In this document: positions 1 to 64,000 of the stretch, in pieces
Layout of the letters: every line of letters begins with the position of its first letter
Position numbering within the stretch: the stretch's first letter is position 1
DNA from: Duganella sp. Root336D2
GTDB lineage: Bacteria; Pseudomonadota; Gammaproteobacteria; Burkholderiales; Burkholderiaceae_D
DNA length: 64,000 nucleotides
Reading direction: 5' to 3'
NCBI RefSeq assembly: GCF_001425005.1
Contig: NZ_LMDB01000012.1
Coordinates: 62,001 to 126,000 of the forward strand
Position numbers and translations under genes: made by a program
The notes under the pieces: generated by a model
What the model was told of the DNA's origin: nothing
The model's input: the letters and a program-made list of their open reading frames with translations, nothing else
Databases searched by the model: none

Positions 1-2
1 TC

Positions 3-1133
3 GGCATGCACTTCTTCAACCCCGTGCCGCTGATGGCGCTGGTGGAGGTGATCAGCGGCCTGGCGACCGATGCCGCTGTCGCCGGGACTGTATATGACAC
101 TTCTATCGCTTGGGGCAAGAACCCGGTGCATGCCAAGTCCACGCCCGGCTTTATCGTCAACCGCGTGGCGCGCCCTTACTATGCTGAAGGCTGGCGCCTG
201 CTGAACGAGCAGGCCTCCGATGCCGCTACGATCGACGCCGTAATGCGCGAGGGCGGCGGTTTCCGCATGGGGCCATTCGAACTGATGGACCTGATCGGCC
301 ACGACGTGAATTACTCCGTCACCGAATCCGTCTTCCGTGCCTATTACAATGATCCGCGCTTTACCCCGTCCGTGATGCAGCTGGAGATGGTGAATGCCGG
401 CTTCCTCGGCCGTAAATCCGGTCGCGGCTTTTACGACTACGGCGAAGGCGCGGTCGCACCGCAGCCGTGCTCTGAAGCGCCGCAGCCGCTGCCCGAATAC
501 ATCGGCTACAGTTTCGAGCCGGGCGATCATACCGCCATCGCGACGATGCTGATCGAACGCCTGAAGGCGCGCGGCATCAGCGTAACCAAGCGCAATTCCG
601 CTGAAGGCCACCGTTCGTCGGAAGCACCGGCCTTCCACTGTAACGGCGCCGCCATCTACCTGACCGATGGGCGCTCCGCCACCCGGCGCGCACGCGACGA
701 CAAGCACGATGACATGGTGGTGTATGACCTGGTGTTCGACTTCAATGCGTCGCCGCGCATCGCCATCGCTTGCAGCGACCAATGCAACCCGCGCGCCATG
801 GATTCTGCCATCGGCATGTTCCAGGCCGCCGGCTTCACCGTTACCCGCCTGGACGATGTGCCGGGGCTGGCCGTGATGCGTACGGTCGCCATGCTGGCCA
901 ACGAAGCCGCCGACGCTGTCAACCAGGGCGTGTGCAGTGCACAGGCGGCCGACGTGGCGATGCAAAAGGGTGTCAACTATCCGCGCGGCCCGCTGGCCTG
1001 GGCGGACATGGTGGGCGTCAAGCATATTGTGACAGTGCTGGAGAACCTGGCAAGCAGCTACGGCGAAGACCGCTACCGCGTGTCGCCGCTGTTGCGCCGC
1101 CGTGAGCAAAGCGGAGCCAGGATCCATGCATAA
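3..1133 (+). CDS. paaH: 3-hydroxyacyl-CoA dehydrogenase of phenylacetate catabolism (PaaH/PaaC type), 5' end missing
   Basis: Only the last 376 residues are present; the reading frame is open to the left edge, so the NAD-binding N-terminus lies outside. The visible part begins at the end of the Rossmann domain (HFFNPVPLM) and carries two 3-hydroxyacyl-CoA dehydrogenase C-terminal domains (about visible residues 40-140 and 290-370, each with an NR or MRT helix followed by a GP(F/L) motif). In the paa pathway this family oxidises 3-hydroxyadipyl-CoA to 3-oxoadipyl-CoA with NAD+. Six further paa genes follow on the same strand. Its stop codon lies inside the start of the next gene, so the two are probably translationally coupled. 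A generic 3-hydroxybutyryl-CoA dehydrogenase is the alternative; the neighbours make the paa role more likely. Confidence 0.88.
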   Translation, partial: GMHFFNPVPLMALVEVISGLATDAAVAGTVYDTSIAWGKNPVHAKSTPGFIVNRVARPYYAEGWRLLNEQASDAATIDAVMREGGGFRMGPFELMDLIGHDVNYSVTESVFRAYYNDPRFTPSVMQLEMVNAGFLGRKSGRGFYDYGEGAVAPQPCSEAPQPLPEYIGYSFEPGDHTAIATMLIERLKARGISVTKRNSAEGHRSSEAPAFHCNGAAIYLTDGRSATRRARDDKHDDMVVYDLVFDFNASPRIAIACSDQCNPRAMDSAIGMFQAAGFTVTRLDDVPGLAVMRTVAMLANEAADAVNQGVCSAQAADVAMQKGVNYPRGPLAWADMVGVKHIVTVLENLASSYGEDRYRVSPLLRRREQSGARIHA

Positions 1134-1572
1134 CCCCAAGATGCACCCGCAGGCCCTGGCCGAAGCGGCCGGCGCGGCAATGTTCGCGCGCGACGCCGCC
1201 AGCCAGGCCCTGGGTATGAAGTTGGTAGAAATCCGTCCCGGATATGCGCGCATGACCATGCCGGTGCGGAGCGATATGCTGAACGGGCACCAGACTTGCC
1301 ATGGCGGTTTTATCTTTGCGTTGGCCGATAGTGCTTTCGCATTCGCGTGCAACAGCCATAACCACACGACGGTTGGCGCGGGCTGCACGATCGACTACCT
1401 CGCCCCGGGGCGGATGGATGACTTGCTCACGGCGGAGGCGGTTGAGCGCACGCTGGTGGGCAAGACCGGCATCTACGATGTCACCGTCTGCAACCAGGAG
1501 GGCAAGATGATCGCCACCTTCCGCGGAAAATCTCACCGCGTGTCCGGAGAGGTGGTTCCAACCCGTAGCTAG
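1126..1572 (+). CDS. paaI: Hydroxyphenylacetyl-CoA thioesterase PaaI (hotdog fold)
   Basis: A 148-residue single-domain hotdog thioesterase. Residues around CHGGFIFALADSAFAFA match the PaaI active-site helix, with the conserved Asp in ALADS. The family hydrolyses ring-hydroxylated phenylacetyl-CoA and other dead-end CoA thioesters, freeing CoA in the cytoplasm. I chose the ATG at 1126, which overlaps the stop of the upstream dehydrogenase (1131-1133) and has a GGAG-like site just upstream. An in-frame GTG at 1102 would add eight residues. It sits between the dehydrogenase and paaK in one co-directional run. Confidence 0.9.
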   Translation: MHNPKMHPQALAEAAGAAMFARDAASQALGMKLVEIRPGYARMTMPVRSDMLNGHQTCHGGFIFALADSAFAFACNSHNHTTVGAGCTIDYLAPGRMDDLLTAEAVERTLVGKTGIYDVTVCNQEGKMIATFRGKSHRVSGEVVPTRS

Positions 1573-1589
1573 TTGATGGAGGTAGCACC

Positions 1590-2906
1590 GTGGTCCAACG
1601 CATTCCCGCCCCTTCCGACCTGGAGCCGATCGAGCGCGCCAGCCGTGATGAATTGCAGTCGCTCCAGCTGGAACGCCTGAAATGGTCGCTGATGCACGCT
1701 TATGAAAACGTGCCGCACTACCGCAAGGCCTTTGACGAGAAGGGTGTGCATCCGAACGACCTGAAGTCGCTGTCCGACCTGGCCAGGTTCCCGTTCACGG
1801 ACAAGAAGGTCCTGCGCGACAACTATCCCTTCGGCCTGTTTGCCGTGCCGCGCGAAAAAGTCGTGCGGGTGCATGCGTCCAGCGGCACTACCGGCAGGCC
1901 GACCGTGGTTGGCTACACCCAGCGCGATGTCGACATGTGGGCCGACGTCGTGGCGCGGTCCATCCGCGCCGCCGGCGGCCGCGCCGGCGATATGGTGCAC
2001 ATCTCCTACGGCTATGGCCTGTTTACCGGCGGCCTGGGGGCGCACTACGGCGCCGAACGCCTCGGCTGCACGGTGATCCCGATGTCCGGCGGCCAGACTG
2101 AAAAGCAGGTGCAGCTGATCCAGGACTTCAAGCCATCGATCATCATGGTGACGCCGTCCTACATGCTGAATATCGTCGAGGAATACCAGCGCCAGGGACT
2201 CGATTGCGCCGAATCCTCGCTGCGGGTCGGCATCTTCGGCGCCGAGCCGTGGACCAACGCCATGCGCGGCGAGATCGAACGCCGTGCCGGCATCGACGCG
2301 GTGGACATTTACGGGCTGTCGGAAGTGATCGGGCCGGGCGTGGCCAGCGAATGCATCGAATCGAAAGACGGCCCGGTGATATGGGAAGACCATTTCTATC
2401 CCGAGATCATCGACCCGGAAACCGGCGAAGTGCTGCCGGACGGCGAGGAGGGCGAACTGGTATTCACTTCCCTGAGCAAGGAAGCCATGCCGGTAGTCCG
2501 CTACCGCACGCGCGACCTTACCCGCCTGCTGCCGCCGACTTCGCGCTCCATGCGCCGTATCGGCAAGATCACCGGCCGTTCGGACGACATGCTGATCATC
2601 CGCGGCGTGAACGTCTTCCCGACCCAGATCGAAGAACAGATCTGCAAGCTGCCCAAGCTCGAGCCGCAATACCAGCTCGTCGTGACCCGCGACGGCCACC
2701 TCGACAAGCTGGAAGTGCTGGTGGAGCTGCGCGCCGGGCTGGCCCGCGCCGATGCCGGCGACGTGGCGCGCGAACTGGAGCAACGTATCAAGACCAATGT
2801 CGGCGTGAGTACGACCGTTACGCTGGTAGGCGTGGGCGGCATCGAGCGCACCGCGACCGGCAAGGCCAAACGAGTAATCGATAAACGACCTAAGGAACAA
2901 CAATGA
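1590..2906 (+). CDS. paaK: Phenylacetate-CoA ligase PaaK
   Basis: This 438-residue protein has the length and motifs of PaaK, which activates phenylacetate with ATP and CoA to phenylacetyl-CoA, the first step of the aerobic hybrid pathway. The AMP-forming P-loop SSGTTGRPT lies at residues 97-105, the adenylation motif YGLSEVIGPG follows near residue 240, and the C-terminal AMP-binding domain carries a G(R/K)xDDM-type motif (GRSDDML). The start is a GTG preceded by a GGAGG ribosome site at about eight bases. The stop overlaps the next start in an ATGA arrangement. Confidence 0.95.
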   Translation: MVQRIPAPSDLEPIERASRDELQSLQLERLKWSLMHAYENVPHYRKAFDEKGVHPNDLKSLSDLARFPFTDKKVLRDNYPFGLFAVPREKVVRVHASSGTTGRPTVVGYTQRDVDMWADVVARSIRAAGGRAGDMVHISYGYGLFTGGLGAHYGAERLGCTVIPMSGGQTEKQVQLIQDFKPSIIMVTPSYMLNIVEEYQRQGLDCAESSLRVGIFGAEPWTNAMRGEIERRAGIDAVDIYGLSEVIGPGVASECIESKDGPVIWEDHFYPEIIDPETGEVLPDGEEGELVFTSLSKEAMPVVRYRTRDLTRLLPPTSRSMRRIGKITGRSDDMLIIRGVNVFPTQIEEQICKLPKLEPQYQLVVTRDGHLDKLEVLVELRAGLARADAGDVARELEQRIKTNVGVSTTVTLVGVGGIERTATGKAKRVIDKRPKEQQ

Positions 2907-4108
2907 CCGAAGCATTCATCTGCGACGCCGTTCGCACACCATTCGGCCGCTACGGCGGCGCGCTGGCTGGCGTACGCGCCGACGACCTGGCTGCAATTCC
3001 GATCGCTGCCCTGATGGCGCGCAACCCTTCCGTCGACTGGAAGCAGGTGGACGACGTGTACTGCGGCTGCGCCAACGGCGCCGGCGAAGACAATCGCAAT
3101 GTGGGCCGCATGGCTGGCCTGCTGGCGGGTTTGCCGGTGGAAGTGCCCGGTAATACCATCAACCGCCTGTGCGGCTCTTCGCTGGATGCCGTGGGCATCG
3201 CGGCGCGCGCCATCAAGTCAGGCGAAGCACAGCTGTTGATCGCCGCTGGCGTCGAGAGCATGACCCGCGCGCCCTTCGTGATGGGCAAGGCCGATAGCGC
3301 CTTCTCGCGCAGCGCAAAAATCGAGGACACCACCATCGGCTGGCGCTTCGTCAATCCGCTGATGAAGGCGCAGTATGGTATCGACTCCATGCCGGAGACG
3401 GCGGAGAACGTGGCCGAGCAATGGGCGGTTGCACGCGCCGACCAGGATGCTTTCGCCATCCGCAGCCAGCAGCGCTGGGCAGCCGCCCACGCGGCAGGTT
3501 TCTTCAAAGGCGAGATCGTGCCGGTCACCATTCCGCAAAAGAAAGGCGATCCAAAAGTCATCGACACTGACGAACACCCGCGTCCCGACACCACCATCGA
3601 GGCACTGGCCAAGCTGAAGGGCGTGGTCAAGCCGGACGGCACGGTCACCGCCGGCAACGCCTCCGGCGTCAACGACGGCGCCTGCGCGCTGTTGCTGGCG
3701 TCGGCCGCGGCAGTCGACAAGTTCGGCTTGAAGCCGCGTGCCAAGGTGCTTGGCATGGCGACTGCCGGCCTGGCGCCGCGCATCATGGGTTTCGGCCCAT
3801 CGCCGGCCAGCAAGAAGCTGCTGGCGCAACTGGGCATGACCATCGAGCAGATGGATGTGATTGAGTTGAATGAAGCCTTTGCCGCGCAGGGCCTGGCCGT
3901 GACGCGCGACCTGGGACTGAAAGACGACGATGCCCGCGTCAACCCGAATGGCGGCGCCATTGCCATCGGTCACCCGCTGGGCGCGTCGGGCGCACGCCTG
4001 GTAACCACCGCACTGAACCAGCTGGAGCGCACCGGCGGCCGCTACGCTCTGTGCACCATGTGCATCGGCGTCGGCCAGGGCATCGCGCTGGTGATCGAGC
4101 GGGTCTGA
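2903..4108 (+). CDS. paaJ: 3-oxoadipyl-CoA/3-oxo-5,6-dehydrosuberyl-CoA thiolase PaaJ (PcaF family)
   Basis: A 401-residue thiolase. The acylated cysteine is Cys90 (INRLCGSS); the C-terminal catalytic pair is His357 (GHPLGASG) and Cys387 (CTMCIGVGQG). The length and motifs match the PaaJ/PcaF branch, which cleaves 3-oxoadipyl-CoA to succinyl-CoA and acetyl-CoA and also removes acetyl-CoA from the ring-opened dehydrosuberyl intermediate. The start codon overlaps the paaK stop by ATGA, implying coupled translation. Sequence alone cannot separate PaaJ from PcaF (beta-ketoadipate pathway); the operon context decides for PaaJ. Confidence 0.93.
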   Translation: MTEAFICDAVRTPFGRYGGALAGVRADDLAAIPIAALMARNPSVDWKQVDDVYCGCANGAGEDNRNVGRMAGLLAGLPVEVPGNTINRLCGSSLDAVGIAARAIKSGEAQLLIAAGVESMTRAPFVMGKADSAFSRSAKIEDTTIGWRFVNPLMKAQYGIDSMPETAENVAEQWAVARADQDAFAIRSQQRWAAAHAAGFFKGEIVPVTIPQKKGDPKVIDTDEHPRPDTTIEALAKLKGVVKPDGTVTAGNASGVNDGACALLLASAAAVDKFGLKPRAKVLGMATAGLAPRIMGFGPSPASKKLLAQLGMTIEQMDVIELNEAFAAQGLAVTRDLGLKDDDARVNPNGGAIAIGHPLGASGARLVTTALNQLERTGGRYALCTMCIGVGQGIALVIERV

Positions 4109-4110
4109 CC

Positions 4111-4728
4111 ATGCCCTGCTACGAAATCAATGGCGTGCGGCCGGTTGTGCATCCGACGGCCTATGTGCACCCGACCGCGGTGCTGGTCGGCGACGTGATC
4201 GTCGGCCCGCGCTGCTATGTGGCGCCGCTGGCTTCGCTGCGCGGCGACTTCGGGCGCCTGATCCTGGAGGAGGGCGCCAATGTGCAGGACACCTGCGTGA
4301 TGCACGGCTTCCCGGGCGGCGACACGGTGGTCGAGCAGGATGGCCATATCGGCCACGGCGCCGTGCTGCACGGTTGCCGCATCGGCCGCAATGCACTGGT
4401 GGGCATGAACGCGGTGGTGATGGATAACGCGGTGGTCGGCGCCGAGAGCATTATCGGCGCCGCAGCCTTTGTCAAAGCGGGCATGGATATCCCGCCGCGC
4501 AGCCTGGTGGTCGGCGCACCGGCCCGGATCCTGCGCCAAGTCAGCGACAGCGAGATCGCGTGGAAGACGCTGGGCACCGGCCAGTACCACGAGCTGGCCG
4601 TGCGCTCGATGCAGACCATGGTGGAGTGCCAGCCCGACACCGAGGCGGCGCCTGGCCGCCAGCGCATGCAATGGGACACTTCGCTGCCAATGCACCTGCA
4701 CAAGCAAGCATTCGACAATAAACAGTAA
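4111..4728 (+). CDS. paaY: PaaY, gamma-carbonic-anhydrase-like hexapeptide-repeat thioesterase
   Basis: A 205-residue left-handed beta-helix protein. Imperfect hexapeptide repeats run from about residue 12 to 140, with histidines (MHG, GHIGHGAVLHG) where the gamma-carbonic-anhydrase fold binds metal. PaaY proteins act as thioesterases that clear inhibitory CoA adducts such as 2-hydroxycyclohepta-1,4,6-triene-1-carboxyl-CoA in phenylacetate degradation. The ATG at 4111 starts two bases after the paaJ stop; an upstream in-frame start would lie within paaJ and is not needed. About 55 residues follow the repeats, ending in a His/Lys-containing tail. Confidence 0.9.
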   Translation: MPCYEINGVRPVVHPTAYVHPTAVLVGDVIVGPRCYVAPLASLRGDFGRLILEEGANVQDTCVMHGFPGGDTVVEQDGHIGHGAVLHGCRIGRNALVGMNAVVMDNAVVGAESIIGAAAFVKAGMDIPPRSLVVGAPARILRQVSDSEIAWKTLGTGQYHELAVRSMQTMVECQPDTEAAPGRQRMQWDTSLPMHLHKQAFDNKQ

Positions 4729-4741
4729 TCGGAGACTACAA

Positions 4742-6787
4742 ATGGTACACACCCTGCAAAGCTTCATCGGCGGCCGCTGGCAAGGCAAGGAAGCGGCAAC
4801 CGCGCTGCACAGCGCCCTGGACAACCGCGTCATCTACCACACCCACGCCGAACAGCTGGATTTCGCCGAAGCCGTGCATTACGGCCGCAAGACCGGTATC
4901 CCGGCCCTGATGAAGCTGGACTTCCAGACCCGCGCCCAGCGCCTGAAAGCCCTGGCGACGTACCTGATGGAGCGCAAGGAGGAACTGTACGCGATCTCGC
5001 ACCTGACCGGCGCCACCCGCCCGGATAGCTGGGTCGACGTGGAAGGCGGCATCGGCACCCTGTTTGCCTACGCCAGCATGGGCAGCCGCGAATTGCCTTC
5101 GTCGAACGTGCTGCACGAAGGCCCGGCCATGGCGCTGGGCAAGCGCGGCGGCTTCTCCGGCACCCACATCCTGGTGCCGCGCGGCGGCATTGCCGTGCAC
5201 ATCAACGCTTTCAACTTCCCGATCTGGGGCTTGCTGGAAAAGTTCGCGCCATCCTTCCTGGCGGCCATGCCGTGCATCGGCAAGCCTGCCAGCGCGACTT
5301 CCTACCTGACCGAAGCCCTGATCCGCATGATCAACGATTCCGGCCTGCTGCCGGAAGGCTCGCTGCAACTGGTGATCGGCAGCACCGGCGACCTGCTGGA
5401 CCGCCTGGGCGGCGCGGACGCGGTCACCTTCACCGGTTCCGCCGATACGGCTGCCAAGCTGCGCTCCAACCGCAACCTGATTGCCAATTCGGTGCCGTTC
5501 ACCGCCGAAGCCGATTCGCTGAACTGCGCCATCCTGGCGCCGGACGTCACGCCGGACGATCCGGAGTTCGACCTGTTCGTGAAGGAAGTACAGCGTGAAA
5601 TGACCACCAAGGCGGGCCAGAAATGTACCGCCGTACGCCGTATCATCGTGCCGCGCCAGCATGCGGACGCGGTGGCGGAGAAGCTGCGCGAGCGCCTGGC
5701 CAAAGTCGTGGTGGGAGATCCGTCGGTGGAAGGCGTGCGCATGGGCGCATTGGCTTCGAAAGACCAGCAGCGCGACGTCGCTGAGCGCGTGACGCAACTG
5801 GCGAAGGGCAATGAGATCCTGTTCGGCGGTGCTGGCGCGCTGAAGCTGGTCGGCGAGGGAGTCGAGAATGGGGCCTTCTTCCCGCCAACCCTGCTGTTGT
5901 GCCGCAACGCCCTAAGCAACGACGCGGTACATGAGGTGGAAGCCTTCGGCCCGGTCAGCACGATGATGACCTACGAATCCATCGATGAAGCGCTGGAACT
6001 GGCGGCGCGCGGCAAAGGTTCCCTGGTGTCTTCGCTGATTACCAAGGACCCTGCTATCGCTGCTTACGCGGTGCCGATTGCTGCCGCATCGCACGGCCGC
6101 GTGCATGTGCTGGACCGTGAATCCGCTGTCGATTCCACCGGACACGGCTCGCCGCTGCCGCAGCTGAAACACGGCGGTCCTGGCCGTGCCGGCGGCGGTG
6201 AAGAACTGGGCGGCATCCGCGCAGTGCGCCACTTCCTGCAGCGCGCTGCTGTGCAGGGCTCGCCGACCATGCTGACTGCCATCACCGGCGAGTACGTGCG
6301 CGGCGGCGCCGTCAGGGAAGGCGATATCCATCCGTTCCGCAAGTGCTTTGAAGACCTGGAAATCTGCGATTCGCTGCTGACCCATCGCCGCACCGTGAGC
6401 GAGGCGGACATCGTCAACTTCGGCGGCATTTCGGGCGACTACTTCTACATGCATTTCGACGAGATCGCGGCCAGGGATACCCAGTTCGGCAAGCGCATCG
6501 CCCACGGCTACTTCGTGCTGTCGGCGGCGGCCGGCCTGTTCGTGTCGCCGGCGCCGGGACCCGTGCTGGCAAACTACGGGCTGGACAACCTGCGCTTCAT
6601 CACCCCGGTGGCAATCGGCGACACCATCCGCGCCCGCCTGACCTGCAAGCGCAAGGTCGACCGCAACCGCACCGACGACAAAGGCCGCGGCCAGGGCGTG
6701 GTGGCGTGGGACGTGCAGGTGACCAACCAGAACGATGAACTGGTGGCCAGCTACGACATCCTCACCCTGGTGTCCAAGCGCGCCTGA
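4742..6787 (+). CDS. paaZ: Bifunctional oxepin-CoA hydrolase / semialdehyde dehydrogenase PaaZ
   Basis: A 681-residue fusion of an N-terminal aldehyde dehydrogenase (about 1-520) with a C-terminal MaoC-type R-hydratase (about 530-681). The dehydrogenase has catalytic Cys295 (GQKCTAVRR) and general base Glu256 (TAEADS); the hydratase has Asp566 and His571 in GDYFYMHFD. PaaZ opens the oxepin-CoA ring and oxidises the resulting semialdehyde with NADP+. The ATG at 4742 follows a GGAG site, and its product aligns directly with the family N-terminus; a longer frame back to 4469 lies within paaY and is rejected. It is the last paa gene in the window. Confidence 0.95.
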   Translation: MVHTLQSFIGGRWQGKEAATALHSALDNRVIYHTHAEQLDFAEAVHYGRKTGIPALMKLDFQTRAQRLKALATYLMERKEELYAISHLTGATRPDSWVDVEGGIGTLFAYASMGSRELPSSNVLHEGPAMALGKRGGFSGTHILVPRGGIAVHINAFNFPIWGLLEKFAPSFLAAMPCIGKPASATSYLTEALIRMINDSGLLPEGSLQLVIGSTGDLLDRLGGADAVTFTGSADTAAKLRSNRNLIANSVPFTAEADSLNCAILAPDVTPDDPEFDLFVKEVQREMTTKAGQKCTAVRRIIVPRQHADAVAEKLRERLAKVVVGDPSVEGVRMGALASKDQQRDVAERVTQLAKGNEILFGGAGALKLVGEGVENGAFFPPTLLLCRNALSNDAVHEVEAFGPVSTMMTYESIDEALELAARGKGSLVSSLITKDPAIAAYAVPIAAASHGRVHVLDRESAVDSTGHGSPLPQLKHGGPGRAGGGEELGGIRAVRHFLQRAAVQGSPTMLTAITGEYVRGGAVREGDIHPFRKCFEDLEICDSLLTHRRTVSEADIVNFGGISGDYFYMHFDEIAARDTQFGKRIAHGYFVLSAAAGLFVSPAPGPVLANYGLDNLRFITPVAIGDTIRARLTCKRKVDRNRTDDKGRGQGVVAWDVQVTNQNDELVASYDILTLVSKRA

Positions 6788-6960
6788 CGCTGCAGCACGT
6801 ACCAGCAAGCGGCGCCGCCGGCGGCCCCGCTTGCTGCGAGGTGAAGGGCAAGTTCAAAAAACATCTCCAGTGGCGCGGGCTCATCGCCGCAGGCGGCGGA
6901 GGCCGTGACGGCGGCAAGATATGCTGCACAAGCGCGGCGGAAGGTGATGGTGTTTTTCAT
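6751..6960 (-). pseudogene. Internally deleted copy of the neighbouring membrane protein gene
   Basis: A 69-codon frame starting with MKNTITFRR. Its first half resembles the start, and its end (AASGAAGGAACWYVLQ) resembles the end (LAGLAAGSSCWLVLK), of the 140-residue protein encoded at 7276-7698; the central membrane segments are missing. The 50-60 bases upstream of both starts are also alike. I read this as a partial duplicate that lost its middle and now runs 37 bases into the convergent paaZ 3' end. It may still be translated as a one- or two-helix membrane peptide, so the pseudogene call is an inference. Confidence 0.5.
6803..6836 (+). terminator. GC-rich hairpin after paaZ
   Basis: Sixteen bases after the paaZ stop lies a long stem: CAGCAAGCGG pairs with CCGCTTGCTG, enclosing GCCGCC/GGCGGC, with a single C-C mismatch. 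There is no following T-tract, so it is at best a weak or Rho-assisted terminator or an RNA-end stabiliser. The same bases lie within the antisense small ORF at 6751-6960, so the hairpin could also be a by-product of that sequence. Confidence 0.35.
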
Positions 6961-7020
6961 GTCCCGCACTGTAGCGGGCGAATGTGCTGCGAGTATGAAG
7001 TGGCTGTGAAACGCCGCTAC
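6961..7020 (-). repeat. Upstream repeat, copy 1 (shared with 7699-7758)
   Basis: The bases just upstream of the start at 6960 match those upstream of the start at 7698, including the common core GCCCGCTACAGTGC immediately before both ATGs. TACAGT may serve as the -10 element. The match supports duplication of gene plus promoter. Confidence 0.55.
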
Positions 7021-7301
7021 ATCGCCATTATGTAGACGACGCCGGCAAAGGCCATAACGATCAATGCCACGGCGGACCACTTCAATTTGTAGTGGCGCGC
7101 ATGGCAGCGCTGGCAAACCCGCATCTTCGCACCGCCGCCGCTTGCCAGCGGCAGCTCCTCGTAGGTATTCCAATTGATTTCAGCGGCGCACAGCGCACAG
7201 GCGCCGCGTTCATTCCGTCTCCCGCCGCGCCACTGCCGCAGCCGGTCCGTCACCAGCGCCGCGACCAGCAGCGCGCTAAATAGCAGGAACAGTATCTTCA
7301 T
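7017..7301 (-). CDS. Small membrane protein with zinc-ribbon-like cysteine pairs
   Basis: A 94-residue protein of no family I can name. It has a hydrophobic N-terminal helix (about 2-17), a soluble middle with two cysteine pairs (CALC near 35 and CQRC near 62) spaced like a zinc ribbon, and a C-terminal membrane helix (about 75-92). Its start overlaps the end of the gene at 7276-7698 by 26 bases, so the two probably form one transcript. The cysteine spacing suggests metal binding; function is unknown. Confidence 0.6.
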   Translation of the reverse strand: MKILFLLFSALLVAALVTDRLRQWRGGRRNERGACALCAAEINWNTYEELPLASGGGAKMRVCQRCHARHYKLKWSAVALIVMAFAGVVYIMAM

Positions 7302-7698
7302 AATGCGCCGACTTTAGCACAAGCCAGCAAGAGCTACCCGCTGCCAGCCCGGCAAGGAAAAGCATGGGGGCCAGCCGCACCAGGTGGCGCGGGGAGTAGG
7401 CGCACGCCAGCAAAGGCAGGAATGCCATGGCCGTAAGGATCGCACCGCCAATGAAGAAGCTGGGGCTGCGAATGTTGCGGCGCACAGCCAGGGTCATGGC
7501 GCCGGCATAGGGCAGGACCGAGGCCGCGAAAGCCATGACCCATGCCAGTACCACGGTGGCAAGCGGGAAGCGGAAGGTTTTGTCGCCGTTCACGACGAAG
7601 TCCCACAGCTCATTGCCGAAGACGAAGGTCACAGCGGCGCAGCTGACCGCAAGAAGGTGGGCGTACATGACGCGCTGCATGGAGGTAGGGATGTTCAT
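7276..7698 (-). CDS. Hypothetical four-helix membrane protein
   Basis: A 140-residue integral membrane protein with about four hydrophobic segments (roughly 12-30, 45-68, 82-100 and 108-128) and short polar loops. I do not recognise the family. The ATG at 7698 was chosen because the similar truncated copy at 6751-6960 starts at the equivalent ATG, and because the sequence beyond it is a shared upstream repeat. It overlaps the zinc-ribbon-like membrane protein downstream, suggesting a two-gene transcript. Confidence 0.6.
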   Translation of the reverse strand: MNIPTSMQRVMYAHLLAVSCAAVTFVFGNELWDFVVNGDKTFRFPLATVVLAWVMAFAASVLPYAGAMTLAVRRNIRSPSFFIGGAILTAMAFLPLLACAYSPRHLVRLAPMLFLAGLAAGSSCWLVLKSAHYEDTVPAI

Positions 7699-7758
7699 GG
7701 CCTGCACTGTAGCGGGCCTGTATGCGCTCAGAATGAAACGACGGTGAAGTGCCACAAG
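7699..7758 (-). repeat. Upstream repeat, copy 2 (shared with 6961-7020)
   Basis: Second copy of the upstream region described at 6961-7020, again with GCCCGCTACAGTGC directly before the start. The divergent lipoprotein gene on the + strand has a similar CGCTACACTGCGGG at about 7778, so this promoter-like string recurs three times within 0.9 kb. Confidence 0.5.
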
Positions 7759-7815
7759 CGGGCAAGGATTCGCTACACTGCGGGCTGCTCTGCTCTTAAC
7801 ATCATAAGGTTAGTC

Positions 7816-8262
7816 ATGAAATGTGTATCGCTGGCGGGGATTGCCGCCATGGCCCTGCTTACCGGCTGCACGGCGGTATCCGGCACCAGGTTCGCGCAGC
7901 AGGAAGCCGTCATGCCGAAGCTGTCGGCCGGCCAGGGCCGCGTGTATTTCTACCGCGTTGACGCCTTCACCGGGGGCGGCATGGCCGCTCCGGTCATGCT
8001 GGACGGGATGGTGGCAGGGGATTCGCTTCCAGGCGGCTATTTCTTTGTTGATGCCGCTGCCGGCAAGCACGAAGCGTCAGCCACCACCCGTGTCACCAGG
8101 AAGCTCAATTTCGTTCTTGAGCCAGGGGAAACCAAATACGTACGCACCAAGGCGCAGTTTGAAGAGAAAGTCGGCCGCGTGGTGCTGGAATTGGTAGGCG
8201 CCGAAGAAGCCCGCAGGGAACTGCCTTCCCTGAACTTCACCGGCGCGCCCAAGGCCAACTGA
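7816..8262 (+). CDS. DUF2846-type outer-membrane lipoprotein
   Basis: A 148-residue predicted lipoprotein. The N-terminus has a signal peptide ending in a lipobox (LLTGC, Cys17), followed by a compact beta-rich domain with the DUF2846 pattern (GRVYFYR near residue 43, then GGYFFVDAAAGKH). Members of the family are small envelope proteins without an established biochemical role. It is monocistronic, preceded by a TACACT box about 30 bases before the ATG and followed immediately by the convergent M24 peptidase gene, whose stop lies next to its own. Confidence 0.75.
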   Translation: MKCVSLAGIAAMALLTGCTAVSGTRFAQQEAVMPKLSAGQGRVYFYRVDAFTGGGMAAPVMLDGMVAGDSLPGGYFFVDAAAGKHEASATTRVTRKLNFVLEPGETKYVRTKAQFEEKVGRVVLELVGAEEARRELPSLNFTGAPKAN

Positions 8263-9495
8263 TCAGGCTTGCAAGCCGAACGGATCGTCGATGGAGTGGG
8301 ACGGCTTGGTGAACCAGCGCGGGCCATCATCCGCCATGTAGAAGTGGTCTTCGTGGCGCACGCCGAATTCGCCAGGCACCACGATCATCGGCTCGTTCGA
8401 GAACGTCATGCCGACGTCCAGCGGGGTCTTGTCGCCGCCCACCAGGTATGGCCATTCGTGGATGTCCAGGCCGATGCCGTGGCCGGTGCGGTGCGGCAGG
8501 CCCGGCAGTTTGTATTCCGGGCCGAAGCCGGCCGCCTGCAGTGAACGGCGCGCGGCCTGGTCCACTTCTTCGCACGGCACGCCCAGTTGGGCAGCTTCGA
8601 ACGCGGCCAGTTGCGCCGCCTTCTCCGCATTCCATACCGCGCGCTGGCGCTCGCTCGCTGCGCCGTACACGTAGGTGCGGGTAATGTCGGAAATGTAGTT
8701 GTGGAGTTTGCAGCCGGTGTCGATCAGCACTGTGTCGCCTTGCTTCAGCGTCTGCACGTACGACACGCCGTGCGGGAAGGAGCTGGCCACGCCGAACAGC
8801 ACGATCACGAAATAGGAGCCGGCCGGCGCACCGACCTTGCGATGCGCCTTGTCGATGAACTCCGCCACCTCGGTGGTGGTGATGCCCTCGCGCAGGATGC
8901 TGGCGGTGGCGACGTGCACGGCCAGGGTCATGTCCTTGGCGCGCTGCATCAGGGCGATTTCCGTCTTCGACTTGCGCGTACGGCAGTGGGCCGTGACCGC
9001 TCGTGCATTTTCCAGCGCATAGCCTTCGGCCAGCGGGCGTATGCCTTCGTAGATGAAGAAGGCGGCGCTTTCGTCGATGCCGATGCGCGGCGGCTGTGCG
9101 GCATTCGGCACAATGCCTATCTTTTTCAGGACCGCGATGAACAGGGCGGAGGGACTTTCGTGCTCGTGCCAGCAGTTGACCGTACCTTCCACCAGCATGA
9201 AGTCCTGCAGTGTGTTTTCTTCGAAAGCAGGGGCGATGTATTCCACCGCGCCGCTGGCGGGCAGGATGGCGCCGACCATGCGTTCGCTCGGGTACCACTT
9301 GGTGCCGGTGAAGTAGAGCAGGCTGGAGCCGGCATTGATGTAGATGGCCGCGATGCCTTGTTGGCGCATGAAGACTTGTGCCTTTTCGATGCGTGCCAGG
9401 TGCTCATCCTTGCCGATCGGCGTTGCGCCCGCTGTCATGTCCGACAGGGATGCCAATGCCTCTTCGATTGTCTTGCCGCCAATGCCAATGCCCAT
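8263..9495 (-). CDS. M24 family metallopeptidase (Xaa-Pro aminopeptidase/dipeptidase type)
   Basis: A 410-residue cytoplasmic peptidase with an N-terminal creatinase-like domain (about 30-165) and a pita-bread catalytic domain (about 180-400). The five metal ligands are visible: Asp259 (LIDTG), Asp270 (ISDITR), His339 (RTGHGIG), Glu368 (SNEPM) and Glu382 (RHEDHF). The family removes residues next to proline or splits X-Pro dipeptides. No signal peptide is visible. A strong terminator separates it from the M4 gene upstream on the same strand, so it is probably transcribed alone. Exact specificity cannot be read from sequence. Confidence 0.88.
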   Translation of the reverse strand: MGIGIGGKTIEEALASLSDMTAGATPIGKDEHLARIEKAQVFMRQQGIAAIYINAGSSLLYFTGTKWYPSERMVGAILPASGAVEYIAPAFEENTLQDFMLVEGTVNCWHEHESPSALFIAVLKKIGIVPNAAQPPRIGIDESAAFFIYEGIRPLAEGYALENARAVTAHCRTRKSKTEIALMQRAKDMTLAVHVATASILREGITTTEVAEFIDKAHRKVGAPAGSYFVIVLFGVASSFPHGVSYVQTLKQGDTVLIDTGCKLHNYISDITRTYVYGAASERQRAVWNAEKAAQLAAFEAAQLGVPCEEVDQAARRSLQAAGFGPEYKLPGLPHRTGHGIGLDIHEWPYLVGGDKTPLDVGMTFSNEPMIVVPGEFGVRHEDHFYMADDGPRWFTKPSHSIDDPFGLQA

Positions 9496-9542
9496 GCTGC
9501 CTCCTTAAAAACAAGGGGAACATCATAGCATCGCCAGGACGC

Positions 9543-9598
9543 AAAAAAGCCGGCTATGCAGCTATCGTATCCGGGGATGACGATAGCCGCATACCGGC
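9543..9598 (-). terminator. Rho-independent terminator of the first M4 protease gene
   Basis: A long inverted repeat: GCCGGCTATGCAGCTATCGT (9549-9568) pairs almost fully with ACGATAGCCGCATACCGGC (9580-9598). On the minus strand the stem is followed by six T. It starts 15 bases beyond the M4 stop codon. Confidence 0.85.
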
Positions 9599-9612
9599 CA
9601 GGATGGTGCAGC

Positions 9613-12126
9613 TTATTGGACTTGCAGGCTTACCTTGTCAACAACGAAGGAAGTCTGCAGCGAGTAGTCTTCCGTCATGTTGAAGTGGATGCGCACGGTC
9701 TGGCCCTTGTACGGCAGCAGGTTGAAGCTGCGCACCTGGTAGCCGCTGGCAGGCATGGTGTTGTTGTAGGTCGCCAGGGTGCCCAGGGTGGTGCCGGAGC
9801 TGTTCTTCACGGTCACGACCATCTTGTCATACACGGTGCTGCCGGTTTCGGCAGTATCGATATGCAGTGCGAACGACAGCGTGGCCGCCGTGGCAGTCGA
9901 TGGGATGGTGACGGTCTGGTACAGCGATTCGGTAGCAGTGCTGCCGTTACCGCCCAGCCATGCGAAGCGCGAACCTTCGTACGCCGTCTGGCCGCTGTAG
10001 TTGCCGATCACGCCGGTGGTGCCAGCCCATGGCGTAGTGCCGGACTCGAAGCCGCCGTTGACGATCAGCTCGCTTTGCGGAGGGATCGTGCCTACGGTCA
10101 GGGTGGCGTTGTTCGAGGTGGCGGTCTTCGCCGGCGACGAAGAGTCGCTGACGATGGCCTTGAACACGGCACCGTTGTCCGCAGTCTGCGCGGTGAACGA
10201 GTAGGTAGCCGATGAGGCGCCCGAAATCTGGGTGCCGTTGCGGTACCAGGCGTAGCTGTAAGGCGCGGTGCCGCCGGTGGCGCCAACGGAGAAGGTAGCG
10301 GTGCCGCCGGGAGCTACCGTGACGTTGTTCGGCTGCGTGGTGATGGTTACCGTGTTCGGGTTGGCTTCGTCCACGTCGGTGCCGACGTTGATCGCCGCGT
10401 AAGCGCGCTTGACGGCAGTCGATTCAACGCTGCCCACGCCGTACAGCTGTTCCGCCGACTCGATCATCTTCAGGCGTGCGTTGGCGTAGTTGGTGGAGGC
10501 GGTGAACTTGGTGGTGTTAGCCTTGAACCAGATGCGGAACGCCTTGTCGCTGCCGATACCGCTCATCGCCAGCGGCTGCTTGTTCAAGTAAGAGCTGTAC
10601 ATCTCGCTCGAGGACGAGGAGTTGGAGCCGTTGGCCAGGAAGTAGAACATGCGGTTGTTCGGCCCCGAGGAGTAGTGCACGTCGATATTGCCCAGGGTGC
10701 TGCTCCAGGCATCGCGCGATGCGCCGTCCTTGGACGGCTTCCACATCCAGCGCAGAGGCTGGCCGTTTTTGGCGATCTCCTTGCCCATCATCCAGTCGTT
10801 GCCGGTCGGGATGGTGGTGCCGGTACCGCCATTGCGGGCATAGGCTTCCACCATTTCACCGGTGATGTCGGAGTTCGACTCATTCAGGCCGCCGGATTCG
10901 CCGGAGTAGGTCAGGTTGGACGTGGCGTCGGTTACTCCGTGGCCCATTTCGTGGCCGATCACGTCGATCGAACCCAGGCTGTAGAAGCTGGAGCCGTCGC
11001 CGATGTACATGCACTTGCAGCTCGGGTCGAAGAAGGCGTTGTCGTAGTTGTTGTCGACGTGGACCGCGATATAGGTCGCGGTGTTGTTGCCGTCCAGCGA
11101 AGACCAGCCCATCACGTTTTTCAGCGTGTCGTAAGTGTTCATCAGGCCCCACAGCGCATTCACTGCGGCGGTCTGGCCGTTGGCGTTGGTGGTGCTGCCG
11201 CCGTTGTATTGCTGGCCGTCGCCCCAGGTGTTGGTGGTGTTGGTGTAGATCGCGCCCGGGCTCGGGTTGTTGGCCGACGAGTGGTTGGCATTGGTGATGG
11301 CCATGCCGCCATAGGTGCCGCCGGTGCCGCGCGACGAATCCAGCATCTTGTAGGTGGAGCCGGACAGGGTGGTGTTGATCGGCACGTCGCCGTTGTACTG
11401 GCTATGGCCGACGCCGACCACGGTCTGCAGGGCGTTCCATTGCTTGATCACGGCGCCGGTCTTGGCGCTGATCACGGTGTCGCGGAAGACCGGACGGCCG
11501 TCCTTGTTCATGCGGGTCTTGACCAGGTAGGCCAACTCGTAGTGGTCGACTACTTCTTCCACGTCGGTCGCATTCAGCGCACTTTCGGTTTTATTGGCGG
11601 CGGCTGCGGTGCGCTGGGTCTTCACCACAGGCCAGATCAGCAGCTCGGCTTCCGGCTTGATGCGATGCTGGTTGCCAGGGGTGCGCGAGACAGCGACGCG
11701 GATCGCTTCGTCGGCGCTGAAGGCCGCGGTGGTGTCGGGAGCGCCCTTGCCGGCGGCCTTGGCGGCGCGTGAAGCGTCCAGTCCATCGCGGCGGTCGGAA
11801 GCCGACTCGCTGACGATATTGCCGTTTTCATCGGTGACAACGACGGACTCGGAACCGAATACGCGCAGGCCCTGGAAGGTATGGTCGGCGCGCAGGATGC
11901 GCTGGCCGTTGACGCCCGGGTGCTGTTCGCGCAGCTTATATCCATGCTCGCTATCGAGGCCGGCCGCGGCGCGCAGCGAATCCAGGCGCGATACCAGGTT
12001 CGCCTTTGCTTCGACGCTCATCGGCTGAGCGGGAGAGGCCATCAAGGTATCAGGCAGGACGCCTGCAAATGCAGGGGCGAACGAGGCGGCTACGGCTGCG
12101 GCCAACAGGCTTTTGCGAAGTTTCAT
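9613..12126 (-). CDS. Secreted M4 (thermolysin-like) metalloprotease, copy A
   Basis: An 837-residue pre-pro-protease: signal peptide ending near residue 21 (FAPAFA), FTP/PepSY-type propeptide (about 30-200), M4 catalytic domain (about 240-600), one Ig-like domain (about 610-695) and a C-terminal jelly-roll domain starting NGGFESG (about 700-837). Zinc ligands are His392 and His396 (HEMGH) and Glu416 (GLNES); the transition-state histidine is in DVHYSSG. Such enzymes are exported and self-processed and degrade extracellular protein; the C-terminal domains are usually removed or bind substrate. ATG 12126 is the start of the signal peptide. It lies in tandem with a very similar copy at 12324-14840. 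Confidence 0.93.
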   Translation of the reverse strand: MKLRKSLLAAAVAASFAPAFAGVLPDTLMASPAQPMSVEAKANLVSRLDSLRAAAGLDSEHGYKLREQHPGVNGQRILRADHTFQGLRVFGSESVVVTDENGNIVSESASDRRDGLDASRAAKAAGKGAPDTTAAFSADEAIRVAVSRTPGNQHRIKPEAELLIWPVVKTQRTAAAANKTESALNATDVEEVVDHYELAYLVKTRMNKDGRPVFRDTVISAKTGAVIKQWNALQTVVGVGHSQYNGDVPINTTLSGSTYKMLDSSRGTGGTYGGMAITNANHSSANNPSPGAIYTNTTNTWGDGQQYNGGSTTNANGQTAAVNALWGLMNTYDTLKNVMGWSSLDGNNTATYIAVHVDNNYDNAFFDPSCKCMYIGDGSSFYSLGSIDVIGHEMGHGVTDATSNLTYSGESGGLNESNSDITGEMVEAYARNGGTGTTIPTGNDWMMGKEIAKNGQPLRWMWKPSKDGASRDAWSSTLGNIDVHYSSGPNNRMFYFLANGSNSSSSSEMYSSYLNKQPLAMSGIGSDKAFRIWFKANTTKFTASTNYANARLKMIESAEQLYGVGSVESTAVKRAYAAINVGTDVDEANPNTVTITTQPNNVTVAPGGTATFSVGATGGTAPYSYAWYRNGTQISGASSATYSFTAQTADNGAVFKAIVSDSSSPAKTATSNNATLTVGTIPPQSELIVNGGFESGTTPWAGTTGVIGNYSGQTAYEGSRFAWLGGNGSTATESLYQTVTIPSTATAATLSFALHIDTAETGSTVYDKMVVTVKNSSGTTLGTLATYNNTMPASGYQVRSFNLLPYKGQTVRIHFNMTEDYSLQTSFVVDKVSLQVQ

Positions 12127-12163
12127 CGACTCTCCTAGGGAACTTGGGTTGGTGGGAGAGACG

Positions 12164-12192
12164 ACGTTATGCCTGTTTTTTGTGCAAGTCAA
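12164..12192 (-). promoter_or_regulatory. Sigma-70-like promoter of M4 copy A
   Basis: On the minus strand TTGACT (12187-12192) is followed after 17 bases by TAACGT (12164-12169). The same arrangement, with the same flanks, precedes copy B, which supports it being functional. Confidence 0.6.
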
Positions 12193-12270
12193 AAAACTTA
12201 TGAAATGAGTCAGTTTTACAGATTTTGTATATTTTTAGACAATAGATTACAGTTCCATAGTCACCAAATG

Positions 12271-12304
12271 AAACGGGGCGGCCCCCCTCGGCGCCACCCC
12301 GTTT
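12271..12304 (-). terminator. Terminator of M4 copy B
   Basis: AAACGGGGCGG (12271-12281) pairs with CCACCCCGTTT (12294-12304), with a GC-rich loop. On the minus strand the stem is followed by TTTCATTT. It lies 20 bases after the copy B stop and before the copy A promoter, so the two proteases are separate transcription units. Confidence 0.8.
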
Positions 12305-12323
12305 TGCTTGCTTTGACCGTGTA

Positions 12324-14840
12324 TTACTGGACTTGCAGGCTGACCTTATCCACCACGAACGAAGTCTGCAGCGACGAGTCTTCGGTCATGTTGAAGTGCA
12401 GGCGCACGGTCTGGCCTTTGTACGGCAGCAGGTTGAAGCTGCGCACCTGGTAGCCGCTGGCGGCGTTCGCGTTGCTGTAGGTTGCCAGGGTGCCCAGGGT
12501 GGTGCCGGCGCTGTTCTTCACAGTCACCACCAGCTTGTCGTACGCGGTGCTGCCCGATTCCGCGGTGTCGATATGCAGCGCGAACGAGAAGTTCGCCGAC
12601 GTTGCGGTCGATGGGATGGCCACGGACTGGTACAGGGTTTCGGTCGCGGTGGCGCCGTTACCGCCGAGCCATGCGAAGCGGGTACCTTCGTATGCCGACT
12701 GGCCGCTGTAGTTGCCGATCACGCCGGTGCTGCCGGCCCATGGCGTAGTGCCGGACTCGAAGCCGCCGTTGACGACCAGCTCGGATTGCTGGGTGGTGCC
12801 CACGGTCAGGGTCGCGTTGTTCGAGGTCGCGGTCTTCACCGGCGACGACGAATCGGTGACCTCGGCCTTGAACACGGCGCCGTTGTCGGCAGCCTGCGCG
12901 GTGAACGAGTAGGTGGCCGAGGAGGCGCCCGAGATCTGGGTGCCGTTGCGGTACCACTTGTAGCTGTAAGGCGAAGTGCCGCCGCTCGCGCCCACGGTGA
13001 AGCTGGCGGTGCCGCCTGCTGCCACGGTGATGTTGTTCGGCTGGGTGCTGATCGACACGCCGGTGCCGGCGCCGGTTTCGTCGACGTCGGTGCCTACGTT
13101 GATTGCTGCGTATGCGCGCTTGACGGCGATCGATTCCTTGCTGCCTACGCCGTACAGTTCTTCAGCCGACTGGATCACCTTGGTGCGTGCATCGGCGTAA
13201 TTGGTCGATGCGGTGAACTTGGTGGTGTTGGCCTTGAACCAGATGCGGAACGCCTTGTCGCTGCCGATACCGGTCATCGCCAATGGCTGCTTGTTCAGGT
13301 AAGAGCTGTACATCTCGCTCGAGGACGAGGAGTTGGAGCCGTTGGCCAGGAAGTAGAACATGCGGTTGTTCGGGCCCGAGGAGAAGTGCACGTTCAGGTT
13401 GCCCAGGGTGCTGCTCCAGGCGTCCTTCGACGAGCCGTCCTTGGATGGCTTCCACATCCAGCGCAGCGGCTGGCCGTTTTTGGCAATCTCCTTGCCCATC
13501 ATCCAGTCGTTGCCGGTCGGGATGGTGGTGCCGGTACCGCCATTGCGGGCATAGGCTTCCACCATTTCGCCGGTGATGTCGGAGTTCGACTCATTCAGAC
13601 CGCCGGATTCGCCGGAGTAGGTCAGGTTGGACGTGGCGTCGGTTACGCCGTGGCCCATTTCGTGGCCGATCACATCGATCGAACCCAGGCTGTTGAAGCT
13701 GGAACCGTCGCCGATGTACATGCACTTGCAGTTCGGGTCGAAGAAGGCGTTGTCGTAGTTGTTGTCGACGTGGACCGCGATATAGGTTGCGGTGTTGTTG
13801 CCGTCCAGCGAAGACCAGCCCATCACGTTTTTCAGCGTGTCGTAGGTGTTCATCAGGCCCCACAGCGCATTCACTGCGGCGGTCTGGCCGTTGGCGTTGG
13901 TGGTGCTGCCGCCGCTGATGTACTGCTGGCCGTCGCCCCAGGTATTGCTGCTGTTGGTGTAGATCGAGCCGGCCTGTGGATTCGATTCAGGCGAGTGGTT
14001 GGCGTTGGTGATCGCCATGCCGCCGAAGGTGCCGCCTACGCCGCGGGTCGAGTCCAGCATCTTGTAGGTGGAGCCGGACAGGGTGGTGTTGATCGGTACG
14101 TCGCCGTTGTACTGGCTATGGCCGACGCCGACCACGGTTTGCAGCGCATCCCATTGCTTGATCACGGCGCCGGTGGTAGCGCTGATCACGGTGTCGCGGA
14201 ACACTGGACGGCCGTCCTTGTTCATGCGGGTCTTGACCAGGTAGGCCAGCTCGTAGTGGTCGACCACGTCTTCCACGTCGGTCGCATTGAGCGCGCTTTC
14301 TGCCTTGTTGGCGGCAGCGGCGGTGCGCTGGGTCTTGACCACTGGCCAGATCAGCAGTTCGGCTTCCGGCTTGACGCGGTGCGTTTTGCCTGCAGTGCGT
14401 GAAACAGCGACGCGGATCGCTTCGTCGGCGCTGAAAGCTGCGGTGGTGTCAGGCGCGCCTTTGCCGGTCGCCCGGGCGGAGCGGTGTGCATCCAGGCCGT
14501 TGCGGCGGTCGGAAGCGGATTCGCTCACGATATCGCCGTTTTCGTCGGTGACAACGACGGACTCGGAACCGAACACGCGCAGGCCCTGGAAGGTATGGTC
14601 GGCGCGCAGGATGCGCTGGCCGCCGGCACCAGGGTGCTGTTCACGCACTTTGTAGCCGTGCTCGCTATCCAGGCCAGCAGCGGAGCGGCGCGCGTCCAGG
14701 CGTGCAGCCAGGTTGGCCCTGGCTTCAAGGCCCATCGGCTGGGCCGGTGCGGCCATCATGTTTTCTGGCAGGACGCCTGCAAATGCAGGGGCGAAAGAGG
14801 CGGCTACGGCTGCAGCCAGCAGGCTTTTGCGAAGGTTCAT
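12324..14840 (-). CDS. Secreted M4 (thermolysin-like) metalloprotease, copy B
   Basis: An 838-residue paralogue of copy A with the same order: signal peptide, FTP/PepSY propeptide, M4 catalytic domain, Ig-like domain and C-terminal NGGFESG jelly-roll. Zinc ligands are His393, His397 and Glu417. The catalytic core is almost identical to copy A even at many third codon positions, whereas the Ig-like and linker regions differ more (for example the linker after VGTDVDE). It has its own promoter and terminator. The pair looks like a tandem duplication; the original copy cannot be told from the window. Confidence 0.93.
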   Translation of the reverse strand: MNLRKSLLAAAVAASFAPAFAGVLPENMMAAPAQPMGLEARANLAARLDARRSAAGLDSEHGYKVREQHPGAGGQRILRADHTFQGLRVFGSESVVVTDENGDIVSESASDRRNGLDAHRSARATGKGAPDTTAAFSADEAIRVAVSRTAGKTHRVKPEAELLIWPVVKTQRTAAAANKAESALNATDVEDVVDHYELAYLVKTRMNKDGRPVFRDTVISATTGAVIKQWDALQTVVGVGHSQYNGDVPINTTLSGSTYKMLDSTRGVGGTFGGMAITNANHSPESNPQAGSIYTNSSNTWGDGQQYISGGSTTNANGQTAAVNALWGLMNTYDTLKNVMGWSSLDGNNTATYIAVHVDNNYDNAFFDPNCKCMYIGDGSSFNSLGSIDVIGHEMGHGVTDATSNLTYSGESGGLNESNSDITGEMVEAYARNGGTGTTIPTGNDWMMGKEIAKNGQPLRWMWKPSKDGSSKDAWSSTLGNLNVHFSSGPNNRMFYFLANGSNSSSSSEMYSSYLNKQPLAMTGIGSDKAFRIWFKANTTKFTASTNYADARTKVIQSAEELYGVGSKESIAVKRAYAAINVGTDVDETGAGTGVSISTQPNNITVAAGGTASFTVGASGGTSPYSYKWYRNGTQISGASSATYSFTAQAADNGAVFKAEVTDSSSPVKTATSNNATLTVGTTQQSELVVNGGFESGTTPWAGSTGVIGNYSGQSAYEGTRFAWLGGNGATATETLYQSVAIPSTATSANFSFALHIDTAESGSTAYDKLVVTVKNSAGTTLGTLATYSNANAASGYQVRSFNLLPYKGQTVRLHFNMTEDSSLQTSFVVDKVSLQVQ

Positions 14841-14881
14841 CAGCTCTCCTTGTGAGCGGTGGGGGTGGTAGGGAGAGCGGG

Positions 14882-14910
14882 AAGTTATGCCTGTTCTTTA
14901 TGCAAGTCAA
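14882..14910 (-). promoter_or_regulatory. Sigma-70-like promoter of M4 copy B
   Basis: Minus-strand TTGACT (14905-14910), 17-base spacer, TAACTT (14882-14887). The element and about 60 bases of flanking sequence match the copy A promoter region. Confidence 0.6.
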
Positions 14911-15114
14911 AAAAGTTGCAAAATAAGTCGGTTCTACACTTTTTGTTCAGTTTTAGACATTTGATTACATTTGGGTGGTTCTTGAACTAGCTCGCTTTGC
15001 GACCAAATGGCGCACGATTGGCGCGATTTGTAGGGAAGTTACAACGAAATAGAGGTGTTTTTCTAGTTTCGTGTTGGATGCAACAGAAATATGTATCTAA
15101 TTGTCACACTCATG

Positions 15115-15144
15115 TTGCACTAGTTGAATTTTGCGTTTTACACT
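15115..15144 (+). promoter_or_regulatory. Promoter candidate for the ACT-like gene
   Basis: TTGCAC (15115-15120), an 18-base spacer and TACACT (15139-15144), about 47 bases before the chosen ATG. Confidence 0.45.
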
Positions 15145-15190
15145 AGCCCGTCGTTTGTTTGACGTACCACTTAGTGAGGGCGCATCACTC

Positions 15191-15853
15191 ATGTTGTCTA
15201 TTTCTACCAAAGTTGAAAGGATCGTCGCGGAGTCGCCCTTCCTGAGCGAAGGTCTGCGCCGTGGCTTGATCAACCTGTCGGAACTGGCGCGCCAGCTGCA
15301 GCCGCAGCTCCAGAACGACCTGTGGAAGCCCGTCGGCCAGGCGGCCGTGGTCATGGCCTTGCGCCGTGTCGCCGGACGCCTGCCGGACAAGGATGCCCAG
15401 GAACTCGTGCTGGCCCAGCAGTCCGGCCAGCTGACCGCACGCACCGACCTGGTCGAATTCACCTTCCGCCGTTCGGACCGCATTGACGAATGCCACCGCC
15501 AGCTGCTGGAGCGCTCGGGGACCGGCCATGGCCTGTACCTGACCGTGACCCGTGGCAGCGAAGAGGTGGTGGTGATCTGCAGCCGCCCCTTCATCGGCCT
15601 GGTCGAACAGATCTTCGCCGGCGAACGCCTGCTGGCGCGGCTGGAGAACCTGAACGCCGTCACGCTGCAGCTGACCGCCGATTCCTGGCGCACGCCGGGC
15701 ATCTACCACGCCATCCTGAAAAAGCTGGCATGGGACAAGGTCAACCTGATCAACCTGATCTCGACCCATACCGAACTCACCCTGCTGCTGGAGAAGGAAC
15801 ACACAGGCGCCGCTTTCAGCGTCCTCTCCAACATGATCGCGCACAAGCACTGA
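15191..15853 (+). CDS. Conserved hypothetical protein with ACT-like C-terminal half
   Basis: A 220-residue soluble protein. The first half is helical (FLSEGLRRGLINLSELARQL, then a regularly amphipathic stretch); the second half (about 145-215) alternates beta strands and helices in the way of paired ACT domains (LNAVTLQLT, then INLISTHTELTLLLE). I cannot name a characterised homologue. ACT domains usually sense small ligands, so a regulatory role is possible. The ATG at 15191 is preferred over an upstream TTG at 15131, which would fall inside the promoter candidate. A VOC-family gene follows after 38 bases. Confidence 0.65.
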   Translation: MLSISTKVERIVAESPFLSEGLRRGLINLSELARQLQPQLQNDLWKPVGQAAVVMALRRVAGRLPDKDAQELVLAQQSGQLTARTDLVEFTFRRSDRIDECHRQLLERSGTGHGLYLTVTRGSEEVVVICSRPFIGLVEQIFAGERLLARLENLNAVTLQLTADSWRTPGIYHAILKKLAWDKVNLINLISTHTELTLLLEKEHTGAAFSVLSNMIAHKH

Positions 15854-15891
15854 TGTACACTCCCGGTAGGGCAAACCTACAGGGAGTCAGC

Positions 15892-16269
15892 ATGGGCTTG
15901 AAAGACACGCAGCGGGTGGTGCCGGCATTGCGGGTGGCGAACTACGCCGCCAGCAAGCCTTTCTATGAATCGCTCGGCTTCCGCGAAGAGTGGGCCCACC
16001 AATTCGAACCCGGCTTGCCGGCCTTTGCCTCGATGATGCTCGACGGCATGGAAATTTTCCTATCTGAACATTCGGGCGACTGCCAACCCGGCGGGCTGGT
16101 ACACTTTTATGTTCCGGACGTCGACGCCCTCTTTGACGACTTCCTGGAGTATGGCGTGAACGTCGAGCAAGCGCCGAACAATGACTTGGGAGCGGACCTG
16201 CGTGTCATGTCCGTTCTCGATCCAGACAATAACCGGCTCAAATTTTTGACCCAGACCCATTGGGAGTAA
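15892..16269 (+). CDS. VOC (glyoxalase/bleomycin-resistance fold) family protein
   Basis: A 125-residue protein with the paired beta-alpha-beta-beta-beta pattern of the vicinal oxygen chelate superfamily (VPALRVANYAASKPFYESLGF at the N-terminus, VLDPDNNRLKFL at the C-terminus). Its size and motif pattern are closest to bleomycin-resistance-like members, which bind rather than transform ligand; the acidic C-terminal position expected of metal-dependent glyoxalases is not obvious. The start at 15892 follows an AGGGAG ribosome site. Function is otherwise unassigned. Confidence 0.75.
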   Translation: MGLKDTQRVVPALRVANYAASKPFYESLGFREEWAHQFEPGLPAFASMMLDGMEIFLSEHSGDCQPGGLVHFYVPDVDALFDDFLEYGVNVEQAPNNDLGADLRVMSVLDPDNNRLKFLTQTHWE

Positions 16270-16274
16270 GCGCA

Positions 16275-16748
16275 ATGAAGAAAGCGCTGTTGTTCGCATT
16301 CCTTGGCATGGCCGCCGCATCGCAGGCCAGTGCGCAGGGACTATTCAAGTGTTCGATAGATGGCAAGGTGACTTACCAGTCCATGCCCTGTCCCAAAAAC
16401 GGCGGCGCGTCGCTCGACTACCCGCCGCCGCCGACTGCTGCCCAGGCGAAAGCGGCCCAGGCGCGCGCCCAGGAAGACCGCGAGCGCGTGAATCAGCTGG
16501 CCGAGAACAACCGCCGGGCACGCGAGAAAAAGGCCAACGTGGATGCGGAAGAGGCCAAGGAAGAAGCGGCCAGCAAGCGCGTGGCCAAGAGCAGCTGCGA
16601 TTCGCTGCGTACCCGCCGTGAAGAGCTGTACGGCCAGCGCAATGAGAACCGCCGCAATTCCCAGCTCGATGCGATGTCCAAGACCCAGAACGATATCGAC
16701 AAGCTGGAGGCCGAATACACCAAGGGCGCCTGCGGCCCGCTCGACTGA
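16275..16748 (+). CDS. Exported DUF4124-type coiled-coil protein
   Basis: A 157-residue protein with a signal peptide (cleavage likely after ASAQ, about residue 21), a short DUF4124-like segment (LFKCSIDGKVTYQSMPCP, the two cysteines probably disulfide-linked), a proline stretch, and a long Ala/Glu/Arg/Lys-rich region (about 55-150) predicted to be coiled coil. Family members are periplasmic and poorly characterised. It starts five bases after the VOC gene, so the two are likely co-transcribed. Confidence 0.7.
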   Translation: MKKALLFAFLGMAAASQASAQGLFKCSIDGKVTYQSMPCPKNGGASLDYPPPPTAAQAKAAQARAQEDRERVNQLAENNRRAREKKANVDAEEAKEEAASKRVAKSSCDSLRTRREELYGQRNENRRNSQLDAMSKTQNDIDKLEAEYTKGACGPLD

Positions 16749-16770
16749 GGGGCCGCCCTGGCGGCGCCGC

Positions 16771-17502
16771 TTATTGCGGTGCCGCGCCTGCAGCCGGCGC
16801 TGCGGGATTTTCCTGCACTGCCAGCGCAACGGCCTGCACCGAAAGCTCGCGCAATTTGCCAAGCACGGCCTGGTCTTTGACCACCGTCAGCGTGGTGATC
16901 TTGCCCATGTCCTTGTTCACCAGGTATGCCACCAGTGCGCCGGCGACGGCACCTCCGGCGGCTGCCTGCCCGTAGCTGAGGCTGCTGTTCTTGACCACCG
17001 CACGGCCTGCTGCACCACCCAGGCCGCCAGCTGTTGCCATCAGTCCGACACTGAGTTTGTGGGTGACGGGGTCCTTGGTGTAGCCGACATTGGCGCAGCC
17101 GGTGCCTTCGGCCGGCACTTCCGGCGCTACGCCTTCCATCGACGTATACAGGTAGATGGACGGCATTTTTGACGGGTCCTTGGGCATGAAGAAGCCGCCG
17201 TCACTGTGGCTTCGCTTGGCGCCGGGATTTCCAGGCTGGAAGATGGAGATGCCGCCTTGCGGTGCGCGGAAATAAGTGCCTTGCGCATCTTCTTTTTCCG
17301 ATACATATGGGCCGCGTTCCAGGCGGGTCTCAGTCACCAGTTTCAGCATACCGGCAGTATCGCTGGCTGTGAGCGCTTGAGGCAGCTGGATGCAAGTGAT
17401 GGACGCTGGCGCTGCCAGTCGATCCGGTTCGACCAGCGGAGTGCTTGCGCAGCCGCCCAGCATTGCGCTGGCGGCGAGTGGGAACAGCAGTTTCTTGTAC
17501 AT
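16771..17502 (-). CDS. Hypothetical lipoprotein with glycine-zipper segment
   Basis: A 243-residue predicted lipoprotein: lipobox LGGC (Cys18), a mixed soluble domain (about 20-145), then a Gly/Ala-rich hydrophobic stretch (about 152-195, GLMATAGGLGGAAG and AAAGGAVAGALVAYL) of glycine-zipper type, and an Ala/Pro-rich tail. I do not recognise the family. The promoter candidate and an inverted repeat just upstream suggest individual regulation. Confidence 0.65.
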   Translation of the reverse strand: MYKKLLFPLAASAMLGGCASTPLVEPDRLAAPASITCIQLPQALTASDTAGMLKLVTETRLERGPYVSEKEDAQGTYFRAPQGGISIFQPGNPGAKRSHSDGGFFMPKDPSKMPSIYLYTSMEGVAPEVPAEGTGCANVGYTKDPVTHKLSVGLMATAGGLGGAAGRAVVKNSSLSYGQAAAGGAVAGALVAYLVNKDMGKITTLTVVKDQAVLGKLRELSVQAVALAVQENPAAPAAGAAPQ

Positions 17503-17509
17503 TGTTCAT

Positions 17510-17549
17510 CCTGTGGTGTCGGCCCTGCAGGCGGACCGTAAACCACAGG
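17510..17549 (-). promoter_or_regulatory. 8-bp inverted repeat spanning the -10 and ribosome site region
   Basis: CCTGTGGT (17510-17517) and ACCACAGG (17542-17549) form a perfect inverted repeat with a 24-base interval that can itself fold. One arm touches the proposed -10 of the lipoprotein gene, the other lies directly before its ribosome-binding site. It may be an operator or, if transcription starts further upstream, a hairpin masking the ribosome site. Confidence 0.4.
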
Positions 17550-17575
17550 ATAGTTACTTCACGACAAGGTTGCAA
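17547..17575 (-). promoter_or_regulatory. Promoter candidate of the glycine-zipper lipoprotein gene
   Basis: Minus strand TTGCAA (17570-17575), 17-base spacer, TATCCT (17547-17552), about 45 bases before the ATG at 17502. Confidence 0.45.
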
Positions 17576-17599
17576 TATAAATAATCAGGCACCCTTGGC

Positions 17600-19296
<1,697 letters not shown>

Positions 19297-19300
<4 letters not shown>

Positions 19301-19839
19301 TGCACTGGCCTTTCGTATTTGCTGTCCAACAGGGCCCGGCCGGTGAGGTGGGCGATGCGCTTGATCAGTTCAGACAGGCCTTGCAGCGCGAGCAGGGCAA
19401 AGCCGACAGGCACCACGAGCTTGATCGGCCAGCGCGGCAGGCCGCCGGCGTTGCTCGATTGCTCCATGATGGCCCAGGAAGGCAGGAACAGCGATTCCCA
19501 TGACAGCCAGGCAAACAGGATGCAGGCCGGGAACAGGAAGAAAATGATGCCGAAGATGTCGATCCACAATTGCTTGCGTTCGGAGACATGGCCGTAGACC
19601 AGGTCGACGCGCACGTGTTCATTGCGCTGGAAGGTATAGCTGGCGCCAAGCATGACGGCAGCGCCAAACAGGTACCACTGCATTTCAAGCAGCGAATTGG
19701 AGCTCCAGTCGAAGCCATAACGGATCATGGCGTTGCTGGCGCTGATGAAGCATGAGGCGAGAATCATCACGTTGGCCAGCTGCCCGCTGCGGTAGCCGAT
19801 GCGGTCAAGCCAATGCGACAGGCGAAGAAAACCCTGCAT
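19297..19839 (-). CDS. dctQ: TRAP transporter small permease (DctQ type)
   Basis: A 180-residue membrane protein with four hydrophobic segments (about 20-38, 50-70, 92-115 and 135-155) and the DctQ pattern MLGASYTFQRNEHVRVDL. It is the structural partner of the large permease, with which it overlaps (ATGA). The ATG at 19839 has an AGGAG site five bases upstream; the longer frame to 19872 lacks one. The gene is divergent from an ArsR regulator, with a perfect palindrome between them. Confidence 0.88.
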
Positions 19840-19932
19840 TGCGTCTCCTGGTAATTGGATTAGTTGTTGCAAGGATATTAGCTGAGAATCCCTTCAAATT
19901 GAATCGGGGTAGGAAAAAACTGGACGGATGAC

Positions 19933-19968
19933 AATTAAGCATTTAAGATATTAGTTAAATGCTTAATT
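19933..19968. promoter_or_regulatory. 14-bp perfect inverted repeat, probable ArsR-type operator
   Basis: AATTAAGCATTTAA (19933-19946) and TTAAATGCTTAATT (19955-19968) are exact reverse complements around an 8-base centre. ArsR-family repressors bind AT-rich imperfect palindromes of this size. The site lies between the TRAP operon and the arsR-like gene, about 24 bases before the arsR -35 candidate. Confidence 0.6.
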
Positions 19969-19991
19969 AGTAAAAAAGTAGTCCTCCAGCA

Positions 19992-20020
19992 TTGGCTGGA
20001 GCGTCCTTCGGGTATAGACT
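19992..20020 (+). promoter_or_regulatory. Promoter candidate of the arsR-like gene
   Basis: TTGGCT (19992-19997), 17-base spacer, TAGACT (20015-20020), 44 bases before the ATG. Confidence 0.45.
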
Positions 20021-20064
20021 AGAGGCTTGCGCCGCATTGCGGCGTCCCTCAACAGAAAACCAGC

Positions 20065-20379
20065 ATGTCGGACAAAGTTTTTGAAGCATTGGCATCGTCG
20101 CCGCGGCGACTGATCCTCGCCTACCTCTCGGAACATGAGATGACGGCAGGGGAGGTTGCCTCACGCTTTGAAATGAGTGCGCCTGCGGTTTCCCGTCATT
20201 TGTCCGTCCTCGAAGGCGCAGGATTGGTCAGCAGCGAGCGTCGCGGCCAGTTTGTGTATTACAAGCTGATGTCCGACAACCTCGTGAACACGCTGACGCA
20301 GTTTGCCTTTGCGCTGTGCCCGGTAGCCGGGCCGCTCAAACGCGAAAGCAAGGCCAAGAAAAAGGCCAGCGAAGCGTAA
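20065..20379 (+). CDS. ArsR/SdpR family winged-helix transcriptional regulator
   Basis: A 104-residue helix-turn-helix protein. The recognition region is TAGEVASRFEMSAPAVSRHLSVLEGAGLV (residues about 26-55), followed by the wing GQFVYYKL. No CxC metal-binding motif of classic ArsR is present, so it probably responds to another signal, as SdpR-like members do. A Lys-rich tail ends the protein. The methyltransferase and SRPBCC genes follow on the same strand, and the divergent TRAP genes are a plausible second target. Confidence 0.85.
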   Translation: MSDKVFEALASSPRRLILAYLSEHEMTAGEVASRFEMSAPAVSRHLSVLEGAGLVSSERRGQFVYYKLMSDNLVNTLTQFAFALCPVAGPLKRESKAKKKASEA

Positions 20380-20460
20380 TACGCCAGTACACCCGGGCAC
20401 GATGTTGGCCATTTTCAGGCCAGGGGTCTCTGCGCGCTTTTTTTCAGGAAGGGGCAGTGC

Positions 20461-21129
20461 ATGGACGTTGGAACCTACCGTCACGGGATCAAGGCCTATA
20501 CGCCTTTTTTCCTCCGCCTTTACGATTTCCTGGTGATCGGGATCTTCACCCGCATCTTCTGGAAATGCGAAGGGCGGCATTACATCGGGATCTACCGGCG
20601 CCACGCCGGGCAGCGCCACGCCGATATCGGCGTGGGCACCGGTTATTTCCTGGACCATGCCGGGCTTGACGAAAGCAGGCAGCAGATCGCCCTGGTCGAC
20701 TTGAACCGGAACTGCCTGCGCCACGCTGCGCAGCGCCTGCAGCGTTTTGCGCCGGAATGCCATGTGCGCAATGCCTTCGAACCGATCGCCATCGGGCACA
20801 AGGTGGACTCGATCTGCATCGGCGGCCTGATTCACTGCGCACCGGGAACGATGCAGGAAAAGGGCCGGATTTTCGACGCCATCGCGCCTCTGTGCGGGCC
20901 TGGGACGACGCTGTTCGGCTACACGCTGCTTGGCAAGGGCGCCCCCATGTCGTGGTACGCCAGGGCCTTGATGGGCTTCATGAACCGGCTGCAGGTGGTC
21001 AACAACCGCGGCGACTCGCTGCAATCACTGCAGGCCGAACTTTCACAACGATTCAGCCAGGTCGAAGTCTGGCTGGTCGGATGCAACGCTTTCTTCACTG
21101 CCAAAAACCATAGGGGTGCTACAAAATGA
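20461..21129 (+). CDS. Class I SAM-dependent methyltransferase
   Basis: A 222-residue methyltransferase. The SAM-binding glycine motif is ADIGVGTGYFLD (about residues 53-64), with an acidic second strand end (ALVDLNRNCL). Before it is a hydrophobic stretch (PFFLRLYDFLVIGIFTRIFW) that may be a membrane-associating or lipid-substrate helix. The substrate is unknown; the partner SRPBCC protein suggests a hydrophobic small molecule. Its stop overlaps the start of that gene in an ATGA. Confidence 0.8.
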   Translation: MDVGTYRHGIKAYTPFFLRLYDFLVIGIFTRIFWKCEGRHYIGIYRRHAGQRHADIGVGTGYFLDHAGLDESRQQIALVDLNRNCLRHAAQRLQRFAPECHVRNAFEPIAIGHKVDSICIGGLIHCAPGTMQEKGRIFDAIAPLCGPGTTLFGYTLLGKGAPMSWYARALMGFMNRLQVVNNRGDSLQSLQAELSQRFSQVEVWLVGCNAFFTAKNHRGATK

Positions 21130-21617
21130 ATATCGCTCAAACGGAACGCATCATCGATGCCGACATCGCGGAAGTATGGGAAAAGGTGTGTTTTTATGAG
21201 GAGGTGAAAGGCCGGCCCAACTGGTTCCTGCGCTGGGCCCTGCCATTGCCGGTGAGGACGGTCGGCGATCACAAGACGGTCGGCACGCTATGCCGCTGCG
21301 AGTACGGGGACCAGCAGTTCATCCTGAAGCGCATCACCAGGTCGAGCCACAATGCGGCGCTTGAATTCAGCGTGACGCAGGCTAGCGAGCAGTTCCAGCG
21401 GCATCTGGCGCTGCTGGGCGGCAGCATCTACCTGTCCCGCCTGCCGGACGGGCGCACGCTGGTGAGCATGGCGACCAGCTATGCGCCGAAAGGCGCGGAC
21501 AATATGCTGCGGCGCTTCCTGGTGGACCAGGTGATCCGGTCGATGCACCGCTTTGTGATGGGGGACATGGCGAACAGCATCCGCCATGCCCGCAAGGCTC
21601 AACCGGCCAACTGCTGA
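21126..21617 (+). CDS. SRPBCC (START/Bet v1-like) hydrophobic-ligand-binding protein
   Basis: A 163-residue protein matching the helix-grip pattern: N-terminal strand ([16 protein letters not shown]), a series of beta strands in the centre, and a long C-terminal helix ([20 protein letters not shown]). The fold binds lipids, polyketides or similar ligands. It is translationally coupled to the methyltransferase. Its 3' end overlaps the convergent argH gene by 19 bases. The pair may modify or carry a lipid-like molecule; this is inference. Confidence 0.7.
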
Positions 21618-22996
21618 CGCACGCGCGCAATTGCGCTGCGCACCTGGTTCGGCGCGGTACCGCCGATATGGTCGCGTGCCGCCACCGAGCCTTCCAAGGT
21701 CAGCACTGCAAACACATCCTCGCCCACCAGCGGCGAGAACGCGCGCAGTTGCTCCAGCGACATCTGCGCCAGGTCGATCTTCAGGTCATCGCAAGCACGC
21801 ACCGCATGCGCCACGGCCTCGTGCGCATCGCGGAACGGCAGGCCTTTCTTCACCAGGTAGTCGGCCAGGTCGGTCGCGGTGGCATAGCCCTGCAACGCCG
21901 CCGAACGCATCGCTTCCGGCTTGACGGTAATGCCGCCTGCCATGTCGGCGAAAATGCGCAGGGTATCGACCACGGTATCGACGGTGTCGAACAGCGGCTC
22001 TTTGTCTTCCTGGTTGTCCTTGTTGTAAGCCAGCGGCTGGCCCTTCATCAGGGTCAGGAGGCCCATCAGGTGGCCGTAGACGCGGCCGGTCTTGCCGCGC
22101 GCCAGTTCCGGCACGTCCGGGTTCTTCTTCTGCGGCATGATCGAGGAGCCGGTGCAGAAGCGGTCGGCGATGTCGATAAAGCCAACCCGTGGGCTCATCC
22201 AGATGATCAGTTCTTCCGACATGCGCGACACGTGCATCATCAGCAGCGAGGCCGCTGCGGTGAATTCGATCGCGAAGTCGCGGTCCGAGACGGCATCCAG
22301 CGAGTTGTGGCAGACGTCGTCGAAGCCCAGGGTCTTGGCCACGCGCAGGCGGTCGATCGGGAAGGTGGTGCCGGCCAGTGCGGCGGCGCCCAGCGGCAGG
22401 CGGTTGACACGCTTGCGGCAATCCTGCATGCGCTCGACGTCGCGGCCGAACATTTCAACGTAAGCCAGCATATGGTGGCCGAAGGTGATCGGCTGCGCTA
22501 CCTGCATGTGGGTGAAGCCCGGCAGGATCACGCCGGCGTTCTTCTCCGCCAGGTCGACCAGGGCGCCGCGCAGCTGCTGCAGCAGGCCGCTGATGTCGTC
22601 GATGGCAGAGCGCACGTAGAGGCGGATATCGGTGGCCACCTGGTCGTTGCGGGAGCGGCCGGTGTGCAGGCGCTTGCCGGCGTCGCCAACCAGTTCGGTC
22701 AGGCGTTTTTCGATATTCAGGTGCACGTCTTCCAGGTCCAGCTGCCATTCGAACTGGCCGCCGTCGATTTCGGCGCTGACCTGGGCCAGGCCCTTCTGGA
22801 TCGCGGCCAGGTCGGCGGCCGGAATGATGCCTTGCGCTGCCAGCATGTCGGCGTGGGCCAGGGAACCCTGGATGTCGGCCTTGGCCATGCGCTTGTCAAA
22901 AAACACCGAGGCGGTGTAACGTTTCACGAGGTCGGAAACAGGTTCGGAGAAACGAGCGGACCAGGCTTCCGCCTTCTTGGAGAATTGATCTGTCAT
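21599..22996 (-). CDS. argH: Argininosuccinate lyase
   Basis: A 465-residue enzyme of normal ArgH length. The fumarase/aspartase-superfamily signature [12 protein letters not shown] (about residues 280-291) holds the catalytic serine loop, and HTGRSRNDQ (about 110) is the conserved ArgH motif. It splits argininosuccinate into arginine and fumarate, the last step of arginine synthesis. I set the start at ATG 22996 ([12 protein letters not shown]). It is divergent from an exported NTF2-like gene across a 62-bp gap. Confidence 0.97.
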
Positions 22997-23015
22997 AGTG
23001 GCTTTGCGGTGAGAT

Positions 23016-23043
23016 TTGCACGAGAAATTCAAACGATTATAAA
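23016..23043 (+). promoter_or_regulatory. Promoter of the NTF2-like gene, overlapping a divergent argH -10
   Basis: TTGCAC (23016-23021), 16-base spacer, TATAAA (23038-23043). The same bases read on the minus strand give TATAAT (23036-23041), suited to argH, so two -10 elements overlap almost completely. Confidence 0.5.
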
Positions 23044-23058
23044 TTAGTAGGAGAGTCA

Positions 23059-23574
23059 ATGAAGAAGTTAGCAAGTTTGCTACTGTTGGTGCTGGCCAGC
23101 GGTAGCGCGTTCGCGCAGGGCGCGCGGGCGTCCGATGCGGCATCGGTGGACAGCATCGTGGCGGCCCTGTACGACAGCATTTCCGGCCCGGCCGGCAAGG
23201 CGCGCGACTGGGAGCGCCTGCGTTCCCTGTTCCGCAGCGATGGCCGCATGGTGGTGCATAGCACGGGCAAGGATGGCGCGCACAACACCCGCGTACTGTC
23301 GCTGGAAGACTACATCACCCGCGTGACGCCGGTTTTTGCAAAGGAGGGCTTCTACGAATCCGAACTGGCGCGCAAGGGTGAGGAATTTGGACAGATTGCC
23401 CAGGTTTTCAGTACCTATGAGGCGCGCCATGCGCCGTCGGAACAGCCTTTTGTACGCGGCATCAACTCGATCCAGCTGGTGAACGACGGCAAACGGTGGT
23501 GGATTTCGCAACTCCTGTGGCAGCCGGAAGGCGAAAAGACCCCGCTGCCGGAGCGCTACCTGAAGCCGCAATAA
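23059..23574 (+). CDS. Exported NTF2/SnoaL-like hypothetical protein
   Basis: A 171-residue protein with a signal peptide (cleavage after AFAQ, about residue 20). The rest has the SnoaL/DUF4440-like order of helices and curved sheet ([29 protein letters not shown], then [20 protein letters not shown]). Proteins of this fold are small ligand binders or enzymes; none can be specified here. The GGAGAG ribosome site is seven bases before the ATG. No operon partner is evident. Confidence 0.7.
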
Positions 23575-23697
23575 ACAAAGTGTGCACGGACGCGCGATAG
23601 GGTTTTACTCCGCCGTTGCGTCCGGCTACACTGATGGAAAGGTGTTACCCAGATGTCTAGCAGCGATGCCAGCGAGCAAGCTGAACAGGAGGCCATC

Positions 23698-25110
23698 GTG
23701 AAGCTGCACTCCCCCGCCGGCCTGGCCCGTTTGGGCCTGGCTTTGCTAGCCGCATGCGGCCTTCCGATCCATGCCCGCGAAGCGCCGCCCAGGAATCCCG
23801 TTCCTGCCCGCACCAGCACCACGCCGCCGGACGCGCCGGCCAAACCTCCCACTGCACCGCCCTTGACGCCGCCGCTGCCCGATACGGCCGCCCCGGTGCG
23901 CATCGTGGCCGGCGCCAGTGCGACCGTCAGCGGCGGATCGGCAGCCATCGCGCCTTCGCCCGTAGCGGCCCACCAAGGCTCGCTGGTCATCATTGGCGGC
24001 GGCCTGCGCGGCGATAATGCGGATGTGTGGCAGCGCGTTGTGAAACTGGCTGGCGGCAAGGGTTCGCGCATTGCGGTCTTTCCTTCCGCTGCGGGCAATC
24101 CGGAACGTTCGGCCCAGACCATCATCGGCTACCTGCGCAAGTGGGGCGCGGATGCCTTCCTGGTGCCCGTTGCCGTGCGCCTGGCAGGCAGCGATTACAA
24201 GAAGAACGCGGACGATGCGGCGCTGGCCAGGAGAATCCGGGAATCGGACGGCGTCTACTTCGCCGGCGGCGACCAGGGACGCATCACCAAAGCACTGCTG
24301 CGCGAAGACGGCACCCAGACTGCAGTGCTGGAAGCGGTGTGGGACGTGTACCGCCGCGGCGGCGTCGTTGCGGGTTCCTCTGCCGGTGCCGCCATCATGA
24401 GCAGCACCATGTTCGCCAACCCGAAGGCAATCCTTTCCATGCTGCAGACCGGTATCGCGGATGGCCGTGAACTGGGGCCGGGCCTGGGCTTCATCGGCGA
24501 CGACGTATTCGTGGACCAGCACTTGCTGGTGCGCGGGCGCTTTGCGCGCATGATCCCGGCCATGCTGGCCAAGGGTTACCAGATCGGCCTTGGCATCGAC
24601 GAAGACAGCGCCATGGTGGTGAATGCGCAACGTGAAGTGGAAATCATCGGCTACAAGGGCGCTTTGCTGATCGACCTGTCGCGGGCCGAATGGGACAGGG
24701 AGGCGCCGCACTTCGGGGTGCGCAATGCCGTGATCAGCTATCTCGACCGGGGCGACAAGTTCAATATCGGCACCCACATGTTCCTGCCGTCCAACGACAA
24801 GGCCGGCGGGCGTATCGACCCTACCCGCACGCTGGGCCGGGGGGCAGTGTTCAGCAACGACGTGCTGGGCAACAACGCCGTGATCGACCTGATGGAGCGC
24901 CTGATCGACAGCAACCAGGAAGAGGCGATCGGCATTGCCAGCGGCAACCCGCGCGCCAGCGGCACCGAGCTTGGTTTCGAGTTCCGCTTCACCAAGACGG
25001 CCGATACGGTGGGCTATGTTTCCAGCGTGGCTGAGGCGTATTCGGTGCTGAATATCCGCCTCGATATCCGGCCTATCGAAATCACGCGGCCGCTATATAA
25101 ATATAAATGA
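23698..25110 (+). CDS. Exported cyanophycinase-like S51 family peptidase
   Basis: A 470-residue protein. The GTG at 23698 was chosen because AGGAGG lies five bases upstream and it opens directly onto a signal sequence; the longer frame to 23653 would bury it. The signal has a possible lipobox (LAAC, Cys20), then a Pro/Ala/Thr-rich linker (about 27-95) and the S51 domain, with nucleophile Ser228 in GSSAGAA and the GGDQGR motif near 190. Cyanophycinases cut the Asp-Arg polymer cyanophycin to beta-Asp-Arg; extracellular forms occur in cyanophycin-feeding bacteria. Another exported S51-type peptidase is the alternative. Confidence 0.82.
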   Translation: MKLHSPAGLARLGLALLAACGLPIHAREAPPRNPVPARTSTTPPDAPAKPPTAPPLTPPLPDTAAPVRIVAGASATVSGGSAAIAPSPVAAHQGSLVIIGGGLRGDNADVWQRVVKLAGGKGSRIAVFPSAAGNPERSAQTIIGYLRKWGADAFLVPVAVRLAGSDYKKNADDAALARRIRESDGVYFAGGDQGRITKALLREDGTQTAVLEAVWDVYRRGGVVAGSSAGAAIMSSTMFANPKAILSMLQTGIADGRELGPGLGFIGDDVFVDQHLLVRGRFARMIPAMLAKGYQIGLGIDEDSAMVVNAQREVEIIGYKGALLIDLSRAEWDREAPHFGVRNAVISYLDRGDKFNIGTHMFLPSNDKAGGRIDPTRTLGRGAVFSNDVLGNNAVIDLMERLIDSNQEEAIGIASGNPRASGTELGFEFRFTKTADTVGYVSSVAEAYSVLNIRLDIRPIEITRPLYKYK

Positions 25111-25176
25111 AGATCTGAATCCGGCGCGGCATCCGCCGCGTATATGCCATGGCAAGCAACCACACGGGAGGAAACC

Positions 25177-26640
25177 ATGGCACCCATCAAGCAAGCTGCT
25201 GTCCAGTTAGCCCTGCTGTCGGCCCTGGCGCCGTCGGCGCAGGCGTCCAGTCACCGCGAAGCACCATTCATCACGCGCGAACCCAAGGTCGACGGCACGG
25301 ACTTCTATATGTTCCGCAGCTACGAACCGGGGCGCGGGCAATTCGTGACCCTGATCGCCAATTACGTGCCTTTGCAGGATGCATATGGCGGCCCGAACTT
25401 CTTCACCATGGATCCCGATGCGCTATACGAAATCCATATCGATAACAATGGCGATGCGCGGGAAGACCTGACGTTCCAGTTCCGCTTTACCAACACGTTC
25501 AAAAACGCCGCGTTCATGGTGGGCGGCAAGAAGGTGCCGATTCCGCTGGTGATCAACGGCGGGCCGATTAACGACGTCAATGCGGCCGGACTGAATGTGC
25601 GCGAGACATACACGGTGGACGTGGTGCGCGGCGAGCGGCGCAGCACGCGCCAGCCGGTGCGCATGGCCGGCAACGGCGCCACGGTGTTCGACAAGCCGAT
25701 CGACAATATCGGCAACAAATCGATTCCCGATTACGCGGGGTATGCGGGCAAGCATGTGTACAGCGTGAATATTCCGGGTTGTGCGGTACCGGCGCGCATG
25801 TTTGTCGGGCAGCGCAAGGATTCGTTCGTGGTCAACCTGGGCGAGACCTTCGACCTGATCAACATCAAGGCGCCGGCGGTGGAATTCCTCGCCAACGCGG
25901 AGAAGAATGCGCGCGACGACCTGGACGACAAGAACGTGACTTCCATCGAACTGGAAGTGGCGGCGTCGTGCCTGACATCCGGTACGGAGCCGGTGATCGG
26001 CGGCTGGACCACGGCCAGCTTGCGCCAGGGCCGTTTGATCAATCCCAGCGGCGGCTCGAAGGAGGGCGGGGCGTGGACCCAGGTGTCGCGGCTCGGCATG
26101 CCGCTGGTGAACGAGGTGGTGATCGGCTTGAAGGACAAAGACCGCTTCAACCACAGCAAGCCGGCGCAGGATGGCCAGTTCGCAGACTACGTCACCAACC
26201 CGACCTTGCCGGCGCTGGTGGAGGTATTGTTCGGCAGCGCCGGCGCCAAAGCGCCCACCAACTTCCCGCGCAACGACCTGGTGACTACCTTCCTTACCGG
26301 CGTGCCTGGATTGAACCAGCCGGCGCGCGTGAAGGCTTCCGAGATGCTGCGACTGAATACCTTGATTGCGCCGCTTGCGAAGGGCGCGCAGAAGCGGCTG
26401 GGTGTGATCGACGGCGACAACGCGGGTTTCCCCAATGGGCGCAGGCCGGGCGATGACGTGGTGGATATCGCCTTGCGCGTGGTGATGGGTAAGCTGTGCA
26501 CACTGAATATCGGCTGCGCGCCGAGCGATGCGCCGGCGGGTGCGATTCGCTTCACCGACGGGGCATACCTGGACGACAGCTATTTCAGTGCCGGCTTCCC
26601 ATACCTGCAGACACCGATTGCCGGCTCGCCGCAGCAATAG
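25177..26640 (+). CDS. DUF4331 family secreted protein
   Basis: A 487-residue exported protein. The ATG at 25177 follows GGGAGG. The signal peptide most likely ends at AQA (21-23), which would leave Ser-Ser-His at the mature N-terminus within the family-typical SSHREAP motif. Several conserved acidic patches follow (DGTDFYMFRS; EIHIDNNGDAREDLTFQFRF; GRRPGDDVVDIALRV). There is no known activity for DUF4331. It heads a run of four genes (small lipoprotein, TPR protein, HupE-like protein). The N-terminal X-X-His could bind Cu or Ni; that is my inference. Confidence 0.88.
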   Translation: MAPIKQAAVQLALLSALAPSAQASSHREAPFITREPKVDGTDFYMFRSYEPGRGQFVTLIANYVPLQDAYGGPNFFTMDPDALYEIHIDNNGDAREDLTFQFRFTNTFKNAAFMVGGKKVPIPLVINGGPINDVNAAGLNVRETYTVDVVRGERRSTRQPVRMAGNGATVFDKPIDNIGNKSIPDYAGYAGKHVYSVNIPGCAVPARMFVGQRKDSFVVNLGETFDLINIKAPAVEFLANAEKNARDDLDDKNVTSIELEVAASCLTSGTEPVIGGWTTASLRQGRLINPSGGSKEGGAWTQVSRLGMPLVNEVVIGLKDKDRFNHSKPAQDGQFADYVTNPTLPALVEVLFGSAGAKAPTNFPRNDLVTTFLTGVPGLNQPARVKASEMLRLNTLIAPLAKGAQKRLGVIDGDNAGFPNGRRPGDDVVDIALRVVMGKLCTLNIGCAPSDAPAGAIRFTDGAYLDDSYFSAGFPYLQTPIAGSPQQ

Positions 26641-26652
26641 GAGGGCGCGATC

Positions 26653-26892
26653 ATGAAACGTTCATGTCTTGTGTTTGCGGCCGCGTTGATGGCTGGCTGC
26701 GGTGGCGGCGGTGGCGGGGCCACGCCGGCGATGCCACTGCCCGACCCGGTGCCGGTTGCGTCGCCTGGGGATACTTTTACCTCCGCGCTGGTTGCGCTGG
26801 TCCGCAGTTCTCCCGAGAACACCGAGCCGGTCGACATTGATGGCGCGGCGCTGGCCCTGCCAGAAGGCAGCGAGCCGGTGGCGGTGGAGTGA
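26653..26892 (+). CDS. Small glycine-rich lipoprotein of the DUF4331 operon
   Basis: A 79-residue predicted lipoprotein: lipobox MAGC (Cys16) followed at once by six glycines, then an acidic, proline-containing mature part without cysteine or membrane helix. It starts 12 bases after the DUF4331 stop and ends nine bases before the next chosen ATG, so it is in the operon. It probably tethers to the outer membrane; no function known. Confidence 0.65.
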   Translation: MKRSCLVFAAALMAGCGGGGGGATPAMPLPDPVPVASPGDTFTSALVALVRSSPENTEPVDIDGAALALPEGSEPVAVE

Positions 26893-26900
26893 GGTCTGCC

Positions 26901-28121
26901 ATGAAGGGCGCAGCCTTCACGCCGGCGAAGGCCGCCGCATCGGCCGTCGCTGCCATCGCGGCCATGGCGCTGCCGCTGCCAGGCATGGCGGCGCCGTTCG
27001 TGCCGCAATCCGGGACCGAGGTCCTGGAAACGCTGCCGCGCCGAAGCGATGCGCCTGATGCTGCCTTGCGCCGCCAGCGTGCACGGTTGGCTGCTGCACC
27101 GCGCGATCCGGCGCTTGCCGCCGAGACCGCGCGGCGATATATCGAGCTTGGACGTGCTGCGGGCGACCCGCGCTATTTGGGTTACGCGCAAGCGGCCTTG
27201 GCTCCCTGGTGGGCTGACGCTGCTCCGCCTGTGCCGGTGTTGCTGCTGCGGGCAACGCTGCTGCAATCCAGCCACCGCTTTGCGGAAGCAATGCGCGACC
27301 TGGACGCCGTCACGCGCGCAGATCCTGGCAATGCCCAGGCGTGGCTGACGCTGGCGACTGTGCAGGTCGTCCGCGGAGACTATTCCGCCGCCGTGCGCAG
27401 TTGCGGGCGGCTGTCGTCAGTAGCCAGTCAATTTGCCAGCCTGACCTGCCTGGCCAACGCACGTGCAGCCAGCGGACAACTTGCAGCCAGCGAACGCCTG
27501 CTGGCCCTGGCTGTCTCGCGTGAGGGCCGGGGCGCGACCGATACCGGCTTGCATACTTGGGCCCTGACCTTGCTCGGCGAACTGGCAGCCAGGCGCGGGG
27601 ATGCCGCGCGCGCCGAAGGCAGCTTCCGCCAGGCGCTTATCCTGGCGCCGGGAGACAGCTACCTGCTTGGCGCTTATGCGGACCTGCTGCTGGACCTGGG
27701 GCGCAATGCGGAAGTGCAGGCGCTGCTGCGCGGCCACCTGCGCATTGACGGCCTGCTGCTGCGGCATACGATTGCAGCGAGAACCGTGGTGCATGCCTCC
27801 GCGCCGGCAGCAGCGGGCGCCATCGCCGAGCTGCAAGCGCGCTTCGAGGCGGCCGCACGCCGTGGCGATGCCATCCATCAGCGCGAGCAGGCTCGCTTCG
27901 AGCTGTATTTGCGCCACAACGCGCGCGCGGCGCTGGAACTCGCTCTGGCCAATTGGCAAGTGCAGAAGGAGCCTGCCGACCTGCGTATCCTGCTTGAAGC
28001 GGCGCTCGCCGCGCGCGATCCCGCGGCAGCGCGCCATGCACTTGCCTGGCGCCGCCGGCAAGGCCTTGAGGACAGCAAGATCGCTTCGCTGGCACGCCGG
28101 CTCGAGGGAGGCAGCATATGA
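26901..28121 (+). CDS. Exported tetratricopeptide-repeat protein
   Basis: A 406-residue protein with an N-terminal signal sequence (cleavage after PGMAA, about residue 31) and helical repeats through most of the length; recognisable TPR units include the stretches around DPGNAQAWLTLATVQVVRGD and GDAARAEGSFRQALILAPGD. TPR arrays mediate protein contacts, so it may be the periplasmic scaffold of the operon. The ATG at 26901 is preferred; a GTG at 26889 would overlap the lipoprotein gene. Its stop overlaps the start of the HupE-like gene by ATGA. Confidence 0.75.
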   Translation: MKGAAFTPAKAAASAVAAIAAMALPLPGMAAPFVPQSGTEVLETLPRRSDAPDAALRRQRARLAAAPRDPALAAETARRYIELGRAAGDPRYLGYAQAALAPWWADAAPPVPVLLLRATLLQSSHRFAEAMRDLDAVTRADPGNAQAWLTLATVQVVRGDYSAAVRSCGRLSSVASQFASLTCLANARAASGQLAASERLLALAVSREGRGATDTGLHTWALTLLGELAARRGDAARAEGSFRQALILAPGDSYLLGAYADLLLDLGRNAEVQALLRGHLRIDGLLLRHTIAARTVVHASAPAAAGAIAELQARFEAAARRGDAIHQREQARFELYLRHNARAALELALANWQVQKEPADLRILLEAALAARDPAAARHALAWRRRQGLEDSKIASLARRLEGGSI

Positions 28122-29236
28122 TCACCATGCAGATCGCTGCGCGCAAGCTGGCCGCACTGTTCTTCCTGCCTTTGCTGCTCGATGCCGGCGCGGCCCATGC
28201 GCACAAGCCGAGCGACAGCTACCTTGCGTTGCATGTGACGGCAGCGAGCGAGGCTTCGCGCGGGCGGCAGTTTATCGAAGGACGCTGGGACATCGCATTG
28301 CGCGATCTCGACTTCGCCATTGGCCTCGATGCCGATGGCGACGGCCAGCTGACCTGGGACGAGGTCCGCTCGCGTCACGCCGGGATCGCGGCCTACGCCA
28401 TGCCGCGCCTTGTCCTGGCCCAGGGCTGCCGGCTGCGCGTCACAGGCCAGCAGGTCGACCGCCACACCGACGGCGCCTACACCGTCCTGCTGCTGCAAGG
28501 CGAGTGCGAGCCCGGCACCACCTTCGCCATTGATTACCAACTGTTTGCCGACCTCGATGCCCAGCACCGCGGTATGTCCAGCATCATGCTCAACGGCCGC
28601 ACGCAAACGGCCGTGCTGGGCGGTGTCCACACGCGCTTCGTCGCCGGCGCTGGCGAGGGCAGCGCGTGGCGCCAGGCCATCGACTACCTGCGCCACGGTA
28701 TCTGGCACATCTGGACCGGCTACGACCACATCCTGTTCCTGCTTTCACTGTTGCTGCCAGCCGTGCTGGGGAAAGGATGGCGGGCCGCGGGCGCGCAGGT
28801 GCTGCGCGTCGTCACCGCGTTCACACTGGCCCACTCGGTCACGCTCTCGCTCGCGACGTTGCAAGTGGTCGCGTTGCCAAGCCGGCTGATCGAATCCGCC
28901 ATTGCAGCCTCGGTTGCAATCGCAGCGCTGAACAACCTCTGGCCACTGGTGCAAGGCAAGCGCTGGCTGGCCGCCTTCGCATTCGGCCTGTTGCACGGCT
29001 TCGGATTTGCAGGCGTGCTGGGCGACCTGGGTTTGCCAAAAGAAGCGACGGTACTCGCGCTGGCGGCGTTCAACATCGGCGTCGAACTGGGACAACTGGC
29101 AATCGTTGCAGCCTTCGTCCCGCTGGCTTACGCCATGCGCAGCACATGGGCCTACAAACAGCTGATGGTGAAGGGCGGTTCGGCCGCCATTGCCCTGTTG
29201 GCGATGGTGTGGCTCGTCGATCGAGCCACGGTTTGA
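28118..29236 (+). CDS. HupE/UreJ-like membrane protein with periplasmic EF-hand
   Basis: A 372-residue protein: signal peptide (about 1-28), a periplasmic domain (about 29-185), then six or seven membrane helices with the HupE/UreJ_2 motifs WHIWTGYDHILFL and FGLLHGFGFAG. The predicted mature N-terminus begins with histidine (AHA then HKPSDSYL). Residues 71-82 (DADGDGQLTWDE) are a complete EF-hand loop. HupE/UreJ proteins are thought to be nickel or cobalt permeases; this two-domain subfamily is uncharacterised. It is coupled to the TPR gene upstream. Its stop codon abuts that of the convergent anti-sigma gene. Confidence 0.83.
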   Translation: MITMQIAARKLAALFFLPLLLDAGAAHAHKPSDSYLALHVTAASEASRGRQFIEGRWDIALRDLDFAIGLDADGDGQLTWDEVRSRHAGIAAYAMPRLVLAQGCRLRVTGQQVDRHTDGAYTVLLLQGECEPGTTFAIDYQLFADLDAQHRGMSSIMLNGRTQTAVLGGVHTRFVAGAGEGSAWRQAIDYLRHGIWHIWTGYDHILFLLSLLLPAVLGKGWRAAGAQVLRVVTAFTLAHSVTLSLATLQVVALPSRLIESAIAASVAIAALNNLWPLVQGKRWLAAFAFGLLHGFGFAGVLGDLGLPKEATVLALAAFNIGVELGQLAIVAAFVPLAYAMRSTWAYKQLMVKGGSAAIALLAMVWLVDRATV

Positions 29237-29923
29237 TTACATGGCCCGCACCCACGGGCCCTTATACAGCACCGGCCCGGTCGGCCCGTTCGGATCTGGC
29301 GATCCGCCGCGCGGCTCCAGGGAAATCGCCAGCACCTCAATATCGTCGCCGACGGCACCCGACGCCAGCGAGAAAGTCGCGCGCCCCTCGCTGCCAAGCA
29401 CCCCCAGCGAACGCGGCGAACCTTTTTTCGGAATCGCCCACAACTGCAGGGAGCGGTCGACCGGCACGGGAGCGCCGCCAACGATATGGACTTGCAGCAG
29501 CCGCTTGCTGGTATCCGCTTTCACCAGCAGCGCGGGCTGCGCTTGCTGGTCCGTCAAGGTTGCGACCAGGTCGTACGAAGGCCCACGCAAATGCTGCAAG
29601 CCGATTGCCACCACCAGGGCGGCAGCTAAAGCAGCGGATAAGGTCCCGAGCCCGAAGCCGCGCCAGAAATGCCAGCTGCTGCGTTCGGGCTTCAGGTGTA
29701 ATCGCATTTCGATATTGCGCCAGACTTGAGGAGATGGTTCCTGCGCACGCACGAATTCGTGCATCGGCAGCAAGCGGCGTTCCCATTCCTTGACCAGCAT
29801 GCGCAAAGCGGCGTCGCCGTACATCAAGGCCTCGAAACGACGCCGCGCTCCGCCGCGCAAGTTGCCCAGCACGTACTCGGAGGCCAGCTTGTCGCGCAAG
29901 GCGTCATTGCCACGGGTATTCAT
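29237..29923 (-). CDS. Anti-sigma factor, RskA type
   Basis: A 228-residue membrane-anchored anti-sigma factor. The N-terminal cytoplasmic part (about 1-85) has the anti-sigma pattern (ASEYVLGNLRGGARRRFEAL), one membrane helix follows (about 95-118), and the periplasmic RskA domain (about 120-228) contains LQLWAIPKKGSPRSLGVL. No zinc-binding HxxxCxxC motif is present. The ATG at 29923 overlaps the sigma gene stop (ATGA). It presumably holds the ECF factor inactive until a periplasmic signal arrives. The DUF4331 cluster lies directly beside it. Confidence 0.88.
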   Translation of the reverse strand: MNTRGNDALRDKLASEYVLGNLRGGARRRFEALMYGDAALRMLVKEWERRLLPMHEFVRAQEPSPQVWRNIEMRLHLKPERSSWHFWRGFGLGTLSAALAAALVVAIGLQHLRGPSYDLVATLTDQQAQPALLVKADTSKRLLQVHIVGGAPVPVDRSLQLWAIPKKGSPRSLGVLGSEGRATFSLASGAVGDDIEVLAISLEPRGGSPDPNGPTGPVLYKGPWVRAM

Positions 29924-30474
29924 GGCGCATCTCCTTGCGACAGGCAAAGCTTGAGTTTTTCCATGCCGCGCCGGATCCAGGTCTTGACTGTGCCGACCGG
30001 CAGCGACATGCGCTGTGCCACCTCGGTGTGCGACAAGTCGTGGAAGAAGGCGAGGCCAATTGCCAGCCTGTGCAGGCCTTCCAGGTGCGCCATGCAAGCG
30101 GACAGTGCGCGTGCGTCGCTGCTCATTTCACTCGCCTCGGCGGGCGAAATGGTGTATTCGTCGCGAACTGCTTCATGGTCCAATTCCACCGTATCGTCCG
30201 TGCGGCGCAGGATGTCCAGCGCCTTGTTGCGGACTATGGCGGCCATCCACGTCAGTGGCGCCGCCTGGCCGGCCTCGTAATGCGGCGCTGCGTGCCAGAT
30301 CGACACAAAGCCTTCCTGCAGCGCCTCTTCGGCCAATTCCCGCTGACGTAATATACGCATGGCAAAGCCAAACAGTTTCGGCGCGGCTGCATCATAAAGC
30401 GCGCGAAAAGCCGCAGCGTCCTGGCGGCCTGCTGCAGCCAGCCAGGTTCTTAGCTGTTCGGGTTCGATAGGCAT
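29920..30474 (-). CDS. ECF RNA polymerase sigma factor
   Basis: A 184-residue ECF sigma factor. Region 2 (about 20-90) has the core-binding helix FAMRILRQRELAEEALQEGF, and region 4 (about 130-180) the -35-binding helix-turn-helix LSHTEVAQRMSLPVGTVKTW. It is coupled to the anti-sigma gene. No recognisable copy of its own promoter motif is seen upstream. The neighbouring DUF4331 operon is the likely, but unproven, target. Confidence 0.92.
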   Translation of the reverse strand: MPIEPEQLRTWLAAAGRQDAAAFRALYDAAAPKLFGFAMRILRQRELAEEALQEGFVSIWHAAPHYEAGQAAPLTWMAAIVRNKALDILRRTDDTVELDHEAVRDEYTISPAEASEMSSDARALSACMAHLEGLHRLAIGLAFFHDLSHTEVAQRMSLPVGTVKTWIRRGMEKLKLCLSQGDAP

Positions 30475-30530
30475 GGGGCCATCTTATGCCTGGCTTTGGG
30501 GCCGGTCTACTGTATTCCGCAAAGCAAAGC

Positions 30531-30536
30531 TACAAT
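30531..30536 (+). promoter_or_regulatory. Possible -10 of the M64 gene
   Basis: TACAAT, 30 bases before the ATG; no good -35 hexamer at 16-18 bases, so only weak support. Confidence 0.3.
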
Positions 30537-30566
30537 AGCCGCCACCAAAACCACACTGGAGACTTC

Positions 30567-31973
30567 ATGTCGTACCTGAATCGACTGCTGGCGGGAGCGG
30601 CGCTCAGCACCGCGGCCGGCCTTGCGCTGGCGGCACAACCGGCAACCGTGCGCCTTGACTATATGCATACGGGTAACGCGCTAAACGAAAGTTATGCGAT
30701 CGAACAAGTTGTGATCGAGCCGCTGCCATGGCCGGGCGATATGTCCAAGACGATCGACACCACCAACCGTGGCGTGAACAAGCTCGAAGTGGCGGATGCC
30801 AAGACCGGCAAGGTGCTGTATACCCGCACCTTCTCCACCATTTTCGTCGAGTGGAAGTCGACCGAGGAAGCGGCCAAGCTGTCGCGCGGTTTCCATGAAT
30901 CGGTGCGTTTCCCCAAGCCGGACCGCCCGGTCAAGGTGCGCATCCTGAAGCGCGACGAGCGTAATGAATTCTCCGTGGCGTGGAGCGTGGACGTCGATAC
31001 CGATGCGATGGACGTGGTACGCAGGCAGGATGTGGCGCCTGCCAAGCCGATCCCGATCCGCGTCAATGGGCCGAGCGAGAAGAAGGTAGACTTGCTGATC
31101 CTGGGCGACGGCTATACCAAGGCCGATATGGCCAAGTTCGAAGACCGAGCGCGCAAGCTGTCCGACTACCTGTTCACCGTTTCGCCGTTCAAGGAGCGCG
31201 CCAAGGACTTCAATGTGTGGGCAATGGCGGTGCCGACCCAGGAGTCGGGCGTTTCGCGCCCTTCGACCAACACCCATCATGCGTCGAAGCTGGGCACCCG
31301 CTATGACATCTTCGGCAGCGAACGTTATGTGCTGACCATTGATAACCGCGCGCTGCGCGAGATTGCGCAGCATGCGCCGTACGAGTTTATCGAAATCCTG
31401 GTGAATAACGACACTTACGGCGGTGGCGGCATCTACGGCCAATTCAGCACTGCGGCGGCGGATAACGATTGGGCGAAATACCTGTTCGTGCACGAATTCG
31501 GCCACCACTTTGCAGGCCTTGCGGATGAGTATTACACCTCGCCGGTGGCTTATGCGACCGGCGGTGCACGCATGGAGCCTTGGGAGCCGAATGTGACGGC
31601 GCTGCTGGATCCAGCCAATGTGAAGTGGAAGAAGTTTGTGACGCCGGGGGCTGCCTTGCCGACGGCGTGGCCGAAGGCGGAGTACGAGGCGCACTCTCGC
31701 GAGTACCAGAAGATCCGCGCGCAACTGCGCAAGGATAATCGTCCGGAGTCGGAGATGAGCAAACTGTTCAAGGAGGATCTTGCCTGGACCAATGCGCTGT
31801 TCTCGAAGGCGCCGAATCGCAAAGCGGTGGGGGCTTTTGAGGGCGCTAACTATGAGGCGACCGGCTACTACCGTTCGCAGCAGCAGTGCTTGATGTTTGA
31901 CCGCAGCGAGGAGTTTTGCGCGGTTTGCAGCGAGGCGGTGCAGGAGACGATCGACCTGTACGCGCCGCGCTAA
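30567..31973 (+). CDS. M64 family secreted metallopeptidase (IgA-peptidase-like)
   Basis: A 468-residue exported peptidase. Signal peptide about 1-22 (LALAA), an N-terminal beta domain (about 25-165), then the M64 domain with zinc motif HEFGH (309-313) extended to HEFGHHFAGLADEYY, in which Asp320 or Glu321 would be the third ligand. The C-terminus holds three cysteines (CLMF, CAVC). The founding M64 enzyme cleaves immunoglobulin A, but most environmental members have unknown substrates. It stands alone, divergent from the sigma gene and convergent with parC. Confidence 0.88.
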   Translation: MSYLNRLLAGAALSTAAGLALAAQPATVRLDYMHTGNALNESYAIEQVVIEPLPWPGDMSKTIDTTNRGVNKLEVADAKTGKVLYTRTFSTIFVEWKSTEEAAKLSRGFHESVRFPKPDRPVKVRILKRDERNEFSVAWSVDVDTDAMDVVRRQDVAPAKPIPIRVNGPSEKKVDLLILGDGYTKADMAKFEDRARKLSDYLFTVSPFKERAKDFNVWAMAVPTQESGVSRPSTNTHHASKLGTRYDIFGSERYVLTIDNRALREIAQHAPYEFIEILVNNDTYGGGGIYGQFSTAAADNDWAKYLFVHEFGHHFAGLADEYYTSPVAYATGGARMEPWEPNVTALLDPANVKWKKFVTPGAALPTAWPKAEYEAHSREYQKIRAQLRKDNRPESEMSKLFKEDLAWTNALFSKAPNRKAVGAFEGANYEATGYYRSQQQCLMFDRSEEFCAVCSEAVQETIDLYAPR

Positions 31974-32039
31974 ACCGGCCTGCGGCCGACGCATCCCGGT
32001 GTCTGACCCTGCGGGTCAGACACCGTTCTGCCGGTTTTA
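31971..32039. terminator. Nested hairpin between convergent M64 and parC genes
   Basis: An inner perfect stem CGGTGTCTGACCC / GGGTCAGACACCG (31997-32009 and 32013-32025, loop TGC) sits within an outer pair CTAAACCGGC (31970-31979) / GCCGGTTTTAG (about 32031-32041). The outer arms include both stop codons. It probably ends transcription from both sides. The arm sequence resembles part of the palindrome at 37412-37500. Confidence 0.65.
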
Positions 32040-34379
32040 GGTGTTCGGCGCCAACCCGGTAGGCTTGATCCGCACCGGCATCGGCTTACCCTTGCGCGCA
32101 CGCTTGCCAAAGTGCGGCGCCAGGGCCGTCGGCCCCATGCGGTCTTCCTTCGTCTTCTGCGCATTGCCGATCCCCAGCACGGTGACACCCTTGTCGGTGA
32201 TCGCGCAAGCAGCAACCAGCTTCTCCTTGTCGGCCAGATCCATCAGGATCACGCCACGGCCACCGTTGGACAGCACCTTCATTTCGTCCATGCCGAACAC
32301 CAGCAGGTTCGATTTCTCGGAAATGACCGCCACCGCGCTCGCGCCATCGGCAACGATGGTCGGCGGCAGCGGTTTGTCACCCTCGTCCAGCGTGATGAAG
32401 GATTTGCCGCCCTTCAGTCGCGACACCATATCGCCAGCCTTGGCGATAAAGCCGTATCCCGCGTCGGACGCCAGCAGCAGCTGCTTGTCGCCATTGCCCG
32501 CGAAGTAGTGCAGCAGGCGTGCACCGCCCGACAGGTCCACCAAGGTGGTAATCGGCACGCCGTCGCCGCGTGCGTTAGGCAGCGCGGCTACCGGCACGGA
32601 GTACACCTTGCCGTTGTCGCCGAAGCCCAGCAGGGTATCCACCGTGCGGCATTCGAACGCGCCATACAGCGAGTCGCCCGCCTTGAAGGTGAACTGCGCC
32701 GGATCGTGGCCGATGCCGGTACGCGCGCGCACCCAGCCTTTTTCGGAAATGATCACGGTCACCGGTTCGTCGACGACCTTCTGTTCGGCGACAGCCTTCT
32801 GCGCTTCCTCGATCAGGGTGCGGCGCGCGTCGCCGTAGGTCTTGGCGTCGCCGTCGATCTCCTTGATGACCAGGCGGCGCAAGGTGGACGGATTTTCCAG
32901 GATATCCAGCAGACCTTCGCGCTCCTTGCGCAGCTCGGCCAACTGTTGTTCGATCTTGATCGCTTCCAGGCGCGCCAATTGGCGCAGGCGGATTTCCAGG
33001 ATATCTTCCGCCTGGAGGTCCGACAGCTTGAAGCGCTCGATCAGCGCCGCCTTCGGCTCGTCCGAATTACGGATGATGGCGATCACTTCATCGATGTTCA
33101 GCAGGACGATCTGGCGGCCTTCCAGGATATGGATGCGCTCATCGACCTTGTTCAGTTTGAACTGGGTACGGCGCGTCACGGTGGCGAAGCGGAACTCGAT
33201 CCACTCGCCCAGGATATCGCTGATGCCCTTCTGGCGCGGACGGCCGTCGCCGCCGATCATCACCAGGTTCATCGAAGCCGAAGTCTCCAGCGAGGTATGC
33301 GCCAGCAACATGTGCATGAACTCAGTCTGGTTCTGGTTCTTCGACTTTGGCTCGAATACCAGGCGCACCGCAGCCTCGCGGCCCGATTCATCGCGCACCT
33401 TATCCAGTTGGCCCAGCAGCAGGCCTTTCAGCGCCACCTGCTCCGGCGACAAGGCTTTCTTGCCCAGCTTGACTTTCGGATTGGTCAGTTCTTCAATCTC
33501 TTCCAGCACCTTCTGGCTTGAAGTGCCCGGCGGCAGCTCGTACACCACCGCCTGCCACTGGCCACGCGCCAGTTCTTCGATCTTCCAGCGCGCGCGCACC
33601 TTCATCGAACCGCGGCCGGACGCGTACATATCGTCCAGCTGCGCACGTGGGGTGATCAATTGGCCACCGCCCGGGAAATCCGGGCCAGGGATCAGTTCCA
33701 TCAGTTCCGCGTGGGTGAGCTTCGGGTTACGGATCATCGCCACCGCGGCTTTTGCCACCTCGGTCAGGTTGTGCGAAGGGATCTCGGTCGCCAGGCCCAC
33801 TGCGATACCGGAGGCGCCGTTCAGCAGCACCATCGGCAGGCGTGCCGGCAGCAGGGCCGGTTCTTCGTACGAACCGTCGTAGTTCGGGACGAAGTCCACG
33901 GTGCCTTCGTCGATTTCGTCCAGCAGCAGGCGAGAAATCGGGGTCAAACGGGCTTCGGTGTATCGCATTGCCGCCGCGCCGTCGCCGTCGCGCGAGCCGA
34001 AGTTACCCTGGCCGTCGATCAGCGGGTAGCGCAGCGAGAAGTCCTGCGCCATGCGCACCAGCGCGTCGTACACCGACTGGTCGCCGTGCGGGTGCAGCTT
34101 ACCCAGTACGTCGCCGACCACGGTGGCGGACTTGCGCGGCTTGGCAGTCGGGCCCAGGCCCAGTTCATTCATCGAGTACAGGATGCGGCGCTGCACCGGC
34201 TTCTGGCCGTCGCACACGTCCGGCAGGGCGCGGCCCTTGACCACGGAAATGGCGTAATCCAGGTAGGCGCGCTCGGCAAAGGTCGACAGGGTCAGCGATT
34301 CGCCGCCGTCGTCACCGCCATTGCCGCCGCTTGGCGGCAGCTCAGGGGTTGGTTCGTCAAAGAGGTTTGCTTGAGTCAT
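32037..34379 (-). CDS. parC: DNA topoisomerase IV subunit A
   Basis: A 780-residue ParC. The catalytic tyrosine lies in [10 protein letters not shown] (near residue 130), and the C-terminal beta-propeller region is recognisable. It breaks and rejoins DNA to decatenate chromosomes together with ParE. In the quinolone-resistance region the sequence is [13 protein letters not shown]; Gln stands where E. coli has Ser80, which I believe is usual in related betaproteobacteria rather than a mutation. Fifteen bases separate it from parE upstream. Confidence 0.95.
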
Positions 34380-34393
34380 GTTCGATACGTGTA

Positions 34394-36394
<2,001 letters not shown>

Positions 36395-36423
36395 ACGTGT
36401 TATTGGTAATGCAAAGTGCTGTG

Positions 36424-36429
36424 ATTATA
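36424..36429 (-). promoter_or_regulatory. -10 element of parE-parC
   Basis: Minus-strand TATAAT, 30 bases upstream of the parE start; the -35 is weak (GTCAAA at about 17 bases). Confidence 0.4.
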
Positions 36430-36521
36430 TACAGTATTTTCCGCTTTGACGGATCGCATGCTTGCGCATTCTATCCGCAACGGCCGGTGGCGCAAGGGAA
36501 TCGCAGCGGTAAAATGGGTTT

Positions 36522-37337
36522 ATGACCACAGATCGGCGCCCGTTCGCAGTCAGGCTGGTTGGCTTCCCGCCGGAAGCCGGGCACGCGCTCGCGCATGGCC
36601 TGTCCAGGGCACCGGCCGAGGGGCCGTCGTATCTTTGCCTGTCCGAAGACAGCCTGCAGGACCCCGATATCTATCTCGCCAACGGCACCGAATTGAAAGC
36701 CCTGGCCGTCATCGCATCGTTGGCTGCAGGCGACATCCGCCCGGCGCTGGTGCTGGGCACGACCGGCGTGCTGCTGCCCTACCCGAACCTGCCGCTGCCG
36801 GTGCAGTGGAGCGCCATGTACGCCGAGTTGGCACGCCTGGTCGAGCGCCGTGCAGAAGTGTTGGCCGGCCTGTCGGCTTCCGTCGATTCGCTGGTACCCG
36901 AGCGCCGGCGCCGCGAACGGCTCGACCTGGACCTGACCGACCCCACGGTTTATGAAAAGATGCGCAAGCCGCGGCGGGAAGGGGCAGTGCTGTGCGTGGA
37001 CGCCAATGCGCATTTCAGCGAGCAGCTGGGCCAATCGCTGAAACAGTTCGGCACCGCGGTATTGTGGGCGGTGGACGGCGTGGCTGCGCTGGCGATCTGC
37101 CGCCAGCGGCCGGTTGCCGTGGTGCTGGTCGACTTTGCCGCACCCATCCTCGACCACTACCTGCTGTGCGCCCAACTGCGCGCAGAAGAGACGCATCCCG
37201 AAGTGGTTTTCCTGGTGCAGTCCGCCCATGATTACGACCTCACCCGAGGCCGCGCCGCCGGCGCCGCAGGCATGCTCAATAAGCCGCTGGCCGAGCACCA
37301 GGCGCAGGCCGTGCTGCGCAAATTCATGCGGCTGTGA
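36522..37337 (+). CDS. Protein with a degenerate response-regulator receiver domain
   Basis: A 271-residue protein. Residues about 153-271 are a receiver domain: acidic site reduced to Asp160-Ala161 where two acids are usual, phospho-acceptor Asp204 (VLVDFAAP), Ser234 and Lys254 (NKPL) retained. The first 150 residues contain a possible second, more divergent receiver-like alpha/beta domain and an Arg-rich linker (PERRRRERL). No output domain is present. Phosphorylation may be weak or absent. It is not next to a kinase gene. Confidence 0.7.
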   Translation: MTTDRRPFAVRLVGFPPEAGHALAHGLSRAPAEGPSYLCLSEDSLQDPDIYLANGTELKALAVIASLAAGDIRPALVLGTTGVLLPYPNLPLPVQWSAMYAELARLVERRAEVLAGLSASVDSLVPERRRRERLDLDLTDPTVYEKMRKPRREGAVLCVDANAHFSEQLGQSLKQFGTAVLWAVDGVAALAICRQRPVAVVLVDFAAPILDHYLLCAQLRAEETHPEVVFLVQSAHDYDLTRGRAAGAAGMLNKPLAEHQAQAVLRKFMRL

Positions 37338-37411
37338 AAATGTCCACCTTGGGGTCAGGAACGAAAGTGGATGTATGAAGAACGTAATCTTCCTGGCTGC
37401 TGCGATGCTTG

Positions 37412-37500
37412 AAAGTCGGGGTCAGCTCCGGCAATCAGACACGGCCTCAGCCGCGCAGCGGCTGAGGCCGTGTCTGATTGCCGGAGCTGACCCCGACTTT
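37412..37500. repeat. 89-nt perfect palindrome between convergent genes
   Basis: Two 43-base arms (37412-37454 and 37458-37500) are exact reverse complements around a GCA loop. The arms begin AAAGTCGGGGTCAGCTCC and end CTCAGCCGC. It fills the gap between the receiver-domain gene and the VWA gene, touching the latter's stop codon. The T-rich right flank suits bidirectional termination, but the length exceeds any ordinary terminator; a REP/MITE-like mobile repeat is plausible. Confidence 0.85.
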
Positions 37501-38669
37501 TATTTTGAGAGCATGCGCATGGCGCGTTCGAGGCCCTCGATCGTGATGGGGAACATGCGGTTCTGCATGATCTGGCGGATCACGGAAATCGATTGGCGGT
37601 ATTGCCACAGGCCTTCGGGCTCGGGGTTGAGCCAGATGAACTTGGGGAAGTGGGACGTGAAGCGGCCCAGCCATTCGGCGCCGGCTTCTTCGTTGTTGTA
37701 TTCGACCGAGCCGCCGGGCTGCAGCACTTCGTAGGGACTCATGGTGGCGTCGCCGACGAAAATCAGTTTCGTGTCGGGCGGGTATTTGCGCAGCACGTCC
37801 CAGGTGGCGAAGCGCTCGGCGTTGCGGCGGCGGTTGCTGCGCCACAGGTAGTCGTATACGCAGTTGTGGAAGTAGTAGAACTCCATGTTCTTGAACTCGG
37901 TCTTGGCGGCCGAGAACAGTTCTTCTGCGCGTTCGATATGGTCGTCCATCGTGCCGCCGACGTCCATCAGCATCAGCACCTTGACGTTGTTCTTGCGCTC
38001 GGGCTGCATCTTGATGTCGAGGTAGCCGGCGTTGTTGGCGGTGGCGCGGATGGTCTGCTCCAGCGCCAGTTCTTCCGCCACGCCCTGGCGCGCGAATTTG
38101 CGCAGGCGGCGCAGGGCGACCTTGATGTTGCGGGTGCCCAGTTCGCGCTCGCCGTCGTAGTCCTTGTACGTGCGCTGTTCCCACACTTTGACTGCGGTGC
38201 GGTTGCCGCCTTTGCCGCCGATGCGGATGCCTTCCGGATTGGTGCCGCCGTTGCCGAACGGGGAGGTGCCGCCGCTGCCGATCCACTTGTTGCCGCCTTC
38301 GTGGCGCTCTTTCTGCTCTTTCAGCAGTTCGTTGAGGCGGTCCATCAGCTTGTCGTAACCGAACTTTTCCAGCGCGGCGATCTGCTCGGGCGTGAGTTCG
38401 CGCTTCATGCGCTGCAGCAGCCAGTCGAGCGGGATCTCCCTGGTGGTGTCGAAGACGGCGTTGATGCCTTTGAAGTACTGGCCGAAGGCGCGGTCGAACT
38501 TGTCGTAGTTGGCTTCGTCCTTAACAAGGCACAGGCGGCTCATGTAATAGAAGTCGTCCAGCGAGGGTTCCAGCACCTGCTTTTGCATGGCTTCCAGCAG
38601 GGTGAGGAATTCCTTGATCGTGACCGGGATCCTGGCGTCTTTCAGGGTGAAGAAGAAGTCGATCAGCAT
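37500..38669 (-). CDS. VWA domain protein of the CoxE-like family
   Basis: A 389-residue protein with a helical N-terminal half (about 1-125), a Gly/Asn-rich linker (125-158) and a von Willebrand A domain (about 225-385). The metal-ion site is altered: Asp236-x-Gly238-x-Thr240 (MDVGGTMD) instead of DxSxS. Family members work with MoxR ATPases in protein or cofactor maturation. The ATG at 38669 has a GGGAGG site and overlaps the acetyltransferase gene by seven bases; the MoxR gene lies just beyond. Confidence 0.85.
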   Translation of the reverse strand: MLIDFFFTLKDARIPVTIKEFLTLLEAMQKQVLEPSLDDFYYMSRLCLVKDEANYDKFDRAFGQYFKGINAVFDTTREIPLDWLLQRMKRELTPEQIAALEKFGYDKLMDRLNELLKEQKERHEGGNKWIGSGGTSPFGNGGTNPEGIRIGGKGGNRTAVKVWEQRTYKDYDGERELGTRNIKVALRRLRKFARQGVAEELALEQTIRATANNAGYLDIKMQPERKNNVKVLMLMDVGGTMDDHIERAEELFSAAKTEFKNMEFYYFHNCVYDYLWRSNRRRNAERFATWDVLRKYPPDTKLIFVGDATMSPYEVLQPGGSVEYNNEEAGAEWLGRFTSHFPKFIWLNPEPEGLWQYRQSISVIRQIMQNRMFPITIEGLERAMRMLSK

Positions 38670-39259
38670 GCCGCCTCCCGCCGTGCCAGCAGGTAGCGCA
38701 ATTGCGCCTTCACTTCCGGCCATTCGCCGCGCACGATGCTGTACATGACCGTGTCGCGCACGGTGCCATCGCGGCGCACAGCGTGGTGGCGGATCACGCC
38801 GTCCTTCTTCGCGCCCAGGCGTTCGATGGCGGCCTGCGAGGCGTGATTGAAGTTATCGGTGCGGAAGCCGGCCACGGCGCAGCCCAGCGTTTCGAAGGCG
38901 TGCGTCAGGAGCAGCAGCTTGCAGCTGGTGTTGACATGGGTGCGCTGCACGCTGCGGCGGTACCAGGTGTAGCCGATTTCAATGCGGTCGATGGCGGGCA
39001 CAATGTCGTGGTAGCTGGTGGTGCCCAGTACCTGGCCGCTGGCCGTGTCAACCACGGCGAAGGCGAGGCGGGACGGGCGCATTTCCAGCGCGGCGGCGAT
39101 GTAGGCTTCCACCTTGTCCGGTTCCGGCACGGAGGTGATGCGCAGCTTCCACAGCTCGCCATCCTGGGCGGCTTCGCGCAGGGCGGCGGCATGTTGCGGG
39201 CCGAGCGGCTCCAGGCGCAGGCCGTTGGCTTCCAGCGTGACCGGGGCTGGTGCGTCCAT
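38663..39259 (-). CDS. GNAT family N-acetyltransferase (RimJ/RimL-like)
   Basis: A 198-residue acetyltransferase. The order of strands and helices, IEIGYTWYRRSVQRTHVNT (acetyl-CoA loop region) and FRTDNFNHASQAAIERLG (the Asn/Ser-rich C-terminal motif), match the RimJ/RimL-like GNATs, which acetylate protein N-termini or small amines. It is inserted between moxR and the VWA gene with overlaps on both sides (four and seven bases), so it is surely part of that operon; its link to the MoxR-VWA function is unknown. Confidence 0.85.
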   Translation of the reverse strand: MDAPAPVTLEANGLRLEPLGPQHAAALREAAQDGELWKLRITSVPEPDKVEAYIAAALEMRPSRLAFAVVDTASGQVLGTTSYHDIVPAIDRIEIGYTWYRRSVQRTHVNTSCKLLLLTHAFETLGCAVAGFRTDNFNHASQAAIERLGAKKDGVIRHHAVRRDGTVRDTVMYSIVRGEWPEVKAQLRYLLARREAAC

Positions 39260-40113
39260 CAGCGGTTGGTCCTTGACATGAATACCAGGCGTTCGAACAG
39301 GCTCACGTCCTGCTCGTTCTTCAGCAGGGCGCCGTGCAGCGGCGGCACGGCGGCTTTCTGGTCCTTGCCGCGCAAAACTTCGGGCGGAATGTCTTCTGCC
39401 ATCAGGAGCTTCAGCCAGTCGAGGAATTCGCTGGTCGAAGGCTTCTTCTTCAGGCCCGGCACGTCGCGCACTTCGTAAAAGGTTTGCAGCGCGGTAGCCA
39501 GCAGGTCCTGCTTCAGGTGCGGGTAGTGGACTTTGACGATGGCTTCCATCGTGTCCTTGTCCGGGAACTTGATGTAGTGGAAGAAGCAGCGGCGCAGGAA
39601 GGCGTCCGGCAGCTCCTTTTCGTTATTCGAGGTGATGATGACCAGCGGCCGGTGCTTGGCGGTCACCATTTCGCGCGTCTCGTAGACGTAGAACTCCATG
39701 CGGTCCAGTTCGCGCAGCAGGTCGTTCGGGAATTCGATGTCGGCCTTGTCGATCTCGTCGATCAGCAGTACCACCGGTTCCGGCGCGGTGAAGGCTTGCC
39801 ACAGCACGCCTTTGACGATGTAGTTGTGGATGTCGCGCACGCGCTCATCGCCCAGTTGGGAGTCGCGCAGGCGCGATACGGCGTCGTATTCGTACAGGCC
39901 CTGCTGAGCCTTGGTGGTGGATTTGATATGCCACTGCATCAGCGGCATATCGAGTGCGGCAGCGACTTCTTCGGCCAGCATGGTCTTGCCGGTGCCCGGC
40001 TCGCCTTTGATCAGCAAGGGGCGCTGCAGGGTCAGGGCGGCGTTGACGGCCAGTTTCAGGTCACTGGTGGCGACGTAGTTGTCGGAACCTTCAAATCGTT
40101 GCGGTGCGTGCAT
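39259..40113 (-). CDS. MoxR family AAA+ ATPase
   Basis: A 284-residue AAA+ ATPase. Walker A GEPGTGKT (37-44), Walker B VVLLIDEIDKAD (about 115-126), sensor 1 ITSNNEKELPD and arginine finger region RRCFF. MoxR ATPases act as chaperones with VWA partners, here encoded two genes downstream. ATG 40113 was preferred over GTG 40140, as it has a GGAAG site and gives a family-like N-terminus. A run of ten G lies 57 bases upstream. Confidence 0.92.
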   Translation of the reverse strand: MHAPQRFEGSDNYVATSDLKLAVNAALTLQRPLLIKGEPGTGKTMLAEEVAAALDMPLMQWHIKSTTKAQQGLYEYDAVSRLRDSQLGDERVRDIHNYIVKGVLWQAFTAPEPVVLLIDEIDKADIEFPNDLLRELDRMEFYVYETREMVTAKHRPLVIITSNNEKELPDAFLRRCFFHYIKFPDKDTMEAIVKVHYPHLKQDLLATALQTFYEVRDVPGLKKKPSTSEFLDWLKLLMAEDIPPEVLRGKDQKAAVPPLHGALLKNEQDVSLFERLVFMSRTNR

Positions 40114-40511
40114 ATATAAACTTCCGGAAGAGGATATCACCGGAAGTATATGCCAGAGCCGCTTTCGGAGGGGGGGGGGCGGTGCGGGAATGTTTGATGC
40201 AAATGAAATAACGTCTATTTATTGCATTGCAAGTTATTTAATCGTCAATATAAATGTTTTGAATATATCGATATTGCCGGCAGCGGGTTTTCATGAAAAT
40301 AGTGCATGGTCTCGGTTTTCCGATGGGCGGCATTCTTCATCTATCTTCGTCAAACGTTGGCCAATTGCTGCTAAATATCGGAACACGTCGAAGAATTGCT
40401 AAAATCCCGGTTCCAGCCCGGAGTAAATCAGGATTTTTTGCGATATACTTTGCAATATTTCCATAAGGCAATCATTTATTTGACTGCTGATATTCCATAA
40501 AAAGGTTGGGC
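40114..40511. other. 398-bp AT-rich divergent intergenic region
   Basis: No gene seen. The left end (40114-40190) is GC-rich and holds the G tract. From about 40195 to 40500 the base composition falls well below that of the flanks, with many A/T runs and small direct repeats. It must contain the promoters of moxR (leftward) and of the ImpA-like protease (rightward); I cannot fix hexamers with confidence. Confidence 0.5.
40170..40179. repeat. Homopolymer of ten G
   Basis: Ten consecutive G between moxR (start 40113) and the ImpA-like gene (40512). Such tracts are prone to slippage and may alter promoter spacing. Confidence 0.9.
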
Positions 40512-43439
40512 GTGAAAAAAAACTTTCTCCATTTGATCCCTGTGGCCGGCTTGTACCTGGTCCTTGCCGGTTGTGGCGGCGGCGGCTCCACAGAGGGCGG
40601 CAATTCGTCCGGCAGTATTGGTCCATCGGCCGGCCAGCCTGCGACGCCGGGCAGCCAGCCTGGCACCCCGCCGGGCGGCCAGCCTGGCACTCCGCCGGGC
40701 GACCAGACAGGACCGCTGACCGGCGTCAGCGCCGCGCTGGTGGGGGGCGATGCCCAATACGCCAGCACCGAGGAAGTCATGCAGGCCGCGCTGACACTGA
40801 TTTCGGGCCAGGCGGCCAAGTACGGTGAAGTCAAGCAGGCCCTCTTCAAACTCAACCCGGACGGCACCCGCAGCAGTTCCAGCGTCGGCCTGATCGACTG
40901 GGACCCAAGCCAGGATTCCTCGATCTTTGGCGTGAAGGACAGCTCGCGCAACCACGTCATCCTGCCATCCAACTGGAACTACGGCAGCAAGTCGGGTGGC
41001 AGCAATGCGACCCTGGCGGTTGCGGGCTTTACCTTGGATGGCAAGGCGCGCTATTCCGCTTTCGGCGGCAATCCGCTGGGCGTGCCGGGCAATGCAAACA
41101 TGGACCAGTTCATGCTCAATGTCGTGTCCTGGCTGACTGCGCGTACCGACCTGGCCAACCTGAAAGTCGTTAGCGCCCATCTTCCCGGCACTGAAACCTA
41201 CTGGTTCCCGCATGAGAAAAAAGTGCGCGACTGGTTCTTTGCCAAGTCTCCCACCGCCACCGTCAATGGCCTGGCGGCCGGCGCAACACAGAAAGACAAT
41301 GTGTGCGACGGCGCGGCGCTGGCCGGCTGCCTGCAGAACGCTGACCTGCTGGTGATTGGCCGCGAGCAGGGGCCGGGCGCTTACGACGGCGCGGCTGTCA
41401 TGCAAGCAGTGAGCGATGCCCAGAAGCGCGGCATTCCAGTGCTGTACCTGCACCACTATCGCGACGACGACGACCTGTCGGCCCGCATGCTGAATTACTT
41501 TGGCCTCAGCCAGCAAACCAACTACTGGGCGCGCCAGGGCCAGTTGTCGTTCGATCCCGCGGCCTTGCCTGCCGTTTCGCCGCAGCTGTCGAAATTCCAG
41601 GCGCTGCTCAATCGCCTGAACAAGAATAGCTTCAGCACTAGCTGGAGCGGATGCACCAAGGACGGCCGCATTGACTGCTCGAAAGACAGCGCTTACATGG
41701 CCGAATTCGGCAATCCGGTAAGCGATGTGCAGGAGATGATCCAGAGCCTGGACGACCCCGATGCTCCGCTGTTTGCGCAAGCCGGCTACCAGATGGAGAA
41801 GCTGCTGGTCCTGCTGGGCGACAAGTACCGTGCGGCCCTGTCGTACCCGATGACCAGGACGGACAACCGCCAGGACTTTTTCCGCGGCCTGTTCTCCGAC
41901 ATGACGGTGATGAACAACCGCAGCTTCACCAGCGTGGCGAAGAACCTGGGCAACTTCTCGGATATGTTCCCGGCTGCTACCCCGACCATTTCCAGCACTG
42001 TCACCACGGGCCTGCCGGCCAGCGGCAGCAAGCAATACATGACGGGCCTGTACGTCATGCCCGGCACCAAAGTGACGCTGACCCGAACCGACGGCGGCGG
42101 CAACTCGGTACGTTTCGGTGTGAACATGTTGCGCGACACCACCCGCATCTTCAACACCTATGACCGTCCATCGCAAATCAGCTCGCAACGCTTCGCGCTG
42201 AAAGCAAACAAGCCGGTGACGATCACCAGCCCGTACGGCGGCCCGTTGATCCTGTTCATCGATGCACCGAAGGCAGGCGAGCAGTCGGTCAGCGTGAAGG
42301 TGGACGGCGTGATCACGCATCCGGTCCTGCGCGACGCCTACGACGCGGTACAAGTGGCGAACTTCCGGGATGCCGTCAATACCACGCCAACCAGTTGGGT
42401 CGCCTTTACCACCGACACCCTGACGGTTCAGTCGCAGAAGGACAAGTTCAAGCAGACCATCGCCAACTACCAGGGCAATATGTCGCGACTGGCGGACTAC
42501 ACGTTCAAGTACACCATCAAGGATACCTACGAGCTGGCCGGCTTCAACGCATCGAGCGGCTTCCTTGGCCTGGCGCCAAGCGCCAAGGCCAAGTGCGACA
42601 GCCTGGGTTGGGATTGCACCGGCACGCAGCATCGCCGCGACACCATGCAGAACGTGATCGTTGATGCGCATGCGGCGTGCGGCAATGGCTGCTCGGGCAA
42701 TCCTTACGACCAGGATTGGCCATTCGATCCGCTTGGCTTTGGCGAATCGCACGAGATTGGCCACAATCTCCAGGTTGGCCGAATGAAGATCTACGACGAC
42801 CGCTCAACCGAGGTGTCGAACAACATCTTCCCGACACATAAGATGATCATGTTCAACCAGACGCCTGCCGGCCAGGCTGCACCGCTCAAGGTGCGCACGA
42901 ATACCGGTTCCGCCGTATTCGCGTCCATGAAGGCGGCGCTGGCTGCGGCTGATCCATTCAATGCCATGTACACGAGCACCTGGTCCGATGCGAGCTATGC
43001 GGCGAACAATTCGGCACGCATCATGTTCTATCGCCAGCTGGTGGAGTACGCGCACTACTACAACAGCAGTTACGTCGACGGCTGGGAGTTGTTCACCCTG
43101 CAGTATCTGTTGGACCGCAATATAAGCGCTAACTCGGGCAAATGGGCCAGCGTGGCAGCCAGCTATGGCTTTGGCACCTACACCAGTTACCCATCCGATA
43201 TGGACGGCAACGACTTCATGCTGATCTCGAGCTCCTTCCTGATTGGCCGCGACATGCGTCCGATGTTCAGGTTGTGGGGTATTACGGTCAGTGCCGCTGC
43301 GGAAACCCAGGTGGCGGCCTACAACTTGCCGGCGGCTGCGCAACTGTTCTTCCCGATGAATGACCTGGTCAGCTCGGGAAGCGGGGTCGGACAGCCGGTC
43401 ACCATGAACGCGGCTGCCAGCTATCCTGCCGGCTATTGA
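40512..43439 (+). CDS. ImpA-like lipoprotein metalloprotease
   Basis: A 975-residue predicted lipoprotein. The GTG at 40512 follows AAAGG and opens onto a lipobox (LAGC, Cys21) and a Gly/Pro linker with repeated GQPGTPP units (about 40-63). The central part resembles the ImpA (immunomodulating metalloprotease) family, and the zinc motif is HEIGH (747-751) in GESHEIGHNLQ. ImpA of Pseudomonas aeruginosa cuts O-glycosylated surface proteins. Here the substrate is unknown. I have not identified the third zinc ligand. No partner genes adjoin. Confidence 0.88.
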   Translation: MKKNFLHLIPVAGLYLVLAGCGGGGSTEGGNSSGSIGPSAGQPATPGSQPGTPPGGQPGTPPGDQTGPLTGVSAALVGGDAQYASTEEVMQAALTLISGQAAKYGEVKQALFKLNPDGTRSSSSVGLIDWDPSQDSSIFGVKDSSRNHVILPSNWNYGSKSGGSNATLAVAGFTLDGKARYSAFGGNPLGVPGNANMDQFMLNVVSWLTARTDLANLKVVSAHLPGTETYWFPHEKKVRDWFFAKSPTATVNGLAAGATQKDNVCDGAALAGCLQNADLLVIGREQGPGAYDGAAVMQAVSDAQKRGIPVLYLHHYRDDDDLSARMLNYFGLSQQTNYWARQGQLSFDPAALPAVSPQLSKFQALLNRLNKNSFSTSWSGCTKDGRIDCSKDSAYMAEFGNPVSDVQEMIQSLDDPDAPLFAQAGYQMEKLLVLLGDKYRAALSYPMTRTDNRQDFFRGLFSDMTVMNNRSFTSVAKNLGNFSDMFPAATPTISSTVTTGLPASGSKQYMTGLYVMPGTKVTLTRTDGGGNSVRFGVNMLRDTTRIFNTYDRPSQISSQRFALKANKPVTITSPYGGPLILFIDAPKAGEQSVSVKVDGVITHPVLRDAYDAVQVANFRDAVNTTPTSWVAFTTDTLTVQSQKDKFKQTIANYQGNMSRLADYTFKYTIKDTYELAGFNASSGFLGLAPSAKAKCDSLGWDCTGTQHRRDTMQNVIVDAHAACGNGCSGNPYDQDWPFDPLGFGESHEIGHNLQVGRMKIYDDRSTEVSNNIFPTHKMIMFNQTPAGQAAPLKVRTNTGSAVFASMKAALAAADPFNAMYTSTWSDASYAANNSARIMFYRQLVEYAHYYNSSYVDGWELFTLQYLLDRNISANSGKWASVAASYGFGTYTSYPSDMDGNDFMLISSSFLIGRDMRPMFRLWGITVSAAAETQVAAYNLPAAAQLFFPMNDLVSSGSGVGQPVTMNAAASYPAGY
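40632..40700 (+). repeat. Three imperfect 23-24 bp tandem repeats in the ImpA linker
   Basis: Copies of the pattern (g)gccagcctggcac(c/t)ccgccgggc encode the flexible Gly-Pro linker after the lipidation site; copy number could vary between strains. Confidence 0.7.
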
Positions 43440-43617
43440 GGTACAGCCGGGGCTTGTTGAAATGGCAAGCCCCGGCAAACCACAGTTCCAGGCTGTTGCT
43501 TGTTCCATCTTATGGACGATTGGCCAACTTCTAAGGTAAAATCGCAGGTTGAGGGCGCAAAGGAGCGGTTTTGTTGCGCAATGCAGTGTCCGATTTCAAC
43601 TGATTAAAGCCCACACC

Positions 43618-43938
43618 ATGAAAAAAATCTTCGCACTCCTCGCGCTGACCGCAGTTGCGCAGGCAGCCGTAGCCGCGGACATCGTCGGCGACGCCAAGAA
43701 CGCAAAAGGCAAGATCGAGATGTGCATCGGTTGCCACGCAATTCCAGGTTACAAAGCGACTTTCCCCGAAGTTTTCCAGGTGCCGATGATCGGCGGCCAA
43801 TCTGCCAAATACATTGAAAATGCGCTCAAGGGCTACCAGAAGGGTGAGCGTAAGCACCCGAGCATGAAGGGTATCGCTGTCAGCCTGTCCGACCAGGACA
43901 TCGCCGACATCGCCGCGTTCTACTCCCAGCAGAAATAA
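43618..43938 (+). CDS. Small periplasmic cytochrome c (class I)
   Basis: A 106-residue protein with a signal peptide (cleavage after AVAA, about residue 20) and one haem site CIGCH (about 38-42). The distal methionine is probably in MKGIAVSL, near the C-terminus, followed by the usual C-terminal helix (QDIADIAAFYSQQ). It is a soluble electron carrier of c553/c4-like type. A second cytochrome c gene starts 11 bases after it, so the two form a pair. Confidence 0.88.
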   Translation: MKKIFALLALTAVAQAAVAADIVGDAKNAKGKIEMCIGCHAIPGYKATFPEVFQVPMIGGQSAKYIENALKGYQKGERKHPSMKGIAVSLSDQDIADIAAFYSQQK

Positions 43939-43949
43939 GGCCCTGAACC

Positions 43950-44291
43950 ATGAAAAAACTGATTATTGCTCTGTTCTGCTCCGCAGTCTCGTTCAGCGCC
44001 CTGGCTGGCGGCAACATCGAAAATGGCAAGGCCCTGACTGAAAAATACAGCTGCGCCGCCTGCCACGGCAAGGACTACAACTCGCCGATCGACCCGAGCT
44101 ACCCTAAGCTGGCCGGCCAGCACAAGGACTACCTGCAGCACGCACTGACCGCCTACAAGCGCGGCGACGCACCGAACGGCCGCTCCAACGCAATCATGAC
44201 CGGCCAGGTCAAGCCGCTGACCAACAAGGACATCCAGGACATCGCCGCCTACCTGCACTCGCTGCCAGGTTCGCTGGTCCTGAAGCGCTGA
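43950..44291 (+). CDS. Small periplasmic cytochrome c, second of the pair
   Basis: A 113-residue monohaem cytochrome c: signal peptide (about 1-19, FSALA), haem site CAACH (about 35-39), distal Met in NAIMTGQ, C-terminal helix KDIQDIAAYLHSLPG. With its neighbour it resembles the two halves of a dihaem c4 encoded separately. A terminator follows, so the molybdoenzyme downstream is a different transcript, though it may still donate electrons here. Confidence 0.88.
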   Translation: MKKLIIALFCSAVSFSALAGGNIENGKALTEKYSCAACHGKDYNSPIDPSYPKLAGQHKDYLQHALTAYKRGDAPNGRSNAIMTGQVKPLTNKDIQDIAAYLHSLPGSLVLKR

Positions 44292-44311
44292 ACCGGCGCT
44301 GCCGGAAGAAA

Positions 44312-44335
44312 AGCCCGCCATGTGCGGGCTTTTTG
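44312..44335 (+). terminator. Rho-independent terminator after the cytochrome pair
   Basis: AGCCCGC (44312-44318), loop CATGT, GCGGGCT (44324-44330), then TTTTT. Lies 20 bases past the stop. Confidence 0.9.
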
Positions 44336-44428
44336 TATTTTTAACCCATACTTGCCGGTTTTCGTCACACCGGCAAACCGCGCATTCCTGCCGCTGCTAA
44401 GCTTTCTCCAACTTATTCGGGGGAGACA

Positions 44429-44896
44429 ATGGCTTACAAGCTCAATATCAATGGCGCCCCGCGCACGGCCGACGTCGAGGGCGATACGCCGCTGCTGTGG
44501 GTGTTGCGCGACACGCTGGGGCTGACCGGCACCAAGTACGGTTGCGGCGCCGGTGCTTGCGGCGCTTGTACTGTGCACATCGATGGGCAAGTGGTGCGCA
44601 GCTGCGTGATGCCGGTCAGCGCGGTCGGCAAGGGCAAGGTGCGCACCATCGAGGCGCTGTCGCCGGACCGCTCGCACGCTTTGCAGCAGGCCTGGATTGC
44701 GGAGCAGGTGCCGCAGTGCGGCTACTGCCAGTCGGGCATGCTGATGGCGGCCGCGGCGCTGCTGAAAACGCATCCCAAGCCGAGCGATACGCAGATCGAG
44801 GAAGCCATGACCAACCTGTGCCGCTGCGGCACTTATCCGCGCGTGCGGCGCGCAATCAGGCGAGCGGCAGGCATGCCATTGGAGGAGCCGGCATGA
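44429..44896 (+). CDS. iorA: 2Fe-2S subunit of an isoquinoline-1-oxidoreductase-like dehydrogenase
   Basis: A 155-residue electron-transfer subunit with two clusters: the plant-type site Cys39, Cys44, Cys47 and Cys59, and the helical-domain site Cys97, Cys100, Cys131 and Cys133. It is the small subunit of IorAB-type molybdenum hydroxylases. The start follows GGGGGAG. It overlaps the large subunit by ATGA. Substrate in this organism is not determinable; aldehydes or N-heterocycles are typical of the family. Confidence 0.9.
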
Positions 44897-47064
44897 GCAA
44901 TCGTCGCGATTTCCTGAAGACGCTGGCGGCCGGCGGCTTGCTGGTTGCCGTCGGCCCCGGTGCCGTTGCTGCCGGCGCCGCCGCGCCGCCGCCGGCGACC
45001 GCGCCGGTTCCGCCGCCACCGGGGTGGGTGCGCATTGCGCCGGACGGCAGCGTCACCATCCTGTCCAACACCAGCGAGATCGGGCAGGGCACCGGCACCG
45101 CCATCGCGCAATTGCTGGCCGATGAAATGGACCTGGACTGGACAACCGTACGCATCGAGATGGCGCCGGTCGAAAAGCAGTTCATCAATCCTGGCTGGGG
45201 CGAGTACGCCACCTACGGCAGCGGCGGCGTGGCACGCCAGTTCCCGCAATTGCGCAAGGCCGGCGCCCAGGCGCGCGCCATGCTGCTGGGCGCGGCGGCA
45301 GCGAAATGGAAGGTTCCCGCCGCCGAATGCGACAGCCACGCCGGCGCCGTGCTGCACAAGCCCACCGGCCGCAGGCTGCCCTACGCCAAACTGGTGCGGC
45401 AGGCGGCAACCCAGCCTGTACCGGCCGATCCGCCATTGATGCCCAGGGAGCGCTGGCGCCATATGGGCAAGGACGTGGCCCGCCTCGACTTGCCGGCCAA
45501 GACCGATGGCAGCGCGCTGTACGGCATCGATGTGAAAGTGCCCGGCATGCTGCATGCCGCGATCCTGCAATGCCCGCACTTCGGCGGAAAGCTGGCGGCC
45601 GTCGATCCGCAGCCTGCACTGGCCAGGCGCGGCGTGAAAAAGGTGGTGCGCCTGCCCGATGCCGTGGCAGTCGTGGCCGACAGCTATTGGCGCGCGCAGC
45701 AAGCGCTCAATGCCCTCAAGCCGGAATGGGATCTTGCCGCTGCCAGCAAGCACTCCAGCGCTCCGTACCGCGCGCTGCTGCACGAGGCGGTGCAGGAAGG
45801 GGGCGAGCTGGCGGTGCCGCGCAACGGCAAGGCCGAAGACATCAGCGCCGCCCACCAGGCGGGCGCGGCCAGGGCTATCACCTGGCTGGAGCGCACCTAC
45901 ACCGTCCCGCTGCTGGCGCACGCCACGATGGAACCGATGAACGGCACCGCCAGCGTCAAGGATGGCAAGGCGGAGCTGTGGCTGCCAACGCAGGCGCAGG
46001 ACACTGCCCGCACCTTTGTATCCAAGGCGCTCGGCATGGCGCCGGAAGCGGTCACCATCCACACCACGCTCAGCGGCGGCGGCTTCGGCCGTCGTATCGA
46101 AGCCGATTTCGCAGTGCAGGCAGCCTTGATCGCCAGGGAAGCCGGCGTGCCGGTCAAGCTGCTGTGGAGCCGCGAAGAAGACATGCGCCATGGCTACCAT
46201 CGCCCGGCAGCGGTGTTGCGCCTGCGCGCGGGGCTGGACGCCGCAGGCGCGGTGACCGCCATGAGTTTGGACAGCGCAAGCGATACCTTGTTCAGCTACT
46301 CGCGCTTCGGTGCGGACAAGGAATACAGCAAGCCGTTCGACCGCAGCGCAGTCGGCGTGCTGCTCACCCGCAATTACAGCGTACCCGGCTTCGTCCACCG
46401 GACCCACACCATCGATGCCGGCGTGCCGCTGGGCTACTGGCGGTCAGTGGCGGCATCGCAGAACCTGTTTGCGACCGAGTGCTTCATGGACGAACTGGCG
46501 CGACAGGCCGGGCACGACCCGCTCGACTACCGGCGCAGCCTGATGAAGCCCGGCAGCCGCGAACGCGCCGTGCTGGACCGGCTGGAAGCGCGTTCCGGCT
46601 GGCGCGGCGTCCTGCCGGCGGGCCATCACCGCGGCATGGCCTTCACCTGGGCCAATGGCACCTATATCGGGCAGGTGGTCGAGCTGTCGGTCGATGCGGC
46701 ATCGCGCGTCAAGCTGCACCGCGTCACCACGGTGCTCGATTGCGGCATCACGCTCAACCCGCGCAATGTGCGGGGGCAGGTGGAGGGCGGCATCATTTTC
46801 GCTTTGACAGCGGCCTTCTACGGCGAGATCACGGTCAGGGATGGCGCGGTGGAGCAGTCGAACTTCACTGATTACAAGCTGTTGTCGCTGGCCGAAACCC
46901 CGGCGCTCGACGTCGCCATCGTCGACAGCAGCGAGGCCCCTGGCGGCGTCGGTGAGGAGGCGGTCGGCCCGCTGGCGCCGGCGCTGGCCAATGCCCTGTT
47001 CGCAGCGACCGGCAAACGCTTTACCGATTTGCCTTTGCTCAAAGCGGGGCTGCGCCTGCAATGA
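44893..47064 (+). CDS. iorB: Molybdopterin subunit of an isoquinoline-1-oxidoreductase-like dehydrogenase
   Basis: A 723-residue large subunit of the xanthine-dehydrogenase superfamily. It opens with a Tat-like signal ([13 protein letters not shown]) and an Ala/Pro linker, so it may act in the periplasm. Cofactor-binding stretches include [31 protein letters not shown] and, near the C-terminus, [20 protein letters not shown] with the expected catalytic Glu. ATG 44893 overlaps the small-subunit stop; the longer frame upstream is a shadow of that gene. Electrons may go to the adjacent cytochromes c; this is inference. Confidence 0.88.
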
Positions 47065-47098
47065 TTGGATAGTTTCTATGTGGCATCCATGGTCTATG
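47065..47098 (+). promoter_or_regulatory. Promoter-like motif, copy 1 (TTGGATAGTTTC-N13-TGGTCTATG)
   Basis: Identical halves and an identical 13-base spacer recur at 47601-47634. Here the motif ends 34 bases before the ATG at 47133. The form (GGAT...GTCTA) resembles an ECF-type promoter. Confidence 0.6.
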
Positions 47099-47132
47099 CT
47101 GAAGCAAACCAAGATGCCTGGAGGAAATTAAC

Positions 47133-47579
47133 ATGGAAACTTCGACAATCTACGTCAGCCATGCGCTGCCCCAGCGGGGCTTGTTGCGGCGCGTCGACAA
47201 GGCGCTGGGCCGGGTGGGCGGGCTTCCAGCCAGCGTGCGCCAGGCCAGCCAGCATATGGTGGCGCTTGAGCTGCGCGACGATGCCTTTTGCTGGCCGTGC
47301 GTATTGCAGGGCGTGGGCAGCCGGGCCGCGCTGGCGGGGCTGGCGCTGCGGCTGGCATCGGCATTTGAGTCGAGCCACGCTATCGTCGCGCCGCACGGCG
47401 GGCCGGGTGCCGGCGCGGCGTGGGACGACTTCACGGCCGACGCGACGCTGCCCGAAATGCTGGCGCACCTGGAAACGTGCGCCGGCTCCTGCATCTATCT
47501 GCTGCCGGACGGCCACCTGGCTGCGCCGCCCGATGCCCGCCTGGCGCGCGGTTATTGCGTGTTCCGCAAGCCGGCATAA
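47133..47579 (+). CDS. Hypothetical 148-residue soluble protein
   Basis: I do not recognise this protein. It has no signal peptide or membrane segment, a basic N-terminal part (RGLLRRVDKALGRV), Ala/Gly-rich helices in the middle, and five cysteines (two in CWPC near residue 53, then C113, C118 and C141, approximately). A CxxC may be redox-active or metal-binding. The ATG has a GGAGG site eight bases upstream. It is preceded by the promoter-like motif that also precedes the next gene. Confidence 0.6.
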   Translation: METSTIYVSHALPQRGLLRRVDKALGRVGGLPASVRQASQHMVALELRDDAFCWPCVLQGVGSRAALAGLALRLASAFESSHAIVAPHGGPGAGAAWDDFTADATLPEMLAHLETCAGSCIYLLPDGHLAAPPDARLARGYCVFRKPA

Positions 47580-47600
47580 ATATTTGCTGCGTTGCGATTT

Positions 47601-47634
47601 TTGGATAGTTTCCGAGCAGAACTAGTGGTCTATG
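47601..47634 (+). promoter_or_regulatory. Promoter-like motif, copy 2
   Basis: Second TTGGATAGTTTC-N13-TGGTCTATG, ending 35 bases before the ATG at 47670, nearly the same distance as copy 1. Confidence 0.6.
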
Positions 47635-47669
47635 ATGGCCATATCAAGAAATCGCGGAGGTGCCGAAAG

Positions 47670-47915
47670 ATGGTGTACTTGCTTACTGCATTGCTGGCCG
47701 GTGTGGCAGTGCTGATGCTGTGCCTGATCGCCCGCCTGGGACGCAAATCGCAAGCCTTGCTGGCGGCCACGCTGCCATGGCTGATCAATGTTGTCCCGGC
47801 GCTGCTGGTCGGTTCCGACCACCTTGCGCGTTCGGTGATTTTCGCGGCAGTGGCCAGCCCGCTGGTGTTCGGCCTGATCTGGCATATGCCTATCGTGCGC
47901 GTGGACGAGGCTTAA
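47670..47915 (+). CDS. Small membrane protein (three helices)
   Basis: An 81-residue hydrophobic protein with membrane segments at about 2-21, 31-49 and 54-73 and short basic loops (RLGRKSQ). No family recognised. The GGAGG site is nine bases before ATG 47670; an ATG further upstream would lie inside the promoter-like motif. Probably co-regulated with the gene at 47133-47579. It overlaps the convergent DUF1841 gene by four bases. Confidence 0.6.
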   Translation: MVYLLTALLAGVAVLMLCLIARLGRKSQALLAATLPWLINVVPALLVGSDHLARSVIFAAVASPLVFGLIWHMPIVRVDEA

Positions 47916-48337
47916 ATCCTGCGCTTGACCGCTTCCACGTAGGCGGCGCCGTCCGGCGGTACGCCGCGGCGCTGCGAATTCCAGATCATCTCGCCCAGGC
48001 ATTCCATGATTTCATGGTGCGCCGCGTGTTCGGTGCCGAGCTTGCGCGCCAGGCCCACGAAAGCTTCGCGGATGCCGCGCGGCTGGTCGATCGACAACTG
48101 CTCGGTGATCGACAGGTGCATCGACAGGTGCAGGAAGGGATTGGCCTCGCTGCCATCGACCGAGTAGTCGCGCGCAATGGCGGCTTCCACATCCTTCAGC
48201 TGGTCGTGATACTCGGGGTGCGCCATGATCCAGTCGCGGGCGATGAGCTCGATCGGATCCATGATTTCGTTGGCGTTGGCTTTGCGGTAGACGTCGCAGA
48301 AGAAGCGGCGTACGTCGTGGGAAGACGGGGTAAACAT
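47912..48337 (-). CDS. DUF1841 family protein
   Basis: A 141-residue soluble, helical protein matching DUF1841 (MHLSITEQLSIDQPRGIR and HEIMECLGEMIWNSQRRG), a family confined largely to beta- and gammaproteobacteria with no known function. His and Glu residues clustered in the last third (TEHAAHHEIMECLGE) could bind metal. The ATG at 48337 was chosen over longer frames since MFTPSSHDVRRFF is the family-like N-terminus. Confidence 0.85.
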   Translation of the reverse strand: MFTPSSHDVRRFFCDVYRKANANEIMDPIELIARDWIMAHPEYHDQLKDVEAAIARDYSVDGSEANPFLHLSMHLSITEQLSIDQPRGIREAFVGLARKLGTEHAAHHEIMECLGEMIWNSQRRGVPPDGAAYVEAVKRRI

Positions 48338-48401
48338 CCGGCCATTGTACCTTGCAGCGGGACGGTGTACCCTGCAACTCCTTTTTGCTGCTCTTTTGAT
48401 A

Positions 48402-49208
48402 ATGCCAGACTTCCTGCCGTTTTTGTTCGTCGAACAGGCGCTGTATGAGGGCGCGCCCAAAGTGCCTGCCGCCATCGTATTGCCGGTGAAGGTCGACGGC
48501 ATCGATTGTTACGCGCAGCTCGACACCGGCGCGCCCGGCGCCGTGATCTGGCACAGCAAAAGCAAGGGCGACACCCCGCGCAAGGAGGTGGCAGTCGAAC
48601 TGGCCGGGATGCGCCGGCTCGCCAAAGCGGATGCGGCCAGCCTGGCCTTGCTGGAGCAGGGCCGCTGCGCCACCGGCTTGATTGCGACTGTCGGCAACGA
48701 GTTTTTTGAGCAGGGCACGCTGGAGCTGGACCTGGCCGGAGCCCGCTATCGCTGGCAGCAAGGGGCTGCTTTGCAAGGTGCGCCGGACGCGCAAGCCATG
48801 CGCTACGTGCGCTGGGGCGGGCCGGGCGGCCACCCTTTGGTGACGGTGCGCGTGGCCGGCGGTGCGCCGCAGGCGGCGCTGCTCGATACCGGGTCGGCGG
48901 CCTTCGGCATCAACGGCCATTCGGCGCAGGCCTGGGCCGGGCTGACCGGCGGCTTGCGGCTGCATGGCGAGCAGCGCTTTTCCGCCAATTCCTGGGGCAG
49001 GCAAATGCCTTGTGTGATGGGGACGGTGCCGCGCACGCTGGAAATTGGCGACAGCATCAAGCTGTCCAGCTTCGCCGGGGCCTATTGCGAGGGCCTGGGC
49101 TTCAAGCCGGACGAGGCGCTGGCCGGCGTAATCGGCCTGCACCATTTGCTGGGGAAGGTGCTGCTGATCGACTACGTGTCGCAGCGCTGGGCGGTACGGC
49201 AGCCGTAA
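48402..49208 (+). CDS. Aspartic-protease-like protein with two DTG motifs
   Basis: A protein of 268 residues from ATG 48402 (or about 287 from a TTG at 48345; neither has a clear ribosome site, so the start is uncertain). Two copies of the aspartic protease signature appear: Asp41-Thr-Gly (QLDTGAPGAVIW) and Asp162-Thr-Gly (LLDTGSAAFGIN), about 120 residues apart, in beta-rich surroundings. Pepsin-like enzymes have two such halves in one chain. A hydrophobic N-terminus (PDFLPFLF) may be a remnant signal. Proteolytic activity is not shown. Confidence 0.65.
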   Translation: MPDFLPFLFVEQALYEGAPKVPAAIVLPVKVDGIDCYAQLDTGAPGAVIWHSKSKGDTPRKEVAVELAGMRRLAKADAASLALLEQGRCATGLIATVGNEFFEQGTLELDLAGARYRWQQGAALQGAPDAQAMRYVRWGGPGGHPLVTVRVAGGAPQAALLDTGSAAFGINGHSAQAWAGLTGGLRLHGEQRFSANSWGRQMPCVMGTVPRTLEIGDSIKLSSFAGAYCEGLGFKPDEALAGVIGLHHLLGKVLLIDYVSQRWAVRQP

Positions 49209-49232
49209 AAAAAGCCGCCCTTGCGGGCAGCT
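49207..49232 (-). terminator. Terminator of rppH
   Basis: AGCCGCCC (49213-49220) pairs with GGGCAGCT (49225-49232) around TTGC; the minus-strand side is followed by seven T. It lies four bases past the rppH stop and probably also ends the convergent transcript. Confidence 0.8.
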
Positions 49233-49235
49233 CTT

Positions 49236-49841
49236 TCATTCCTTGGTCACCAGTTCCGTATCCGGCGGCGTCACCACTGGCTGCTGCGGCTTGTCGCCGC
49301 TGCGCTGTCCACGCTGGCCGTGCGGCTGGCGCAGGTAGCGCGAGGAGTGGCGGCGGTCGCCATGCGCGGGCCAGGTCAGGAAGCGCGATAGCTCCTGCAA
49401 GGCACGCTGGTAGACTTCGCGCTTGAATTCAATCACCACGTCCAGCGGAACCCAGTAATCGTGCCAGCGCCAGGCGTCGAATTCAGGATGGTCGGTCAAG
49501 CGCAGGTTCACGTCATTGTCGCGCGCGCACATGCGCAACAGGAACCAGATCTGCTTCTGGCCACGGTAATGGCCGCGGATTTCCCGCTTGATGAAGTGGT
49601 CTGGCACCTCGTAGCGCAACCAGTCGCGCGTGCGGCCGATAATCTTGACGTGCTCCGGACGCAGTCCGATTTCCTCTTCGAGCTCGCGATACATCGCTTG
49701 CTCCGGCGTTTCACCATACTTGATCCCGCCTTGCGGGAACTGCCACGAGTGCTCGCGCACCCGTTTGCCCCACCACACCTCGTTATGCGAGTTGAGCAGG
49801 ATGATGCCGACGTTGGGGCGGAACCCTTCACGATCGAGCAT
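49236..49841 (-). CDS. rppH: RNA pyrophosphohydrolase RppH
   Basis: A 201-residue Nudix hydrolase. The Nudix box starts [20 protein letters not shown] (about 38-57) and the N-terminus [15 protein letters not shown] is characteristic of RppH. It removes pyrophosphate from mRNA 5' ends, starting decay. The tail beyond residue 160 (His/Arg/Gln-rich) is longer than in E. coli. ATG 49841 has an AGGTG site. The gene is divergent from proS, an order common in Burkholderiales. Confidence 0.93.
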
Positions 49842-50003
49842 ATTGCACCTCAAACTTTCTGTGGCCGAGGCGTCCTCTTATATTTTTGACTACAAATCCA
49901 ACTGCAATAGCGCTCTTTGTATAAAGTTTGGACGCATCGGGCCAGCTAATCCTTTAAAATTAGGTTGATTATAACTCTCTCTTTTTAAAAAGAATTCACC
50001 GAT

Positions 50004-51728
50004 ATGCGTGCATCCCGCTTTTTTATTTCAACCCTCAAGGAAGCTCCATCTGACGCGGAAATCGTCAGCCACCAGTTGATGATGCGCGCGGGCATGATCA
50101 AACGCCTCGGTTCCGGCATTTATACCTATATGCCAATGGGCCTGAAAGTGATCCGAAAAGTCGAGGCAATCGTTCGTGAAGAAATGAATAATGCCGGCGC
50201 TATTGAGCTGCTGATGCCCCTGGTGCAGCCGGCGGAACTGTGGCAGGAAACCGGGCGCTGGGACAAGATGGGCCCGGAGCTGCTGCGCGTAAAAGACCGC
50301 CACGGCCGCGACTTTGCCATCCAGCCGACTTCCGAAGAAGTGATTACCGATGTGGTGCGTAGCGAGATTAAATCCTACCGCCAGATTCCGTTGAATTTTT
50401 ACCACATCCAGACCAAATTCCGCGATGAGCGCCGCCCGCGCTTCGGCCTGATGCGCGGCCGCGAGTTCACCATGAAGGATGCCTATTCCTTCGACCGCGA
50501 CCTGGAAGGCATGCAAAAGTCGTACAAAATCATGTTCGACGCCTATACCCGCATCTTTACCCGCTTCGGCCTGAAGTTCCGCGCTGTGGCAGCCGATAAC
50601 GGCGCCATCGGCGGCACCGGTTCGCATGAATTCCACGTGATCGCCTCCACCGGCGAAGACGCGCTGGTGTACTGCCCGACCTCCGACTACGCGGCCAATA
50701 TGGAAGCGGCGGAAGCGGTGGCCACCGGCGCCCGCGCTGCGGCCGGCGCTGCGCTGGCCAAGACTTCGACCCCGAAGGCTGCCAAGTGCGAAGACGTGGC
50801 CAAGCTGCTGGGCATCGACCTGAAGCAGACCGTCAAGACCATCGCCCTGACGTCGGAGAAGGAAGACGGCACCAAGCAGCACTTCATGCTGCTGCTGCGC
50901 GGCGACCATGAACTGAACGAAATCAAGGCCAGCAAGGTGCCGGGCCTGGCGCAGAACCGCTTCTCGACCGAAGCGGAAATCCTGGAAGTCTACGGCTGCA
51001 AGCCTGGCTACCTGGGCCCGATCGGCACCAAGGGTCCGGTGACCGTGGTGGCTGACCGCATCGTGGCGCTGATGTCGGACTTCGTGACCGGCGCCAATGA
51101 AGTGGACTTCCACTTCACCGGCGCCAACTGGGGCCGTGACGTCGCCGAACCTGCCGTCGTGGCCGACCTGCGCAACGTGGTGGAAGGCGACGCTTCGCCG
51201 GACGGCAAGGGCGTGCTGGCGATCGAGCGCGGCATCGAAGTGGGCCACGTATTCCAGCTGGGCACCGCTTACTCCGAATCGATGCAGGCCACCTTCCTGG
51301 ACGAAAACCAGAAGCCGGCCCCGCTGCAGATGGGCTGCTACGGCATCGGCATCACCCGTATCCTGGGCGCCGCCATCGAGCAGAACTTCGACGACAAGGG
51401 CATCATCTGGCCGGCCTCCCTGGCGCCGTTCGAACTGGTGCTGTGCCCGATGGGCATGGACCGCTCGGAACTGGTGAAAGCCGAGACCGAGAAGCTGTAC
51501 AACGCGGCGCTGGAAGCCGGCATCGACGTCATCCTGGATGACCGCGGCCAGCGTCCGGGCGCCATGTTCGCCGACTGGGAACTGATCGGCGTGCCGCACC
51601 GCGTGGTGATCGGCGATCGAGGCCTGAAGGAAGGCAACCTGGAATACCAGGGCCGCCGCGATACCGAGGCGACAGCCGTTCCTGTGGCCGACGCCCTGGC
51701 CTTCATCAAGGGCAAAATCCAGAAGTGA
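50004..51728 (+). CDS. proS: Prolyl-tRNA synthetase
   Basis: A 574-residue class II synthetase of the bacterial long type, with the editing domain inserted (about 225-400) between motifs 2 and 3. Motif 2 region [18 protein letters not shown] and motif 3 region [18 protein letters not shown] are clear; the anticodon-binding domain closes the protein. It charges tRNA-Pro and removes mischarged alanine. Upstream (49842-50003) is an AT-rich promoter region shared with rppH. The transglycosylase gene follows after five bases. Confidence 0.96.
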
Positions 51729-51733
51729 TTGCG

Positions 51734-52387
51734 ATGGCTGTGCGATCGCCAAAGCAGGGACGTGAACGCCGCCGCTGGTGGGCGCGTCCCTTGCGCTGGT
51801 GGCATACGCTGGCATTCGCCAGCGGCGTGCTGTGCGCGCCGTTCGGCTTTGCCGGCAACCAGAAAGAGGAAGCGCTGGCCGACGGCGTGCGGGTGGCGCT
51901 GTCCAACGCCATCATGGATGCCCGTCCTCCCAAGCCGGTGCTGCTCACCCCCGCCGACCGCGCGCAGTACGACGCCTGGTACGGCGCCATGTCGGACCGC
52001 CTGAAGCGCAAGCTGCCGGACGAATTCACGCGCCGCGAATTCCTCGAAACCGCCTGGTACGAGGCGCGCCGCGCCGGGCTGGACCCGGGCATGGTGCTGG
52101 GACTGATCCAGGTTGAATCGGCCTACCGCAAATACGCGGTGTCGATTGTCGGCGCGCGCGGCTATATGCAGGTGATGCCGTTCTGGACCAATGTGATCGG
52201 CGACCGCGACCGCTCGAAGCTGTTCAATATGCAGACCAACCTGCGCTACGGCTGCTCGATCCTGCGCATGTATATCGACATGGAGCAGGGCAACCTGTAT
52301 CTCGCCCTGGGCCGCTACAACGGCAGCCGCGGCAAGCCGGAATATCCGAACGCGGTGCTGGCGGCGTGGAATAAATGGAAGCTGTAA
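51734..52387 (+). CDS. Lytic transglycosylase (SLT domain)
   Basis: A 217-residue protein with a basic N-terminus, a hydrophobic signal/anchor (about 25-42) and a C-terminal SLT domain (about 115-217). The catalytic Glu is in LIQVESAYRKYAVS, and the ARGYMQVMP motif follows. Such enzymes cut peptidoglycan glycan chains with formation of anhydro-muropeptides. It starts directly after proS (a GTG at 51725 even overlaps the proS stop), suggesting co-transcription. Confidence 0.88.
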   Translation: MAVRSPKQGRERRRWWARPLRWWHTLAFASGVLCAPFGFAGNQKEEALADGVRVALSNAIMDARPPKPVLLTPADRAQYDAWYGAMSDRLKRKLPDEFTRREFLETAWYEARRAGLDPGMVLGLIQVESAYRKYAVSIVGARGYMQVMPFWTNVIGDRDRSKLFNMQTNLRYGCSILRMYIDMEQGNLYLALGRYNGSRGKPEYPNAVLAAWNKWKL

Positions 52388-52953
52388 GCGCCGTGCGCCG
52401 CCTGGCCGCGCTCCTGGCCTTGGCGGCTTGCGCGGCACCGTCGCTGGCGCTGGCATGCAAGAGCGATCCTCCCGGCGAGGAGGATGCCAACACCATCTGC
52501 CAGGAACACTATCCGGCCGATGCGCCGCGCTTCGAGGACTATCCGGTCAAGCCATATACCGGCCCGGTAGCGGCCGTGCGCTGGCGGGCGGACCCGCAGG
52601 CGCGCCTGTACCGTACCATGTTGAAGAACTCGACGCAGGACCAGCGTCCGAATTTTGCCGGCCATTTCATCGTGGCGCACTGGGGCTGCGGCAGCAGTTG
52701 CGTGATGAACAAAATCATCGATGCCCGCACTGGCAAGGTATTTCATCCGGCCGGCGTCGAAACCAATGTGGTCATGAATATCGATGGCCCGCTGTTCGAT
52801 GACGGCGGAATGCTGCGCTATCGCGCCGACAGCCGCCTGTTCATCCTGATCGGCGATCCGGAGGAGGACGAAAAACGGCGCGGCATTTCGTTCTTTGAAT
52901 GGACCGGCACCCGCATGAAGCTGCTGCGCCGCGTCAAAGTTCCGGCCGCGTGA
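52375..52953 (+). CDS. Exported hypothetical protein
   Basis: A 192-residue protein with a signal peptide (about 1-27, ALACAAPSLALA) and a beta-rich mature part carrying four cysteines; WGCGSSCVM (about 102-110) may hold a disulfide or metal site. I do not know the family. Its start overlaps the transglycosylase end by 13 bases; GTG 52393 is an alternative start. The overlap points to one operon with proS and the transglycosylase. Confidence 0.65.
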   Translation: MEAVSAVRRLAALLALAACAAPSLALACKSDPPGEEDANTICQEHYPADAPRFEDYPVKPYTGPVAAVRWRADPQARLYRTMLKNSTQDQRPNFAGHFIVAHWGCGSSCVMNKIIDARTGKVFHPAGVETNVVMNIDGPLFDDGGMLRYRADSRLFILIGDPEEDEKRRGISFFEWTGTRMKLLRRVKVPAA

Positions 52954-53025
52954 CATTCCGTGCATAGGTGCGGGGGCGATGGCGCTTGCACTTTGCGCCT
53001 TCCCAGCATACGCAGGTTCGCATCC

Positions 53026-53556
53026 ATGCAAATCAACAAATTCATAATTTCCCTGGCTTTCCTGGCCTTGGCCGGCAATGCTGCGGCAATGTCCTGTGAC
53101 CAGCAGCTTGGCAAGGCAAAGGCCGCCGAATTGGTCAAGCAATGCAAGAACGTCTCTCCCGCTACGCGCCCACCGTGCAATGCAGCCAACAGCTGTGAAC
53201 TGATCACGGATGAAATCAAGCGCGGCTGCAAGATCCTGGGCGATGATGCGCCCGCGTATTGCCCGCCTGCGCCGACTGTACTCGTGAAAGGCAAGCTGGT
53301 TGACGGCGGCGGCAATGACGACATGTCGGTGACGATCCTGTCCGAGCAAGGCAAAAAGATCAGGGCTTACTGCGTTGGCCAGTGCGGCGACTGGTTCGTC
53401 GAAGCGGCCGGCGGCGAATACCAGGCGCTGAACCCGAAGCTGAAAGGCAAACCTGTCACGGCTACCATCGCCACCGAGCGTAATGCCGGTCGCATTGCCG
53501 GGCCGGGCGACGATGAACGCTTCAAGTTCGTCAAGAGCATCGCATTCATCAAATAG
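53026..53556 (+). CDS. Exported cysteine-rich hypothetical protein
   Basis: A 176-residue protein with a signal peptide (about 1-21, GNAAA). The mature part has eight cysteines, six of them in the first 60 residues after cleavage and two in CVGQC (about 117-121), which suggests structural disulfides. No family recognised. It overlaps the convergent exporter gene by eight bases. Confidence 0.6.
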   Translation: MQINKFIISLAFLALAGNAAAMSCDQQLGKAKAAELVKQCKNVSPATRPPCNAANSCELITDEIKRGCKILGDDAPAYCPPAPTVLVKGKLVDGGGNDDMSVTILSEQGKKIRAYCVGQCGDWFVEAAGGEYQALNPKLKGKPVTATIATERNAGRIAGPGDDERFKFVKSIAFIK

Positions 53557-54712
53557 ATCGCGGCAGCAGCAGCGCGCTGGCGGTGACCATCGTGAACAGC
53601 AGGGCGCCCAGCGGCAGCAAGCCGTGATGCAGGAAGGGCGCCACCAGTTGCGTGGCGGCGGCAACGCAGGCAAAGGCGAGGAACATCAGCAGGCCCGCGC
53701 CTTTGCCGGCATCATCCCCGGCCGCATGCAGGGCGCCGCCCATGGTGGCGGGACCACGCAATCCAAGACCTGCGCAGAACAGGGCCGCCAGCACGGCCAG
53801 TACGACCAGGCCGTGCATGCCGGTCAGGCCCGCCAGCGCCATCCCCATCAAGCCGGCACCGGCCAGGAACTGCAGCAGCGTCCCGCTGCGCACCAGCCAT
53901 TGCTGGCCAAGCCGTTTCACCAGCCGCACCGCAGCCGTGGCGCCGGCCATGAAGGCCAGCACGCCGCAAATCTGCAGGATGGCGAAAGCTTCGATGCCGA
54001 GGCCGAGCGCGTGCGTGACCAGCACCGGTGCGCTGGCGACATACATCAGCAGGGCGCCGAACATCAGGGCGTAGCTCATGGCGTAGCGCAGGTAGAGCCG
54101 GTTGCGCAGCAGCGGGGCATAGCCGCGCCGGGTGGGCGCCGCTGCCGGGGAGGCGTGCGGAGCACGGCCGACGATGCGTGCCACCAGCGGCAGCAGCAAC
54201 AGCGACATGGCGGCGATCAGCCAGAACGTGGTGCGCCAGTCGGCGTACAGCACGATTGCCGCGCCGGCGACCGGCCCCAGTGCGGGAATGGTGGATTCTG
54301 CCATGGCAACCATGGCCAGCGCCTTGACTGCGTCGGCCTCGTTGAAGCGCCGGCGTATCAGCGCGGGAACCGCCACGGTGGCCGCACCGGCACCCAGCCC
54401 TTGCAGCAAGCGGCCCGCCAGCATCCAGTCGATCCCCGGCGCCAGTGCGCAAACCAGGCTGCCGCCGCCCAGCAGGGCGGTGCCGGCCATGATGGTGCGG
54501 CGGTCGCCGCAATGATCGGCCGCCCAGCCCCAGGCCAGCTGCGACAAGGCCAGCGCTGCCATGAACAGCGCCATGGTCGCCTGTGAGGACGGAATCGAAG
54601 CCCCAAGTTCCGCCGCCATGACAGGAATCGCCGGCAGGTACAGGTCCGAGGCCAGCAAGCCCAATGCTGTCAGGCTGGCAAGTGGAATGGCGAGGCGGTG
54701 CAGTGCTTGCAT
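53549..54712 (-). CDS. MFS drug exporter, Bcr/CflA type
   Basis: A 387-residue major facilitator with 12 predicted membrane helices. The loop 2-3 motif is WGWAADHCGDRRTIMAG, and the Bcr/CflA-like features LLASDLYLPAIPVMA near the N-terminus and ALIRRRF after helix 5 are present. Family members expel chloramphenicol, bicyclomycin or similar compounds by proton antiport; the substrate here is unknown. The ATG at 54712 fits the family N-terminus; a longer frame to 54766 adds a polar leader. Confidence 0.85.
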   Translation of the reverse strand: MQALHRLAIPLASLTALGLLASDLYLPAIPVMAAELGASIPSSQATMALFMAALALSQLAWGWAADHCGDRRTIMAGTALLGGGSLVCALAPGIDWMLAGRLLQGLGAGAATVAVPALIRRRFNEADAVKALAMVAMAESTIPALGPVAGAAIVLYADWRTTFWLIAAMSLLLLPLVARIVGRAPHASPAAAPTRRGYAPLLRNRLYLRYAMSYALMFGALLMYVASAPVLVTHALGLGIEAFAILQICGVLAFMAGATAAVRLVKRLGQQWLVRSGTLLQFLAGAGLMGMALAGLTGMHGLVVLAVLAALFCAGLGLRGPATMGGALHAAGDDAGKGAGLLMFLAFACVAAATQLVAPFLHHGLLPLGALLFTMVTASALLLPRSI

Positions 54713-54769
54713 GGCGGCGCTTCCGGTAGCGGGCAGGGGCGGGAAGGTGTGCTGGTGTGGAGGCACAAA

Positions 54770-54802
54770 AAATAAAAGCCCCGAGCGCTTGGCGTCGGGG
54801 CT
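54770..54802 (-). terminator. Terminator of the SWIB gene
   Basis: AGCCCCGA (54777-54784) pairs with TCGGGGCT (54795-54802); minus-strand side followed by TTTATTTTTT. Lies 30 bases beyond the SWIB stop. Confidence 0.9.
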
Positions 54803-54832
54803 CCTCGAATGGCTGCAACAGCCAGAAGCAGC

Positions 54833-55210
54833 TTATTTCAGGTGGTCGGAAATCAGCTTGGTCATTTCAAACATGGAAACCTGGGCTTTGCCGCCGAAGA
54901 CAGCTTTCAGCTTGTCGTCCGCATTGATCATGCGGCGGTTTGCGGCGTCCTGCAGGTTCAGTTTCTTGATGTAGTCCCAGACTTTCTTGGTCACTTCGGT
55001 GCGCGGCAGCGGTGCGGAACCGACTACGGCGGACAGTGCGCTCGATGGCGTCATCGCCTTCATGAAGGCTGCGTTAGGTTTACGTGCGGCTGGTGCTGCT
55101 GCTTTCTTTGCTGCTGGCTTGGCTGCTGCCTTGGCCGGCGCAGCTTTTTTGGCTGCTGGCTTGGCGGCGGCTTTCTTTGCTGCTGGTGCTGCTTTCTTGG
55201 CTGTTGCCAT
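54833..55210 (-). CDS. SWIB/MDM2-domain protein with histone-like Lys/Ala tail
   Basis: A 125-residue protein. Residues 1-45 are a Lys/Ala/Pro repeat (KKAAAKPAAKKAAPAK) like the C-terminal tails of histone H1 and of bacterial AlgP; residues about 52-125 are a complete SWIB domain (LPRTEVTKKVWDYIKKLNLQD, INADDKLKAVFG). SWIB domains occur in eukaryotic chromatin remodelers and in some bacteria, where their role is unclear. DNA binding through the tail is plausible. It has its own terminator and a GGAGG start. Confidence 0.85.
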   Translation of the reverse strand: MATAKKAAPAAKKAAAKPAAKKAAPAKAAAKPAAKKAAAPAARKPNAAFMKAMTPSSALSAVVGSAPLPRTEVTKKVWDYIKKLNLQDAANRRMINADDKLKAVFGGKAQVSMFEMTKLISDHLK

Positions 55211-55335
55211 ATTCGAGCCTCCTTAACAAACAAATGGATAATTGCGCAATACTATCGCACGGCTAATATTGGCGGGGGTTTGCAGCTTGTGCAAGTGTTT
55301 TTGTGGGTTTTTTAGGGGAAACAAGACTTAAACAC

Positions 55336-55364
55336 AAAAAAAGCCGCCCGAAGGCGGCTTTTTG
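55336..55364 (-). terminator. Terminator of ffh
   Basis: AGCCGCC (55342-55348), loop CGAA, GGCGGCT (55353-55359); the minus side is followed by seven T, the plus side by five T. Confidence 0.9.
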
Positions 55365-55378
55365 CGGCTTGGCGGGGC

Positions 55379-56746
55379 TTAGCGCATGCCCGGCATCATG
55401 CCTTTCATCGAGCGCATCATCTTCATCATGCCGCCGCCCGAGAGCTTTTTCATCATGGTCTGCATCTGTTCGAACTGGGCCAGCATGCGGTTTACTTCCT
55501 GCACCTGGACGCCGGCGCCGGCTGCGATGCGGCGCTTGCGGGCCGCCTTGATCAGTTCCGGCTTGGCGCGCTCCTTCGGCGTCATCGAGTCGATGATGCC
55601 GACCATGCGGCGCACCTGCTTTTCGGCCTGGTCCATATTGGCGCCGGCTGCCGCCTGCTGGAACTGGGCCGGCAGCTTGTCGAGCAGGCCGGACATGCCG
55701 CCCATTTTCTTCATCTGCGCCAGTTGCGCCTTGAAGTCGTTCATGTCGAACCTGCCGCCCGACTTGACCTTGGCTGCCAGCTCGGCCGCCGCCTTGGCGT
55801 CGACGTTCTTCTGCGCTTCCTCGACCAGGGCCAGGATGTCGCCCATGCCCAGGATACGGTTGGCCATGCGCTGCGGGTCGAAGGCTTCCAGGCCGTCCAG
55901 CTTTTCCGACACGCCGGCAAACTTGATCGGCTTGCCGGTAATGTGGCGCACCGACAGCGCCGCACCGCCGCGCGAATCGCCATCGAGCTTGGTCAGCACC
56001 ACGCCGGTCAGCGGCAGCGCGTCATTGAAGGCCTTGGCGGTATTGATCGCGTCCTGGCCCAGCATGGCGTCGACCACGAACAGGGTTTCGATCGGCTTGA
56101 CCGCGCCGTGCACGGCGGCGATCTCTTTCATCATCTCTTCGTCGATACCGAGGCGGCCGGCGGTGTCGATGATCAGCACTTCATGGTGGTGCTTCTTGGC
56201 CCAGTCCAGCGCGGCCAGCGCGATGTCGACCGGCTTGTCCTGCGCGGTGGAGGGGAAGAAATCGGCGCCGACCTGGCTGGTCACCGATTGCAGCTGGGCG
56301 ATAGCGGCAGGACGATAAACGTCGGCCGATACGGTCAGCACTTTCTTTTTCTTTTGCTCTTTCAGGTACTTGGCCAGCTTGCCGACGGTGGTGGTTTTAC
56401 CCACGCCCTGCAAGCCCGCCATCAGGATGATGGCCGGCGGCTGTTGGGCAAAGGAGAGCTGCGAGGCTTCCGCGCCCAGGTCCGCGCCCATCAGGGCGCC
56501 CAGTTCGCGCTGCACCACGCCGACCAGGGCCTGGCCCGGGGTCAGCGAGGAAATCACTTCTTCGCCGAGGGCTTTTTCCTTGACCTTGGCGATGAATTCG
56601 CGCACGGCCGGCAGGGCGACGTCGGCTTCGAGCAGCGCCATGCGCACTTCGCGCAGCATTTCGGCGGTGTTGGCTTCGGTCAGGCGGGCCTCGCCGCGCA
56701 TCGTCTTGACGACTTTGGCAAGGCGCGTAGTCAGGTTGTCTAGCAT
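55379..56746 (-). CDS. ffh: Signal recognition particle protein Ffh
   Basis: A 455-residue SRP GTPase. N domain (about 1-90), G domain with P-loop GLQGVGKTTT, DTAGR and TKLDGDSRGG, and the Met-rich M domain (about 300-455) that binds 4.5S RNA and signal peptides. It targets inner-membrane proteins to FtsY. In many proteobacteria a ypjD-like gene lies divergent beside ffh; here it is separated from it by about 3.6 kb. Confidence 0.97.
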   Translation of the reverse strand: MLDNLTTRLAKVVKTMRGEARLTEANTAEMLREVRMALLEADVALPAVREFIAKVKEKALGEEVISSLTPGQALVGVVQRELGALMGADLGAEASQLSFAQQPPAIILMAGLQGVGKTTTVGKLAKYLKEQKKKKVLTVSADVYRPAAIAQLQSVTSQVGADFFPSTAQDKPVDIALAALDWAKKHHHEVLIIDTAGRLGIDEEMMKEIAAVHGAVKPIETLFVVDAMLGQDAINTAKAFNDALPLTGVVLTKLDGDSRGGAALSVRHITGKPIKFAGVSEKLDGLEAFDPQRMANRILGMGDILALVEEAQKNVDAKAAAELAAKVKSGGRFDMNDFKAQLAQMKKMGGMSGLLDKLPAQFQQAAAGANMDQAEKQVRRMVGIIDSMTPKERAKPELIKAARKRRIAAGAGVQVQEVNRMLAQFEQMQTMMKKLSGGGMMKMMRSMKGMMPGMR

Positions 56747-56947
56747 TGGTGGCCTACTAATAAAGAGTGGTGCGATATGCGGAAAATCCCGCCATTCTAC
56801 CTTAGTAGCCGGCGTCGGCGGCAGGCGCGGACGGTGACCGCCGGTCTCTCACAAAATGTCACTATCGTGCACAAATTTGCGAAATAAACAAAGTTTCTTC
56901 TTGACAAGACATGCGGCCTCCATGCATCTTGTTCATAAATTAATTTT

Positions 56948-57751
56948 ATGGATGAACTTGTGCAAACGCTGGCCGTTCCAGAGCTGATCAATATTCTCGC
57001 GCCCGGCCGGCGGCGCGCACTGCGCCATTGGCGCCCCGCGGCGCTGCTGCTGGCGGCATGCATCGCGCTGTACGGCGGATGGCAGCTGGCGCGCCCCGCT
57101 GTCGTCAACCAGTTGGCCGCGGCCTTTTCGCCGGCGCTGGAAGACCAGCTGGGGCAGGGCATGCTGCGGCAGTTGGAGATGCAGGCGCTCAAGCCGAGCG
57201 AACTGGCGGAGACGCACCGGGCCCGCATCAGCGCGGCCTTCACCAGCCTGCAGGCGCCGCATGAGGGAGCGCCGCGGCATCGCCTGCTGTTTCGCAGCAG
57301 CCGGCTCGGCGCGGCTGCCTTCACGCTGCCTTCGGGCGACATCATCCTGACCGACAGCCTGGTGCTGGCGCTGCCCGACGATGGCGCAGTGCTGGCGGTG
57401 CTGGCGCATGAACTCGGCCACCAGCAGCAGCGCCACATGCTGCGCCGTCTGGCGCAGGAAGCCATGCTGCCGGCCGCGGTCGGCGTGGTGCTGGGCGATA
57501 CCAGCTGGCTCGCTGCCAGCATGGCGGCGCGTGCGCCGCACCTGGAGTGGCCCCAGCAGGCCGAAATCGAAGCCGATAAATATGCCGCCGACCTGCTGGA
57601 ACATAACGGCTTGTCCTTGCGCCTGCTGACCGAAGTGCAGGAAGCGCTCAGCGGCGCCAGCGGCACGGCCGGCGCCGAGCGCGCCTACCTCGCAATCCAT
57701 GCGCCGTGCGCGGAACGGCTGGCGCAACAGCTCGAACGCAGCGCGCTTTAA
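56948..57751 (+). CDS. M48 family metalloprotease
   Basis: A 267-residue protein with an N-terminal membrane helix (about 30-50) and an M48 domain. Zinc motif HELGH (154-158) with the third-ligand motif Glu206-x-x-x-Asp210 (EIEADKYA). M48 enzymes such as HtpX and BepA handle misfolded membrane or envelope proteins. The start is near an inverted GTTCAT/ATGAAC pair. TTGACA at 56901-56906 is a probable -35. It is 68 bases upstream of the ABC operon. Confidence 0.85.
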   Translation: MDELVQTLAVPELINILAPGRRRALRHWRPAALLLAACIALYGGWQLARPAVVNQLAAAFSPALEDQLGQGMLRQLEMQALKPSELAETHRARISAAFTSLQAPHEGAPRHRLLFRSSRLGAAAFTLPSGDIILTDSLVLALPDDGAVLAVLAHELGHQQQRHMLRRLAQEAMLPAAVGVVLGDTSWLAASMAARAPHLEWPQQAEIEADKYAADLLEHNGLSLRLLTEVQEALSGASGTAGAERAYLAIHAPCAERLAQQLERSAL

Positions 57752-57819
57752 GCGACCCTGCCTTCAATGTATGATGGGCGCGCGGCCGCGCAGGCCAACT
57801 ATTCACTGAGGAGACCTGG

Positions 57820-58794
57820 ATGAAACTGAAAAGTATCGGCAAGGCGCTAGCCTTCGCGGCGCTGGTGTTGGCTGGGAGCGCGCAGGCGCAGGAAGTGGTG
57901 CGGCTCGGGAACCTGAAGTTTGCCCACTACGGCGCCGTGTCGTATATCAAGGAGATCGCACCGAAGTGCGGCATCAAGGTCGAAGAGCGGGTGTTTGCCA
58001 AGGGCCTGGACGTGATGTCGGCGGTACTGGCAGGTGAATTGGACGTGGGGGCGACGGCTTCCGAAGCGGCGATTTCCGGCCGCGCCGGCGGTGCGCCGAT
58101 CTACGTGGTGGCCGGCTTTGCCAAGGGCGGCGCGCGCCTGGTGGGCCGCAGCGACCTGAATCTCAAATCGGTCAAGGACCTGAAGGGCAGGAAAGTCGGC
58201 GTGACGCGCGGCGGCATCCAGGAAGTGCTGCTGCTGGCCGAACTGCAGCAGGCCGGCCTGACGGTCTCCGAGCAGCCGGGCAAGGACGTGCAGACTGTGC
58301 TGCTGGCCTATGCGGACCTGAACCAGGCCCTGCTCGGCAAGCATATCGACGCCATGATGCAGTCGGAGCCGCAATCCTCGCAGGCCATCAACAAGGGCTA
58401 CGGCAGCGAGATCCTGAAGCCCTACAACACCCCGATCGGCGAGCCGATCCGGACCATGGTGATGACCGAGAAGTTCTACAAGGAGCGCCGCCCGGTGGCC
58501 GAGAAATTCATGCGCTGCTTCGTGGAGGCGACCAAGACCTTCATCGACCAGCCGGCCACCGCCGAAAAATACGTGCGCGAGACCGTGTTCAAGGGCCAGA
58601 TCAGCAACGACGATTTCCAGGACGCGATCGGCAATTCGCCCTATTCGTATGACGTGACGCCGGAACACATCCAGGTCACCACCGACACCATGGTCAAGAC
58701 GGGCGTCGGCAAGATGGCCAAGCCGCCGGTCGCCAAGGACTGGGTCAAGACCGACCTGCTGGAGCAGGCCAAGAAATCGCTGGGCGTCAAATGA
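57820..58794 (+). CDS. ABC importer periplasmic binding protein (nitrate/sulfonate/taurine type)
   Basis: A 324-residue SBP of the NMT1/SsuA-like class: signal peptide (about 1-23, GSAQA), a two-lobe fold with VLAGELDVGATASEAA and KDLKGRKVGVTRGG. The family binds sulfonates, nitrate, bicarbonate or pyrimidine precursors; no substrate can be fixed here. Its stop overlaps the permease start (ATGA). RBS GAGGAG is good. Confidence 0.88.
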   Translation: MKLKSIGKALAFAALVLAGSAQAQEVVRLGNLKFAHYGAVSYIKEIAPKCGIKVEERVFAKGLDVMSAVLAGELDVGATASEAAISGRAGGAPIYVVAGFAKGGARLVGRSDLNLKSVKDLKGRKVGVTRGGIQEVLLLAELQQAGLTVSEQPGKDVQTVLLAYADLNQALLGKHIDAMMQSEPQSSQAINKGYGSEILKPYNTPIGEPIRTMVMTEKFYKERRPVAEKFMRCFVEATKTFIDQPATAEKYVRETVFKGQISNDDFQDAIGNSPYSYDVTPEHIQVTTDTMVKTGVGKMAKPPVAKDWVKTDLLEQAKKSLGVK

Positions 58795-59606
58795 AGGTCG
58801 CATGGCGCGACGTCGCGGTCGGCCTGGTGGTGCCGGCGGCGCTGGTGCTGCTCTGGCATGTCGTGACTTACCGCGGCTGGGTCAACCCGCAAGCCCTGCC
58901 GTCGCCGGAGGCGGTGGCGCGCAAGTGGGTGGAATACCTGCTGCCGCTGCAACCGTATGACGGCAACGGCAGCCGGCTGGCGTGGGCCTTCTCGGGCGAA
59001 TTGATCCACGATGCGATCGGCAGCATGTACCGCGTGCTGCTTGGTTTCGCCATCGGCGGCGGGCTGGCGCTGCCGCTGGGCCTTGCCATGGGCGCCAGCG
59101 CCCACGCCTACCGCCTGTTCAATGTGCTGGTGCAGATCATCCGCCCGGTGCCGCCGATCGCCTACATCCCGCTGTCGATGCTGTGGTTCGGGCTGGGCAA
59201 CCCGCCGGCCATCTTCCTGATTTCGCTGGGCGCCTTCTTCCCGGTGCTGATCAACACCATCGCCGGCGTACGCCAGGTCGACGGCATCTACCTGCGCGCG
59301 GCACGCAACCTGGGCGCCGCCGGCCCCACCATGTTCCTGCGCGTGATCCTGCCGGCGGCCGTGCCTTCGATCCTGGCCGGCGTGCGCATCGGCATCGGCA
59401 CCGCCTTCATCGTGGTGATCGTGGCGGAAATGGTGGCGGTGAACAATGGCCTGGGCTTCCGCATCAGCGAGGCGCGCGAGTACTTCTGGTCGGACAAGAT
59501 CATTGCCGGCATGATCAGCATCGGCCTGCTGGGCCTGGCGATCGACGTCGCCATGGACCGCCTGAACAACCACCTGCTGCGCTGGCATCGCGGCCTGGAG
59601 AGCTGA
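58791..59606 (+). CDS. ABC importer permease
   Basis: A 271-residue inner-membrane permease with six helices and the EAA loop (YLRAARNLGAAGPTMFLRVILPAAVPSILAG region, near 165-195). It belongs to the SsuC/TauC/NrtB group and forms the channel for the binding protein upstream. Coupled on both sides: four-base overlap with the binding protein, no gap to the ATPase. Confidence 0.9.
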   Translation: MKVAWRDVAVGLVVPAALVLLWHVVTYRGWVNPQALPSPEAVARKWVEYLLPLQPYDGNGSRLAWAFSGELIHDAIGSMYRVLLGFAIGGGLALPLGLAMGASAHAYRLFNVLVQIIRPVPPIAYIPLSMLWFGLGNPPAIFLISLGAFFPVLINTIAGVRQVDGIYLRAARNLGAAGPTMFLRVILPAAVPSILAGVRIGIGTAFIVVIVAEMVAVNNGLGFRISEAREYFWSDKIIAGMISIGLLGLAIDVAMDRLNNHLLRWHRGLES

Positions 59607-60395
59607 ATGAGCGCTGCACATATCGAAGTCAAAGGCGTCAGCAAGGTATTCGGCACCTCGGTGGTGGCGCTGCAGGACATCAACCTGGAGATCCCGCGCG
59701 GCCAGTTCGTCTGCCTGCTGGGGCCTTCGGGCTGCGGCAAGTCGACGCTGCTGAACGCCATCGCCGGCTTTTCGCCGCCCACCAGGGGCAGCATCGTCGC
59801 CGACGGCAAGCAGGTAGCCGAGCCGGGACCGGAGCGCGGCATGGTGTTCCAGGAGTACGCGCTGTTCCCGTGGATGACGGTGGCCGACAACGTGGCCTTC
59901 GGCCTGGAGATCAAGGGCCTGCCGAAGGCGCAGATCGCGGCTACCGTGGAGCAGCTGCTGAAGACTCTGTCGCTGCAGGACTTCCGCCACCGCTTCCCGA
60001 AAGACCTGTCGGGCGGCATGCGGCAGCGGGTCGCGATTGCGCGCGTGCTGGCGCTCGATTCGCCGATCATGTTGATGGATGAACCATTCGGCGCGCTCGA
60101 TGCGCTGACCCGGCGCGACCTGCAGGACGAGCTGCTGCGTATCTGGGACGAGCAGAAAAAGACCATCATCTTCGTCACCCACAGTATCGAGGAGGCGATT
60201 TACCTGGCCGACCGCATCGTGGTCATGACTTACCGCCCCGGCACGGTCAAGCGCGACATCCTGGTCGACCTGCCGCGCCTGCGCGACCCGTCGGCCCCGG
60301 AATTCAATGCCTTGAAGCGCGAGCTGGGGCAGTTGGTGATGGAAGAACAACAACGCCACCATAACGACGAGTTGCGCGCAGCCGCTGTGGATTGA
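59607..60395 (+). CDS. ABC importer ATP-binding protein
   Basis: A 262-residue ABC ATPase: Walker A GPSGCGKST (about 38-46), signature LSGGM(R)QR (about 134), Walker B IMLMDEPFG (about 155), H-loop VTHS. SsuB/TauB/NrtD group, energising the permease encoded immediately upstream. Confidence 0.93.
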   Translation: MSAAHIEVKGVSKVFGTSVVALQDINLEIPRGQFVCLLGPSGCGKSTLLNAIAGFSPPTRGSIVADGKQVAEPGPERGMVFQEYALFPWMTVADNVAFGLEIKGLPKAQIAATVEQLLKTLSLQDFRHRFPKDLSGGMRQRVAIARVLALDSPIMLMDEPFGALDALTRRDLQDELLRIWDEQKKTIIFVTHSIEEAIYLADRIVVMTYRPGTVKRDILVDLPRLRDPSAPEFNALKRELGQLVMEEQQRHHNDELRAAAVD

Positions 60396-60416
60396 CGGCA
60401 GTGTTAAACTTACTGG

Positions 60417-61220
60417 ATGCAAACTTACTTCCTGCTCGCAGCAACGCTGCTTTACCTGATTTGTGGTTTCCTCCCGTCGCGTAAATCCGTGCCTATCGCC
60501 GCACTGACGGCCGGCGCGTGGCTGCTGCACGGCGCCGCGCTGTGGGTCGACGTGATGGTGCCCGGCTCGCTGCGCATCGGTTTTGCCACCATGCTGTCGT
60601 CGGCGCTGTGGATTTCGGTCGGCGCCTACTGGCTGGAGAACCAGAACTTCCCGCTGGACGGCCTGCGCCGTATCGTGATGCCGGTGGCCGCCCTGGCGGT
60701 GGCTTTGCAGGCCGGCTTCCCCGGCGCGCTGATCCCGACCGCCGGCCGCTCCACCATGCTGGGCTGGCACATCGCCATCGCCACGCTGGCCTACAGTACG
60801 CTGACCATCGCCGCTTTCCACGCCGTGCTGATGGCGCTGCAGGAGTCGCGCCTGCATACCCGCAGCGACAGCCCGGGCTTTTTCGCCGCGGCGCTGGACC
60901 AGCTGCCGGCCCTGCTGACCATGGAAAAGCTGCTGTTCCGCCTGATCGGCTTCGGCTTCGTGCTGCTTAGCCTGACGGTCCTGTCGGGCATTGTGTTCAG
61001 CGAAGAATTGTTTGGCCGGGCGCTGAAGTGGGACCATAAATCGGTCTTCACCCTGCTGTCCTGGGTCCTGTTTGCCGCCTTGCTGGCCGGCCGTCATTTC
61101 CGCGGCTGGCGCGGCAAGACCGCCCTCAGCTTCACGCTGGCGGGATTCGCGACCCTGCTGCTGGCCTATGTCGGCAGCCGTTTTGTCCTGGAAGTGGTTT
61201 TACATCGAGGTTTGGCATGA
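60417..61220 (+). CDS. CcsA/YpjD-like cytochrome c assembly family membrane protein
   Basis: A 267-residue protein with eight hydrophobic segments and the family motif around GWHIAIATLAYSTLTIAAFHAVLMALQ (His residues on helices) and KWDHKSVFTLLSW. It is related to haem-handling CcsA/CcmC proteins. The YpjD branch usually adjoins ffh; its function is not established. The PP0621 gene overlaps its end by four bases, and pilSR follow. Confidence 0.85.
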   Translation: MQTYFLLAATLLYLICGFLPSRKSVPIAALTAGAWLLHGAALWVDVMVPGSLRIGFATMLSSALWISVGAYWLENQNFPLDGLRRIVMPVAALAVALQAGFPGALIPTAGRSTMLGWHIAIATLAYSTLTIAAFHAVLMALQESRLHTRSDSPGFFAAALDQLPALLTMEKLLFRLIGFGFVLLSLTVLSGIVFSEELFGRALKWDHKSVFTLLSWVLFAALLAGRHFRGWRGKTALSFTLAGFATLLLAYVGSRFVLEVVLHRGLA

Positions 61221-61465
61221 CACGAATCCTGTTCTGGCTGGCGCTGGTGTTCCTGGTCATCGCCGCCATCCGCAGCAAATTGCGCAAGATGAGCGGCCCG
61301 CAGCAAGGCGGCCCGGCGCCGGCGCCGCAGCAGCCGCGTGCGGCCGACCCGCAGCAGGCTGAGAAGATGCTGCAATGCGCCCACTGCGGCGTGCATTTCC
61401 CGGCCTCCGAAAACGTCCCGGCCAATGGCCGCGACTACTGCTGCGCGGCGCACGCCCCGCATTAA
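61217..61465 (+). CDS. PP0621 family protein
   Basis: An 82-residue protein: N-terminal membrane helix (about 4-18), a Gln/Pro/Ala-rich linker (30-50), and a C-terminal zinc-ribbon-like part (CAHCGVHFP then YCCAAHA). Such genes typically lie between ypjD and pilS in Burkholderiales and pseudomonads. Role unknown. Confidence 0.85.
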   Translation: MTRILFWLALVFLVIAAIRSKLRKMSGPQQGGPAPAPQQPRAADPQQAEKMLQCAHCGVHFPASENVPANGRDYCCAAHAPH

Positions 61466-61473
61466 GCCACAGC

Positions 61474-63120
61474 GTGTTTGCCCGTCTCCACACCCTCTCG
61501 GCCGCCTCGCGCGACACTTTCTGGCGCTCGCTGAAAGCGCTGGGCGCGACCCGCATTGTGATCGCCCTGGTCTTGCTGCTGTATTTCAGCGCCGGCCGGC
61601 TGTCGACCCCTGAACTGTCGGCCCAGGTATGCAGCGCTTACCTGTTGGCGGCCGCCGCGATGCAGTTGCTGGCGCTGCGTTGGCGCCGCCACTTCATGCT
61701 GCAGCTGATGTCGCAGGTGGCCTGCGACCTGACCTGTATCTCGCTGCTGTACCTGGCGTCCGGCGGGCTGCGCTCCGGCCTGGCCATCCTGTACCTGTTC
61801 CCGCTGGCCGGCTGCGCCATCCTGGCGCCGCTGGTGCTGTCGCTGTTCAGCGCCTCGCTGGCCACGCTGTTCATGCTGGCCCACAGCACCTACCTCGCCA
61901 TTTCCGGCGGCGAGTCGCAGGTGCTGCAGGCCGGCCTGTACGGCGTCGCCTGGTTTGCCGTGGTGCTGATCGTGAACCGCATGGCGGCGCGCCTGATCGG
62001 CCAGGAAGAGCTGGTGGCGCAGCGCGGTATTGAAATCGGCGTGCAGCAGGCCGTCAACCGCCTGGTGATCGCCCATTCGGCCGACGGCATCGTGGTGGTG
62101 GGGCCGGACGGCACTATCCATATGAGCAACCCGGCGGCGCAGCAGATGCTGGGCGGCGCCACGCAGATGCTGGACGGCACGGCGCTGCAGCCGCTGGCAA
62201 TCGCCTACGAGGCCTGGCGCAGCGACCCGCAGCAGGCCAGCGCCTTTATCACCATCAAACCGTTCGACGACCCGGAACAGGAGGATTTGACAGCCGCCTG
62301 GAATTCACGGCGCGACGTGGCGCTGCATTTGAAGTTGCGTTTTGCCGCCGCCGACACCAACGGCCTGGATGTGGAGCGCAACGTGATTTTCCTGGAAGAC
62401 GTCACGGGCATCGAGGAAAAGGCGCAGCAGCTCAAGCTGGCCTCGATGGGCCGCCTGACAGCCAGCATCGCGCATGAAGTGCGCAATCCGCTGTCGGCGA
62501 TCGGCCACGCCAATTCGCTGCTGGAAGAGGATTTGCAGGCGCCGGTGCACAAGCGCCTGCTGAAGATCATCAGCGACAATGTGGCGCGCGTGAACCGCAT
62601 GGTGGAAGACATCCTGCAGCTCTCGCGCAAGGCGCAAAGCCACCACGAACCGATGGAGCTGGAAGCCTTCCTCAACGAGCTGAAGGCGGAGTTCGACGAG
62701 ACCCATAAGCTGGAGCGCAAGATCGTGTGCCTGGGCGGCATGCGCCAGGTGATGGTGCGCTTCGACCCCTTGCACCTGCGCGAAGTGCTGATCAACCTGC
62801 TCAACAACGCGGTACGCTATGCCAGCGGCACGCCGGCCAGTATCCGCGTCTTCATCGTGCAGGTGGCCGGCCGGCCGCTGGAATTGCACGTGCAGGACGA
62901 TGGCCCCGGTATTTCGCCGCAGGTGCGGGCCCACCTGTTCGAGCCGTTTTATACAACATCGAGCAAAGGCACGGGGCTGGGCCTGTATCTGGCGCGCGAA
63001 TTGTGCTTGAATAACGAAGCCATGCTGGATTACGAGCACCGTTTCGAAGCCAGCGTGACAGAGGGCGGCGCGCGCAAGTCGAGCGGCCGCTTTGTAATTA
63101 CATTTGCGAAAAACACATGA
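61474..63120 (+). CDS. pilS: Two-component sensor histidine kinase PilS
   Basis: A 548-residue kinase with six membrane helices in the first 190 residues, a PAS domain (about 200-300), the phosphorylated His334 (IAHEVRNPLSA), and a HATPase domain with N box (NLLNNAVRYA) and G boxes (DDGPGIS, GTGLGLYL). PilS controls type IV pilin gene transcription through PilR. The GTG at 61474 was chosen since the frame to 61375 overlaps the PP0621 gene. ATGA overlap with pilR. Confidence 0.9.
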   Translation: MFARLHTLSAASRDTFWRSLKALGATRIVIALVLLLYFSAGRLSTPELSAQVCSAYLLAAAAMQLLALRWRRHFMLQLMSQVACDLTCISLLYLASGGLRSGLAILYLFPLAGCAILAPLVLSLFSASLATLFMLAHSTYLAISGGESQVLQAGLYGVAWFAVVLIVNRMAARLIGQEELVAQRGIEIGVQQAVNRLVIAHSADGIVVVGPDGTIHMSNPAAQQMLGGATQMLDGTALQPLAIAYEAWRSDPQQASAFITIKPFDDPEQEDLTAAWNSRRDVALHLKLRFAAADTNGLDVERNVIFLEDVTGIEEKAQQLKLASMGRLTASIAHEVRNPLSAIGHANSLLEEDLQAPVHKRLLKIISDNVARVNRMVEDILQLSRKAQSHHEPMELEAFLNELKAEFDETHKLERKIVCLGGMRQVMVRFDPLHLREVLINLLNNAVRYASGTPASIRVFIVQVAGRPLELHVQDDGPGISPQVRAHLFEPFYTTSSKGTGLGLYLARELCLNNEAMLDYEHRFEASVTEGGARKSSGRFVITFAKNT

Positions 63121-64000
63121 CTTCTCCACGTGTCCTGGTCGTTGACGATGAAGCCGACCTGCGCGAATTGCTGGAAATTACCCTGCTGAGGATGGGGCTG
63201 GACGTGGACAGCACCGAAACCCTTCAGCAAGCGCGCCAGCTCTTTGCCGAAAAAGATTTCCAACTGGTGCTGACCGACATGCGCCTGCCGGACGGCCTTG
63301 GGCTGGACCTGGTGCGCGAGGTGTCGGCCAGCGGCAAGAACATCCCGATTGCGGTGGTCACGGCCTTCGGCAGCGCTGAAAATGCCGTGGTGGCGCTGAA
63401 GGCGGGTGCTTTCGACTATGTCAGCAAGCCGGTGCAGCTGGAGCAGTTGCGCATCCTGGTGCAGTCGGCCTTGAAGGTCAGCGACAGCGCCCCTGCGGCG
63501 GCCCCGGCGCGCGGCCAGCCGCAAAGCCGGCTGCGCGGCGGTTCCGCTGCGATCCAGGCCCTGCGCGCCCAGATTGCCCGGCTGGCGCGTTCCATGGCGC
63601 CGATTGCCATCAATGGCGAATCGGGCAGCGGCAAGGAACTGGCGGCGCGCGAAATCCACGCCCAGAGCTCGCGCGCGGACAAGCCCTTTATAGCCGTCAA
63701 CTGCGGCGCCATACCGGAAGCGCTGATGGAGGCGGAGTTCTTCGGCTACCGCAAGGGCGCTTTTACCGGCGCGGCCGACGAGCGCGATGGCTTCTTCCAG
63801 GCTGCCAATGGCGGCACCCTGATGCTGGACGAGGTGGCCGACCTGCCGCTGGCCATGCAGGTCAAGCTGCTGCGCGCGATCCAGGAGCGGCGGGTGCGCA
63901 AGATCGGCGCCACGGCCGAAGAGCCGGTCGACGTGCGGATCATCTCCGCCACCCACAAGAACCTGGAAAAGCTGGTGGAGCAGGGCCTGTTCCGGCAGGA
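63117..64000 (+). CDS. pilR: Sigma-54-dependent response regulator PilR, 3' end missing
   Basis: The first 294 codons of an NtrC-type activator; it continues beyond the window. Receiver domain 1-120 with phospho-acceptor Asp54 and Lys104; AAA+ domain from about 140 with Walker A GESGSGKE (167-174), the sigma-54-contact loop GAFTGA (214-219) and Walker B GGTLMLDE (232-239). It activates pilin transcription after phosphorylation by PilS, whose gene overlaps the start. Confidence 0.93.
   Translation, partial: MTSPRVLVVDDEADLRELLEITLLRMGLDVDSTETLQQARQLFAEKDFQLVLTDMRLPDGLGLDLVREVSASGKNIPIAVVTAFGSAENAVVALKAGAFDYVSKPVQLEQLRILVQSALKVSDSAPAAAPARGQPQSRLRGGSAAIQALRAQIARLARSMAPIAINGESGSGKELAAREIHAQSSRADKPFIAVNCGAIPEALMEAEFFGYRKGAFTGAADERDGFFQAANGGTLMLDEVADLPLAMQVKLLRAIQERRVRKIGATAEEPVDVRIISATHKNLEKLVEQGLFRQ

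Follow-up and report, generated by a model that had tools for sequence, protein, structure and literature searches.

The permeases that bind copper and nickel and carry an N-terminal histidine were described in 2025 as the Ang-1/Ang-2 anglerases, in which these domains are fused to HupE/UreJ-2 (Franco Cairo et al. 2025, PMC12537917). The text parts of that paper compared here report Cu and Ni binding by Ang-1, argue for metal capture and uptake, cite the HupE protein of Rhizobium leguminosarum as a nickel permease, and include a DUF6702 protein that binds Ni, Co and Cu (PMC12537917). On the regulatory side, the parts of PMC7509140 used here treat SigK/RskA as an ECF system of M. tuberculosis and Yersinia, and FecA/FecR/FecI as a case of TonB-receptor uptake under ECF control. 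The term DUF4331 was not mentioned in the literature that was searched. The DUF4331 gene set analyzed below has the look of a trace-metal acquisition system not described before: judged from its sequence, it is probably an ECF-sigma-controlled envelope system that acquires a transition metal (Co, Ni or Cu), a reading to which we give a probability of roughly 0.6.

The DUF4331 locus and its proteins

The window (the whole 64-kb stretch of DNA that was analyzed), which belongs to an Oxalobacteraceae genome resembling Massilia, Duganella and Pseudoduganella, contains the features listed in Table 1, and the gene coordinates and reading frames of the earlier note all check out. The DUF4331, lipoprotein, TPR and HupE_UreJ_2 genes form a single run that lies tail-to-tail with the ECF sigma/RskA pair, with zero gap between the HupE and RskA_C anti-sigma genes, and the TPR and HupE genes overlap by the ATGA at 28118-28121. 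A cyanophycinase gene (23653-25110) and an M64 peptidase gene (30567-31973) were considered as parts of the operon and rejected; among 80 loci, neither is a neighbour outside the nearest relatives and some few Pseudoduganella, and the cyanophycinase is in addition excluded because the predicted promoter falls between its gene and that of DUF4331.

Table 1. Positions of the features of the DUF4331 locus in the window
Feature	Position	Strand	Basis and remarks
Predicted ECF promoter of DUF4331 operon	25116..25142	+	TGAATCC-N16-CGTA; same site and spacing in relatives
DUF4331 protein	25177..26640	+	PF14224 E 1e-154, residues 24-480, profile 1-421 of 421; exported, predicted mature start SSHREAP
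Small lipoprotein	26653..26892	+	Lipobox LMAGC (by eye); acidic (S/T)EP-type repeats close to C-terminus; no Pfam family matched
TPR protein, exported	26901..28121	+	TPR_19 E 6.5e-10
Ang-1 type HupE_UreJ_2 permease	28118..29236	+	PF13795 E 7.7e-50, residues 190-343; His1, EF-hand-like loop, H-x5-DH membrane motif
RskA-type membrane anti-sigma factor	29237..29923	-	RskA_C E 4e-25
ECF sigma factor	29920..30474	-	Sigma70_r2 E 2.6e-15, Sigma70_r4_2 E 6.7e-11

Signal cleavage of the DUF4331 and HupE proteins was judged by a permissive -3/-1 rule rather than by SignalP, and the cleavage sites read previously, AQA-SSHREAP for DUF4331 and AHA-HKPSD for HupE, fit this rule. The predicted mature start is (S/A)SH in 95/95 DUF4331 sequences, the window copy included, and a permitted -3/-1 residue pair precedes it in 94 of the 95; the Holophagaceae copy fails the rule and the only Bacteroidota copy in the set (YLES-SSHREAP) passes it weakly. 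This conserved Ser-Ser-His start is a candidate ATCUN site and may bind metal. Many other DUF4331 residues are invariant, and the predicted model has a beta-rich fold (pLDDT 78, pTM 0.84; residues 1-10 are of low confidence). Comparison with solved structures gave 0 profile matches, nothing at E <= 0.001 with Foldseek, and a best VIA Z of 6.0, mostly to Ig-like folds; we claim no fold kinship because VIA Z values under 8 are uninformative there.

By domain layout and fold, the HupE protein belongs with the Ang-1 anglerases. The exported part of it superimposes on the Cu-bound Ang-1 structure 9GCE with a VIA Z of 11.1 (rmsd 3.1, 129 residues aligned, model residues 1-150 and chain residues 1-156); 9GCE was not among the best 50 Foldseek matches listed for this domain, nor was it found by sequence searches with the HupE protein. 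The earlier note had the HupE-like protein begin with His, and the conservation of that residue is complete, with His1 at the N-terminus after predicted cleavage in 68/68 sequences by the -3/-1 rule. The membrane H-x5-DH motif is likewise kept in 68/68, and H1, H169, D175, H176, H211 and H265 are invariant in a 29-row alignment. An EF-hand-like match to a calmodulin-like protein and a profile match to Hip were set aside as motif-level only.

Conservation of the gene set, its predicted promoter and linked receptors

Gene order was surveyed at 80 named DUF4331 loci, 75 of which extend 3.2 kb or more beyond DUF4331 on the downstream side and 58 of which have both flanks; sigma matches weaker than E 1e-12 (first survey) or 1e-20 (second survey) were left out. 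Within 9 kb of DUF4331 the lipoprotein is present in 68/75 loci, the TPR gene in 66/75 and a HupE or NicO permease in 62/75, the permease being the most constant partner after the lipoprotein and TPR. The DUF4331-lipoprotein-TPR-permease order is not due to chance, and the proposed linkage of DUF4331 to HupE, TPR and ECF genes holds in most flanked loci. Counting against the acquisition reading are the 13/75 flanked loci in which HupE/NicO is missing nearby and the 15/58 loci with both flanks in which a related sigma gene is missing. The TPR stop reads NTGA in 56/61 loci, which would suit a predicted HupE start overlapping it, the lipobox pattern is present in 74/76 lipoprotein sequences, and 56/76 have at least two EP-type motifs. 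NicO replaces HupE at some related loci, and the NCBIfam model nearest to these stand-ins is a Ni/Co exporter, with a score below the model's cut-off. HupE_UreJ_2 was found in 116/116 DUF4331-bearing genomes versus 78/178 without DUF4331 (294 family genomes sampled), the latter figure including weak PF13795 matches (37 flagged by hand); when the weak ones are dropped the values are 116/116 versus 41/178. DUF4331 itself occurs here in Pseudomonadota, Actinomycetota, Bacteroidota and one Holophagaceae MAG, and in some lineages it adjoins type II secretion (T2SS) or sortase genes: a T2SS is encoded adjacent to it in Rhodobacterales, and in Actinomycetota it has an anchor-like tail and lies beside a sortase gene.

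The ECF-type promoter TG(A/C)ATC(C/T)-N16-CGTA precedes 62 of 81 DUF4331 starts (one locus with a cut-off upstream region was left out of the count), and other spacings from 10 to 23 gave 0 each, except 17 (2) and 22 (1). The site in Table 1 is the only match in the window (0.03 expected), and the 6.58-Mb genome has two exact sites, this one and one inside an open frame. Among 84 sites in 1.55 Mb, 67 are close to the start of a DUF4331 gene and 14 are at the start of a TonB receptor (9 assigned by script and 5 by position); a relocated TPR-HupE pair and a sigma gene have 1 each, and 1 is unassigned. In 31 genomes of the genus there are 47 sites, versus 4 for a reversed control pattern, or 0-3 per genome, and the regulon looks tiny. 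At 30 site loci from the genus, 16 sites precede DUF4331, 1 precedes a TonB receptor, and 13 match none of nine query proteins; 9 of these 13 lie inside an open frame of >300 codons (either strand), no more than a hint in GC-rich DNA. We infer that the window's ECF sigma factor recognizes this promoter. This sigma factor scores 123.8 bits against the PRK09646 SigK model, below the 226 cut-off, and other ECF models score higher. The same site is present at 4/57 sigma-gene starts examined; autoregulation of the window sigma gene through it was considered and rejected, none having been found upstream of that gene. The locus survey and the common promoter support the earlier suggestion of one co-regulated unit, and in silico the ECF/anti-sigma pair belongs to that unit by the same survey and promoter scan. 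Of the refuting conditions set in the earlier note, those that bear on the N-terminal His and on the link to the sigma factor were checked in silico, and both checks came out in favour of the proposal.

A TonB-dependent receptor is associated with many of these loci, a receptor-like frame lying within 9 kb of DUF4331 in 28/80 (E <= 1e-8); an Acinetobacter locus has a TonB-like gene by eye, and some locus-linked receptors carry the same ECF-type promoter. The promoter and the receptor are features beyond what the earlier note had seen. In the window no TonB receptor lies beside the operon. Its genome has two receptor homologues off-locus, one behind a cobalamin riboswitch by B12-synthesis genes and the other adjoining a DUF6702 gene, and a relaxed upstream scan of both found no promoter-like site. 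The absent receptor and the absent sites weigh against the acquisition reading; the neighbours of the two homologues speak for it. Models of heme and B12 receptors match the receptor weakly and below cut-off, and it had 0 matches among PDB sequences.

Which metal, and in which direction?

The attempt to identify the metal by comparative genomics failed. No association was seen between DUF4331 and cobalamin synthesis (CobN in 34/116 genomes with DUF4331 versus 68/178 without, p 0.13). DUF4331 is associated with urease overall (91/116 versus 101/178, p 1.6e-4, omitting 8 weak matches flagged by hand), and within the genus this link is absent (12/17 with DUF4331, 9/9 without). These outcomes weigh against the acquisition reading, as do the exporter model nearest to NicO, the low-confidence DUF4331 N-terminus, the lack of a DUF4331 match among solved structures and the 13 promoter sites without a matching query protein. 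A riboswitch scan gave none above threshold in the window and at 24 of 80 genome-contig and 5 of 17 plasmid DUF4331 loci, and the only riboswitch found was the off-locus cobalamin riboswitch noted above. The general theme of Cu/Ni/Co handling proposed from the window is strengthened, because there is the Ang-1 match, a common promoter, a TonB receptor in relatives' loci, the NicO swap at others, and the co-occurrence with HupE_UreJ_2.

How might such a system work? The anti-sigma factor would sense an envelope cue and free the sigma factor, which would switch on the receptor and the DUF4331 operon. DUF4331 would act on the cell surface or beyond it, kept in place by the lipoprotein, or in Actinomycetota by its anchor-like tail beside the sortase gene, and in Rhodobacterales it would be exported through the adjacently encoded T2SS; it may capture metal with its Ser-Ser-His amino terminus or aid the receptor in doing so. 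The TonB receptor would bring the metal into the periplasm, where the Ang-1 domain, through His1, could pass it to the HupE membrane channel, with the TPR protein as a putative scaffold of the hand-over. A bolder and rather doubtful extension makes DUF4331 a secreted or surface protein metallophore, a widespread extracellular scavenger whose N-terminal X-X-His claw would hand Co, Ni or Cu over to a TonB receptor of its own, from which the metal would reach the cytoplasm by way of the TPR protein and anglerase-HupE. RskA-type ECF control would govern this route, and Actinomycetota (NicO, sortase) and Rhodobacterales (neighbouring T2SS) would have their own versions of it.

The same proteins could instead serve metallation by export, the permease carrying metal out of the cytoplasm so that DUF4331, a secreted metalloenzyme, is loaded in the periplasm, with the TPR protein as chaperone. 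Where NicO stands in for HupE, the model closest to it is one for Ni/Co efflux, at a score below cut-off, and DUF4331 is rich in invariant residues and in some lineages adjoins T2SS or sortase genes, as with secreted enzymes; the text of the Ang-1 paper, however, argues for capture and uptake (PMC12537917). The TonB-dependent receptor, an importer found in the same locus with the same promoter, also argues against export, and we consider this reading unlikely. ECF/anti-sigma pairs often serve stress responses, which together with the NicO kinship would suit a defence in which metal is removed by the permease once sigma responds to envelope stress or to an excess of metal, but a TonB receptor would be odd in an efflux regulon, the regulon looks tiny with 0-3 sites in each of 31 genomes, and 17 of 30 sites precede an identified gene, DUF4331 or receptor (13 were not identified), so that this seems the least probable of the readings.

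It is also conceivable that the substrate is not free metal, DUF4331 and the receptor handling a metal chelate, a cobalamin-like or organic ligand, and HupE_UreJ_2 having a side role. TonB receptors usually carry chelates, a cobalamin riboswitch precedes a paralogous receptor, and the receptor's weak match to models for heme and B12 receptors, below cut-off, points the same way. Against this, HupE/NicO is the most constant partner after the lipoprotein and TPR, and HupE_UreJ_2 is in all 116 DUF4331 genomes of the family sample; we regard such a substrate as quite improbable.

The linkage to HupE, TPR and ECF genes gives DUF4331 a concrete, testable role and assigns the 2025 anglerase permeases to a probable regulated pathway that includes an outer-membrane receptor; the promoter site is a handle for finding the regulon elsewhere. 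Should cobalt or nickel prove to be the metal, the system would explain how bacteria of soil and water such as these obtain scarce trace metals.

Comparison with described systems

The H-x5-DH motif is common to R. leguminosarum HupE and the permease described here, which differs in its extra N-terminal metal-capture domain, its operon and its ECF-type control. With the anglerases it shares domain layout, the 9GCE fold, the N-terminal His after cleavage and PF13795, whereas DUF4331, the lipoprotein, TPR protein, TonB receptor and ECF control are named only here, as far as the text parts of that paper, excluding its neighbourhood figures, were compared (PMC12537917). The DUF6702 sequesterase in the same text is an exported metal protein with an N-terminal His (PMC12537917), a trait predicted for the present system too, and a DUF6702 gene stands beside a same-family TonB receptor in the window's genome. 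The protein families differ, and the upstream scan of that receptor found no promoter-like site. Regulation resembles SigK/RskA (PMC7509140) in the pairing of an RskA-type membrane anti-sigma factor with an ECF sigma factor and differs in its predicted targets, which here are DUF4331, a TonB receptor and HupE, and in its promoter, TG(A/C)ATCC-N16-CGTA. As in the account of FecA/FecR/FecI given there (PMC7509140), a TonB receptor goes with an ECF sigma factor, here at relatives' loci and probably to acquire metal; unlike that system, the anti-sigma factor here is RskA-type rather than FecR-type, and DUF4331, the lipoprotein, the TPR protein and the anglerase are added.

A conserved gene set with a linked sigma factor

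Profile search of the window found the six genes proposed in the earlier note where that note had placed them and in the families it had read: a DUF4331, lipoprotein, TPR and HupE_UreJ_2 operon, and an RskA-type anti-sigma gene and ECF sigma gene convergent with it (see the table). The linkage of HupE, TPR and ECF sigma genes to DUF4331 was surveyed in a single genome-collection scan (80 named loci, L032-L111, which are the best 80 of 554, with flanks of up to 10 kb) and proved recurrent. Among these best 80 of 554 loci, the closest named relatives of the window's DUF4331 gene are in Duganella, Massilia and Pseudoduganella, which places the window in Oxalobacteraceae, and the order DUF4331-lipoprotein-TPR-HupE is repeated across Beta- and Gammaproteobacteria. 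In the 75 of them that have at least 3.2 kb 3' of DUF4331, a lipoprotein gene lies downstream in 68, a TPR gene in 66 and a permease gene in 62 (HupE in 61 and NicO, another permease family, in 1); NTGA is present at the TPR stop in 56 of 61 loci. At the genome level, HupE_UreJ_2 is present in 116 of 116 genomes with DUF4331 versus 78 of 178 without it in a family sample of 294, and in 17 of 17 versus 1 of 9 within the genus; the sampled genomes are akin to each other, so the p-values of this co-occurrence overstate independence.

Features with coordinates in the window and in other loci
Locus	Position	Feature	Remark
Window	23653-25110	Cyanophycinase-like exported protein	Flanks the locus; adjacency kept only in closest relatives and a few Pseudoduganella
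Window	25116-25142	Bipartite site	Expected by chance 0.03
Window	28118-28121	ATGA overlap of TPR and HupE	
Window	29236/29237	Ends of anti-sigma gene and HupE	Tail-to-tail
Window	30567-31973	M64 (IgA) peptidase	Flanks the locus; adjacency kept only in closest relatives and a few Pseudoduganella
L046, Massilia sp. Root418	13123-16260	HupE_UreJ_2 and TonB-dependent receptor	One 1045-codon open frame
L080, Herminiimonas MAG	9959-13932	DUF4331-lipoprotein pairs in tandem	No TPR or HupE nearby
L111, Holophagaceae MAG	353-2113	Sigma and ChrR-type cupin anti-sigma, not RskA type	5' of DUF4331
L112, Comamonadaceae plasmid	10053-11885	TonB-receptor-like frame 3' of HupE	Overlaps annotated SMP-30/gluconolactonase gene; looks truncated
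L132, window genome	1158-1384	Cobalamin riboswitch	80.8 bits
L165, window genome	3569-8413	DUF6702, M1 peptidase and receptor	Side by side

A related sigma gene was found in 43 of the 58 loci (from the best 80 of 554) that have 8 kb on each side, and it is accompanied by an RskA-type partner in 31. Across the 80 loci the pair lies downstream and convergent, upstream and divergent, or downstream and co-directional, the last in Paraperlucidibaca (L086 and L088) and Moraxellaceae (L095); in L086 a single co-directional run holds DUF4331, lipoprotein, TPR, HupE, sigma, anti-sigma and TonB-dependent receptor genes.

The start regions have in common a bipartite site that was first spotted by eye. 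TG(A/C)ATC(C/T)-N16-CGTA lies near 62 of 81 DUF4331 starts (those of the window and of L032-L111 without L088), and other spacings from 10 to 23 gave zero cases, save 17 (two) and 22 (one). A strict form (G(A/C)ATCC, spacing 12-21) is present at 54 of 94 DUF4331 starts when distant plasmid copies are counted; of the 13 plasmid starts checked, only that of Pseudoalteromonas (L115) has the site, in its strict form. The 1,545,778 bases of the 80 loci contain 84 sites, of which 67 lie close to the start of DUF4331. Position places 14 of the other 17 at the starts of TonB receptors (a script matched 9 of 29 receptor frames, and 5 more were assigned by eye). Of the last three, one marks the start of a TPR-HupE pair that is inverted and separated (L081), another is at a sigma gene (L102), and the third has no assigned gene. 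In 31 genomes of the genus we counted 47 sites (0-3 per genome) versus 4 for a backward control pattern; 16 of the 30 site loci retrieved precede DUF4331, 1 precedes a receptor, and 13 gave no match to any query protein, with 9 of the latter sites overlapping open frames of more than 300 codons. Two exact sites are present in the window's genome, of which the second is inside an open frame. Judging by linkage, the site would be read by the linked ECF sigma factor. Promoter-like sites away from DUF4331 recur in five genus genomes (those of L134, L143 and three more).

TonB-dependent receptors and the direction of transport

The extra large gene of several Duganella, Rugamonas and Pseudoduganella loci codes for a TonB-dependent receptor, and the receptors of L037, L041, L046, L050, L059, L086 and L097 were shown to have Plug and barrel domains. 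A receptor-like frame, recognized by similarity to one Duganella receptor, is at most 9 kb away in 28 of the best 80 of 554 loci. The receptor is divergent from DUF4331 in Adhaeribacter, and Acinetobacter halotolerans (L097) has, in this order, DUF4331, lipoprotein, TPR, receptor and TonB-like genes, with no HupE found nearby (the lipoprotein and TonB-like genes were identified by eye and have no Pfam match). The single HupE-receptor frame of L046 is either a naturally occurring fusion of inner- and outer-membrane proteins or an artefact of read-through.

At the window's own locus there is no TonB receptor; the window's genome has two homologues, both off-locus. One is 61% identical to a DUF4331-locus receptor, lies behind the L132 riboswitch and adjoins CbiG, tetrapyrrole methylase and nitroreductase-family genes, and the other (L165) is 51% identical. 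PMC12537917 describes a DUF6702 protein that binds Ni, Co and Cu tightly, in a family that includes N-terminal-His metal proteins. The riboswitch/B12-gene and DUF6702 neighbours thus associate this receptor family with trace metals or cobalamin.

What, then, do these genes do together? We read them as a regulated transition-metal acquisition system, with a probability of about 0.6. The main rival is export or metallation, over which import is favoured because a TonB receptor is present in loci of this kind. Comparison of genomes for urease and CobN did not single out the metal. A literature search (subscription journals and preprints outside its scope) found no paper on DUF4331 or PF14224 and, among the matches listed, none that we recognized as describing a HupE, ECF sigma and TonB-dependent system.

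Amino termini of DUF4331 and the permeases

The Ser-Ser-His start that the earlier note read for mature DUF4331 extends well beyond the window: (S/A)SH(R/K)E is the predicted mature start in 95 of 95 sequences, which are spread over Pseudomonadota, Actinomycetota, Bacteroidota and a Holophagaceae MAG, and H3, E5 and P7 are invariant in a 39-row alignment. As far as sequence can tell, the chemistry of this terminus would fit an ATCUN claw; the residues beside His3 are also conserved, so it may have another role, such as docking. The DUF4331 model is rich in beta structure and uncertain at residues 1-10, and neither Foldseek nor VIA found it a convincing relative among solved structures. Some Ca loops have the pattern D(N/A/G/D)..D...D, and 84 of 95 DUF4331 frames contain it at some point, as a pattern match only. 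On three Rhodobacterales plasmids (L113, L116 and L123) DUF4331 adjoins a type II secretion cluster, with no TPR or HupE within the retrieved stretch, which suggests a secreted form. In Streptomycetaceae it adjoins a sortase gene, and its tail resembles a membrane anchor by eye in the one copy read. Both kinds of neighbour are consistent with DUF4331 acting at the surface or beyond it.

In a Pseudomonadota MAG (L106), HupE's place after the TPR gene is taken by two NicO-like frames, and five plasmid regions from Actinomycetota (L118, L119, L125, L126 and L127) have DUF4331, TPR and then a NicO-type permease; in L118 a sortase gene separates DUF4331 from TPR, and a second DUF4331 and then a sortase gene are found in L119 and L125. 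The four NicO-type permeases read (L118, L119, L125 and L127) start AHPLGN after the signal peptide and have a D.D.DG loop. Among 17 plasmid regions, HupE or NicO was found by profile in 10 and by annotation only in one further (L124), and neither was found within the retrieved stretch of L113, L116, L120, L121, L123 and L128.

The N-terminal His claimed for HupE is likewise general, as His1 follows a permitted cleavage site (-3/-1 rule; cleavage predicted) in 68 of 68 sequences. All 68 also have the H-x5-DH motif, which is important in HupE, and 65 have an EF-hand-like loop. The AlphaFold2 model of mature HupE has a pLDDT of 91. Foldseek with this model puts ZrgA at the head of its list (E 3.6e-5), and 9GCE is not among the best 50 matches listed; VIA-align puts 9GCE at the top (Z 11.1, rmsd 3.1, 129 residues, model 1-150 on chain 1-156), followed by the Zn-binding ZrgA and PA4063. 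9GCE shows the Ang-1 domain of a HupE/UreJ-2 protein with Cu bound. According to PMC12537917, Ang-1 binds Cu with a Kd of 74 nM and Ni with a Kd of 220 nM, and the paper proposes that this domain catches metal and passes it on to the permease.
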